From the NCBI GenBank assembly GCA_021740045.1, contig JAIPAP010000021.1, positions 1 to 42,130 on the forward strand: a stretch of 42,130 nucleotides of DNA, given 5' to 3'. Positions 1-42,130 of the stretch are shown here, piece after piece; positions within the stretch are counted from its first letter, which is position 1; each line of letters begins with the position of its first letter. The notes beneath the pieces are model-generated. The model made no database searches and had not been told where the DNA came from. It saw only the letters and a program-made list of their open reading frames with translations. The DNA comes from Bacteroidales bacterium (GTDB taxonomy: Bacteria; Bacteroidota; Bacteroidia; Bacteroidales; JAIPAP01). Both the position numbers and the translations under genes were made by a program.

Positions 1-457
1 GAACCAAAAAAGGCCCATCCTCCTGGGGCTTTTCAGCTTTATTTTGAAGATAAAAAGCAAGGGCATTCACCAACGTCCCCGTGTAATTTGCATAAGCCGG
101 ATGCACCACCATACCGGCCTTCTTATTCACAATCAGCACATCATCATCTTCATAAACAATATTTAAGGGAATATCTTCGGCAACCACTTCAATTTCGCGG
201 GGCGGATATGAAAGCACCACTGTAATAACATCATCGGGCTTGACCTTATAGTTGGGTTTCACCTCGGTTTCATTCACCAATACATTGCCGGCTTTGATCG
301 CCAGTTGGATTTTATTACGGGTGGCATTTTCGATGCGATGCATCAGGAACTTATCGATGCGAAGCGGCTGCTGACCCGGGTCAACAGAAATACGGTGATG
401 TTCATAAAAGTCGTTATTTTCTTCCTGCTTGTCTTGGTAATTTTCTTCTTGAGTCAT
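1..457 (-). CDS. rluD: RluD-type 23S rRNA pseudouridine synthase, N-terminal part (cut by window edge)
   Basis: This is the first 152 codons of an RluA/RluD-family pseudouridine synthase, which isomerises uridines in the helix 69 region of 23S rRNA. After a Glu/Gln/Asn-rich leader of about 25 residues comes an S4-like RNA-binding domain (LRIDKFLMHRIENATRNKIQ, then AIKAGNVLVNETEVKPNYKV). The catalytic domain then begins (IVYEDDDVLIVNKKAGMVVHPAY). The catalytic HRLD motif lies beyond the window. The ATG at 455-457 is the first in-frame start, 23 bases after the stop of the upstream T9SS gene. With the PASTA gene it forms a minus-strand run opposite ddl, an order I recall from other Bacteroidota. 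RluD rather than RluC is inferred from the S4 domain and this context. Confidence 0.9.
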   Translation of the reverse strand, partial: MTQEENYQDKQEENNDFYEHHRISVDPGQQPLRIDKFLMHRIENATRNKIQLAIKAGNVLVNETEVKPNYKVKPDDVITVVLSYPPREIEVVAEDIPLNIVYEDDDVLIVNKKAGMVVHPAYANYTGTLVNALAFYLQNKAEKPQEDGPFLV

Positions 458-480
458 AAAATTCCTTCCTGTAAAAGGAT

Positions 481-2496
481 TTACTGCATAATGATGAGCT
501 TTTGGGTGTATTTTTTACCGGTAACCGGATCAACAACCCTTACAACGTAAATTCCCTCTTTATGGCGCTCCATATTTAATTCATGATGAAAATCACCCTG
601 ATATACCGGTCGCCCGTAGGTATCGAAAATCTGCATGCCAAGCCTGTGCTTATTCTCCGGATCAAAATCTTCGGGAAGATCAACATAAAGTGTACCTGAC
701 TTCAGAGGGTTTGGATATAACTTGATTGAGCCGGTGGGTTCATTCTTTTGAGGTAAATCATATTTTACCAGCTGCTTGCCAAGAACCGGCCTCATCATTA
801 TGGCACCCGAGTATATAGAAGAATTCCATTGGCCCGTGGTATTATAAAAGACCTTGTCGCCAACATCATTCGACCGATCGTAGCCAATGTTCAGGTTATC
901 GTTCGAAACCTGCTCCATTCCAATAAAAAAGGTTTCATCCTTTCGCAGGGAAACCACCTTATCATCGATATAATACGTATGAAATCCGCCGAAGCCTTCT
1001 CCATATTCAACTTGCTGTCCTTCCCTGGCATAAATTACATCGCCCGGCATACCTCGAACACTGTTCCATACCTTAAGAATAAAGTAATCTTTATTAGCCT
1101 CATTCCGGGTCCGGTTAAAGGCAATTTGTATCGCCCTGAGGGTATCGGGACCTTTCACCTTAAACTGATAGGCCAATTGCGATCCGGCCGGTGTAAGGCC
1201 ATAGCCCGCCTCCGGTGTACCGTCATCATAGGCATAATAGTTACTGAAGGTTTGATCATAGGTCATGGTATCGCCCAGAACAACACCGCCCAGGGTAGAG
1301 TCGCTTTTAACCACATGTTGTATGGTAAAGGTGGCACTATCGAGGTTGCTCACCGGAAAAATAAAGTTCACCAAAGGATGGGCAAAAGGCTGGTGCGACA
1401 CATATCCCGACTGATCGAAGGGAGCGATGGTAAAATTCCCGCCGTCGTTCGTATGAACCGTGTTACCATTGTTAAAGACCTTGTAGTAGTATTGTCCGTT
1501 GTACGCAGTGGTATCCAGGTTGGTGATAAAAATATCGAGCGTATCGTTAAGCGGATTCACATAATCAAATTTATATTGATGATAGGGCATGCTGTAGAGG
1601 TTCTCGAGCATGCTGGGCGCCCGGTTCACAAATGAAATATCTTTATACACCGTATCGCCCATGGATCTTTCGATATCGAGATGAACAAAATCGATATTCC
1701 AGTGGTCTACGTTGCTTTGCCAGTTGGGTAGGGTATTGTTGGCAAGAGTGGCATAATTTTTAAACCGGAAGCGAAAACCGTTCTTATAAAAATGGGTGCT
1801 GTCGGTAATGGGAACCATTACCTGCTGAAAATACCGCCCTGTTTTGGCATGTATGCTGTCCATGCTCATACCCGGTGAACTCCATGCCCAGCGCCAGGCC
1901 TCATTAATGATGGTGTCGGCCGGATTGACAGTAGTGTCATTACCATTGATCACCGTATCGGGCGGAATATAAGTGGTATCGGTTTCATCGATGGAAAGAA
2001 ACTCCAACACCAGAGAATCAGCCGGCTCGGGTTGATTCCCTCTTCCGCCGGGTTGAAAATAAAAGCTCAGGTAAATGGAATCGGCTTTAGTGATCGCCCT
2101 TTTTTGGGGCTCAAATACCGAGTCGAGGCGTATAGGCCTTGAGGTCAGTTCATCGGCTTCGAACGAAAAAAAACTGGCATCCTGGTGAATATAGCCGGAA
2201 TCATTGAGCACATCGAGGGTGGCAACGCCTTTATTCACCGGAAAATATTGGTATTGTTTATTCACCAAAACCTCAGCATCGGTCCAACGATCAGGTGAAG
2301 GGGTGATCTCTTCCTGGTCGAAATCATCGAAAAAAGGCAGCATAATGGCTTCTTCTTGTTCTGCCCGCTTAAGTTCAGCCCGTTGTGAAGCTTTTTCGGC
2401 AAGCCTCGAATCGAGGCTGATGCCTTGTAAAACCTCCTGTGCCATTAACAGGCCGGGAAAGATAATAACGGATATGAGGATGCTAAGCTTCTTCAT
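481..2496 (-). CDS. Secreted protein with T9SS type A C-terminal sorting domain
   Basis: This 671-residue exported protein starts with a signal peptide (MKKLSILISVIIFPGLLMAQ) and ends with a typical type IX secretion tail of about 75 residues: IKLYPNPLKSGTLYVDLPE, then GMQIFDTYGRPVYQGDF, EGIYVVRVVDP and KLIIMQ. Such tails route proteins through the outer membrane and are then cleaved or attached to A-LPS. The middle is rich in Asp, Thr, Tyr and Asn and looks beta-sandwich-like (FFDDFDQEEITPSPDRWTDA near residue 55). No enzyme motif is visible. The start codon directly abuts the PASTA gene stop, so the two are probably co-transcribed and translationally coupled. A family name beyond the sorting domain cannot be given. 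Confidence 0.9.
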   Translation of the reverse strand: MKKLSILISVIIFPGLLMAQEVLQGISLDSRLAEKASQRAELKRAEQEEAIMLPFFDDFDQEEITPSPDRWTDAEVLVNKQYQYFPVNKGVATLDVLNDSGYIHQDASFFSFEADELTSRPIRLDSVFEPQKRAITKADSIYLSFYFQPGGRGNQPEPADSLVLEFLSIDETDTTYIPPDTVINGNDTTVNPADTIINEAWRWAWSSPGMSMDSIHAKTGRYFQQVMVPITDSTHFYKNGFRFRFKNYATLANNTLPNWQSNVDHWNIDFVHLDIERSMGDTVYKDISFVNRAPSMLENLYSMPYHQYKFDYVNPLNDTLDIFITNLDTTAYNGQYYYKVFNNGNTVHTNDGGNFTIAPFDQSGYVSHQPFAHPLVNFIFPVSNLDSATFTIQHVVKSDSTLGGVVLGDTMTYDQTFSNYYAYDDGTPEAGYGLTPAGSQLAYQFKVKGPDTLRAIQIAFNRTRNEANKDYFILKVWNSVRGMPGDVIYAREGQQVEYGEGFGGFHTYYIDDKVVSLRKDETFFIGMEQVSNDNLNIGYDRSNDVGDKVFYNTTGQWNSSIYSGAIMMRPVLGKQLVKYDLPQKNEPTGSIKLYPNPLKSGTLYVDLPEDFDPENKHRLGMQIFDTYGRPVYQGDFHHELNMERHKEGIYVVRVVDPVTGKKYTQKLIIMQ

Positions 2497-3381
2497 TTAA
2501 AAAATCGGTTCTTCGGTTTCGGATTCTTTAAGGGTATCAGCAGGAATGCTATCCTGCACAAACGAGTCTTTTTGTAAGGTATCGGCGCGCATGGTATTGA
2601 TTAATGAATCGAAATCGATCAGTAATCCCGAGCGATACCAAATATCCACATAAGTGCCCATTTCCACTTCCTTGCCTTCGGACCAGCCAGGTCGTGTACG
2701 ATACACCCGGGCAAAAGAAGTGTCCTGCACATTTTCATAGATCTGTGTCCCTACATTCAGTGATGATTTATAAATATGCTTGATAGCCTTTTCGGGTTTT
2801 TGCCCAACCAGGAAAGGCAATGATACATCGGTATCGCGCATTCCCTTGCCGATTACAAGGTTGATCTTCGATCCCTTTTCAATCTTGGTCCCCGGCTTAA
2901 TAACTTCGCCTTGATAGGTTTGTTGCAGTACAGCATTTCGGGCAATATCCGCAACATATTCCATTTTACCTACCTTAAGTCCATAGGTTTCAAGCTGCGA
3001 TACCGCCTGCCGTAATGTAAGGTCAACCAGGTCGGGCATGGTCACCTGTTCGGGCATGCGAGCAACCACGGTAAGGTATATCTTCCTTCCCGGCTTTACT
3101 CTTGAATTGGCCAAAGGATCCTGGCTTATAATGCTTCCTTTCCGCTTATCGGCATCATATACTGAATCGATTACCACAAATTCAAACTTATCCGTAAGAT
3201 CGTATTTATTGAGTTCCTGTTTGGTTAGCCCCGAAAAATCGGGTAAGGTCATCGAGTCACCGTGCAGGGTATAAATATTGAGAAATTTAAAAACGGCAAG
3301 GACGATCACCACTGTGATAGCGATAGCGATTCCAAGGTGCTTGAAAAAGGTTTTACTGACAAGAAAGCGTCTTAAGCTCAT
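2497..3381 (-). CDS. Single-pass membrane protein with three PASTA domains
   Basis: The 294-residue product has a short basic N-terminus, one membrane helix (about residues 17-36, GIAIAITVVIVLAVFKFLNI) and three consecutive PASTA domains at about 45-105, 110-178 and 185-252 (motifs SQDPLANSRVKPGRKIYLTV and GEVIKPGTKIEKGSKINLVI). It ends in an acidic, Thr/Asp-rich tail. PASTA domains bind peptidoglycan or muropeptides in kinases and PBPs, but no kinase or transpeptidase domain is present, so it is an envelope-facing PASTA protein. A longer reading would start at 3510, but the added residues are low-quality sequence before the basic and membrane segment. The ATG at 3379-3381 fits the family better. 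It lies opposite ddl, another cell-wall gene. Confidence 0.85.
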   Translation of the reverse strand: MSLRRFLVSKTFFKHLGIAIAITVVIVLAVFKFLNIYTLHGDSMTLPDFSGLTKQELNKYDLTDKFEFVVIDSVYDADKRKGSIISQDPLANSRVKPGRKIYLTVVARMPEQVTMPDLVDLTLRQAVSQLETYGLKVGKMEYVADIARNAVLQQTYQGEVIKPGTKIEKGSKINLVIGKGMRDTDVSLPFLVGQKPEKAIKHIYKSSLNVGTQIYENVQDTSFARVYRTRPGWSEGKEVEMGTYVDIWYRSGLLIDFDSLINTMRADTLQKDSFVQDSIPADTLKESETEEPIF

Positions 3382-3423
3382 TTTTTGTAATTTTACGCTT
3401 TTGCAACAGGCTATCAACAGCGC

Positions 3424-3496
3424 TTTGCCCGATGCGGGAAATTTTTTAAATAACTTTGTATGCTGTTTTTTATTGTTTTTTGTGAGAGCAAATATA
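3424..3496. promoter_or_regulatory. Candidate facing promoters for ddl and the PASTA operon
   Basis: In the 168-base gap between the PASTA and ddl starts, the plus strand has TAACTTTG at 3451-3458, matching the Bacteroidota -7 consensus TAnnTTTG, with TTTG at 3424-3427 (23-base spacing, slightly long). The minus strand has TATATTTG (3489-3496) with only a weak TTTC about 17 bases further upstream. The two would point towards each other, so the 5' ends of the transcripts would overlap by about 20 bases. This is pattern matching only. Confidence 0.35.
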
Positions 3497-3549
3497 CAAA
3501 TTTGTAGCACGGTGAAAGGGGTAACTCATCAAGCTGAAATGAAGAAACT

Positions 3550-4554
3550 ATGAAGAAAACAATAGCATTGGTAACCGGAGGGGATTCAGGTGAAATAGAA
3601 GTTTCGCTGAACAGCGCCCACGTGATTCAAAAGCATGTGAATAAAGATGATTATGATGTGTATATGATCGTTATGACCGGCACGAAATGGATTTATAACA
3701 GTCCCTCAAATGAAGAGATACCGGTTAATAAAGATGATTTCTCCCTTTTCATCGAAGGAAAAAAGATCACCTTTGATGCTGTTTTCCTGGCTATTCACGG
3801 AACACCGGGAGAAGATGGAAAGCTACAGGGCTATTTCGATATAATGGGCATTCCCTATACCTGTTGCAACCAGGCAACATCGGTGGTAACTTTTAATAAA
3901 TACTTTACCCATAAAGTGGTATCCTACTGGGGGATTCAAATGGCCAAACAGGTTTTTCTCAACACCAAAAGCATAATGGATATCGATAAGATCATCGCCG
4001 AAATCGGGTTACCGTGTTTTGTAAAACCTAATGAAGGTGGCTCCAGTGTTGGCATAACCAAAGTTAAAGAAAAAGAGGCTTTAGCTGCCGCCATCGATCT
4101 TGCCTTTGCCGAGGATGATGAAGTGCTTATTGAAGAATTTATTGCCGGCACCGAAGTTACTTGTGGGGTTTTTGAACACCGTAACCGTCTCACGGTAATG
4201 CCGCTAACCGAAATTGTCAGCAAGAATGAATTTTTCGATTATGAAGCCAAATACACAGCCGGTAAAGCCGATGAAATTACACCTGCAAGAATTTCGGAGG
4301 CCAATTCCATCAAGTGTAAACAACTTTCGTCATTGCTTTATAAAAAACTGGGTTGCCGGGGTGTAGTGCGCTTCGATTATATAATCACCCAAGAAAAGCT
4401 GGACGATGGCACTAACGATTTTTACTTCCTTGAAGCCAATACCATTCCGGGCCTATCCGAAGCCAGCATAGTGCCACAGCAAGCCAGGGCCATGGATATT
4501 TCCGAGCAGGAGCTGTTCACCATTATGCTGGAAGAGGCGCTTAGGGGGCGATAG
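3550..4554 (+). CDS. ddl: D-alanine--D-alanine ligase
   Basis: Ddl joins two D-alanines using ATP in the cytoplasm to make the dipeptide end of the peptidoglycan precursor. The 334 residues match the usual family length. Visible motifs are the N-terminal VTGGDSGEIEVSLNSA loop, AIHGTPGEDGKLQGYFDIMG, the ATP-grasp segment CFVKPNEGGSSVGITKV, EEFIAGTEVTCGVF, FDYEAKYTAGKADEITPA, and the metal-binding C-terminal FYFLEANTIPGLSEASIVPQ. It is divergent from the PASTA-rluD run and convergent with rdgB. The start is the ATG followed by MKKTIALVTGG, which places the first glycine loop at the expected distance. Confidence 0.96.
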   Translation: MKKTIALVTGGDSGEIEVSLNSAHVIQKHVNKDDYDVYMIVMTGTKWIYNSPSNEEIPVNKDDFSLFIEGKKITFDAVFLAIHGTPGEDGKLQGYFDIMGIPYTCCNQATSVVTFNKYFTHKVVSYWGIQMAKQVFLNTKSIMDIDKIIAEIGLPCFVKPNEGGSSVGITKVKEKEALAAAIDLAFAEDDEVLIEEFIAGTEVTCGVFEHRNRLTVMPLTEIVSKNEFFDYEAKYTAGKADEITPARISEANSIKCKQLSSLLYKKLGCRGVVRFDYIITQEKLDDGTNDFYFLEANTIPGLSEASIVPQQARAMDISEQELFTIMLEEALRGR

Positions 4555-4629
4555 GAGTGAAATGCAGCTGTTGGCAAGGCTTAGCATCTCACACCAATGC
4601 TTAATTCTAAATTCTATTATTGAGTACAA

Positions 4630-4755
4630 TCTAAAAAGCCTTATAGCCCCTAAATCCCCTAAAGGGGACTTTTTCAAACTACTGATTTTTAGCAGTTCCC
4701 CTTTAGGGGTTAGGGGTAAAAATGGTAAAAATCAGCAGTTTGAAGGCTTTTTAGA
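4630..4755. repeat. Compound inverted repeat between convergent ddl and rdgB
   Basis: This 126-base intergenic element contains three pairs of complementary arms. The outer 13-base arms (4630-4642 and 4743-4755) match perfectly. A CCCCTAAATCCCC-type arm (4647-4668) matches TCCCCTTTAGGGG-type sequence (4697-4716) with a two-base gap. A third 19-base arm (4673-4691) matches 4726-4744 with one mismatch. The second and third pairs cross, so they cannot both form in a simple nested fold. Each C-rich arm can also fold on itself. It may be a bidirectional terminator or a remnant of a dispersed extragenic repeat; I recall similar CCCTAAAGGGGA-type repeats between Bacteroidota genes. No coding signal is visible. 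Confidence 0.7.
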
Positions 4756-4777
4756 CTCAACTCATAGCATGATAGGC

Positions 4778-5356
4778 TCATTCCGTTAAATATGCTATCA
4801 GCTTGCCCACAGCCTTTGCGCGGTGGCTTATTTTATTTTTTTCATCCAGCGGCATTTCGGCAAAACTTTGCGCATAACCATCGGGCTGAAAAATAGGGTC
4901 ATAACCAAAGCCCTGTGTTCCCCGCTTCTCTTTTAGCATAGTACCCCAAACCACGCCTTCGAATTGCTTTTCTTCTCCATTCATGATAAGGGAAATGACC
5001 GACCGGAAACATGCGCGCCGGTTTTCTTCACCCTCCAGTTCGGCAAGTACCTTATTCATATTGTCATCAAAGCTTTTATGTTCCCCGGCATAGCGGGCCG
5101 AATAAACACCGGGCTTACCGTTCAAGGCTTCAATCTCCAGCCCCGTATCATCGGCAAAGCAGTCGATACCATAATTTTCAGCAATATATGAAGATTTAGC
5201 ATATGCATTCTCTTCAAGGGTTTCATAGGGTTCGGGGATATCTTCATTACATCCAATATCCTGCAATCCCAGAACCTCATACTGTCCCGAAACCACATCC
5301 CGTATCTCAGCAAGCTTATGTACATTGTTTGTAGCAAATACCAGTTTTTTCATCAT
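4778..5356 (-). CDS. rdgB: Non-canonical purine NTP pyrophosphatase (RdgB/HAM1, XTP/dITP diphosphatase)
   Basis: This enzyme hydrolyses XTP, dITP and ITP to monophosphates and so keeps deaminated purines out of DNA and RNA. The 192 residues are the normal length. Motifs in order are [16 protein letters not shown] at the N-terminus, [37 protein letters not shown], the acceptor loop [20 protein letters not shown], and [14 protein letters not shown] near the C-terminus. The protein begins with two Met codons ([11 protein letters not shown]), and either could be the start. It is followed on the minus strand by the compound repeat. rlmH lies 23 bases upstream in the same direction, so the two are likely co-transcribed. 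Confidence 0.96.
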
Positions 5357-5379
5357 CCTTAATATTTAAGCCTGCAAAT

Positions 5380-5853
5380 TTATGCATTATGATAAGGTTC
5401 GTTATAAATAATGGTAAAAGCCCTGTAAAGCTGTTCGCCAACTATGACCCGGATCACCTGATGGGAAAAGGTCATGGGTGATAGAGCCAGCTTCATATCG
5501 GCTTTAGCATAAAGCGCTTCCGAAAAACCATAGGCGCCACCCACGATAAATACCAGGTTTTTAATGCCGGTATTCATTTTTTGCTGTATCCACCGGGCAA
5601 CTTCAACCGATGTGTAGTGTTTCCCTCTCTCATCCAGCAATACGGTATATGAAGAGTCCGGTATCCGCTTTAAGATCTCCTCGCCCTCTTTCTTTTTCAG
5701 TTCTTCGGGGGGGAGTTTTCCTGCTTGTTTCACTGTGGGAATTTCAACAACCTCCAAGGGAAGATAGCGCTCCAGCCTTTTCCGGTATAGTTCAAATCCC
5801 TCTTTCACAAAGCCTTTATCGGTTTTTCCCACTAAAATCAAAATAAGCTTCAT
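5380..5853 (-). CDS. rlmH: 23S rRNA (pseudouridine1915-N3)-methyltransferase RlmH
   Basis: RlmH is a SPOUT-fold, SAM-dependent methyltransferase that modifies pseudouridine 1915 in helix 69, the same rRNA region modified by RluD-type enzymes such as the one at the left edge. From the ATG at 5851-5853 the product is 157 residues, very close to the usual 155-159. Motifs are MKLILILVGKTDKGF, LDERGKHYTSVEVARWIQ, the SAM-binding FIVGGAYGFSEALYAKA, and the C-terminal MTFSHQVIRVIVGEQLYRAF. An upstream ATG at 5859 would add only two residues. The C-terminal YHNA is also typical. Confidence 0.95.
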   Translation of the reverse strand: MKLILILVGKTDKGFVKEGFELYRKRLERYLPLEVVEIPTVKQAGKLPPEELKKKEGEEILKRIPDSSYTVLLDERGKHYTSVEVARWIQQKMNTGIKNLVFIVGGAYGFSEALYAKADMKLALSPMTFSHQVIRVIVGEQLYRAFTIIYNEPYHNA

Positions 5854-5962
5854 AAACAAAACAATTTAGTCGGCGTAAAATCGTAAATTTGTTGTATCCA
5901 TCATACTGCCCAAAGGTAGTAAATGGTTTAATTTTTGGTCAATTACGCAAAAATATGTAACC

Positions 5963-6361
5963 ATGAAAGCGCAAAAATGCTTGAGTTTGATCATATTCCT
6001 TACGCTGGTATTCGCTCTTGACTCCTATAGCCAAGCCAAGGTTGAACAAGAGATATACCAGCTTATCAGGAAAGGCGATCATAAACAACTCGCCGAATAT
6101 TTCACCTCTACTGTAGACATAACCCTTCCGGATAATGAAAACACCTATAGCAAGACGCAGGCCGAAATGATTATGAAGGATTTCTTCAACCATGAAAAGC
6201 CCAAAGCCTTTAATGTAAATCATAGGGGTAATTCCAACGACGGCTCCATTTACTGCATAGGTACCTATAAATCGGAAAAAAACAGTTTTCGCACCTATTT
6301 ACTTATTGTACAAAAGGAAGGGAAACATCGAATACAGCAAATCAAGTTTGAAAAGGAGTAA
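5963..6361 (+). CDS. Small secreted DUF4783-type protein
   Basis: The 132-residue protein has a signal peptide (MKAQKCLSLIIFLTLVFALDSYSQA) and a single NTF2-like alpha+beta domain: VEQEIYQLIRKGDHKQLAEY, TVDITLPDNENTYSKTQAEM, FFNHEKPKAFNVNHRG, and IGTYKSEKNSFRTYLLIVQK. This pattern fits DUF4783, a Bacteroidota family of unknown function that I recall lying beside nadC. It ends 8 bases before nadC, so it shares that operon. Export is predicted from the signal peptide; no catalytic residues can be named. Confidence 0.8.
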   Translation: MKAQKCLSLIIFLTLVFALDSYSQAKVEQEIYQLIRKGDHKQLAEYFTSTVDITLPDNENTYSKTQAEMIMKDFFNHEKPKAFNVNHRGNSNDGSIYCIGTYKSEKNSFRTYLLIVQKEGKHRIQQIKFEKE

Positions 6362-6369
6362 CGAGAATT

Positions 6370-7206
6370 ATGACAGAGAAGGACATTATTTGCAAAGCAC
6401 TGGAAGAAGATATTGGCGATGGTGATCATACCTCATTGGCAACAATCCAGGAAGAAAAAACGGGTAAAGCCCAGTTGATCATAAAACAAAACGGCATACT
6501 GGCCGGCGTTGATGCGGCTAAAAAGGTTTTTCATCAAATAGACCGGGGACTGACCATTGAGGAGGAAAAAAAAGACGGCGACACCGTAAAAAAAGGTGAT
6601 ATTGCCTTTACCATAACGGGGAAAGTTGTTTCGATACTTTCGGGTGAGCGGCTTGCCCTTAATTTTATGCAACGCATGAGTGGCATCGCAACCGCAACCC
6701 GGCAGATGGTCGATCAGCTAGAAGGTCTGGACACTAAAATTCTCGACACCCGCAAAACCACTCCCAATTTCAGACCCTTTGAAAAAAAAGCGGTACGTAT
6801 TGGTGGGGGTGAAAATCACCGTTTTGGCCTTTTTGATATGATCATGATAAAAGACAATCATGTTGATTTTGCCGGCGGCATTGAACAGGCCATCAAGGCT
6901 GTGCAGGAATACATGCAAAAGCACCATAAAAAGCTGTTTGTGGAAATTGAAGCCCGTAACCTGGATGAGGTGCGCGAAGTTATAAGCCTGGGTGGTGTGG
7001 ACCGCATCATGCTCGACAATTTCAGCTATGATAACCTGAAGAAAGCTGTTAGCATTATCGGAAAAAAATACCAAACCGAAGCATCGGGTGGAGTAAGCCT
7101 GCGAAATATTCGAAAATATGCCGAATGCGGTGTTGATTACATATCCGTTGGTGCACTTACCCATCAGATCAAAAGCCTTGATATGAGTTTGAAGGCTGTT
7201 TCATAG
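6370..7206 (+). CDS. nadC: Nicotinate-nucleotide pyrophosphorylase (carboxylating), quinolinate phosphoribosyltransferase
   Basis: NadC converts quinolinate and PRPP to nicotinate mononucleotide with release of CO2, the third step of de novo NAD synthesis. The 278 residues match the family. Recognisable segments are EEDIGDGDHTSLATI, the central LSGERLALNFMQRMSGIAT, the active-site stretch ILDTRKTTPNFRPFEKKAVR, IGGGENHRFGLFDMIMIKDN, and the C-terminal barrel strands VEIEARNLDEV, DRIMLDNFSYDNLKKAV, EASGGVSLRNIRKYAECGVD and ISVGALTHQIKSLDMSLK. No nadA or nadB is seen in the window. It is flanked closely by DUF4783 (8 bases) and yihY (51 bases). Confidence 0.96.
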   Translation: MTEKDIICKALEEDIGDGDHTSLATIQEEKTGKAQLIIKQNGILAGVDAAKKVFHQIDRGLTIEEEKKDGDTVKKGDIAFTITGKVVSILSGERLALNFMQRMSGIATATRQMVDQLEGLDTKILDTRKTTPNFRPFEKKAVRIGGGENHRFGLFDMIMIKDNHVDFAGGIEQAIKAVQEYMQKHHKKLFVEIEARNLDEVREVISLGGVDRIMLDNFSYDNLKKAVSIIGKKYQTEASGGVSLRNIRKYAECGVDYISVGALTHQIKSLDMSLKAVS

Positions 7207-7257
7207 CCATCGGCACCATTCTTTATCATAGATAGGCGGGGAAACTTCATAGATACT

Positions 7258-8226
7258 ATGAGTAACCTTATTGATAAGCTAAAATCACGAATTACGGAAT
7301 CGGCAACCTATCAAAGGCTGCGTGAACTTAGTCATCACAAGCGGATGCCGGGGATCAGGCATTTGCCGCTGGCCCTTATATTGAAAAACTTCTTTCAAGC
7401 TATCCACCGGGGACAAATCATTACCCGAGCATCGAGTATTTCATTTCATTTTTTGTTGGCTATTTTCCCCTCAATTATCGTTTTCTTTACGCTTATCCCT
7501 TATGTTCCCATCAGCGATTTCCAGGATACATTACTGGAAACCCTGCAACGGATTATTCCCGAACGCGCTTATGAAATGGTGGAATCCACTATCATCGACA
7601 TTGTAAAGCGTCCCCGCGGCGGGCTCCTTTCCATCAGTTTCATTTTGGCACTTTATTTTGCCACTATCGGCATTAACAACGTAATAGCAGCCTTTAACAA
7701 ATCTTATCATGACATTGGTTCGCGTTCGGTTTTTAAACAATATTTTATCTCACTAGCACTGGTGTTCATTTTATCCTTTATCATCATCACGGCCATAGCA
7801 CTAATCACCCTCGGGCCGGTAGTATTGAATATATTGGTTAAATATAACGTAGTAGAAAATAATACGATGATCAATATCATCCTTTTGGTGAAATGGGTCA
7901 TTATCGTTTTGATGTTTTTCTTTGCCTATTCAGTATTATATTACTTTGCCCCTGCCCACAAAACTTCTATTCGCTACATTACAGCAGGTGCAATTTTGGC
8001 AACCCTGCTAACCCTTGTCACATCGGTGGGTTTCAATTTTTACGTCAACAATTTCTCCCGCTTCAATGCCTTGTACGGTTCCATAGGAACCATTATCGTA
8101 CTGATGCTTTATATTTTATTCAATGCCAATATTATCTTACTGGGATTTGAATTTAACGTAAGCATAGAACAATCGCACCGGCAATATTTCAATTTGGGAA
8201 ACCAAAAATCCACCGCACCGAATTAG
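7258..8226 (+). CDS. YihY/BrkB-family integral membrane protein
   Basis: This 322-residue inner membrane protein has a basic cytoplasmic N-terminus of about 55 residues followed by six hydrophobic segments. The family signature RASSISFHFLLAIFPSIIVF is at about residues 61-80, then RGGLLSISFILALYFATIGI, a central IITAIALITLGPVVLNIL stretch, and the C-terminal GFNFYVNNFSRFNALYGSIG and ILFNANIILLGFEFN. The family was once called ribonuclease BN; that activity is no longer accepted and the substrate is unknown. It is the last gene of the DUF4783-nadC run. Confidence 0.9.
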   Translation: MSNLIDKLKSRITESATYQRLRELSHHKRMPGIRHLPLALILKNFFQAIHRGQIITRASSISFHFLLAIFPSIIVFFTLIPYVPISDFQDTLLETLQRIIPERAYEMVESTIIDIVKRPRGGLLSISFILALYFATIGINNVIAAFNKSYHDIGSRSVFKQYFISLALVFILSFIIITAIALITLGPVVLNILVKYNVVENNTMINIILLVKWVIIVLMFFFAYSVLYYFAPAHKTSIRYITAGAILATLLTLVTSVGFNFYVNNFSRFNALYGSIGTIIVLMLYILFNANIILLGFEFNVSIEQSHRQYFNLGNQKSTAPN

Positions 8227-8714
8227 TTAAAGCTTATTTCACGATTATATCTTCCTGATTGGGGAAAGATTACCCAGTTTGTTGACAATTTTTCATCCTC
8301 CCGGTTTAAATAATGGTTCGGATTTTGAAACCATTACAAGATAGACATTAACCATAATAGTGATGAGCAAAAGAATTCGGAATGTTCGGGGAAAATCACA
8401 CAAGATTAAGAGTATTTTTAACCAAAAAGGAATTCTTATTGTCTCATTCTAATGCAACCGATTCCCAAAATAAAACCGGTGATTAAAAAATAAAAAATAT
8501 GTTAATTTTTTATATATATAACTTTAGTCATTTTTAATTGAGTCTAAATAATTATAAGAAATTAAAAATCAATACAATTTGTTGTGCAAACAATATGTTT
8601 AACAAATTTTTAATAAATATATGTTGATTTATGCATGTTTGGTGTTTAAATTTGCATGATGTTTGTTAAACATTGAATAGATAAACAAAGAGAGCAAACT
8701 AAAATTAGATAACC
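8227..8714. other. AT-rich intergenic region of 488 bases before the sigma factor gene
   Basis: No credible gene was found here. It holds a small hairpin at 8311-8336 (8-base arms TAATGGTT/AACCATTA, no T-run) and becomes very AT-rich towards the sigma factor. The last 120 bases contain the candidate promoter and inverted repeat listed separately. Confidence 0.6.
8595..8673 (+). promoter_or_regulatory. Candidate sigma-gene promoter inside a 12-base inverted repeat
   Basis: TTG at 8624-8626, a 20-base spacer, and TAAATTTG at 8647-8654 match the Bacteroidota housekeeping promoter. The promoter sits between perfect inverted arms ATGTTTAACAAA (8595-8606) and TTTGTTAAACAT (8662-8673). The right arm would cover the likely transcription start. 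The arrangement suggests an operator pair or DNA loop; the binding protein is unknown. Confidence 0.45.
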
Positions 8715-9221
8715 ATGACAGCACTTGAATTTAATCATCGATTGATCAGCTTGCAGGATAATCTTGAATATTTTGCCAATACCCTAACATCAGACCGGGA
8801 AGAAGCGAAGGATTTGCTTCAGGACACTTATCTGAAGGCTTTGACCAATAGGGACAAATTTGTTGAGGATACCAATTTGAAGGCCTGGACCTTCACCATA
8901 ATGAAGAATACTTTTATTAATAACTATAGAAGGAACAAAAAGGCTAATACCATTGTGGATAACACCAAAGATCTTTATTACATCAATACACCGCGTAAAA
9001 ATGACCTTGGTTCACCCGATATGGAATATTCGACCAAGGAAATCAAAACCGGTATTAAAAAGTTGGATGAAGGTCAAAGGAAGCCTTTCGAGATGCATAC
9101 AGCCGGATACAAGTACAAGGAAATAGCTGAGAAGCTTGAACTGTCAATTGGTACAGTTAAAAGCCGGATTTTCTTCACCCGGAAGAAATTAATGGATGAG
9201 CTCTCAGACTTCAGAAGCTGA
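8715..9221 (+). CDS. ECF-type RNA polymerase sigma factor
   Basis: This 168-residue group 4 sigma factor directs RNA polymerase to alternative promoters. Region 2 occupies about residues 10-80 (TSDREEAKDLLQDTYLKAL, then LKAWTFTIMKNTFINNYRR) and region 4 about 110-165 (IKKLDEGQRKPFEMHTAGYK, KEIAEKLELSIGTVKSRIFF). There is no extra C-terminal domain. No anti-sigma gene follows: the next gene is a peroxiredoxin beyond a hairpin with a T-run. Regulation by another route or by a distant partner is inferred. The long AT-rich upstream region with a promoter between inverted arms suggests a controlled gene. Confidence 0.93.
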   Translation: MTALEFNHRLISLQDNLEYFANTLTSDREEAKDLLQDTYLKALTNRDKFVEDTNLKAWTFTIMKNTFINNYRRNKKANTIVDNTKDLYYINTPRKNDLGSPDMEYSTKEIKTGIKKLDEGQRKPFEMHTAGYKYKEIAEKLELSIGTVKSRIFFTRKKLMDELSDFRS

Positions 9222-9303
9222 ACCGGGGAATTTCCCAAATTGGGAATAACATTCTCAGGACTAGATCACAAGGGGTTAGAAGCCGGTATATAACTGGATT
9301 TAT

Positions 9304-9399
9304 CAGGAGTAATGTGCGATGCGAGGATGAGGGATTCAATGCAAGGAAATCTCAAAGCAGGACGACATGACAAAACGCACACATTACTCCTGTTTTTTT
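9304..9399 (+). terminator. Hairpin with 15-base stem and T7 tail: terminator or small RNA candidate
   Basis: CAGGAGTAATGTGCG (9304-9318) pairs with CGCACACATTACTCCTG (9376-9392), perfectly apart from a two-base bulge, and is followed at once by seven T (9393-9399). The 57-base loop is long for a plain terminator. The whole could end the sigma transcript or be a 96-base structured RNA with its own terminator stem. No known RNA family was recognised. Confidence 0.6.
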
Positions 9400-9452
9400 C
9401 AGATACAACCTCAATATTTCAGCAAAGGCATATTTAACAACCTTAGCAACAT

Positions 9453-10001
9453 ATGCGAAAGATCCATTATTTATTATTAACAATCATTGTAGGAGCGATA
9501 ACATTAATTTCCTGGACCATGACAAACAAGACATCAGAGCAAAAAGTTAAAGAGGGAACCAAAATCCCATCGTTTACCTTACCAGATCAAAATGGGAAAA
9601 TGATCTCCATCGACAGCCTGATCGGGCAGAAAAACCTCATTATCTATTTTTACCCGAAAGATGAGACGGCTGGCTGCACCAAAGAAGCCTGCTCATTTAG
9701 AGACAGTTACGAGGCTTTTCAGGAGGCCGGTGCTGAGGTAATCGGCATCAGTTCCGATCCGGTGGATTCCCATAAGAACTTTGCCCAGCATCATAAACTG
9801 CCGTTTGTCCTCTTAAGTGACAATGAAGGTAAGGTGCGCGAAAAGTTCAATGTCCCAAGGAATTTTCTTGGGCTTTTACCCGGAAGGGTTACTTATGTGG
9901 TGGATAAATCCGGAACGGTGATGCATATGTTCAATTCGCAGTTCAATATTAACGGCCACATAAATGAAGCCCTTGAGGTTTTGAATAAGATTAAGGACTA
10001 A
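9453..10001 (+). CDS. Membrane-anchored or exported peroxiredoxin of the Bcp/PrxQ type
   Basis: The 182-residue protein reduces peroxides with thiol electrons. Residues 6-22 form a hydrophobic N-terminal segment (YLLLTIIVGAITLISW), so it is probably held in the inner membrane facing the periplasm or exported; ordinary Bcp proteins are cytoplasmic and shorter. The AhpC/TSA fold follows: IPSFTLPDQNGKMISIDSL, then IIYFYPKDETAGCTKEAC with peroxidatic Cys75 and resolving Cys80, a five-residue spacing typical of PrxQ. GISSDPVDSHKNFAQHHKLP and TYVVDKSGTVMHMF follow. The stop lies 4 bases from the stop of the convergent histidine kinase gene. It is downstream of the ECF sigma gene but separated by the hairpin at 9304-9399. 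Confidence 0.9.
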   Translation: MRKIHYLLLTIIVGAITLISWTMTNKTSEQKVKEGTKIPSFTLPDQNGKMISIDSLIGQKNLIIYFYPKDETAGCTKEACSFRDSYEAFQEAGAEVIGISSDPVDSHKNFAQHHKLPFVLLSDNEGKVREKFNVPRNFLGLLPGRVTYVVDKSGTVMHMFNSQFNINGHINEALEVLNKIKD

Positions 10002-10005
10002 GGCT

Positions 10006-11748
10006 CTATGCATGACCTTTTGAAAAAGGCTTATAAGGAACAGTGAAATAAAACGAAGACCCTTTACCTTTTTCTGATTCCACCCAAATATTGCCCTCCA
10101 TCAATTCGATGATATGCTTACAAATGGTAAGCCCAAGGCCGGTTCCTGCATAATTCTCAGGGTTAGCCCGTTTGATCTGGTTGAAACGGTCGAAAATAAT
10201 TTCGTGCTCATCCTTATTGATACCAACACCGGTATCTTTTACCTCAAACTGGATTTTATCACCTTGTATGGAATAACCAAATGCTATGGTTCCTTCACTG
10301 GTGTATTTTGCCGCATTGCTAAGCAAATGCTCAAAAATCTCCCTTACGTGTACCGGATCGATCAATACGTTGCTATCCCTTTCCTCCAGATCCACCCGGT
10401 ATTCAGGGGTAATCTTTTCATGATCGAAGTCCACATTTCTCTCAAACCATTTAAATATATTTCTTAGTAACTGGTTCAGGTTGAATGTTTCCTCTTTGAT
10501 TTTAAACTGACCACTATCAATTTTGGCCATTTTAATCATATCCTCAATGATCTTTGTCAGGTAATTTCCACTCTGCGAGATAGTGTTTACAAATTTTTCA
10601 CGTTTTTGGGGTGGAAAATCACCACTTGCCAATATTTCAGTAAATCCGATTAATGAATTTAGCGGAGTTCTAATTTCATGAGACATATTAGCCAAAAAGG
10701 CGGTTTTTAGTTTATCAGCTTCCTCTGCGCCTCTCTTGGCCTCTTCTAATTCTATTTCAGTTTGTTTCAACTCGGTTATATCCTGCACGGTGAAAATGAG
10801 AAAATCCTGGGCCGGCAATAAGATGATGCGAATATAAACAATGCTGCGTTGCCCATTTTGTTGGGCAATTTCAACCTGGTTCCATTCACGATATTGATCA
10901 GGCATATCGTCGCTAAACAATGCCTGCAAGATTTCATTCCGTATCCGGGGATCAATGATCACATGATCGGTATATGCCCGAAGGTCCCAAAGCATTTCTT
11001 CGGGCCAGTTATGAATGAGTTGGAATTGCTTATTCAAATAGGAAAAGTTCGTATCCTTGTTGTATCGCACTGCAAATCCTACAGGCACACTATCCATAAT
11101 AGATTCAATAAACAAATTACGGTCTTTCAGCTCTATCTCGGCTTTCTTATGGGCCGTAATATCAATAATTACAGCAATACCTGTGTTAATATCTCCATCC
11201 GCATCGGGAAGCGGAGAACAACGAACTTCGAAATAGTTTTTCCCCAGATTGAAAACACCCTTGGATTCTTTACCGAGAAACACCTCCGAGGTTATACTTA
11301 ACATGGCCTCCCTTTCCGATTCACCGAAAATATCTGCAATAGATTTACCGGGCTTCCATTCGATGAAATTTTCAAGGGAAGGTTTGTCGGAAACAGCGGG
11401 CAGCAGCGATTCAAGCTGCCGGTTGTATAGATACACGTTGGTATCGGGTAAGCTGTTGGTCAGTTTATGATAACGCTGATCACTTTGGTAAAGAAACTGT
11501 ATAACCTTGTTTTTGCGCTTGATCTCTTTATGAACCAACAGGAAAATGATCAACGTTGAAATAAATATAAACAGAATGCCCTTATAGGTTTGCAATTGAG
11601 TAATGGTATGAGCATCGGCATACATGCTTTCGACAAGCCGATCGGAAAAGAATATCCACAAAAAGCTAAATCCAAAGTATATAGCAGCTATCATCAGAGG
11701 TGACCAACTTACAAGCTTATTTCCCTGATTTTTATCCTTTATTTTCAT
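10006..11748 (-). CDS. Membrane PAS-domain sensor histidine kinase
   Basis: The 580-residue kinase has two N-terminal membrane helices (about residues 14-36 and 57-74) around a short periplasmic loop. Two PAS-type domains follow (about 88-200 and 208-330, each ending in DIT.H/DITELK). The HisKA domain carries FLANMSHEIRTPLNSLIGF with phospho-accepting His357. The HATPase domain has the N box HLLSNAAKYT (about 475-483), DTGVGI (505-510) and GTGLGLTICKHI (535-546). There is no receiver domain and no response regulator gene beside it, so its partner is elsewhere. The periplasmic loop of about 20 residues is too short to sense much; sensing is more likely via PAS domains or the membrane. Confidence 0.94.
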   Translation of the reverse strand: MKIKDKNQGNKLVSWSPLMIAAIYFGFSFLWIFFSDRLVESMYADAHTITQLQTYKGILFIFISTLIIFLLVHKEIKRKNKVIQFLYQSDQRYHKLTNSLPDTNVYLYNRQLESLLPAVSDKPSLENFIEWKPGKSIADIFGESEREAMLSITSEVFLGKESKGVFNLGKNYFEVRCSPLPDADGDINTGIAVIIDITAHKKAEIELKDRNLFIESIMDSVPVGFAVRYNKDTNFSYLNKQFQLIHNWPEEMLWDLRAYTDHVIIDPRIRNEILQALFSDDMPDQYREWNQVEIAQQNGQRSIVYIRIILLPAQDFLIFTVQDITELKQTEIELEEAKRGAEEADKLKTAFLANMSHEIRTPLNSLIGFTEILASGDFPPQKREKFVNTISQSGNYLTKIIEDMIKMAKIDSGQFKIKEETFNLNQLLRNIFKWFERNVDFDHEKITPEYRVDLEERDSNVLIDPVHVREIFEHLLSNAAKYTSEGTIAFGYSIQGDKIQFEVKDTGVGINKDEHEIIFDRFNQIKRANPENYAGTGLGLTICKHIIELMEGNIWVESEKGKGSSFYFTVPYKPFSKGHA

Positions 11749-11874
11749 TGCAGTAGTTAAACATTTAAATGCTCATTAGGCTATTTTTCAAACAATCCCA
11801 GAGGTAAAGGTAGTAACACAATCGGAAATATCCTATCATTCACAAATTTTTAACACAACATTGTTGTCTTAAAT

Positions 11875-12801
11875 TTATTCACGTTCCTTTTGGCGCGAAG
11901 GCAGATTCAGATTAACGATGGCATATATTAACACCGCCGCACTGATCCATTGGGTTATGGTAAGTTGAGTATTGTTAAAAATATAATCGAACAAAATAGC
12001 TGATAAGGGGAAACATAATTCGCATATGGTGGCCACAATAGCTTTCACTTTTTTCAAGCCGTAATAATACAGAAATATCGCCCCCGATCCCGTGGTAAGC
12101 CCAATGATAATGAATATAAGCCAGTTGAAACCGGTGGTTACATTCATTTGCTGTATCTTACCGGTTAATAACACATAAACCAGCATGATAAGGGTGGTAA
12201 ATCCATAACGGTAAAAAGTGGCAGTAGTAAAATGAATATTATGCAGCACCTTTTTACCCAGGACAGTAGCGCTTCCAAAGGAGAAAGCCGCCAGCAGGGC
12301 AAATAATGAGGCATAAACCGTATTGGCCCCGTTGCCCAGGTTGGGGGTTTTAAAACCGAAGGTTACAAAATAGCTGGCTACTATGGCAATGCTTGCCCAC
12401 AAGATAAATCGTTTTCGCAGTTTTTCCTTTAAAATAATTACAGCCAATAAAATGGCAAAAACCGGCTGCAGCTTTTGCAACAATACAACTATGGTTAACT
12501 TTTGAAAATTAAGGAGAAACAATGCCTTGACAATAGCCAGGGTTCCCAAAGCACCTCCAAAAAGCGCCACCAGGAATAGGCCCAGGTAATCAGCCTGTGT
12601 AAAATGCTTCATCTCCCGGTATTCCCTGTGCAGAAAAATATTCATCAGGAAAAAAGGGATCAGGTGTAACATGAAAACCACATAGCCAATATCGAGATTG
12701 TATAAACGCGGGGTTAACACTATTCCATCGAAACCCCACAGTGTGGCTGAAATACAAATGGCTATGGCCCCGGCTATTACATTTCGTCGATTATTCATCA
12801 T
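11875..12801 (-). CDS. EamA/DMT-superfamily transporter
   Basis: The 308-residue protein has about ten hydrophobic helices in two EamA-type halves (about 8-145 and 160-300), the normal architecture of drug/metabolite transporters in the inner membrane. Features include AGAIAICISATLWGFDGIVL at the start of half one, VLLQKLQPVFAILLAVIILK ending it, SFGSATVLGKKVLHN opening half two and CELCFPLSAILFDYIFNN near the end. The substrate cannot be inferred. The N-terminus has two Met codons (MMNNRRN). A TACTTTTG -7-like motif lies upstream on the minus strand at 12837-12844, though the -33 spacing is poor. Confidence 0.9.
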   Translation of the reverse strand: MMNNRRNVIAGAIAICISATLWGFDGIVLTPRLYNLDIGYVVFMLHLIPFFLMNIFLHREYREMKHFTQADYLGLFLVALFGGALGTLAIVKALFLLNFQKLTIVVLLQKLQPVFAILLAVIILKEKLRKRFILWASIAIVASYFVTFGFKTPNLGNGANTVYASLFALLAAFSFGSATVLGKKVLHNIHFTTATFYRYGFTTLIMLVYVLLTGKIQQMNVTTGFNWLIFIIIGLTTGSGAIFLYYYGLKKVKAIVATICELCFPLSAILFDYIFNNTQLTITQWISAAVLIYAIVNLNLPSRQKERE

Positions 12802-12887
12802 TCATCTTGCCTTCAAAGGATTTTTCCATCAGCCCGCAAAAGTAGCCTATAAGTTGAAATCAACCATATTTCAGAAATGATTTTGCT

Positions 12888-14420
12888 TTAAAGCTGCTCC
12901 GGGTGTTTTAAATATTCCCGGGCTTGCATAAGGATGGCTTCTTTCTGCTCAGGGGTCATATTATGCCAGGCACGATACATCATTTTCATACGCGGGTTTT
13001 CCTGGAGCTTTATACGATGGCTTTCCAAAAAATTCCAGTATAATGAATTGAACGGGCAGGCCTTTTCTCCCACTCGCTGTTTTTTATGGTAATGGCAACT
13101 TTTACAATAATTGCTCATCTTATCAATGTAATTCGCTGAGCTTATGTAAGGTTTGGTGGCGATCATTCCTGCATCGGCAAACTGACTCATCCCGCGGGTA
13201 TTTGTGAGCTCCACCCAATGAAAAGCATCTATGTAAATTCCCAGGTACCACTGATCGACCTCATCGGGGTGAATCCCTGCCAGCAAAGCAAAATTACCGG
13301 TCACCATTAATCGTTGAATGTGATGTGCATAAGCCTTATCGAGCGACTGACCAATGGCATGATGCAAACAATTCATTTTAGTATTACCCGTCCAAAAGAA
13401 ATCGGGCAATGGATTCTGATGATCAAAAAAGTTTCGGTTTTCATAATCGGGCATCTGATCCCAGTATACACCACGCATAAACTCCCGCCATCCAATGATC
13501 TGCCTTATAAATCCCTCAACCTGTTCAATGCTGATCGCTGCATTTTGATCGTATGCCTCAATAGCGGCTTCAACCACCTCGGCAGGCGACAGCATCTTGG
13601 TATTTAATGAAAACGATAAGCGCGAATGATAGATGCTCCAGTAATCGGTATGCATGGCATCCTGGTACTTCCCAAAATTGGGCAGGCATTGCTTCACAAA
13701 AAACCTGAGTACTTCCAGGCTTTCCTCCCTGTTTAAAGGCCACGGAAAAGCTTCTGCATGTGGTTCTCCAAAACATTTGATTCCCTGACTAAGGATCATC
13801 TCATAAATTTCGCGGTGATCATGGTTAAAAACAAGTGGCTTAACCACCCGCGGATTAGGTGGAAGTTTTTTACGGTTAGCCACATCATAATTCCATTTGC
13901 CCCCAAGCGGTTTATCATCCTCCATAAGAATGTTGTGCTTCCGGCGCATATGGCGGTAAAACGATTCCAGCAGGAAATTTTTACCGTTAAAAAACGCACT
14001 CAGCTCATAGCGGGAAGTGTAAAAATGTTCCGTATCTTTAGCCTGAACCGGGATCTCAAGGCTTGCTGCCAGTTTGATCATTTCCTGATCAAGACGGTAT
14101 TCATCCGGCATTTGATATTCGAGCAGGTCATGGTTCTCCTGTTTTAGAATGCGAGAAACATTTCCGGAAAAATCATGGGTATTACCGGGGTCATCAAAAT
14201 GGATGTAATGCACCCGGTGTCCGGCTTCCTGCAACTGAAAAGCAAACTCCCGCATAGCGGTAAAAACGGCAATGACCTTTTGAATGTGATGCTTAACGTA
14301 CTCGGTTTCCGAACGCACTTCCATCATCAAATAGGTAACATTGCTATCGACCGAGCTAAACCAAGAGTGTTGCACGTTAAGCTGATCGCCCAGAATAAGC
14401 CTGAGAATTTTGCGCTTCAT
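12888..14420 (-). CDS. Iron-sulfur photolyase/cryptochrome (FeS-BCP, PhrB-like, probable (6-4) photolyase)
   Basis: The 510-residue protein belongs to the bacterial cryptochrome/photolyase branch that carries a 4Fe-4S cluster and repairs (6-4) photoproducts in DNA with blue light and FAD. The N-terminal photolyase-related domain begins LRLILGDQLNVQHSWF. The FAD-binding helical domain includes GFIRQIIGWREFMRGVYW and MVTGNFALLAGIHPDEVDQW. Four cysteines at 351, 439, 442 and 455 (in MNCLHHAIGQ, YCKSCHYHKK and GEKACPFNSLYW) align with the cluster cysteines 350, 438, 441 and 454 that I recall for Agrobacterium PhrB. Length matches that family. The SRPBCC gene lies 44 bases upstream in the same direction. 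Confidence 0.93.
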   Translation of the reverse strand: MKRKILRLILGDQLNVQHSWFSSVDSNVTYLMMEVRSETEYVKHHIQKVIAVFTAMREFAFQLQEAGHRVHYIHFDDPGNTHDFSGNVSRILKQENHDLLEYQMPDEYRLDQEMIKLAASLEIPVQAKDTEHFYTSRYELSAFFNGKNFLLESFYRHMRRKHNILMEDDKPLGGKWNYDVANRKKLPPNPRVVKPLVFNHDHREIYEMILSQGIKCFGEPHAEAFPWPLNREESLEVLRFFVKQCLPNFGKYQDAMHTDYWSIYHSRLSFSLNTKMLSPAEVVEAAIEAYDQNAAISIEQVEGFIRQIIGWREFMRGVYWDQMPDYENRNFFDHQNPLPDFFWTGNTKMNCLHHAIGQSLDKAYAHHIQRLMVTGNFALLAGIHPDEVDQWYLGIYIDAFHWVELTNTRGMSQFADAGMIATKPYISSANYIDKMSNYCKSCHYHKKQRVGEKACPFNSLYWNFLESHRIKLQENPRMKMMYRAWHNMTPEQKEAILMQAREYLKHPEQL

Positions 14421-14464
14421 GGCCTTATCTTTTATCTCACTAAAATAAGAAAATAGTTTGTCTG

Positions 14465-14920
14465 TTAAATGGAACCGAACTTATTTTGAAGCACCTGGTT
14501 GCGGTAAGTAAAAATTTGATTCACCCGCTTCTTCACCATCACTTCATCAGCTATCTTGCCTATAACACCGAGGGGGCTTGAAAAATGAACCAAATCGGTC
14601 ATTTCTGTCCCGCCATCAATTTCCCTGAAAAAATGCTTGTGATGCCATAATTTAAAAGGACCGGACAGTTGATTATCGACAAAATAAAAGGGGTCTTCAA
14701 CATGCGTGATTTCCGTTACCCATGTAAGTGGAATACCGAAAAGTGGCCGCACCTTGTACCTGATAATCAGGCCGGGATACATATGATCTGGCAAATCGGA
14801 TTTGATAACAAAGCCCATATCGTTGGGGGTTATAGCCTGCAGATTGCGCGGGTTCGAAAAAAATTCCCAGGCTTCATCAATGTCAATAGGTAACTGCTGT
14901 ATTCGTTTTATCTCATTCAT
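14465..14920 (-). CDS. SRPBCC-fold ligand-binding-like protein
   Basis: The 151-residue product fits the SRPBCC (START/Bet v1-like) superfamily: IDIDEAWEFFSNPRNLQAIT near the start, then VRPLFGIPLTWVTEITHVED, FVDNQLSGPFKLWHHKHFFR and GTEMTDLVHFSSPLGVIGKI. Such small proteins form a hydrophobic cavity; this subgroup (resembling COG4276) has no proven activity, and I recall it often near photolyase genes. It is upstream of the photolyase on the same strand, which suggests co-transcription. A start at 14947 is possible but would put nine unlikely residues before MNEIKRIQQLPID, so the ATG at 14918-14920 is preferred. Confidence 0.82.
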   Translation of the reverse strand: MNEIKRIQQLPIDIDEAWEFFSNPRNLQAITPNDMGFVIKSDLPDHMYPGLIIRYKVRPLFGIPLTWVTEITHVEDPFYFVDNQLSGPFKLWHHKHFFREIDGGTEMTDLVHFSSPLGVIGKIADEVMVKKRVNQIFTYRNQVLQNKFGSI

Positions 14921-14937
14921 TGTAACGTATTTAAATA

Positions 14938-15227
14938 ATGAAAACAATTCGCATTACCATTTTGATTTTGATCGCGCTGGCTTTTTTCGGGATGAATGTT
15001 GAAACCGGTGTAGGTGCAGGTACCATTGTAGATGATATGCCGTACGGGGATTTCAGGGGTACCCAGAGCATCCAACAGCCGATTATGTGCTAGAGATAAG
15101 GGATGAATCCGGCCAGAATACCCTGGCCACTTACGAGGCCCCGCTAAACACACTCGGACTGTATGATCAGGCACTGGCTGTTGTGGCTTCAGGTTTTTTA
15201 TGGGCAATGGGTAGGAAGGAGGTATAA
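14938..15227 (+). pseudogene. Decayed DUF4397-domain secreted protein gene (internal deletion, frameshift, lost 3' end)
   Basis: Starting at ATG 14938, the reading gives a signal peptide (MKTIRITILILIALAFFGMN) then VGVGAGTIVDDMPYGDFRG-like sequence, and stops at 15091-15093. A shift near 15055 to another frame restores a recognisable continuation: PTADYVLEIRDESGQNTLA, YEAPLNTLGLYDQALAVVAS, GFL, ending at a stop at 15225-15227. These are hallmark strings of DUF4397 repeats. Missing are the first DUF4397 repeat (the signal peptide is fused to the second) and the part after SGFL. So at least three lesions are visible: internal deletion, frameshift and 3' truncation. The remnant overlaps the 3' end of the convergent DUF6973 gene by 30 bases. 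Confidence 0.75.
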
Positions 15228-15803
15228 AGCGGAGTCGCCGGCATGCTTAACAAAGCAGGTTGAGTCAGCCTTTGTCGTACCTTTATCCATCTTCGTTAAA
15301 TATTTTAGTTTTCCGGCACATAGAGCATCCAAAACTTTTTCCTTTAATACCTCCCGTTTGTTTCCTGCAAATGAGGTCCCAATGTTAATGCCCACTTCAT
15401 TATTCCATGTATCCATCTGGAAATCAGGGTCAGAAGTATTATCCGGTTTCAGTCCTTTTGCTTTCAAATCACCTTTTTCATGCGCTTTACCCAGTTTTAT
15501 CGCAGCTTCCTTTCCGATGCTTGACGACAGCAACGCCATCCAATAGGCATGCTTAAAGGCATTCAGCTGTCCGGCTTCAGTACTATGGCCAAAAGGAGGA
15601 TGACCTTTGAGCTCATTAGTCACCTCTCTTGTTTTGTTGGTTAATTCCCAGGCATATGGAGCCTGAAACGGATGGGTAATGGTCCACCATTTCTCGGGCA
15701 TGCTAAGCTCGAAAAAAGCCTCTATCATGTCATTATTGACACTGCAACTATTCAAGCCAAATAAAAGGGGGATCATAAGCAATGTTATCCTAAACCGCTT
15801 CAT
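15198..15803 (-). CDS. DUF6973-type lipoprotein
   Basis: The 201-residue product has a lipoprotein signal (MKRFRITLLMIPLLFGLNSC, lipidated Cys20), so it is probably membrane-attached. The mature part contains GHPPFGHSTEAGQLNAFKHA, AYWMALLSSSIGKEAAIKLG, KAHEKGD and PDFQMDTWNNEVGINIG. The spaced His and Asn/Asp residues (NAFKHAYW, AHE, DTWNNEVG) resemble DUF6973, a family with a hydrolase-like conserved core but no proven function. The stop codon lies inside the decayed DUF4397 sequence, so the C-terminus (SALYLLPTHCP) may be shortened or replaced by that rearrangement. It follows the next gene with a one-base gap. Confidence 0.75.
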   Translation of the reverse strand: MKRFRITLLMIPLLFGLNSCSVNNDMIEAFFELSMPEKWWTITHPFQAPYAWELTNKTREVTNELKGHPPFGHSTEAGQLNAFKHAYWMALLSSSIGKEAAIKLGKAHEKGDLKAKGLKPDNTSDPDFQMDTWNNEVGINIGTSFAGNKREVLKEKVLDALCAGKLKYLTKMDKGTTKADSTCFVKHAGDSALYLLPTHCP

Positions 15804-15804
15804 A

Positions 15805-16326
15805 TCAAAATAATTGGCGCACCTCCCGTTTAACTAGCTCCAACGCCCGATCAACAGGATGTGGTCTTAACTGCATCTGTTTTTCAAAAATCTTGCGGGC
15901 CAGTTCATTGGCATCGGCATCATCGTTTACTTCAGTAGCTGCGGTATTTACGAGTTTTACCATCTCTTCCCTGGCCTGTTTCACCTGCTCCCAACTTTCG
16001 GTCGAAACGTAAAGCTGTTGCGAAAGGTTATGATTAAATTCATCCCGTATGGTTGAGATCAACTTCTGCTGGAGCTGATAAGAAGTCATGCCCTGCTCGG
16101 TAAGGCGAATGAGCAGGTTATTGGGTGAGATACGTTCGAGCATTAAAATTATGCGTTCGAATGCTTGCAAACGTATGGGAATAGTGGTCTCCTTAACTTT
16201 TGTTTGAATTACTTCATTACATTTTTCCTTTTCCCTGGTAAAAAACATCCGCATCATCAAATACACGGTAGCCAGCATAACCAGCGAGGGTAATATATAT
16301 TTCAGGATCTCCGGTAATTCATTCAT
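15805..16326 (-). CDS. Conserved small membrane-anchored protein (DUF7935-like)
   Basis: The 173-residue protein has one N-terminal membrane helix (about residues 8-26, LKYILPSLVMLATVYLMMRM) then a charged, helical cytoplasmic domain with likely coiled coil. Distinct strings are TIPIRLQAFERIILMLERIS, YQLQQKLISTIRDEFNHNLS and QLYVSTESWEQVKQAREEMV. These match my memory of a Bacteroidota-wide family of unknown function (DUF7935). It is probably co-transcribed with the DUF6973 lipoprotein. No catalytic motif is visible. Confidence 0.7.
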   Translation of the reverse strand: MNELPEILKYILPSLVMLATVYLMMRMFFTREKEKCNEVIQTKVKETTIPIRLQAFERIILMLERISPNNLLIRLTEQGMTSYQLQQKLISTIRDEFNHNLSQQLYVSTESWEQVKQAREEMVKLVNTAATEVNDDADANELARKIFEKQMQLRPHPVDRALELVKREVRQLF

Positions 16327-16407
16327 AAGCCCATTTTTAAGAATTTGTCTGACAAATATCAGTAATTAACAATAAAATTTATTTTCATTCTGCGCGGTTA
16401 AAATTAC

Positions 16408-16415
16408 TAAATTTG
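16408..16415 (+). promoter_or_regulatory. Candidate -7 element of the aminotransferase promoter
   Basis: TAAATTTG matches TAnnTTTG exactly. The -33 partner is weak (TTTC at 16383-16386, 21 bases upstream). The predicted transcript would have a leader of about 25 bases before the GTG start. Confidence 0.35.
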
Positions 16416-16443
16416 TTCGCTTTAACCACTAAAACTAATAACT

Positions 16444-17655
16444 GTGATTTTAACCGACATCCTGGCCGACAGACTAAGCAAACTCTCGGAATCCGAAACC
16501 CTCGCCATGACGCGCAAAAGCAGGGAACTCCAAGCTCAGGGTCATAAAGTGATCAATATGAGCATCGGGCAACCCGATTTCTTTACGCCCAATTACATTA
16601 AAGAAGCTGCTAAAAAAGCAATTGATGACAACTTTACCTTTTACCCACCGGTAGCTGGATTCAAAGAACTCAGGGAGGCCATTGCCGATAAATTCAAACG
16701 CGACAATGGTCTTGATTATGATTGCTCACAGGTGGTTGTTTCTACCGGCGCCAAGCAAGCTCTAGCCAATGTAGTATTAAGCCTGGTCAACCCCGGTGAT
16801 GAAGTGGTGGTTCCGGTTCCCTATTGGGTATCTTATCGGGAGATCATTAAACTGGCTGAAGGTAAAGCCGTATTTTTACCAACATCCATCGAAAGTGACT
16901 ACAAAATAACCCCCGCACAGCTTGAAAAAGCCATCACAAATAAAACAAAGCTTTTTATCTTTAGCAGCCCCTGCAACCCGAGTGGTTCAGTTTATACTAA
17001 GGATGAATTGAAAGCGCTGGCCGACGTATTTGCCCGTCATAAAGATGTTTTCGTAATCTCCGATGAGATTTATGAACATATTAACTTTGAAGCTAAACAT
17101 GAAAGCATTGCCCAGTTTTATCCTATAAAAGACCAGGTAATTATTGTTAATGGCGTTTCCAAAGGCTTTGCCATGACCGGCTGGCGCTTGGGTTATATCG
17201 CTGCACCCGAAGCTATTGCAAAGGCCTGTGATAAACTTCAGGGGCAGGTCACTTCAGGCGCCAACACCATTGCGCAGCAGGCAGCCCTGGCAGCAGTTTC
17301 ACAAGACCCGGATAAGTCGGAAGATATGAAGCAAATGCGTAATGCCTTTCTCGAGCGCCGGGATGTGTTGATCAAACTACTGAAAGAAATCCCCGGCATG
17401 AAAGTAAACGTCCCCAAGGGCGCTTTTTACCTCTTTCCCGATATTAGTCACTATTTTGGTAAAAGCGATGGGGAAACCACCATCAACGACAGTTTCGATC
17501 TGGCTGAATATGTACTGGAAAAAGCTCATGTGGCCATCGTACCCGGCTCAGCGTTTGGCAGTCCTGAGTGTGTAAGACTTTCCTATGCCGCCTCGGTTGA
17601 GGAGATCACCGAAGCTGCCAACCGGCTCAAAGAGAAGTTGGGTAGGCTTAGATAG
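16444..17655 (+). CDS. PLP-dependent class I/II aminotransferase (aspartate aminotransferase-like)
   Basis: The 403-residue enzyme is a fold-type I aminotransferase of the subgroup Ib aspartate/prephenate type. Visible elements: INMSIGQPDFFTPN (35-50), STGAKQALANV (100-110), FSSPCNPSGSVY with Asn178, ISDEIYEH with Asp207 and Tyr210, NGVSKGFAMTGWRLGY with the PLP-binding Lys240 and Arg248, and the C-terminal substrate-binding segment ECVRLSYA. Length fits. The start is a GTG at 16444; the family's usual LSKLSESETLAMTRKSREL begins only ten residues later, so the first ATG (16507) would cut into conserved sequence. The gene has its own candidate promoter. Substrate is inferred as aspartate or a related amino acid. 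Confidence 0.93.
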   Translation: MILTDILADRLSKLSESETLAMTRKSRELQAQGHKVINMSIGQPDFFTPNYIKEAAKKAIDDNFTFYPPVAGFKELREAIADKFKRDNGLDYDCSQVVVSTGAKQALANVVLSLVNPGDEVVVPVPYWVSYREIIKLAEGKAVFLPTSIESDYKITPAQLEKAITNKTKLFIFSSPCNPSGSVYTKDELKALADVFARHKDVFVISDEIYEHINFEAKHESIAQFYPIKDQVIIVNGVSKGFAMTGWRLGYIAAPEAIAKACDKLQGQVTSGANTIAQQAALAAVSQDPDKSEDMKQMRNAFLERRDVLIKLLKEIPGMKVNVPKGAFYLFPDISHYFGKSDGETTINDSFDLAEYVLEKAHVAIVPGSAFGSPECVRLSYAASVEEITEAANRLKEKLGRLR

Positions 17656-17731
17656 AGCGTTGGCAGACCACAATTGGCAAAAATGGGGTAGGATAGCATA
17701 AGGAATACAAATTTGAATCAGATAGTCATTC

Positions 17732-17759
17732 AAAAAACTCCGTTATTCCTACCACGGAG
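17732..17759 (-). terminator. Rho-independent terminator of the 17749-18534 gene
   Basis: Read on the minus strand, arms ACGGAG-complementary CTCCGT/ACGGAG (17754-17759 and 17738-17743) form a 6-base stem around a 10-base loop and are followed by six T (17737-17732). The stop codon at 17749-17751 lies in the loop, so termination and gene end coincide. Confidence 0.5.
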
Positions 17760-18534
17760 GTCTTTTATAATACGTTACGTACGGCTCACCATCAATGATT
17801 ATCATGGGTTCATTGTTTTGATTATTTCGCTTTTCGAGGCGGTAGGTCTGGTTTCCCTCAACCTGCGAATTAACATGTAAAAGGTTGCCTTCCAGTCGCC
17901 AGGTACCGCGGTCGCTGTTTTGTGAAACCGAGCCTCCATACATGTCATCATTGCCGTATTGATCATATGTAGTAGCATTAACACTGCCTTCATAAGAGTA
18001 TGTGTACGTTCCGTCAGCAAATATTTCGATAACGCGTTCGGAACTGGATGCACCATAAGAAGACGAGCTGCCGCTGTAATAATACCATTTACCCACCAAC
18101 GATGGATCAATCACACCTTTTATTGTTGCTGGCTGGGTACGAGCTTGGTTTGAATACATACTGGAATATCCTGCCTTTCCAGTTCCGTCATTAACGGCAG
18201 CACCTTCCCGGCTAAACCCGATCGGTTTCATCAGATCTCCGCCGCTAAGCATCAATTTTCCGGATTGCAGAGAATACGTATAAACGGTGGTTTCATAACC
18301 TTGCGGGTCTGTTACCTCCAGTTTATCACCCGATTGCTTATAGGTGTATTGATCGCCGTCGATGAGACAGCTTCCTCCTGCGTTAAATTTGAGCGTCATA
18401 CGATAACCGTATTCCAGGTTAACCCATGCACCAAGAATGGAATTCTCACTTTTCATCTGTTTATCCCCGATTTGTGCTGATAATCCTCCCGAAAAGGTAA
18501 TCAGCATAAGCAATGATATGGTAATTGTTTTCAT
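17749..18534 (-). CDS. Exported protein with two lipocalin-like domains
   Basis: The 261-residue protein has a signal peptide (ISLLMLITFSGGLSAQ) and two similar beta-rich halves. Half one (about 30-110) contains SILGAWVNLEYGYRMTLKFN, GDQYTYKQSGDKLEVTD and SLQSGKLMLSGGD. Half two (about 140-258) contains PSLVGKWYYYSGSSSSYG, VIEIFADGTYTYSYEG, DRGTWRLEGNLLHVNS and YRLEKRNNQNNEPMIIIDGE. The pattern G-W, F-DGTY, GTW-LEGN-L is that of the lipocalin-like fold seen in many Bacteroidota secreted proteins. A low-complexity Ser/Tyr linker is present. No ligand can be assigned. It is transcribed alone and ends at the terminator described above. Confidence 0.75.
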   Translation of the reverse strand: MKTITISLLMLITFSGGLSAQIGDKQMKSENSILGAWVNLEYGYRMTLKFNAGGSCLIDGDQYTYKQSGDKLEVTDPQGYETTVYTYSLQSGKLMLSGGDLMKPIGFSREGAAVNDGTGKAGYSSMYSNQARTQPATIKGVIDPSLVGKWYYYSGSSSSYGASSSERVIEIFADGTYTYSYEGSVNATTYDQYGNDDMYGGSVSQNSDRGTWRLEGNLLHVNSQVEGNQTYRLEKRNNQNNEPMIIIDGEPYVTYYKRPPW

Positions 18535-18840
18535 ATGCTATAAAAAATTGGTTGCCACACAAATATACACAATTAAAGTACGAAAGGGAAGCAAAACTTT
18601 TCAGCGACAGAACGTTCCGATGCCTGAGTGTTGACAGACAAGTTGGTGGTATTGGAGAGTAGGGATTACGATCTTTATCAATTTTCTTAATCTTGTGCGA
18701 TAACCTTATCGAATTTTGAATTTTGAATTATCATAATCACTTAAACAGATTCCCCGTTTATCCACCAGCATCTACAATTCATCAGGATTAATTTCCCTCA
18801 GAAGATATGGCGGTGCATCTTTGCCTCAAAATCAACCGCT
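18535..18840. other. Intergenic region of 306 bases between divergent genes
   Basis: No gene was found. The minus strand has TATATTTG at 18560-18567, a plausible -7 element for the lipocalin-like gene. The plus strand has CATCTTTG near 18816, one base from consensus, ahead of the TonB receptor gene. A short GAATTTTGAATTTTGAATT tandem lies around 18711-18729. Confidence 0.4.
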
Positions 18841-20979
18841 ATGAAAGCTTTAAACCTGATTGTATTTCTTTTCATCCTCAACCTGGGTTCCTTTGCACAG
18901 GTGATCAAGGGAACCATTAGCGATAAATCGGGACAACCGGTTCCGGGGGCCAATGTTTTTCTTGAAGGGACCTATGAAGGAGCCTCCAGTGATGTGAACG
19001 GCCGATTTTCTTTTAAAACGGAAATGCAAGGAAAGCAAAGGCTCCTTGTCAAGTACATCGGCTATTCCGATTATTCAAGGGAAATTGATATTGAAAAAGA
19101 AGATGTTGAGCTAAATATCATTCTCAATGAAAACACCAAGCAATTGAATACCGTGGAGATCATGGCCGGATCTTTTGAAGCGGGCGACAAAAAGAAGGGT
19201 GTGGTAATGAAGCCGTTGGATGTGATGACCACTGCCGGCGGACTGGGTGATGTTTACGGCGCCATGAGCACCTTACCCGGCACCCAGATGGTGGGCGAAG
19301 AAGGCAAGATGTTTGTCAGAGGCGGTGCCTCATATGAAACGCAAACCTTTTTCGACGGCATGTTGGTAGAGCAGCCCTATTATTCCCAAATGCCCGACCT
19401 CCCCACACGCGGTCGCTTTTCGCCCTGGTTGTTTACCGGAACGGTTTTTAGTTCCGGTGGATATTCGGCCGAATACGGGCAGGCGCTTTCTTCGGCGCTC
19501 ATCCTCGAATCGGAAGGCCTGGCCGAGGAAGATGTTACAAGCCTTTCTTTTATGACAGTCGGTGGCGGAGCCTCCCATACCGAGCGTTGGAAAAACACCT
19601 CTCTTTCTCTGCAGGGGAATTACACTGATTTGTCGCCCTATTTTGGTCTGGTCAGGCAAAAGATCGATTGGGACATAGCTCCCCGTGGGGTGGATGGCAC
19701 CATGGTTTTTAGGCATCGTACCGGGAATAATGGGTTGATAAAGGCTTATGCCCGCCACGAAAAAGGAAGGAGCAAGCTTTTTTATCCCGGTGTGGATTCG
19801 GAAAGCGGGCAGGACATCAACCTGAAGGATAACAACACCTATGTGAATACCACCTACAACGGTATCCTGGGCGAAAAATGGGTTTCCAAAGCCGGTTTTT
19901 CCTGGTCGCGCGATCATTCTGATTTCGCCTTTGACCTGAACACCCTGGATGAGACGGTTAATGCGCTGGAAGGCAAATACGCCATCACTTATCTTCATAA
20001 TGATGCCTTTAAGCTGAAGTTTGGCGATGCCTTTTTCCATAAGTCTTATGATCAGAATTATTTCGATGCTGCGCAAAATGAGCATTATTTATCAAGCTTT
20101 ACCGATAACCTTAATGCTGTTTTCCTGGAATCAGAATTTAGCATAGGCTCCAATTTGGCCTTCAGGGCCGGCGGACGCTTTGAATATTCATCTTTGCTGA
20201 AAAAACCCAACCTGGCTCCTCGCCTATCCATGGCATTCAAAACCGGTAAGGAAAGTCAGATATCACTGGCTTATGGTGATTTTTACCAAACCCCTGAAAA
20301 TGATTTTATCAAATTCGCTCCGGGTTTACACTATGAGAAAGCCACCCATTATATCCTGAATTACCAGCTATCGCAGGAAGAACGAACTTTCCGCATGGAA
20401 GGCTATTACAAGGATTATGATGAGTTGGTACAATTCCGGGAACTTAACCTGGCCGATCCTGCTACCTACAGCAATGGGGGAAGCGGCTATGCCAGGGGAT
20501 TCGATATTTTTTGGAGGGACAACACCCATCCTTATTTCGATTATTGGATATCGTATGGCTATCTTGATACCGAACGCGATTACCGGGATTTTCCCGAAAA
20601 AGCCACTCCTCATTTTGTATCGGACCATAACCTGCGTACAGTAGGTAAATATTATATCTCAGGATTGAACACACAAGTTGGGCTTACTTATTTCTTTGCC
20701 AGTGGAAGACCTTACGAAGATCCTAATAAGGAGGGTTTTATGGAACAACAAACCAAGGCCTATCATAACCTTAGCCTGAATTTCAGCTACCTGACCAATA
20801 TCTTTGACAATTTCACGGTGGTGCATTTTTCAATTGATAATCTGCTGGGTAGTGAGCATGTATTTGGCTACCGCTTCAGTGATCAACCTAATAATAACGG
20901 GCATTACAAATCTATGCCCATTGAGCCGGCCGCCAAACGATTTATCTTTTTAGGCGTATTTATTTCTTTAACCGAATAA
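18841..20979 (+). CDS. TonB-dependent outer membrane receptor with N-terminal carboxypeptidase-like domain
   Basis: The 712-residue receptor has a signal peptide (ALNLIVFLFILNLGSFAQ), then a carboxypeptidase regulatory-like domain at about 22-107 (GTISDKSGQPVPGANVFLEG, TSDVNGRFSF-like). A plug follows at about 110-225 (GVVMKPLDVMTTAGGLGDVY, LPGTQMVGEEGKMFVRGGAS, FFDGMLVEQPYYS). The beta barrel ends with FIFLGVFISLTE, whose final residues fit an outer membrane C-terminal strand. At 712 residues it is shorter than SusC proteins (about 1000) and there is no SusD partner, so it belongs to the smaller class of receptors for ions, siderophores or small molecules. A TPR-like gene follows 34 bases later. 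Confidence 0.93.
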   Translation: MKALNLIVFLFILNLGSFAQVIKGTISDKSGQPVPGANVFLEGTYEGASSDVNGRFSFKTEMQGKQRLLVKYIGYSDYSREIDIEKEDVELNIILNENTKQLNTVEIMAGSFEAGDKKKGVVMKPLDVMTTAGGLGDVYGAMSTLPGTQMVGEEGKMFVRGGASYETQTFFDGMLVEQPYYSQMPDLPTRGRFSPWLFTGTVFSSGGYSAEYGQALSSALILESEGLAEEDVTSLSFMTVGGGASHTERWKNTSLSLQGNYTDLSPYFGLVRQKIDWDIAPRGVDGTMVFRHRTGNNGLIKAYARHEKGRSKLFYPGVDSESGQDINLKDNNTYVNTTYNGILGEKWVSKAGFSWSRDHSDFAFDLNTLDETVNALEGKYAITYLHNDAFKLKFGDAFFHKSYDQNYFDAAQNEHYLSSFTDNLNAVFLESEFSIGSNLAFRAGGRFEYSSLLKKPNLAPRLSMAFKTGKESQISLAYGDFYQTPENDFIKFAPGLHYEKATHYILNYQLSQEERTFRMEGYYKDYDELVQFRELNLADPATYSNGGSGYARGFDIFWRDNTHPYFDYWISYGYLDTERDYRDFPEKATPHFVSDHNLRTVGKYYISGLNTQVGLTYFFASGRPYEDPNKEGFMEQQTKAYHNLSLNFSYLTNIFDNFTVVHFSIDNLLGSEHVFGYRFSDQPNNNGHYKSMPIEPAAKRFIFLGVFISLTE

Positions 20980-21013
20980 TCAAGCTGTTTACAAATCATA
21001 AAATCAAAGAAAA

Positions 21014-21655
21014 ATGAAAACATTAGCATTAAGCATGATCGTTCTCCTGGCTTCTATGCTGGGAATAGCGCAGAGCGAAAATTACGAAAAAGCCATGATG
21101 GCTAACATCGAAACCATGAACCAGGCCGGAGAGGCCGAACAAATGATGGAGGTCGCCAATAAGTTCGAACGCATAGCCAATGCGGAGGAAGACCAATGGC
21201 ACCCTTGGTATTATGCAGCCTATTGTGCTGCCGTTTCAACCTATATGGGAGTTGAAAAGGAAAATATCGACCAGCGGCTTGACCAGGCACAGAGCTTTTT
21301 AGACAAGGCATTTAAGCTTGAAAACGACAATGACGAGTTGTATGTATTGCAAGGTTTCATCCATCAGGCTCGTATACAGGTCAATCCTGATGAGCGGGGT
21401 TATCCCTATTCCATGAAATCGAATAAAGCCTTTAACGAAGCCAAGCAAATTAATCCGGATAATCCGCGTTTGTATTACCTGTTGGGGCAAAACACCCTGA
21501 ATACACCGGAAGCCTTTGGCGGTGGAAAAGAGCCGGCTTGCAAGCAATTTAAAGAGGCTGCTGAAAAATTTGCCGCCCACAAATCCGGGTCACCCCTGGC
21601 ACCGACCTGGGGTAAACGCATGACAAAAGAGCTTTTAAAGATGTGCGAAAATTAA
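21014..21655 (+). CDS. Exported TPR-like helical repeat protein
   Basis: The 213-residue protein carries a signal peptide (MKTLALSMIVLLASMLGIAQ) and helical hairpins resembling tetratricopeptide repeats: AEQMMEVANKFERIANAEED, WHPWYYAAYCAAVSTYMG, RLDQAQSFLDKAFKLENDND, ELYVLQGFIHQARIQVNPDE and DNPRLYYLLGQNTLNTPEAF. Probably periplasmic. It lies between the TonB receptor and the LytS-type kinase, on the same strand, so it may form an operon with the receptor. No enzyme motif is seen; a role in protein-protein contacts is inferred. Confidence 0.82.
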   Translation: MKTLALSMIVLLASMLGIAQSENYEKAMMANIETMNQAGEAEQMMEVANKFERIANAEEDQWHPWYYAAYCAAVSTYMGVEKENIDQRLDQAQSFLDKAFKLENDNDELYVLQGFIHQARIQVNPDERGYPYSMKSNKAFNEAKQINPDNPRLYYLLGQNTLNTPEAFGGGKEPACKQFKEAAEKFAAHKSGSPLAPTWGKRMTKELLKMCEN

Positions 21656-21724
21656 TATCTTGCATGATTTCCCGGATGATGGCCATGTTGCCTTCAACCG
21701 GGAAATCATTAAGTTAATGAACAG

Positions 21725-22810
21725 ATGAAAATCACTAAAAAGATCATACTGGGCCACATCCGCGACATCATCATTATAACATTGGTGAGCTTTGCCATCT
21801 CCATGTTTTTTGTTGATGTGGAGAAATTAAACCTGCATAATATCTCGATCAATGCGCTGTATTCCATGCTAATTGGCGGTACATTGTGGAAAGGGAATGA
21901 GGCAACCGGGTATTTTATCGGAACCTCTATTCCTCAAAACAAGAATCCGGGCTTTAACCTCCGTATGCAGGTTACGGGAATGGTCATATTCACAATAACC
22001 GATATATTGATCGTTAACTACATATGGTTCGGGATTATATATGATCATGATTTTTGGAACTTTGTCGTTCAAGGAAGTGGCCTGGGAATCTTTTTAATCC
22101 AATTTATCGTGGCCATGCTCATCGGTTTGATCTTTTATGTAAACGGATATTTCAATGCCTGGAAAGCTTCTTTGAAAAATGAAGAGGCGTTTAAAAGGGA
22201 AAGATTGATCCTGCAATACGAAGCGTTGAAAAACCAAGTCAACCCACATTTTCTTTTTAACAGCTTGAACACCCTATCATCATTGGTTTATGTGGATGTT
22301 GCCAAAGCCGACCGCTTTATTAAAAAGCTAAGCATGATCTACCGATATGTACTGGAGCAGCGGAACAAAGACCTGATCGATCTGGATTCGGAAATGGAAT
22401 TTGTAAGAAATTATGTTGATCTGCAAAAGATCCGGTTTGAAAACAACCTGTTGGTTGATATCAATATTAACAATAGTCCGGATGCACGGGTAATACCCAT
22501 CTCAGTGCAAATGTTAGTTGAAAATGCCATTAAACATAATGTGGTGTCGGAAGAGCGTCCGCTAAAGATTGAGATATTCACCAACAATGATGGTTACCTG
22601 ATGATTCGTAACAACTGGCAGAAAAAGCGAAGCATTAAAAAACAGGAAGGGCAGCACGATTGGACGCATATTGGCCTGCCTAATCTGAAATCGAGATACG
22701 AATACCTTACTGACCGGGAATTTATTGTGAATGATCCTGAGCAGCATGAAGAAGAGCCGGGATATTTTGAGGTGAAGGTTCCGTTGGTGAAAAACGAATC
22801 AGAGACATAG
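21725..22810 (+). CDS. LytS/YehU-type sensor histidine kinase
   Basis: The 361-residue kinase has four membrane segments in its first 140 residues (about 13-30, 42-58, 84-106, 118-140), then a short coiled coil and a His_kinase domain (QYEALKNQVNPHFLFNSLNT with His175, a typical N-PHFLFN box). VKNYV-type helix VRNYVDLQKIRFENNL and the N box VQMLVENAIKHN follow, then GLPNLKSRYEYL. The G boxes are compact, as in LytS/AlgZ-type kinases. It presumably phosphorylates the LytTR regulator encoded 97 bases downstream. The sensed signal is unknown; there is no sizeable periplasmic domain. Confidence 0.92.
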   Translation: MKITKKIILGHIRDIIIITLVSFAISMFFVDVEKLNLHNISINALYSMLIGGTLWKGNEATGYFIGTSIPQNKNPGFNLRMQVTGMVIFTITDILIVNYIWFGIIYDHDFWNFVVQGSGLGIFLIQFIVAMLIGLIFYVNGYFNAWKASLKNEEAFKRERLILQYEALKNQVNPHFLFNSLNTLSSLVYVDVAKADRFIKKLSMIYRYVLEQRNKDLIDLDSEMEFVRNYVDLQKIRFENNLLVDININNSPDARVIPISVQMLVENAIKHNVVSEERPLKIEIFTNNDGYLMIRNNWQKKRSIKKQEGQHDWTHIGLPNLKSRYEYLTDREFIVNDPEQHEEEPGYFEVKVPLVKNESET

Positions 22811-22813
22811 AGA

Positions 22814-22826
22814 CTCAGTGACTGAG
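22814..22826. repeat. 13-base palindrome between kinase and regulator genes
   Basis: CTCAGTGACTGAG is a perfect palindrome around a central G, 94 bases before the regulator start. It could be an operator or part of an mRNA hairpin; a chance palindrome is also possible. Confidence 0.4.
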
Positions 22827-22907
22827 AGATGAACAGTTTGAGACAAGTTATGAGTGGACAATTTTAAAGATATGATCTAATTTTGAAAGTCATATAAATC
22901 AGCAAAA

Positions 22908-23672
22908 ATGAAAGTCATTATCATAGAAGACGAAAAGCTGGCAGCGGATAAATTAGAAAAGCTGCTGAAACAACTGGACAGGGAAATTAGTGTTATGGCC
23001 CGTTTGGATTCGGTGAACAAAAGCGTGCAGTGGTTTAACAATAATCCCGCTCCCGATCTGGCCTTTTTTGATATTCAACTAGCCGACGGCCTCAGCTTTG
23101 AGATCTTTGAAAAAGCCGAAGTCCCCTGCCCTGTAATTTTCACCACCGCCTATGACGAATTCGCCATTAAAGCCTTTAAGGTCAATAGCATCGATTACCT
23201 TCTCAAGCCTGTTGACCTTGAAGAACTAAGCGCCTCCATCAAAAAACTTGAAAAATGGCAAAACTCCTTCCATTCACAGCAAAATGAAAAGCTACTCTAT
23301 GATAAAATGCTCAAGATGCTGACCAATGAATATAAAAGTCGTTTTGTGGTGAAGGTGGGTGAGCATATCCGCAGCATTCCCGTGGAAGAAACCCAATGTT
23401 TTTACAGCATGGAGAAAGCCACTTATCTCCAAACCAACACCAATCGCCATTACGCCATCGATCACACCCTCGATCAAATTGAAGCCTTGGTTGACCCAAC
23501 TCTGTTTTTTCGCATCAATCGTAAATACATTATCAACCTGAACAGCATCAAGGATATCATTACCTATACCAATAGCCGCCTGAAGGTCCTACTTGAAAAC
23601 AATCCCGAAAATGAAGATCTGGTGGTTAGCCGGGAGAAGGTAAAGAATTTTAAATCATGGCTTGATCGGTGA
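22908..23672 (+). CDS. LytTR-family response regulator
   Basis: The 254-residue regulator has a receiver domain (1-120) with acidic pocket IIEDEK, phospho-accepting Asp55 in FFDIQLADG, Thr79/Thr80 and Lys100 in YLLKPVD. The C-terminal LytTR DNA-binding domain runs from about 150 to 250 (RFVVKVGEHIRSIPVEETQC, YLQTNTNRHYAIDHTLDQIE, FFRINRKYIINLNSIKDI). These beta-type DNA-binding domains recognise paired direct repeats. It is the evident partner of the LytS-type kinase just upstream. Whether it controls the TonB receptor and TPR genes nearby is inference from position only. Confidence 0.94.
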   Translation: MKVIIIEDEKLAADKLEKLLKQLDREISVMARLDSVNKSVQWFNNNPAPDLAFFDIQLADGLSFEIFEKAEVPCPVIFTTAYDEFAIKAFKVNSIDYLLKPVDLEELSASIKKLEKWQNSFHSQQNEKLLYDKMLKMLTNEYKSRFVVKVGEHIRSIPVEETQCFYSMEKATYLQTNTNRHYAIDHTLDQIEALVDPTLFFRINRKYIINLNSIKDIITYTNSRLKVLLENNPENEDLVVSREKVKNFKSWLDR

Positions 23673-23771
23673 TCACATAGTGCTCCATGTATAGCTAAAA
23701 AGTTGGCAGTTGGCAAATTGCAGTTAGCAAGTGGGCCCTGATGAAAACTACCTACTTAGGACATACTTAAT

Positions 23772-24905
23772 CTAATTTTCCTGCTTGAACTTCTCCAGCC
23801 TATCTTGCTCCCTTCTCACCTGCTTAAGCAGATTCTCCAATATCTTACGGTTTTTATCAAGGGTGTCGGTGAGCTTCATGGTAGGATTCAGACTATCGAA
23901 CAAGGCTTCTACTTCCAGGGCTTTGCTTTCGACGGTTTGCAAAAGCGCTTCGATATTTTCGGTCTTATCGGGGAATCTTCCACCACGGGCATTCATCCTG
24001 TTGATGTATTCATTGTAGTCTTTAACCACCTCATTCATCATTCTAATGGCCTTATTGTGCATATCAACCTGCTCATTGGCTTGATATACCCGGTGCCGCT
24101 GGTTAAGGTTGGAATAATAACCCCTCACCATTTTGTTAGCGATGCCCACGCGCTTAACCCGTTCCATAGCTTCTACCAATTGCTTTTTTTCCGGTAATGA
24201 AAAATAGCGTTCAATTTCCTTTTCATAATCGATATACCAGTCTTTGTCCGGTTGATGCCTGCCGGTTTTAAAGTCACGGTGATCGATCGGATGATTTACA
24301 AACTGAAAGAGCGGGTCGAAAGGCATGTGACTTTTAAGCATATCCCTGGGTTGCACCATAAAATACTCCTCAGTAAAATGCTTCTTATACCGTTTCTCGG
24401 TCATATGTCCGGCACCCCAGGTAGGATCGAACATGTACCATTTCCCATTTATCTTTGCCGCATTCCATGAATGAGGTATATCATCGATGCTTCCATGTTG
24501 CTTGGTATAACCGGGAACCACCGTTGATTTTAGTCCTGCTGAGCGGGCCAGCGCATTGAACAATTCTGCATAATGCTGACACACCCCAACCTGCTGATGA
24601 AGGGCTTCCTGTATCACATTCTCCCGCAGGGAACTCAAGGTAATGCTTTCGGCCTCATCAAAATCATATCTGATATTATTGGCCACCCAATAATAAATGG
24701 CGTAAGTCTTAGCCACATCCTTCTCAAAACCTTTGGTAAGATAGCTTGCCAGCCTCTCAACAGTGCTTTCGGCTCTCCTGGGAACATCTGCGGCTTGCGA
24801 TCTTATCTCGTGTTTTTCCTTTCCGCTTAACTGGGCAAATAAAAGCAGGGAAAAGGAAAGTAAGGTTAGCAGAAAAACAATTTTTAGGATTACAGCTTTT
24901 TTCAT
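23772..24905 (-). CDS. Exported transglutaminase-like cysteine protease-fold protein
   Basis: The 377-residue protein has a signal peptide (IVFLLTLLSFSLLLFAQ) and a transglutaminase-like domain with full triad: Cys109 in VGVCQHYAELFNALARSAG, His145 in DDIPHSWNAAKINGKWY and Asp160 in MFDPTWGAGH. The C-terminal third (about 285-377) is charged and helical, with a predicted coiled coil (VVKDYNEYINRMNARGG, KNRKILENLLKQVRREQD). In bacteria such domains act as peptidases or peptidoglycan-linked enzymes rather than true transglutaminases. It probably works in the periplasm or at the surface; the substrate is unknown. It is convergent with the LytTR gene and followed upstream by the repeat block. Confidence 0.88.
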   Translation of the reverse strand: MKKAVILKIVFLLTLLSFSLLLFAQLSGKEKHEIRSQAADVPRRAESTVERLASYLTKGFEKDVAKTYAIYYWVANNIRYDFDEAESITLSSLRENVIQEALHQQVGVCQHYAELFNALARSAGLKSTVVPGYTKQHGSIDDIPHSWNAAKINGKWYMFDPTWGAGHMTEKRYKKHFTEEYFMVQPRDMLKSHMPFDPLFQFVNHPIDHRDFKTGRHQPDKDWYIDYEKEIERYFSLPEKKQLVEAMERVKRVGIANKMVRGYYSNLNQRHRVYQANEQVDMHNKAIRMMNEVVKDYNEYINRMNARGGRFPDKTENIEALLQTVESKALEVEALFDSLNPTMKLTDTLDKNRKILENLLKQVRREQDRLEKFKQEN

Positions 24906-24968
24906 GTTTTGATAACGAATGATATGCAGTATTCTGTATGTATGCTTATTGGCATTTGTGGATCAAGT

Positions 24969-25254
24969 AAGATTTCGGTGCGCTGCACCTTCAATTAACC
25001 TGCCAATACATTTGCTATAAAGATTTCGCGGCTATGCCGCTAAATTTTTCATTATAAGCACCAAATCCAATGTATTTAGAAACTGGAATCTCTTTAACAA
25101 TATGGAAACCATTTAAAATGCCGGGAATAGGTGCAGCGCACCGAAAGATTTATAGCACCGAATATTAATCCCGCAGCATAAGGTGCGGAACACCGAAATA
25201 TTTATAGAATCGCATGACAGGCCAGTGGATATAGGTGCAGCGCACCGATATATC
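24969..25254. repeat. Left palindromic repeat block flanking the Y1 transposase
   Basis: The block carries short palindromes at regular spacing: GGTGCGCTGCACC at 24977, GCGGCTATGCCGC at 25028, GGTGCAGCGCACC at 25130, GGTGCGGAACACC at 25182 and GGTGCAGCGCACC at 25234. Intervals are 51, 102, 52 and 52 bases. Most GGTGC palindromes are followed by a GAAA(G/T)ATTTATAG-like tail. The first one is in reverse orientation. Bases 24969-25084 are identical to 25899-26014 on the other side of the transposase. Confidence 0.85.
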
Positions 25255-25345
25255 AATAACCCAGCCTATCAATCTTTGATAATTATACATTTGAATATTC
25301 AGAAATTTTCCGCTTACAAAACCCTGATCAGCCAAAAAAAATACC

Positions 25346-25376
25346 TTGATATTCTTTCAAATATTTATTATCTTTG
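25346..25376 (+). promoter_or_regulatory. Promoter of the Y1 transposase gene
   Basis: TTG at 25346-25348, a 20-base spacer and TATCTTTG at 25369-25376 give a full match to the Bacteroidota promoter pattern. The start codon lies 18 bases after the -7 element, so the leader is very short. Confidence 0.5.
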
Positions 25377-25394
25377 TTAAAAATAAATTCTGTT

Positions 25395-25874
25395 ATGGCA
25401 AACACCTATTCACAAGCCTATTTTCAATTGGTTTTTGCGGTAAAAAACCGAAATGCACTTATTCGAAAAATCTGGAAGGACCAATTGGAAAAATACATAA
25501 CCGCTATAGTTCAAAATCATAAACATAAATTGATTGCGATTGGTACTATGCCTGATCATATTCATATTTTTCTAGGATATAACTTAACCCATTTGATTCC
25601 TGATTTAGTGGAGGAAATGAAAACCTCAAGCAATACATGGATTAAAAACAATAAATTATCAAACTTCAAATTCGAATGGCAGAAAGGTTATGGTGCGTTC
25701 ACTTATGCACATTCACAACTCGACAACGTTGCCCGATATGTATTAAACCAAGAAATTCATCACAAAACAAAAAGCTTTCGAAACGAATACTTTGATATGC
25801 TAAAGAAATTCGAAATTGAATACAAAGATGAATATGTATTTCATTTCTTTGATGACATTAAAGGTTGGGAATAG
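25395..25874 (+). CDS. tnpA: Y1 (HUH) transposase of the IS200/IS605 type, REP-associated
   Basis: The 159-residue enzyme is a single-strand DNA transposase of the TnpA_IS200/REP-associated kind. The HUH motif is His55-Ile-His57 in GTMPDHIHIFLGY and the catalytic tyrosine is Tyr115 in NVARYVLNQEIHHK; QKGYGAFTYAHSQ precedes it. All catalytic residues are present and the frame is open, so it looks functional. The ATG at 25395 gives the family start MANTYSQAYFQLVFAVKNRN; a start at 25374 would overlap the -7 promoter element. No TnpB/IscB-like gene is attached. It is nested between two related palindrome blocks, as expected for an enzyme that cuts and moves hairpin-marked ssDNA. Confidence 0.93.
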   Translation: MANTYSQAYFQLVFAVKNRNALIRKIWKDQLEKYITAIVQNHKHKLIAIGTMPDHIHIFLGYNLTHLIPDLVEEMKTSSNTWIKNNKLSNFKFEWQKGYGAFTYAHSQLDNVARYVLNQEIHHKTKSFRNEYFDMLKKFEIEYKDEYVFHFFDDIKGWE

Positions 25875-25898
25875 CTGTATGCGAATAGATTGGGGCCC

Positions 25899-26386
25899 AA
25901 GATTTCGGTGCGCTGCACCTTCAATTAACCTGCCAATACATTTGCTATAAAGATTTCGCGGCTATGCCGCTAAATTTTTCATTATAAGCACCAAATCCAA
26001 TGTATTTAGAAACTAAAATCTCTTTAACAATATGGGAACCATTTAAAATGCCGGGAATAGGTGCAGCGCACCAAAATATTTATAGCACCGAATATCAATC
26101 CTACCACATAAGGTGCAGCGCACCGAAAGATTTATAGCATTGTAAACCAAGGAATATCAAGTGCGCTGCACCTCTAATTAACCAACCAATACATTTGCTA
26201 TACAGATTTCGCGGCTATGCCACTATATTGATATTAGTTTGTTGCAAAATACCCTTCCAATATAACGCATGGATTTTATCAATACCCGTAAACCATTTGT
26301 AATGATATAATAGGTGCGGAGCACCGTACTATTTATAACATCGTACAGCACGCCAGTGGCAATAGGTGCAGCGCACCGGAATATAT
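25899..26386. repeat. Right palindromic repeat block: two further copies, one diverged
   Basis: A first copy (25899-26138) matches 24969-25208 base for base over its first 116 positions and with scattered mismatches later. It has palindromes at 25907, 25958, 26060 and 26112. A second, more diverged copy starts at 26160, with palindromes at 26160 (first base lost), 26211 (GCGGCTATGCCAC), 26313 (GGTGCGGAGCACC) and 26365 (GGTGCAGCGCACC). The intervals of 51, 102 and 52 bases repeat exactly, and GCCAGTGG before the final palindrome is shared with the left block. Confidence 0.85.
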
Positions 26387-26462
26387 GCTGGAGCCAAAGG
26401 GATAAACCTTCAACCACAATCGATGTTTCGCTATGCGGTTTTTTCTACCTTTGAAAGACGTT

Positions 26463-27809
26463 ATGAAAAAACTCTGGCTTTCTACATTAACCCTGTTGAT
26501 CTGTTTGACGGTTGCAGGTCAGCCGATAAACGATAAGCCTCATTTGACCATCACCTCATTCAATGACAATTGGGGTGGGGGTTTCACGGCCATTCATGAT
26601 CATATGCGGAGTCTTGGATTTCAAGCCGATTACCAATTCAAGATAGTCAATCAACTTACACAAGCACGCCTCACCTATTCGGTGATGAACAACCGGCTGG
26701 CCGGTGAAAATGCAAGCCGCATGGACGAATTGGAATTATATTTTCGCCATCCTGTATGGAAGCCCGACACAAACCTTACTGTTAATGCTCTGGCAGGAGG
26801 ATACATCGCAGGCAACCTCCAGGGAGAACAAATCCAAAACCTGGTGCACCGCATCGTAGGAGTATCCGAAGTGCATCTTCCCTATAAAACACAAGACCGG
26901 GTCTTTGGGTTTTTGGGCACCGCTCTCTGGTGGATCAAACCAATGCTCGAAGTCGATAAGCAAACCCAGCTGAACTTTGAGCTACAAGGCGAATATCAAT
27001 GGGCACCCGGTTATTTAAGTGCTGCTATGGGTCATATGGGAATTTCCCTTTCCAATCAATATTCCGATAAGATTACACTTGCCCTGGGTTATAAACAGAG
27101 GGATGTGCTTTTCGACAAGCCAGTGTTGAAAGCGGTGGGATCGCATGAAACCGGATTATCAGTCATGTACGCTATGCGACTGGGGGTTGCCAATTTTGGG
27201 ATGAACATCTTTCCGGGAAATGATTTCTCCTCGGGCTACATGGGGCTGAGCTTATTAAACTGGAAAGACAGAAAGAACCTGGAACAGGTGAATGTTATTA
27301 CCGAATTCGGTTCCTTAACCGGTGCCAATGGTTTTTATAACCGATATTTATGGAATGTGCTTACCGAAATTGACCGGTTTCAACTCGACCTCCATTACCA
27401 GTTCTGGACATTGACCAAAGATGTATTTACAGCTTACCCCGAGCGCCATGGCCATTATTATCAACTTAGCGCCGGTGGCAATTACCATTTTGTTCAACCG
27501 AATGACAATCTCCAGGTCCTCCCCTACCTGAGTGCCCGCCTTGGCTATAAAAACGAGCGCACCTATAGTGGTGAAAGTGCCGGCAAGGCTTACCATGTAT
27601 GGAGCCTGAACCTGATTGGTGAAGGTGGCCTACGCCTGAAACTACCCACAGGATTTCTTCACAACAATTGCTACTATGGGCTGGTGATGAATGCACAATA
27701 TGTTTCCACTTTTTATAAAAGCGACAACCTACAGCATGTTTCGGATTATCCTTTTGGAAGGAACCTTGGTTATTTTGGATTGGGAGGTTTTGTGATGATT
27801 GATTTGTAG
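26463..27809 (+). CDS. Outer membrane beta-barrel-like protein of unknown family
   Basis: The 448-residue protein has a signal peptide (MKKLWLSTLTLLICLTVAGQ) and many alternating hydrophobic beta strands: LGFQADYQFKIVNQLTQARL, LTVNALAGGYIAGNLQGE, QLNFELQGEYQWAPGYLS, LALGYKQRDVLFDKP, YYQLSAGGNYHFV and a C-terminal LGYFGLGGFVMIDL ending in a hydrophobic residue. A 16-18 strand outer membrane barrel is likely. The motif NDNWGGGFTAIHDHM near the start slightly recalls the LpxR/DUF2219 lipid A deacylase entry but lacks enough support. The ATG at 26463 is chosen over 26433 because it directly starts the signal peptide; TACCTTTG at 26446-26453 fits a -7 element. Confidence 0.75.
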   Translation: MKKLWLSTLTLLICLTVAGQPINDKPHLTITSFNDNWGGGFTAIHDHMRSLGFQADYQFKIVNQLTQARLTYSVMNNRLAGENASRMDELELYFRHPVWKPDTNLTVNALAGGYIAGNLQGEQIQNLVHRIVGVSEVHLPYKTQDRVFGFLGTALWWIKPMLEVDKQTQLNFELQGEYQWAPGYLSAAMGHMGISLSNQYSDKITLALGYKQRDVLFDKPVLKAVGSHETGLSVMYAMRLGVANFGMNIFPGNDFSSGYMGLSLLNWKDRKNLEQVNVITEFGSLTGANGFYNRYLWNVLTEIDRFQLDLHYQFWTLTKDVFTAYPERHGHYYQLSAGGNYHFVQPNDNLQVLPYLSARLGYKNERTYSGESAGKAYHVWSLNLIGEGGLRLKLPTGFLHNNCYYGLVMNAQYVSTFYKSDNLQHVSDYPFGRNLGYFGLGGFVMIDL

Positions 27810-27865
27810 TGTAAGGTAGTTTCCTTTAACCCACATTGCAGCTAAAGGGTCGTAACTATCTAACC

Positions 27866-29039
27866 TTAAGGGCTTTTGTTTTTTAAAATTGCTGCAGGGG
27901 GGACAACGGATTTTTTTCTTCTGAAGGGAAAATGTTTGTAATTTAATAGATCATAGATGGTTACAACTGCTTTGGTGGGCTGAGTGCATTGACGAACGGT
28001 TATGGTTTTGTTTTGACTGTTCTCCACCGAAGTGGTGACGCATTTCTGTGTGCTCATAATGCGTACAATTTCCCGCCAGTCATGATGAAAACCTTTTTGT
28101 TTGAGCTGGTAGCGGATAGTGCTTACCAGCCAATAGGCTAATATGCCCAGGTGCACCTGTATACGCTGGATTCCTTCTTCAAACCGCTGAGCAAGCAGCC
28201 CTCGCATACTATCTTCTTTTTTGGCTTTGGCTTGGCTGCATACCCAGTACCACCAGGCGGGCATCGCTGCCCTTTTCTTTACTGCGGCCAAAACAGGCCA
28301 TATCACTTTCTTTCATCCGGCCTTCAAAATAAGTGTTGGTCAAATCATACAGGATGATCTTATCCTGCAGATCGAACAACTCATTAGTGCGCCGGGAAAG
28401 ATATTGCTCCAAAGCGGCTTTTTCCGTGTAGAGCTTACGGGCTATATCATAGAGCTTATCTTTGGTCAGTTTGTCCCGCTCCACCCCGGTTAACTCACAA
28501 ATAGCCGAGTTCTCTTTCATATAAGAGACGGTTTTGAGTTCCGAGGCCGGGTAGACCGCCCTGCATATAATATGGCTTGCTGCCATGTTGATGGCATCGC
28601 TCTCCCATCCTGCCTGCTGTAAAAACTCCCCGATTTTTAATTGATCAAAGGTTTGCTTACAAAGCCATTCCGGCCCTGTTTCACGAGCATCACGATGGGT
28701 TAAGGTCTCCAGGTCAACGCTATCCCAGGTTCTTTTTGCATCACCAACATCGCAGCGCTTTTTGTTTTTGATCTGGGTATAAAAATACCTTGCCAGTTGT
28801 TCGATCTTGTCCTTCCCTGATGCAGGGAAGAGTGTATTGCCACCGCCATTAACCAGTTGTTCAATCCGGCTGGCCAGTAGCTTCTTTTGCTCGATGCCCT
28901 CAAGTTCTTCCAGGCGGCCCAGGCTTACGATAATGCGGTGGTGAACGGTACCATTGCTGCGATAACCTTCGCAAAGTTTATAAACGCTATAGCGTTCACC
29001 GGTGGTCTTATTATATTTCTGATATGGTTTTAAAAACAC
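27866..29039 (-). pseudogene. IS1634-type (IS4 superfamily) transposase gene with internal deletions and frameshift
   Basis: From 29039 the reading gives an IS1634-like N-terminus (YSVYKLCEGYRSNGTVHHRI, SLGRLEELEG) and the conserved IILYDLTNTYFEGRMKESD, FGRSKEKGSDARLVVLGM. It then leaves frame and stops at 28209. In the next frame, near 28250, KKEDSMRGLLAQRFEEGIQR is followed directly by the family C-terminus HLGILAYWLVSTIRYQLKQK, HHDWREIVRIMSTQKCVTT and PFRRKKSVVPP, ending at 27866. Family members are about 550-600 residues; here only about 390 codons remain. Two segments are missing, after VVLG and after FEEGIQ, which removes much of the DDE core. No clear terminal inverted repeats were found. 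The product would be inactive. Confidence 0.82.
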
Positions 29040-29398
29040 CCCGTAAAGATAGCTAACTTATTGCCGTTCAGCAACAAGACAGGGGGTACAACATTTTAAA
29101 ATCCAAATTGATTAAAATCATATGTTGTTGATTATAAGACTTCTGTGTTTTTCGCATTTAGCTCATTGTTGAAAAAAGTGGGTTATTAACGGCATTTTTC
29201 TTGTTTTTAAAGGTTTTTGCTGCAATGGGTTAAATTGCTGACTGAGACCTATGATTAAAGTCAAGCACAATTTAGCACATAGTTTTCACCATCTAATCTG
29301 CAGTAAAAATATTTTTTCTGCAATATGAATTTTTATAAATTTACCCTACTTTACGGAGCATCAAGAAATCATTATTAACCATTACAAATAAATGAACT
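29040..29398. other. Intergenic region of 359 bases before the GLUG protein
   Basis: AT-rich, no gene found. The part next to 29040 may hold the end of the IS remnant. Near 29336-29353 there are imperfect -7-like motifs (TAAATTTA, TACTTTAC), too weak to call a promoter. Confidence 0.4.
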
Positions 29399-31855
29399 AT
29401 GAAAAAGATTATATCTTTGATTATTAACGTGATAATCAGTTCAGCTGTATTTGCCGGCACGTATTCCGGTGGCAGCGGCACATCCGGCGATCCATACCAG
29501 ATTGCCACAACCGATGATTTGATCGAGCTTTCAACTACCTCAGCCGATTGGGCCTCACATTTTATTCAAACATCCGATATCTCTTTTAATGCTGACGAAA
29601 CCCAGGTGGACTGGGATGGTGATGGAAGTGCAGACGGCATTGGAACCAGTGGCTTTTCACCCATTGGTAACGATTGGGAGGCAACTCCCTTCACAGGAAT
29701 ATATAATGGACAACATCATATTATATCAAATATTTATATCAATCGCACAGCAACATATTATGTCGGTTTATTCGGATTAGTACGGAATGTAAATTCTGAA
29801 ATAAAAAATGTGGGTGTAACGAATGTAGATATAACAGGGCAAAATTGTGTAGGAGGGATTGTCGGACTTCTTTTTTATCAAGCTACAATAAATAATTGCT
29901 TTAGCACAGGAAGTGTGTCCGGAATGGTTCGTGTGGGCGGTTTATTGGGAGAAAACAACAAAGGAAATGTTTCTTTTTGCTATAGCCTGGCAGATACCTA
30001 TGGGGTTTCGTATTTAGGTGGCTTTGTCGGTCAAAACTCCAATTTTCCTGAGATAGATAACTGCTTTTCAACCGGTGATGTAACTATAAGCAGCGGGGAA
30101 GACCATCGTGTGGGCGGGTTTATAGGAGAAAACTATGATGCGGTTTTGCAAAATTGCTACAGTACCGGCAGGGTAATTACTGTGGAGTATGATGATCCAA
30201 CCAACAAAGGGTTTGCCGGACAAGTTCTTGGAGCCAGCACCATGTCCGGTAATTTTTGGGATACCGAAACTTCGCTCCAAAACACCTCTCATATTAGTGA
30301 TGGAGCAACCGGCAAAACCACAACAGAAATGAATACCCAAAGCACCTTTACCGATGCTGGCTGGGATTTTGGAAGTATTTGGTCTATTTCCCCAATTTAT
30401 AATAGCGGTTATCCCAATCTGGAAAATCAATCTGGAAGTACAATTACATGGACAGGTACTAGCAACTCAACATGGAACAATAATACAAATTGGAACGGGA
30501 TAGTGCCTTTGAATCAATATGATGTGATAATTCCAGATACAGATAATGACCCTGTTATAAGCAATGGAAGTTCTAGTGATTGCAATGATCTCACAATTAA
30601 TTCCAATGCCACCCTCACCATTAACTCCGGAGGCTCGCTCATCACCCGCGGCACCATCACCAACAATGGCACCATCAACATCGAGCGCAACATCCCCGAC
30701 GGGGAATGGCACCTGATCGCCTCCCCCATCAGCGGTGCCACCGCAGGCATGTTCCTTGGCGATTACCTCCAAAGCTGGGACGAAAGCACCGGCACCTGGA
30801 GCGACATCGTTGACGAATCTACTGTGTTGAATCCCGCCTCCGGCTACTCCCTCTGGGGGATGGCCGCAAAAGGCAACCATACCTTTACCGGCACCCCCAA
30901 TACCGGCAACCAGAGCACCGGCATCACCAACCAAGGCAGTGGCGACCACAACGGATTTAACCTCGTTGGAAACCCCTATCCTTCATCAATTAACTGGGAT
31001 CTGCTGAACGAGACCTACGGCGCTATATACTATTGGGATCCCTCAGAAGGCGCCAACGGCGATTACCTTGAGTGGAATGGCATCGGCAGCGGCAGCCGGT
31101 ATATCCCGCCCATGCAGGGGTTTTTCATTCACACTTCCGCCGATGCAACCTTCAGCCTTGAGAACAGCCACCGCACCCATGACGGCGCGGGTAATTACTA
31201 CAAGTCAGCCTCCTCAATAAACCGGGGCCTCATATTAGCTGCAGAAAACGTCTCGTATGCCGATGAGTTTTACCTGGTACTGGATGAATCCGCGCAGGCA
31301 GGTTTTGAAAAAGCCCGTGATGCCTGGAAGATCATGGCCGGTGGCAGCGGTATGCCGCAACTATACAGCCACTCTCCCGACGGCCACCTGGCCATCGACG
31401 CCAGACCCGAAACCGAAACGATTCAACTGGGTTATACCAATGATAAAGCCGGTATCCACACCATCATCCTTAAGGAAAAACATGGCATTACTAAAGCCAC
31501 ACTTGAAGACACCAAAACCAACACCTTCCACGACCTGACCAAAGGGGGTTACGAATTTGCCTGGGAAGTCATGGATAGTGAAACTCGCTTTAAGCTACAT
31601 TTAAAAGCGGTTGGCATTGATGAAAATGATAACAATGAAAACAATAACATTCTGATCTACACAGCTAACGACCAATTACATATTAAGGGTGCCATAGAAG
31701 GCGAACTTATGGTCATAGACCTGATGGGCAGAACCATGGTGCAAACCCAGCTCATGGGCGAGCAATCCATACCGGTGAATCTACAAAGCGGTATTTATAT
31801 CGTGCAGGTGAACACAGAAACCCAAACCGTCAATCATAAAATTTACATCAACTAA
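29399..31855 (+). CDS. Large secreted GLUG-repeat protein with T9SS sorting tail
   Basis: The 818-residue protein has a signal peptide (KIISLIINVIISSAVFAGT) and GTYSGGSGTSGDPYQIATTD, the usual opening of GLUG adhesin-like proteins. GLUG motifs occur at about 140-285 (CVGGIVGLLFYQATINNCFS, VGGLLGENNKGNVSFCYS, LGGFVGQNSNFPEIDNCFS, VGGFIGENYDAVLQNCYS), which build a beta-helix. From about 350 a second module follows (TNWNGIVPLNQYDVIIPDTD, WHLIASPISGATAG, FNLVGNPYPSSINWD, IPPMQGFFIHTS), shared with the 36278-37948 protein. The C-terminus is a T9SS tail (IEGELMVIDLMGRTMVQTQ, IPVNLQSGIYIVQVNTETQ). A surface or extracellular role is inferred. Composition changes near 30600, where G+C rises visibly. 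Confidence 0.9.
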   Translation: MKKIISLIINVIISSAVFAGTYSGGSGTSGDPYQIATTDDLIELSTTSADWASHFIQTSDISFNADETQVDWDGDGSADGIGTSGFSPIGNDWEATPFTGIYNGQHHIISNIYINRTATYYVGLFGLVRNVNSEIKNVGVTNVDITGQNCVGGIVGLLFYQATINNCFSTGSVSGMVRVGGLLGENNKGNVSFCYSLADTYGVSYLGGFVGQNSNFPEIDNCFSTGDVTISSGEDHRVGGFIGENYDAVLQNCYSTGRVITVEYDDPTNKGFAGQVLGASTMSGNFWDTETSLQNTSHISDGATGKTTTEMNTQSTFTDAGWDFGSIWSISPIYNSGYPNLENQSGSTITWTGTSNSTWNNNTNWNGIVPLNQYDVIIPDTDNDPVISNGSSSDCNDLTINSNATLTINSGGSLITRGTITNNGTINIERNIPDGEWHLIASPISGATAGMFLGDYLQSWDESTGTWSDIVDESTVLNPASGYSLWGMAAKGNHTFTGTPNTGNQSTGITNQGSGDHNGFNLVGNPYPSSINWDLLNETYGAIYYWDPSEGANGDYLEWNGIGSGSRYIPPMQGFFIHTSADATFSLENSHRTHDGAGNYYKSASSINRGLILAAENVSYADEFYLVLDESAQAGFEKARDAWKIMAGGSGMPQLYSHSPDGHLAIDARPETETIQLGYTNDKAGIHTIILKEKHGITKATLEDTKTNTFHDLTKGGYEFAWEVMDSETRFKLHLKAVGIDENDNNENNNILIYTANDQLHIKGAIEGELMVIDLMGRTMVQTQLMGEQSIPVNLQSGIYIVQVNTETQTVNHKIYIN

Positions 31856-31867
31856 ACCGGTTGGCGT

Positions 31868-31893
31868 CCTGGCGGGCAACAATGCTCGCCAGG
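31868..31893 (+). terminator. Intercistronic hairpin after the GLUG protein gene
   Basis: CCTGGCGGGC (31868-31877) pairs with GCTCGCCAGG (31884-31893), ten pairs with one G-U, six-base loop. No T-run follows, so it is more likely an mRNA-stabilising or attenuating hairpin than a strong terminator. Confidence 0.45.
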
Positions 31894-31931
31894 GCCCTCA
31901 AAAAATAATAAAACCAAAAATATACATCAAT

Positions 31932-32174
31932 ATGAAAACACTGAAAAAATTAATCCTGACCATAGCAATCGCATTATTCATCGGCGGGCTCTCCGCGCAA
32001 ACCCCACCCCCACCCAATGGCGACGGTGAAGGAAATTCACAAGACCCCACCAGTGGAGGCAATACCCCGGTAGGAGGCGGTGCGCCCATTGGCAGCGGCA
32101 CCCTGCTCCTGCTTGGCCTTGGAGCGGCTTATGGAGGGAAGAAGGTGTGGGATTTTCACCGCACCGAGAAGTAG
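31932..32174 (+). CDS. 80-residue exported protein with PID-CTERM-like sorting signal
   Basis: This very small protein has a signal peptide (MKTLKKLILTIAIALFIGGLSAQ), a Pro/Gly/Asn-rich linker (TPPPPNGDGEGNSQDPTSGG) and a C-terminal tripartite signal: the short motif GGGAPIGSG, a hydrophobic stretch LLLLGLGAAYGG, and basic residues KKVWDFHRTEK. That layout resembles PID-CTERM/PEP-CTERM-like sorting domains of Bacteroidota, which are thought to be recognised by membrane sorting proteins. There is no folded domain in between. It follows the GLUG gene by 76 bases. A near-twin of identical length lies at 38031-38273. Confidence 0.8.
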   Translation: MKTLKKLILTIAIALFIGGLSAQTPPPPNGDGEGNSQDPTSGGNTPVGGGAPIGSGTLLLLGLGAAYGGKKVWDFHRTEK

Positions 32175-32289
32175 GTCAGAAAATAAAACTGGTGGAAAAG
32201 ATAATTTTTCATCAACTTCAGCCGCAAATCAAAATTTCGGCCTGCAAATTTGGTTTACGCCGCATTAAGCCGCATCAAACTGCCCGGAC

Positions 32290-32320
32290 TTGATTCGATC
32301 AAAAAAATCCCATATCTTTG
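32290..32320 (+). promoter_or_regulatory. Promoter of the TPR/AraC regulator gene
   Basis: TTG at 32290-32292, 20-base spacer, TATCTTTG at 32313-32320: complete match to the Bacteroidota promoter pattern. The ATG lies 28 bases after the -7 element. Confidence 0.5.
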
Positions 32321-32348
32321 AGAGGTTCTTTCACAAAGCACTATTCAA

Positions 32349-34040
32349 ATGATTAGGCTGGGAAAAGTCATTTTCGTCGTAGGGGTGATTGCTGCGTTGA
32401 GTAATAGCAGCACAGCTCAGAATATAAAAGAAAACATCTTTGAAGAAAAATTAGAACAGGCAACCAATTTGATAGAGGAAACCGGCGATTCACTCCGGAG
32501 CCTTATGGCCGCAATAAGTGAAGATGCGGTTTTGACCGATTTGCAAAAAGCCAAAATAGACCTTATCCGCTCAAAGCTAAATTCACTGGAAGATGCGCTT
32601 AAGATTCTGTCAACTTCGGAACCAGTTACCGCTGACACAAACAGATTTCCGGGTACACTCATAAATGAAGCTCAAAGGTTGATAATCCTGTCCAGGCCTG
32701 ATGAGGGCATTCCGTTAATCATGAAATTTCTTGAAGGTGTTGACAGTCAAAGCGATTCGGCAGTGTATGCAAAAATTTACCTTGCCGAAGCATACCGGCA
32801 AAAGCAGGAGCACAACAAAGGAATTGGAATTATTTACGAAATACTTCGCAACTCCAATATCAGTGTCGCCAACAGGGCTTTTGCTTTCAACAGGATGGCA
32901 GCATTACAAAATGAGAACCGGAGTTTTGCCGGAAACAAAGCGGATTCGGTGAGCAAATATTCCAGGCTTTGCATTGATATTTCGCAGAAAAATAATCTGA
33001 CCGAATACCTTGCATCATCACAAAATGAACTCGGAAGTTATTATCTAAGACAAAGAATGCCTGACTCAGCGCTTTTCTTTTATTCTGAAGCTGTCAACAA
33101 TTTCCTTAGCCTCAATATGTTCCCTCAGGCCATCAATACCCATGTGAATTTGTCACGTCTTTATCTTTCAATTGGGCAACCGGAAGAATCAAGGGATATT
33201 CTCCTAAAGGCTTTGGATTTGGGCAACATCGAAGAAAACAGAAACCTGTTCATGTATGTTTATTTCAACCTGGCAAATATAAGCTACAAATCGGGCAATT
33301 ACGCTGATGCTTATGAGTATCTCCGAATTTCCTATGGTTTAAAGAGCCGTTTTTTTGTCGACAGGATGCAACGCCAAGTCAACGAAATGTCAGCAAAATA
33401 TGACCTTCGGGAAAAAGAAGCTAAAATTAATGAGGAGGCACAAAAAAACAAGACCTACCGGTTAAAGCTTAAATACCTCAGTGTTATTTTATTGATAATC
33501 ATATGCCTGCTGATATTGCTTATCGTAATGTCGAGGCTTAAGAACAGAGCCTATAAAAAACTGGTAGAACAAAACCTGAAGGCAATAAAAAAGGAAAAGC
33601 AGGTAGAGCAGTGCCTGAGGAATCTTACCGAAACGGACATCAAAAACAGAGTTGGCGCAACTGACCGTCATGCTGAGCTGGCCCTAAGGCTCGAAAAATT
33701 TATGGCCGAAGAAAAGCCTTATCTCTGGAGCGATGTCGGATTAGAAGAATTTTGTAAAAAACTGAACACCAACCGCACCTACCTTTCTAATCTTATCAAC
33801 GACAAGTTCAATATGGGTTTTTACGATTTTTTGTTCGAATACAGGGTAAAGGCAGCTTTGGAATATTTAAGCAATAAGCAGTTTAGTCATCTTTCCGTTG
33901 AAGGCATAGGTGAAATGACCGGTTTCAAATCCAGCTCTACTTTTTACAAAAGATTTAAAAGCGTGGTGGGAATGACGCCCAACCAATTCAGGGCATGGGC
34001 TCACAAGACCACACAGAATCAATTTGCAGATAAAACCTGA
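32349..34040 (+). CDS. Membrane-spanning regulator: TPR sensor domain, one helix, AraC DNA-binding domain
   Basis: The 563-residue protein combines an N-terminal signal-like segment (VIFVVGVIAALSNSSTAQ), TPR-type helical repeats from about 110 to 360 (LAEAYRQKQEHNKGIGIIYE, SSQNELGSYYLRQRMPDSAL, NLSRLYLSIGQPEESRDILL, FNLANISYKSGNYADAYEY), one membrane helix at about 377-398 (YLSVILLIIICLLILLIVMS), a coiled segment, and an AraC-type HTH pair at about 455-555 (LEEFCKKLNTNRTYLSNLIN, VEGIGEMTGFKSSSTFYKRF, GMTPNQFRAW). This puts the TPRs in the periplasm and the HTH in the cytoplasm. It would act as a one-component transmembrane regulator without phosphorylation. Nearby targets are probable, but unproven. 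Confidence 0.9.
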   Translation: MIRLGKVIFVVGVIAALSNSSTAQNIKENIFEEKLEQATNLIEETGDSLRSLMAAISEDAVLTDLQKAKIDLIRSKLNSLEDALKILSTSEPVTADTNRFPGTLINEAQRLIILSRPDEGIPLIMKFLEGVDSQSDSAVYAKIYLAEAYRQKQEHNKGIGIIYEILRNSNISVANRAFAFNRMAALQNENRSFAGNKADSVSKYSRLCIDISQKNNLTEYLASSQNELGSYYLRQRMPDSALFFYSEAVNNFLSLNMFPQAINTHVNLSRLYLSIGQPEESRDILLKALDLGNIEENRNLFMYVYFNLANISYKSGNYADAYEYLRISYGLKSRFFVDRMQRQVNEMSAKYDLREKEAKINEEAQKNKTYRLKLKYLSVILLIIICLLILLIVMSRLKNRAYKKLVEQNLKAIKKEKQVEQCLRNLTETDIKNRVGATDRHAELALRLEKFMAEEKPYLWSDVGLEEFCKKLNTNRTYLSNLINDKFNMGFYDFLFEYRVKAALEYLSNKQFSHLSVEGIGEMTGFKSSSTFYKRFKSVVGMTPNQFRAWAHKTTQNQFADKT

Positions 34041-34235
34041 CGGTTCTCATATTAGCGATTCAATATCCTTTACCGGGAGATAGTGCTTTAACGCAGAAGG
34101 AGTTCTTTAGCACGGCGGTTTTAACGATATACTACCCAAAATAATCTCTCCTCTTCAACTACTTGCATAACAATAATATGTAAGCACATTTTTATCCAAA
34201 GAAAGTCCTGTTTACCCAGAGACAGTTATAGTTTT

Positions 34236-34266
34236 TTGATTTGACTACACAGCAGGGTATTTTTAC
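34236..34266 (+). promoter_or_regulatory. Candidate promoter of the acylphosphatase-like gene
   Basis: TTG at 34236-34238, 20-base spacer, TATTTTTA at 34259-34266, one base off TAnnTTTG. It ends four bases from the ATG, so transcription would start at or near the start codon. The rest of the 229-base gap 34041-34269 shows no gene. Confidence 0.35.
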
Positions 34267-34269
34267 TTT

Positions 34270-34566
34270 ATGCTATGCAATAAAATCCATATCACCGGCT
34301 CGGTTTATAAAACAGGTTTCAGGTATTACCTGAAAGCAAAAGCCGATTTTTCGGGAGTAACCGGCGTTGTTTTTTACGAAGATGACAAATCAGTAGGAGT
34401 AATTGCCTCGGGCAGTAATGAAAACATCAAAAAGTTCCTGGAATTTTGCAAAGAGGAATTTTCTCCGGTTCACATCGATCATATTAAAATCTTTGATATT
34501 CCTTATCAGGAGTTTTCCACTTTTGAGGTGGTGGATGAGAAGCCGGAAACATTTTATTTTTCTTAA
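34270..34566 (+). CDS. Acylphosphatase-like protein lacking the catalytic asparagine
   Basis: The 98-residue protein has the acylphosphatase size and beta-alpha-beta pattern: KIHITGSVYKTGFRYYLKAK (compare the G-V-QGVGFR loop; the phosphate-binding Arg is kept), SGVTGVVFYEDDKSVGVIAS (normally GWVRN-DG-V), SGSNENIKKFLEFCKEE and IKIFDIPYQEFSTFEV. In catalytic members the second strand carries Asn after GWVR; here that place appears to be Tyr in VVFYEDD. The glycine-rich loop is also changed. So it is probably a non-catalytic or altered binding protein. The SUMF1-type gene follows 47 bases later on the same strand. Confidence 0.72.
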   Translation: MLCNKIHITGSVYKTGFRYYLKAKADFSGVTGVVFYEDDKSVGVIASGSNENIKKFLEFCKEEFSPVHIDHIKIFDIPYQEFSTFEVVDEKPETFYFS

Positions 34567-34613
34567 AACTGATAACAGCATAAAAAGTATATGGGTAATC
34601 AATACAATAAATT

Positions 34614-36191
34614 ATGAAGAATCTAATTACGAAATTACTTGTTGCAGCGCTGATGCTGCTGATTATTACCAGCTCAATTGCCAACAACATTCAGGTAACC
34701 AATGTAATGGTTACCGGGCAAAGAACAACTGAAGGCTATACCCTGGTGATGTTCGATCTTAGCTGGGAACACTCCTGGCGGACCAACGATCTGAATGGCG
34801 ACGGCGAAACCAACTGGGATGCCGCCTGGGTATTTGCCAAGTACCGTATTAGTGCTGCCAATGGCGGCGATGACTTGTGGAAGCATGTCTCACTCCACAA
34901 TACCGGTCATAATGGTGGAACAGGAACCGGCGCTATCATTGATGCCGGATTAGTAACCCCCGGTAGCCCTTTTCATGCTGCCACCAATCCGGCACTTGGC
35001 GTGTTTATTTATCGCCAGGCCAATGGAACAGGAACATTTTCCCTATCCGAAGCTCAATTGCGATGGAATTACCAGGCCGATACAGTAGCCGATAATGCAG
35101 TGGTGGATGTGCGGGTGTTTGCCATTGAAATGGTTTATGTGGCGGAAGGGAATTTCTGGGTAGGAACACCTGATGACGAAATGGATGTATTTACTGTGGC
35201 CAACGATGTTACCGCTCCTTATACGCCATTTTTAATCACCTCTACACCTCCCATGCTTCAGGAAAACGACACCGCTTCATCACCAAATAACCTTTCAATG
35301 TCCTTTGGCCTCCCCGATAACCTAACGGGATCTGATACTCTTCCTCTGGCAGATGGCTTCCCTACAGGCTATGCCGGCTTCTATTGTCAGAAATATAAGA
35401 TCGCCCAGCAACAGTACGTGGATTTTTTAAATACATTGACACAAATCCAGGCAAACAAGCGAAAGCACACATATGGTACTGCACGTTATGCTATAAGCGG
35501 CAGTACCGTTGGCAGTTACACGACCACCAATCCTTATGTAGCCTGCAACTATCTGAGCTGGATGGATGGCGCTGCCTACGCTGACTGGGCGGGGTTAAGG
35601 CCTATGACGGAGTTGGAGTACGAAAAAGCTTGTCGTGGACCCAGAACACCCATATCCGGTGAATACGCTATGGGCACCTGGGCCAAATTTGTTTTCTACA
35701 TTGTCAATCCCGGTGAGATTGATGAATCCATCCCGCCCGGAAGTAATAGCAATATTGTTTGTGAAAATAAGATCGGAGGTCCGATGCGTGTGGGTGTCTT
35801 TGCCACAGATAGTTCCACGCGTTCCCTGGCCGGAGCAAGCTATTGGGGCATTATGGAATTGAGTGGCAGCCTCAGGGAACATGCGGTATCGGTGGGTATT
35901 GTTGCCGGACATTCCTTCACCGGATTGCACGGTAACGGTTACCTGAATGTTGCAGGCGATGCTGATGTGGACTATTGGCCGGGCATAAACCATAATCAAG
36001 CGTACTATTTGCCAAACGAGCCTTATGGGGGAGTAAATGGCGTTACTCAAGCAGCAGGCGCCGGCCTCAAGGGTGGCAGTTGGTACAAACAAACTAATTG
36101 GCAAACAGTATCCAGACGATATGAGGTTATTAACCCGCCTGTCCATCGAACTGACGTTTGGGGATTTCGTTGCGTGCGAAGTCTTCCTTGA
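34614..36191 (+). CDS. Exported SUMF1/FGE-type domain protein with N-terminal beta domain
   Basis: The 525-residue protein has a signal peptide (ITKLLVAALMLLIITSSIAN), an N-terminal domain of about 145 residues (NIQVTNVMVTGQRTTEGYTL, VMFDLSWEHSWRTNDLNGDG, NPALGVFIYRQANGTGTFSL), and a C-terminal formylglycine-generating-enzyme-like (SUMF1/EgtB/PvdO) domain (MVYVAEGNFWVGTPDDE, FYCQKYKIAQQQYVDFLNTL, CNYLSWMDGAAYADWAGLRP, MTELEYEKACRGPRT, GGSWYKQTNW, VWGFRCVRSLP). SUMF1-fold proteins include sulfatase-activating oxidases and many binding or structural relatives. The metal or Cys pair of true FGE cannot be confirmed here, so oxidase activity is not claimed. It has no T9SS tail, unlike its neighbours. 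Confidence 0.88.
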   Translation: MKNLITKLLVAALMLLIITSSIANNIQVTNVMVTGQRTTEGYTLVMFDLSWEHSWRTNDLNGDGETNWDAAWVFAKYRISAANGGDDLWKHVSLHNTGHNGGTGTGAIIDAGLVTPGSPFHAATNPALGVFIYRQANGTGTFSLSEAQLRWNYQADTVADNAVVDVRVFAIEMVYVAEGNFWVGTPDDEMDVFTVANDVTAPYTPFLITSTPPMLQENDTASSPNNLSMSFGLPDNLTGSDTLPLADGFPTGYAGFYCQKYKIAQQQYVDFLNTLTQIQANKRKHTYGTARYAISGSTVGSYTTTNPYVACNYLSWMDGAAYADWAGLRPMTELEYEKACRGPRTPISGEYAMGTWAKFVFYIVNPGEIDESIPPGSNSNIVCENKIGGPMRVGVFATDSSTRSLAGASYWGIMELSGSLREHAVSVGIVAGHSFTGLHGNGYLNVAGDADVDYWPGINHNQAYYLPNEPYGGVNGVTQAAGAGLKGGSWYKQTNWQTVSRRYEVINPPVHRTDVWGFRCVRSLP

Positions 36192-36277
36192 TCATAAAAG
36201 ATAATTAGCATACTTCAGGTTTTGTTTTAAATAAATGATAGAAAATATTCAGTTTAAAAACAACAAACATTTTAATC

Positions 36278-37948
36278 ATGAAAAGCGTATTGCAATTGTT
36301 GATCGTACAGGCATTGGTAATGATCACCACGGTTTTGCCTGCACAATTTACCGGTGGTATAGGCCGGGGGGACAGTTTTTCAGAAAAGAGCAACAGTAAT
36401 CTGGGCAATAACTTTGTCCAGAGCGGTTTTTGGTCTGAAACTGCTAATTGGAGCGCAAACAAACTCCCGGATGAAAAAGAAATGGTATATTTAATGGCAG
36501 ACTGCTACGTTGACGGTGCAGCAACCGTTTCAACCTTGATTAATACGCCAGGCGCAAGCCTAACCATAAAACCTTCCGGGCGGTTAACCGTGAGCGGTTT
36601 TCTGGATAATCAGGGCACCCTCACCATCGAAAGTGATGCAAGCGGCACAGGATCATTAATCCACAACACACCAAACATAACCGCAGCAGTAAACAGATAC
36701 ATTGAAGCCTGGAGCAGCGCCAACCATGGCTGGCATCTGATGAGCAGCCCGTTGGCAAACCAGGCCATCAGCACTGAGTTTGTGAATATTTTTGCAGTAC
36801 CCATTAGCAGCGGAGTTGACCTATACAAATGGTACGAGCCGTTGGTTTTATGGATTAACATAAAGAACTCTTTTGGAAGCTACAATTGGGGCATAGCTCA
36901 ACAAAATTGGTCAAGTAGCTACAATCCTGTATTTGAAACCGGAAAAGGTTATCTGATAGCTTATGCCGCAGACCAAAACAAAACCTTTACAGGAATACTG
37001 AACATTAGCGACGTTGCTGTAACAAACCTTACCAACAACCTATATCAAGACCAAAAGGGCTGGCACCTACTGGGTAATCCGTTCAGTTCCGCCATCAAAT
37101 TTAACCAGGGAAACTGGAACAAAGTAAACATCGGCGCTTATGCGCAGGTATGGGACGAAACCGCAGCCAGCTACAAAATAATATCAGGCGATGAGGTCAT
37201 CCCTCCGCACAATGGGTTTATGGTTTACACATCCGGCAACGGATCACTGACAATTCCGGCCGATGCACGCCTGCACAGCGATTCGAATTGGTATAAATCT
37301 GTAAACGAAAACCGGCACATTGTTCTGAAAGCAAATGACCCCGATGGAAAAACCTCACAGGAAACCATCATCACCTTTCATCCAGATGCTACCCTTGGTT
37401 TTGACCTTAATTTCGATAGTTACTTTCTCACCGGTTTTGCGCCCATGTTTTACAGTATCAGCAACAACAAACTTTTGGCGCTCAACGCCCTGCCTGAATG
37501 TAACAAAGAATTGGTTATACCACTTGGATTTGTTAAAAACAATAGCGCCAATTTCAACATCACCCTGGAGCAAAACACCACGGAGCAAACCCTTTGGCTA
37601 GTTGACATGAAAAATAACTCCGAACATAATCTCTCACTGGAAAACTACGCCTTCATTTCTGCATTAGACGACGATCCCAACCGGTTTCTGCTAAAGTTTG
37701 AGTCAAATGAAGAAAGTGTGAACAATGCTCCTCCATCGGCTTATGTTTATCAAAACACCCTGTACCTTCCCGATAACTCAGGGCCAACAAAGGTTGAGGT
37801 TTTCGATCTGATAGGTCGCTGTGTATTGACTTCTGAAATTACCGGTGACGGCTTGCAAAGCATGCCACTTTCATTGCGGGGCGGGATTTATATTTTCAGG
37901 ATTACCGGCAACGGAAACACAACTACCCTGAAAGCGCTATTGCCCTGA
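36278..37948 (+). CDS. Secreted T9SS-tailed protein sharing a module with the GLUG protein
   Basis: The 556-residue protein has a signal peptide (QLLIVQALVMITTVLPAQ) and then a module aligned to the second half of the 29399 protein: FWSETANWSANKLPDEKEMV, SLTIKPSGRLTVSGFLDNQG, WHLMSSPLANQ, WHLLGNPFSSAIKFN, IPPHNGFMVYTS and DARLHSDSNWYKSVNENR. It ends with a T9SS tail (TKVEVFDLIGRCVLTSEITG, LRGGIYIFRITGNG, TTTLKALLP). It lacks GLUG repeats. A second PID-CTERM-like 80-residue gene follows. The shared module plus swapped N-termini suggests domain exchange between the two. Confidence 0.9.
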   Translation: MKSVLQLLIVQALVMITTVLPAQFTGGIGRGDSFSEKSNSNLGNNFVQSGFWSETANWSANKLPDEKEMVYLMADCYVDGAATVSTLINTPGASLTIKPSGRLTVSGFLDNQGTLTIESDASGTGSLIHNTPNITAAVNRYIEAWSSANHGWHLMSSPLANQAISTEFVNIFAVPISSGVDLYKWYEPLVLWINIKNSFGSYNWGIAQQNWSSSYNPVFETGKGYLIAYAADQNKTFTGILNISDVAVTNLTNNLYQDQKGWHLLGNPFSSAIKFNQGNWNKVNIGAYAQVWDETAASYKIISGDEVIPPHNGFMVYTSGNGSLTIPADARLHSDSNWYKSVNENRHIVLKANDPDGKTSQETIITFHPDATLGFDLNFDSYFLTGFAPMFYSISNNKLLALNALPECNKELVIPLGFVKNNSANFNITLEQNTTEQTLWLVDMKNNSEHNLSLENYAFISALDDDPNRFLLKFESNEESVNNAPPSAYVYQNTLYLPDNSGPTKVEVFDLIGRCVLTSEITGDGLQSMPLSLRGGIYIFRITGNGNTTTLKALLP

Positions 37949-38030
37949 AAATTTTTAAATGAATTTTGACAAAAAAGCTAAGGCAAAAACAAAACAGAAA
38001 ATGAATATTGAACCTGCAATTCTGAAAAAA

Positions 38031-38273
38031 ATGTTCCGGTTGAAACAACCGAACGTTTTGTTAACAATTATCCTATTAACTATTAATATACTAACCATTA
38101 ACGTCTCCCTCGCCGAGGATCCCCCGCCGCCGCCACCCGGCCACGGCACTTCGCGAAACGTTACCGGCGGTGATGCACCCATTGGCGGCGGAACCCTGCT
38201 CCTTATTGGCCTTGGAGTGGTTTATGGGGGGAGGAAGATAAATGGCATACGAAAAAGCACAAAAAACGTATAA
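38031..38273 (+). CDS. Second 80-residue exported protein with PID-CTERM-like signal
   Basis: From the ATG at 38031 the product is 80 residues, exactly the length of the 31932-32174 protein. Signal segment NVLLTIILLTINILTINVSL, linker EDPPPPPPGHGTSRNVTGG, motif DAPIGGG, hydrophobic LLLIGLGVVYGG, basic end RKINGIRKSTKNV. Starts at 37959 and 38001 exist but add Lys-rich residues ahead of the signal. With the 38031 start, the gap to the large gene is 82 bases, close to the 76 of the first module. The C-terminal 25 residues align with the twin without gaps, supporting a common origin. Confidence 0.78.
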   Translation: MFRLKQPNVLLTIILLTINILTINVSLAEDPPPPPPGHGTSRNVTGGDAPIGGGTLLLIGLGVVYGGRKINGIRKSTKNV

Positions 38274-38454
38274 ATATAAAGGTTATAAATTTGTAGCGTT
38301 TTCAACCTTATTGTTTACCGTTCGGTGGGAGCTATTCGTATGCTAGGCGGGTCAAAATAGTAAACCGTTTCACTGTTAAATAAGCTTGATGCAGATTGTG
38401 ATTCATCTCAAAAATTCAATAGCTGTTTTTATATATAGAGTTTTTTGAATTTAT

Positions 38455-38462
38455 TATCTTTG
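38455..38462 (+). promoter_or_regulatory. Candidate -7 element of the metal-efflux operon
   Basis: TATCTTTG matches TAnnTTTG but no good -33 element is seen. It is only six bases from the ATG at 38469, so the transcript would be almost leaderless. Confidence 0.35.
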
Positions 38463-38468
38463 CGCCCC

Positions 38469-38939
38469 ATGTTTACGAATAAACATATCCATATAACTGT
38501 TTCTTTCGTGGTCATCTCCATGATGATGTTTCACATGGCTATACCACACAGCCACCATCATCATAAGCAGGAAGACGAAGTGGTAACGCATAACGCAGAG
38601 CATGAAAGTCATGACCATCACCATCATCACGCCGGCGATCATCACCATGAAACTCCCCCCAGGGATAAGGATAACACAGAAGGCAGTGCCGGACTTTTCG
38701 CCCCTATCGAAAAGCACCTGCATGCGTTTCATGTCCACGAATTTGTCCCCGCCACCAAAATCAGGAAAACCATATCCCCAATTAAAGCATTTCCGCTTGC
38801 AGTCAGAACCACAAACAATGATATCAAACTTACGGCCGGAAACGAAAGAGCATACAGATACGTATTATTCAGACCCATATTCTATGACAATCCTTTTCTT
38901 GTAAACTGTTCACTGAGGGCGCCTCCATATTCTTCCTAA
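38469..38939 (+). CDS. Exported histidine-rich, metal-binding-like protein
   Basis: The 156-residue protein has an N-terminal hydrophobic segment (about 8-25, HITVSFVVISMMMFHMAI) and His clusters at 27-32 (HSHHHH) and 41-60 (HNAEHESHDHHHHHAGDHHH), then HLHAFHVHEF at about 90. The C-terminal half is unlike anything I recognise and ends NCSLRAPPYSS. His clusters of this kind bind Zn, Ni, Co or Cu. It leads an operon-like run with TolC-like, adaptor and pump genes, so a role in metal sensing, buffering or delivery to the efflux complex is inferred. A start at 38445 is possible but would overlap the -7 element. Confidence 0.78.
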   Translation: MFTNKHIHITVSFVVISMMMFHMAIPHSHHHHKQEDEVVTHNAEHESHDHHHHHAGDHHHETPPRDKDNTEGSAGLFAPIEKHLHAFHVHEFVPATKIRKTISPIKAFPLAVRTTNNDIKLTAGNERAYRYVLFRPIFYDNPFLVNCSLRAPPYSS

Positions 38940-39025
38940 TTACTTTCCGAACAACCGTACAATCAATTTGCCGGCCTTTTGAATAGGGGCTGAGCAATCA
39001 TTTTTCATTTAAAAATTAGCTATAC

Positions 39026-40204
39026 ATGTACAAAAAAATTGTATTCGCTATAGGCGTATACCTAACCGCATTGGGTCTTAACGCACAAAACCCGGGTGTG
39101 AATGAAGTATTGCGCCAAATCGGGAAGAATAACAAAAAACTTCAGGCCTATTCGGCGTGGATAGAAAGCAAGCATCTCGATAGGAAGACGGAAAACAACC
39201 TTTCTGATCCGCAAACCGATGTTTACTATCTCCCTTGGGGAAACGACGGGGCCTACACCGAGCTGCAAATCAGTCAGTCGGTGGAGTTCCCCACGGTTTA
39301 TGGCGCCCGGGGCAACTTGATTGGTAAACAGAGGCAGAAAATGCAACTGGAATACGAAGCTTTACGACAGGGGATTCTGCTAAAAGCAAAAAAACACCTC
39401 CTCGAAATCATATACCTGGATAAGCGACTGGCAGTTACCCAAAAACGCACCCGGCAGGCAAAGCGGGTATTCAACCATATTCAGGAATTATATGAACAGG
39501 AAGAGGTGGGCAAGCTGGAAATGAATAAGGCTAAAGTGGCCTGGATGCAGCAACAGTTCAAGGCAGAGCAGCTCCAAAATCAAAAGCAAAATGAGCTTGT
39601 GCTTTTAAAAGAGCTGAATGGCGGAAAGGCCGTTTCATTTAATCCGTCCGGCTATGACCAAAGCAGGGTATTGGCGAAACTTGACAGCTTATGGAAAAGT
39701 AAGCAAGCCCGCGATCCGGCTCTGGCCGTTTTGCAGCAACAGGAAGAGGTCGCCCGCCAACAGGTCAGGCTGTCGAAAAATAAGGCCCTGCCCGACCTGA
39801 AGGCCGGGTTCAACTATCAAAATGCGCAGGGGTCAAGCTTTAGCGGGATTTATGGTGGTATTTCAATACCGTTGTGGAACAACAAAAACAAAGTAAAGAC
39901 GGCAAAAGCCCGCCTGGAATACCAGCAAACGCATTCGGAAGCCACCCGTACGCAAACCTTCGCCCGGTATCAGAAAAAATACAATGAATACCGGATGCTG
40001 AGGGAGAAATACCAAAAGTATCGGTCTACCCTTTCGGGATTGCAGAGCGATACACTGTTGCTGGAAGCATACCGGCTTGGCGACATTACTTTCATAGAAT
40101 ATCATATGGAGTTGAAATTTTACCGGCAAGCCTACGATGCCATGCTTGAAGTGAAAAACCAACTCAACAAAAGAAAAGCGGAATTACGAAGACATCAATT
40201 ATAA
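39026..40204 (+). CDS. TolC-family outer membrane channel protein of a metal efflux system
   Basis: The 392-residue protein has a signal peptide (YKKIVFAIGVYLTALGLNAQ) and two TolC/OEP-type helical hairpin repeats: LRQIGKNNKKLQAYSAWIES and the coiled LLEIIYLDKRLAVTQKRTRQ, then the second repeat DLKAGFNYQNAQGSSFSGIY, GGISIPLWNNKNKVKTAKAR and YRLGDITFIEYHMELKFYRQ. Length fits CusC-type channels. No lipobox is seen, so it is held by its barrel. Its neighbours are a His-rich lipoprotein, adaptor and pump, so it completes a tripartite RND pump across both membranes. Confidence 0.9.
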   Translation: MYKKIVFAIGVYLTALGLNAQNPGVNEVLRQIGKNNKKLQAYSAWIESKHLDRKTENNLSDPQTDVYYLPWGNDGAYTELQISQSVEFPTVYGARGNLIGKQRQKMQLEYEALRQGILLKAKKHLLEIIYLDKRLAVTQKRTRQAKRVFNHIQELYEQEEVGKLEMNKAKVAWMQQQFKAEQLQNQKQNELVLLKELNGGKAVSFNPSGYDQSRVLAKLDSLWKSKQARDPALAVLQQQEEVARQQVRLSKNKALPDLKAGFNYQNAQGSSFSGIYGGISIPLWNNKNKVKTAKARLEYQQTHSEATRTQTFARYQKKYNEYRMLREKYQKYRSTLSGLQSDTLLLEAYRLGDITFIEYHMELKFYRQAYDAMLEVKNQLNKRKAELRRHQL

Positions 40205-40224
40205 ACCATAAAAGACATAACATC

Positions 40225-40503
40225 ATGAAAATCTTAAATTTAATTATAGCAGGAATCTTTTTATTTGCCGTATCATGTTCTTCACCAAATAAGAACAACA
40301 ACGAAAGCACTCAGCAAGAAACGGATGAACATACTCATGAAGAAAGCTCAGAAGCGCATGGCCACGAACACGATTCAGACGAGTCCGGTCATTCGCATGA
40401 TGAAGACCATCACCAGGAAGAGTTCAAAGTGAAGAAAGACACAGCTGAAGCCGAATCCGAACATCACTCCCATGAGGATGGTACCGAACATCATGATCAT
40501 TAA
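40225..40503 (+). CDS. Small histidine-rich lipoprotein
   Basis: The 92-residue product has a lipobox (AGIFLFAVSCSS, lipidated Cys18) and a tail almost entirely of His, Glu, Asp and Ser: DEHTHEESSEAHGHEHDSDE, SGHSHDEDHHQEEF and SEHHSHEDGTEHHDH. Such a disordered, acidic His-rich chain would bind divalent metal cations loosely in the periplasm. It lies 20 bases after the TolC gene and 17 before the adaptor gene, clearly in the same operon. No folded domain is expected. Confidence 0.85.
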   Translation: MKILNLIIAGIFLFAVSCSSPNKNNNESTQQETDEHTHEESSEAHGHEHDSDESGHSHDEDHHQEEFKVKKDTAEAESEHHSHEDGTEHHDH

Positions 40504-40520
40504 TATTTAAAACAGAAAAA

Positions 40521-42044
40521 ATGATTAGATATATTATTTTATTAATAGTCCTTGCCGTGGCCTCTTGTCAGCCTGAGGCAGACCATGAGCAGGGTCACGC
40601 CCATGATGCCGGGGGTGGACACGATGCGGCGGCAGAAAGCGCACTAACGGTGGATACCACCCTGTGGACCGGAAAGACCGAGCTGTTTGTGGAGTTTCCG
40701 GCCTTGGTAAAGGGGAAGGTTAGCCGGTTTGCCGCGCATTTCACCGTCATGGAAAAACACCGGCCCGTAGAAAAGGGAACGGTAACGGCGAGTTTGATTC
40801 AAGGCAGCAGCGGCATTCGAAACCGGGCGGAGGCTCCTTCCTCGCCCGGGATATTCACCCCGGCTTTGAAACCCAAGGAAGCAGGCAGCCACCGCCTGGT
40901 GTTTGTCATCGAGTCGCCGCAACTAACCGACCGAATTGTGCTGAAAAATGTGGAAGTTTATTCCTCGGTAGAAGCCGCACAGGAAGCCCTTGGAGAGGCT
41001 TCAGCCGGTGATGAGGGTAAGATTTCCTTCCTCAAGGAGCAGGCCTGGCGGATTCCGTTTCAGACGACCCCGGCGGTTAAGGACAGCATCTACGACATCA
41101 TACCGACCTCAGGCTCCTGGCAGGCTGCTCCCGGAGATACCCGTACACTGAGCGCCAATGCTTCAGGGATAGTTGGTTTTGCAATGGAAAGCCTGACTCA
41201 GGGAGCCACAGTCAGAAAAGGCCAATTGTTGATGACCCTGAGCAGTAAGGAACTCACGACTCACAACCTGGAGGCTGAAATAGCGAAGGCGCGGGCCAAC
41301 TTCGAGCAGGCCAGGGCATCCTGGGAAAGGAAGAAACAATTGTATGAAAAAAATATCGCTTCCAAATCGGAATATGAGCGCGCGGAGAATCAGTACCGGG
41401 TGGCTAAAGCATCGTACGAAACGCTTAAGGCCGGATACGCTGCCGGCGGTAAGCAAGTCAGGGCTCCCTATGAGGGTTTTATCAAAACGATTAATGCATC
41501 TAACGGCGATTATGCCGAAGAGGGAGCGCCCCTGGTCACCATCGACACCAACCGTTCAAGGCTATTGAAGGCTCATGCCGGTTCTTCCTATGCTTCCGAT
41601 CTGGATGCCATACAGAATATTTTCTATCAGCCGGAAGAAGGTAAGTGGTCAAGCTTGAAGGCTACCGGTGGAAAACTGTTGTCGGTCGGCAAACAAGTAA
41701 AAAGCAATGAACCGATGATTCCCGTATTTGCCAAAGTCGGCGAGCGGATAGCCATGCCGGAGGGTAGCTTTACGGAAGTACAGATCGCCGTGGGGCAACC
41801 CGGCCAAAACATCGCCATACCCGAATCGGCTCTGCTGGAAGACTACGGTAACTATTCGGTGATCGTGCAATTGTCGGGAGAGCTGTTTGAACGCAGACCG
41901 GTACGGATAGGAAGGCAAAACGGCGACATGGTGGAAATAACAGAAGGATTGGATGCGGGAGAGATAGTCGTTAGCAAGGGAGCCTACCAGGTAAAAATGG
42001 CTTCCATGTCGGGCGATGGCCCCGCGCACGGACACGTTCATTAA
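40521..42044 (+). CDS. RND efflux periplasmic adaptor (CusB/CzcB-like lipoprotein)
   Basis: The 507-residue adaptor has a lipobox (LIVLAVASCQPE, Cys16) and a short His-rich stretch (DHEQGHAHDAGGGHD) before an extra N-terminal beta domain of about 130 residues (FVEFPALVKGKVSRFAAHFT, AGSHRLVFVIESPQLTD) often found in Bacteroidota metal adaptors. The HlyD-like core follows: lipoyl/hairpin (GIVGFAMESLTQGATVRKGQ, EIAKARANFEQARASWERKK, KASYETLKAGYA), IRAPYEGFI-like VRAPYEGFIKTINASNGDYA, and the barrel/membrane-proximal part (VGQPGQNIAIPESALLEDYG, EITEGLDAGEIVVSKGAYQV). It ends GPAHGHVH, a His-bearing tail. It joins the TolC-like channel to the pump. Confidence 0.92.
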   Translation: MIRYIILLIVLAVASCQPEADHEQGHAHDAGGGHDAAAESALTVDTTLWTGKTELFVEFPALVKGKVSRFAAHFTVMEKHRPVEKGTVTASLIQGSSGIRNRAEAPSSPGIFTPALKPKEAGSHRLVFVIESPQLTDRIVLKNVEVYSSVEAAQEALGEASAGDEGKISFLKEQAWRIPFQTTPAVKDSIYDIIPTSGSWQAAPGDTRTLSANASGIVGFAMESLTQGATVRKGQLLMTLSSKELTTHNLEAEIAKARANFEQARASWERKKQLYEKNIASKSEYERAENQYRVAKASYETLKAGYAAGGKQVRAPYEGFIKTINASNGDYAEEGAPLVTIDTNRSRLLKAHAGSSYASDLDAIQNIFYQPEEGKWSSLKATGGKLLSVGKQVKSNEPMIPVFAKVGERIAMPEGSFTEVQIAVGQPGQNIAIPESALLEDYGNYSVIVQLSGELFERRPVRIGRQNGDMVEITEGLDAGEIVVSKGAYQVKMASMSGDGPAHGHVH

Positions 42045-42056
42045 AAAAGCGAAAGT

Positions 42057-42130
42057 ATGTTAAACAGAATATTAAAACTCTCACTCCAAAACCGCTTACT
42101 GGTGCTGCTTGGAGCGGTCGTTCTGAGTTT
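42057..42130 (+). CDS. CusA/CzcA-type heavy metal RND pump, N-terminal start only
   Basis: Only 24 full codons are in the window: MLNRILKLSLQNRLLVLLGA then VVLS. This is the normal opening of CusA/CzcA-family pumps, a cytoplasmic helix followed by the first membrane helix. It starts 12 bases after the adaptor stop. The pump, about 1000-1450 residues in the family, continues beyond the right edge. The metal cannot be determined from this fragment. Confidence 0.8.
   Translation, partial: MLNRILKLSLQNRLLVLLGAVVLS

Follow-up and report, generated by a model that had tools for sequence, protein, structure and literature searches.

The PEP-CTERM proteins of the PEP-CTERM/EpsH exosortase system are described as diverse and mostly encoded in single-gene operons (PMC1569441). 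In F. johnsoniae, the exosortase substrates were left to future work and were predicted to be quite dissimilar from PEP-CTERM proteins, while an xrtF deletion scored like deletions of porV, porU, and porZ in sand colonization, biofilm, and zorbs; the phenotype is unspecific, since mutants of Fjoh_0334 and Fjoh_0651, genes of neither system, scored alike (PMC10936215). VimA, which belongs to the T9SS linking-sugar pathway, matches the PEP-CTERM/exosortase-associated FemAB family, and a shared type of carrier compound for T9SS anchoring and exosortase systems has been offered as speculation (PMC7468200). Here we describe gene pairs that may join the two systems, found in a window (the whole analysed stretch of DNA, 42,130 nucleotides) from a Bacteroidales bacterium and followed through its genome and related ones.

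Two gene pairs in the window and their small proteins

The original prediction described two large genes with T9SS tails, each with a gene for a small exported protein behind it, and both pairs are present in the window as open reading frames (Table 1). It also gave both small proteins 80 residues and gaps of 76–82 bases: this stands for pair 1 (gap of 76 bases), but in pair 2 the length and the gap of 82 bases hinge on the ATG at 38031, the small ORF opening at 37959 (104 aa, 10 bases past the upstream stop) with more ATGs inside. The choice of this ATG fits the family, whose median length is 78.5 aa (48 proteins, with starts picked by rule); the equal length of the two proteins falls as evidence, being a product of start choice. 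The genes between the pairs are those described before: a TPR/AraC-type regulator, an acylphosphatase (PF00708), and a protein with an FGE-sulfatase/SUMF1 domain (PF03781).

Table 1. Features of the two gene pairs, in positions of the window.
Feature	Position	Strand	Evidence and remarks
Large T9SS type A protein 1 (818 aa): GLUG repeats, RemA/RemZ-type C-terminal module, T9SS tail	29399..31855	+	TIGR04183 28.3 bits; GLUG PF07581 59.6 bits
C-terminal module of large protein 1 as taken into alignment A2	30533..31852	+	tail match 31649-31849; tail-less profile E 3e-87, the protein itself being one row of the profile
Strong RNA hairpin, gap between large gene 1 and small gene 1	31866..31895	+	no T run behind on + strand
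Small exported protein 1 (80 aa)	31932..32174	+	signal-peptide-like start, Pro/Gly/Asn-rich segment, GGGAPIGSG, hydrophobic stretch, basic end
Large T9SS type A protein 2 (556 aa): RemA/RemZ-type C-terminal module, T9SS tail	36278..37948	+	TIGR04183 31.6 bits; all-beta model
C-terminal module of large protein 2 as taken into alignment A2	36626..37945	+	tail match 37751-37933; tail-less profile E 4e-122, the protein being the first row of the profile
Small exported protein 2 (80 aa from ATG 38031)	38031..38273	+	PPPPPPGHG, GGDAPIGGG, hydrophobic stretch, basic end

The whole of gap 1 folds at -29.3 kcal/mol (z -4.97), with 0 of 200 shuffles equally stable, and the same folding comparison found no hairpin in gap 2 (z 0.52). 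A terminator between large and small gene was rejected: the hairpin of gap 1 lacks a T run, and gap 2 lacks a hairpin. A plasmid origin was also set aside, pair 2 (the pair tested) having no match among plasmid records.

The genome contains eight intact small exported proteins whose C termini run from AP(I/L)G through a hydrophobic stretch to a basic end (their signal peptides were assigned by reading the sequences); a ninth copy is decayed and unpaired. In the alignment of the eight, 14 columns are invariant (among them AP, G, YG, and K), and the motif, hydrophobic segment, and basic end lie at the extreme C terminus of these putatively exported proteins. The PID-CTERM likeness proposed for these proteins is borne out by this shared C-terminal layout and by four of the eight genome copies, which reach the cut-off (26 bits) of the NCBIfam model PID_CTERM (NF046080); these are four of the six copies outside the window, and the window proteins score 16.0 and 18.8 bits in one search and 17.6 and 19.2 in another. 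By score, then, the window proteins are PID-CTERM-like but short of PID-CTERM membership. A further weak match, of 14 residues within a 267-aa frame of contig C77 (E 1.7), was set aside as chance.

Short and low-complexity ORFs such as these, with window copies below the family cut-off and one decayed copy in the genome, could in principle be chance or decayed sequence without function. The 14 invariant columns, an architecture that is the same across 48 small proteins, and an established family model with relatives in 49 of 296 genomes make this extremely improbable.

Large partners and the recurrence of the pair

Both window proteins and the other six partners in the genome lie above the TIGR04183 (T9SS type A) cut-off of 23 bits; with Pfam PF18962, large proteins 1 and 2 reach 20.5 and 18.7, below the cut-off of 27. 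The SprA homologue of the genome, the machine component searched, scores 2691 bits. The large proteins were also said to share a module besides the tail, and they align by blastp at 27% identity over 469 columns (E 6e-32); this C-terminal module of about 440 residues is common to all eight partners. A tail-less profile of the module finds all eight (two of them being rows of the profile) as well as the 23 paired loci of the phylum sample and the eight of the order relatives described below, and finds the module in none of 60 control T9SS genes of the genome, which the full profile touches at the tail end only. The module profile (A4) matches F. johnsoniae RemZ with E 6.3e-46 over profile positions 9–446 of 447, and RemA with E 1.7e-43 over positions 11–446; judged by these profile matches, the partner module is homologous to the RemA/RemZ C-terminal region beyond the tail. 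In the tails, a PxP-type motif occurs in 54 of the 60 controls (48 with strict PNP) and in none of the eight partners. With an AF2 model (pLDDT 79), the Foldseek matches listed were meaningful for the tail-like domain only (RgpB, mirolase, and NucA tails, with TMt 0.52–0.67, and DUF3244 proteins); none of the best 50 listed covered the whole module, for which the sequence profile did better. The one long frame examined for a fusion of module and PID tag (973 aa, in G166) has a PID-like end and neither T9SS tail nor module.

Each of the eight intact small genes of the genome directly follows a co-oriented T9SS type A gene, with gaps of 8–82 bp, so the repeated pairing first noticed in the window holds genome-wide. 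None of the 60 other T9SS genes sampled is followed by a small gene (for two of these controls only 187 and 4 bases were available behind the stop), and on 8/8 against 0/60 chance pairing was rejected. Elsewhere, 8 of 11 small-gene loci in order relatives (from 5 of 30 genomes) and 23 of 30 PID_CTERM loci in the phylum sample (one locus per genome, one not assessable) are paired with a T9SS gene, leaving 3 of 11 and 6 of 29 assessable loci without a T9SS neighbour. The original prediction would be contradicted by homologues lying mostly away from T9SS genes; this is not so for the PID_CTERM loci and the order relatives, but it is so in a Flavobacterium-type set, where 17 of the 27 best small-gene loci lack a T9SS gene in front. 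The tail-less profile finds the module in 4 of these 27 loci, against 10 by the tail-containing profile, whose weak matches can rest on the tail alone. In Flavobacteriaceae-like genomes, single copies without a partner stand next to a riboflavin-synthase-like gene; the one small protein compared from this set matched no NCBIfam model.

Searching by the module alone gave a small gene behind in 40 of 77 assessable loci and none in 37. Among further module loci in other genomes, 7 of 29 have an A5-type small protein behind, and 22 of 29 have none, also when the E threshold is relaxed to 0.5. Within the genome, co-divergence of small proteins and partners is weak (distance matrices, r 0.29–0.48, p 0.016–0.056, n = 8). 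Strict cognacy, as proposed for the small protein, is not upheld by these 37 module genes and this weak co-divergence; together with the 17 unpaired Flavobacterium-type copies and the 7 of 29 among the further module loci, they were counted against tight pairing. We consider it probable that the small protein is linked to its RemA/RemZ-type partner.

The weak co-divergence, together with the unpaired copies beside the riboflavin-synthase-like gene, also favors a different account, in which the small protein is a general exosortase/exopolysaccharide component whose gene rides behind RemA/RemZ-like genes through joint duplication and expression, without serving a partner of its own. The small proteins are, in addition, more alike within the genome (34–64% identity) than the partner modules are (24–43%). 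Yet the order of large and small gene is kept across genomes although identity among this genome's partner modules is only about 25–40%, no other T9SS gene among the 60 carries a small gene, and the one orphan copy detected in the genome is decayed; we judge this account unlikely, though it is the strongest of the alternatives considered.

The exosortase link and possible roles of the small protein

A co-occurring exosortase, proposed earlier as a check, was found in the genome itself and in all PID-CTERM genomes. The genome's exosortase, at one locus (contig C11), scores 58.4 bits with TIGR04178 (cut-off 23) and 84.7 bits with exosortase X (NF046081), which is below the cut-off of 170 but the best among the models that matched. 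Its sequence contains GGCSG, NLFR, and SHDW; the exosortase/archaeosortase superfamily has a conserved Cys, an Arg, and a third catalytic residue, to which these stretches may correspond. The sub-cut-off scores of this protein (XrtX) and of the window small proteins (PID_CTERM) count against the explanation preferred below. A match to NF046081 (E ≤ 1e-5) is present in 49 of 49 PID-CTERM genomes and in 41 of 247 others (Fisher 2e-31 by genome and 5e-18 by genus, kinship being ignored). In two loci (L186 and L187) the genes for module protein, PID protein, and exosortase form one run, and in a third (L188) the exosortase gene is on the opposite strand, 0.8 kb past the large gene. A fourth (L183) has the PID gene with XrtX, an XrtX-associated-like gene (58.8 bits, cut-off 75), and polysaccharide-export and Wzc-type kinase genes, with no T9SS neighbour; this locus speaks for the general exosortase/exopolysaccharide component, as does the finding that the small protein follows exosortase occurrence more closely than T9SS neighbourhood. 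A link between small protein and exosortase is very probable.

This link, drawn from gene content, suggests that the small protein is cut, rather than being the membrane-held anchor or docking peptide first proposed. A small protein left uncut in the inner membrane could, as in that first proposal, dock or escort the large protein in the periplasm, holding it until T9SS export: it has a signal-peptide-like start, a short periplasmic segment, one hydrophobic segment, and a basic end, and the gene order is that of type B substrate/SprF pairs (PMC12618676). However, an exosortase present in 49 of 49 PID genomes, and adjoining in several, predicts cutting; the periplasmic segment is short and of low complexity; and RemZ was trapped in SprA/PorV, with no such factor mentioned in the available text (PMC10994853). 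We regard a docking or escort role as improbable, more so than that of a general component.

To us the chances seem even that the pair consists of a RemA/RemZ-like T9SS type A surface protein and an exosortase-substrate microprotein. In this preferred explanation, the signal peptide and the C-terminal hydrophobic segment would bring the small protein into the inner membrane, and the product of the genome's one detected exosortase-family gene (XrtX-like) would cut it at AP(I/L)G and transfer the short Pro/Gly-rich peptide to a carrier, either envelope or exopolysaccharide. More speculatively, the T9SS partner would be brought out by SprA and its carrier, the processed peptide might help to retain it, and the two sorting systems would then come together at one surface structure. 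That the small protein serves surface retention is conceivable but doubtful. The peptide predicted, by reading, to be left after both cuts has about 15–35 residues, small for an anchor, which counts against retention.

The recurring pair suggests that two separate protein-sorting machines cooperate at the cell surface; surface display in this phylum would rely on the joint action of both systems, provided that the link holds. The wider idea that exosortases (XrtX, XrtF, and relatives) process microproteins that fix RemA/RemZ-kind T9SS proteins in surface polysaccharide is tentative and rather unlikely to hold, and equally so the corollary that the exosortase substrate would be a tiny adapter often encoded behind the adhesin and not the adhesin itself; we lowered its probability because the mutants of Fjoh_0334 and Fjoh_0651 scored like xrtF. 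If true, it would help to explain the like colonization failure of F. johnsoniae xrtF and T9SS mutants and would supply candidate XrtF substrates, the small genes of the Flavobacteriaceae-like genomes being a candidate set for XrtF-type exosortases. More generally, the analysis offers candidate exosortase substrates for Bacteroidota in defined genomes, many of them linked to RemA/RemZ-like T9SS proteins.

Comparison with known systems

The pairing of large and small genes was not found reported in the literature available to us on PID-CTERM, exosortases, PEP-CTERM, and T9SS/RemZ (the search covering sources other than subscription journals and NCBIfam notes). The small proteins have the same C-terminal architecture as PID-CTERM (NF046080), the family that goes with exosortase X (NF046081) and the XrtX-associated membrane protein (NF046082), but the motif here is AP(I/L)G and there PIDGG; a tie to RemA/RemZ-type T9SS genes is absent from the names of these families. 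Similar to PEP-CTERM/EpsH, they combine a signal peptide, short motif, hydrophobic segment, and basic end, and show phylogenetic co-occurrence with an exosortase near exopolysaccharide genes (PMC1569441); unlike the PEP-CTERM proteins in the part of that paper available, the tagged protein here is almost the tag alone and is encoded behind a T9SS gene. The link described in PMC7468200 concerns sugar chemistry, and its available text mentions no tagged small protein beside T9SS genes.

On the side of the large partners, the module and T9SS tail align with residues 625–1113 of F. johnsoniae RemZ and 964–1435 of RemA, whereas the N-terminal parts differ (GLUG, fn3, sortilin-like, and others); an exosortase-tagged neighbour of RemA/RemZ is not mentioned in the portion of PMC10994853 at hand. 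The gene arrangement resembles that of a T9SS type B substrate with its SprF-like shuttle, in which a dedicated accessory gene lies directly behind the substrate gene (PMC12618676). The type A tail and the partner size (about 80 aa) rule out such a shuttle identity here: as far as that source's available text goes, SprF-like shuttles serve type B tails, whereas the pairs described here combine a type A tail with an exosortase-type accessory of about 80 residues.

Large and small genes in the window and its genome

Both large proteins of the two gene pairs in the window (see table) pass the T9SS type A sorting-domain model TIGR04183, with 28.3 and 31.6 bits against a cut-off of 23, which bears out the tails assigned to them in the original prediction. 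The PID-CTERM likeness claimed for the two small proteins holds as a resemblance to the sorting domain, and both score under the cut-off of the family model PID_CTERM (16.0 and 18.8 vs 26 bits); their equal length of 80 residues stands if the second protein begins at 38031, the start that agrees with the family, but the same ORF also offers a start at 37959 (104 aa) and further ATGs beyond it. A very stable hairpin (31866-31895; gap z -4.97) lies between the two genes of pair 1, with no counterpart in the gap of pair 2. Just 5′ of pair 1, two reverse-strand frames (28209-29039 and 27866-28306) resemble fragments of what we take to be a broken IS1634-type transposase; after pair 2 (38445-42044) come a His-rich small protein, with no match above cut-off in the family-model search, and genes that by eye resemble CzcC/CzcB-type metal efflux genes.

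A PID_CTERM search (E≤10) of the whole genome (3.90 Mb in 161 contigs, 97% complete; the window is contig 14) gave ten places: eight credible small genes, four of them reaching the cut-off, one decayed copy (contig C23) and one chance-like match (C77). The repeated pairing is thereby confirmed and extended, since each of the eight credible genes comes directly after a large, co-oriented T9SS gene, with gaps of 8-82 bp, vs none behind 60 control T9SS type A genes of this genome (steps down the scored list plus some atypical ones; two, L067 and L092, reach only 187 and 4 bases past the stop). All eight large partners pass TIGR04183, and such tails number at least 150 in this genome (of 185 candidates, 150 received a score, and this set lacks two of the eight partners).

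In the decayed copy (locus L017, about 605-790) the motif is altered and the frame stops early. Upstream of it no T9SS tail was found; the frame there resembles by eye the 3′ part of an RND-type efflux gene. Single-domain response-regulator receiver proteins (PF00072) lie behind two pairs (L013, 3532-3933; L016, 7473-7871, the latter under the cut-off), and similar frames were seen by eye near the decayed copy.

Coordinates of the paired genes and of small PID-like proteins next to a riboflavin-synthase-like gene
Feature	Locus	Position	Strand	Basis
Pair 1, large gene	window	29399-31855	+	ORF
Pair 1, small gene	window	31932-32174	+	ORF
Pair 2, large gene	window	36278-37948	+	ORF
Pair 2, small ORF	window	end at 38273	+	ORF
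Small PID-like protein	L024	1495-1746	-	
Small PID-like protein	L032	1501-1746		
Small PID-like protein	L040	1501-1710		
Small PID-like protein	L190	5213-5407		
Small PID-like protein	L191	5339-5584	-	
Small PID-like protein	L193	5816-6133		
Small PID-like protein	L194	5253-5432	-	

Pairing in other genomes

Checking small-protein homologues for a T9SS neighbour, as had been proposed, favoured the pairing. Among order relatives, small proteins of this kind occur in 5 of 30 genomes (11 loci), and 8 of the 11 loci lie directly behind a gene with the C-terminal module of the large partners. PID_CTERM matches 49 genomes of the 296-genome phylum sample at E≤2e-4 (48 above the cut-off); taking the best match per genome in 30 of the 48 other PID genomes, 23 loci are paired with a co-oriented, module-bearing T9SS gene whose end lies no more than 700 bases before the motif, 6 are unpaired, and one is at a contig edge. 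When the module alone was searched for, 505 matches were confirmed in named genomes. The best 80 of these gave a small gene behind 40 of 77 assessable loci and none behind 37 (three further loci run off their contigs); the closest module genes among these 80 are from MAGs, mostly Bacteroidales or Bacteroidetes.

The 40 small proteins from these loci and the eight of our genome have a median length of 78.5 aa, with PP before the core motif in 44 of the 48 and an HG-type motif in 31. At L257 (4311-4823), behind a module gene, two small-protein units stand in tandem in one ORF (153 aa from the rule-chosen start), and both begin, as judged by eye, with a hydrophobic segment. Vs the usual carriers of ∼80 aa, L182 of genome G166 (3115-6036, reverse strand) encodes a 973-aa protein with a PID-CTERM-like end and neither T9SS tail nor module.

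Exosortase link and possible adapter role

The search for a co-occurring exosortase gene succeeded: this genome holds one exosortase-family match (contig C11), whose best model is exosortase X (XrtX) at 84.7 bits, below the cut-off of 170, and whose sequence has GGCSG, NLFR, and SHDW motifs. XrtX-model matches (E≤1e-5) occur in 90 of the 296 genomes, comprising each of the 49 PID genomes plus 41 of 247 others, kinship uncorrected; the cut-off is passed in 36 genomes, all with PID except G147 (35 of 36). With its tail part kept and E≤1e-10, the module profile matches at least 47 of 49 PID genomes vs at least 45 of 247 others (no more than five candidates per genome were scored in most cases), kinship again uncorrected. 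Module, PID, and exosortase genes form one run at L186 and L187; at L188 the exosortase gene is 0.8 kb past the large gene, on the opposite strand with one gene between; and L183 brings together PID, XrtX, XrtX-associated-like, polysaccharide-export, and Wzc-type kinase genes. The link between small protein and exosortase is strong.

The 41 genomes with an XrtX-model match and without PID_CTERM were searched with the profile A5, whose seven rows are small proteins of Flavobacteriaceae-like genomes (three of the 41 are among the sources). Small ORFs of 58-117 aa were matched in 27 of 41, or 24 of 38 without those three, and in none of 18 class-mates lacking an XrtX-model match (18 of 206 such genomes); three class-mate matches inside 200-526 aa frames and weak matches in G023 and G158, both of the 41, are left out. 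Here the neighbour check went against the pairing, with 17 of the 27 best loci not behind a T9SS gene and ten behind one (four with module). On these counts, the small protein tracks the exosortase more faithfully than the T9SS partner. One A5-type protein tested against NCBIfam matched no family, and A5 at a lax E of 0.5 finds a small protein behind only 7 of 29 module loci that the phylum search gave in other genomes. Single small PID-like proteins of Flavobacteriaceae-like genomes adjoin a riboflavin-synthase-like gene, not T9SS genes, mostly with a pdxA-like gene beside it (both named by eye); they are candidate XrtF-type substrates.

The published exosortase model (PMC1569441) takes motif, hydrophobic segment, and basic end as a mark for cutting by a membrane exosortase, with transfer of the cut protein to an unknown acceptor, in exopolysaccharide-gene settings. 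Applied to the small protein, for which such cutting has indirect support, it would yield a short peptide that the exosortase may load onto an envelope carrier; we infer that the carrier-bound peptide could be an adapter helping to retain a RemA/RemZ-like T9SS partner, an economical reading. PMC10936215 gives an F. johnsoniae xrtF deletion the sand colonization, biofilm, and zorb scores of porV, porU, and porZ mutants, which fits an adapter without specificity, because mutants of two other genes score alike. Counted against the adapter are the unpaired small genes, the modules without one, and weak co-divergence among the eight pairs of our genome (n = 8 throughout): r 0.29 (p 0.056) for module and whole small protein, 0.43 (p 0.022) for module and its last 55 residues, 0.48 (p 0.016) for tail and small protein. 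In the main rival reading the small protein belongs to the exosortase system in general, and its gene was carried along as T9SS genes duplicated. An earlier speculation (PMC7468200) ties T9SS linking-sugar chemistry to exosortase systems; coupling of T9SS and exosortase-substrate genes was not found in the literature searched, NCBIfam notes and subscription papers being outside its scope. The families involved are already known, except the A5-type small proteins.

Partner proteins and their likeness to RemA and RemZ

The eight partners (556-1910 aa) differ in their N-terminal parts and have ∼440 C-terminal residues in common. A tail-free profile of this module matches all eight (both window proteins are part of the profile itself) and none of the 60 controls, whose loci cover only ∼200 residues before the tail match; the PxP-type tail start of 54 of the 60 controls is absent from the eight partner tails. 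The AF2 model of a window large protein is all-beta (pLDDT 79, pTM 0.70), with T9SS tail domains among its best partial fold matches.

The pairing of small gene and T9SS gene is conserved across many of the phylum's genomes and mainly tied to the RemA/RemZ-type class of T9SS proteins: the eight partners resemble F. johnsoniae RemZ and RemA by module homology, a 30-module profile matching them over nearly its whole length (E 6.3e-46 and 1.7e-43, respectively).
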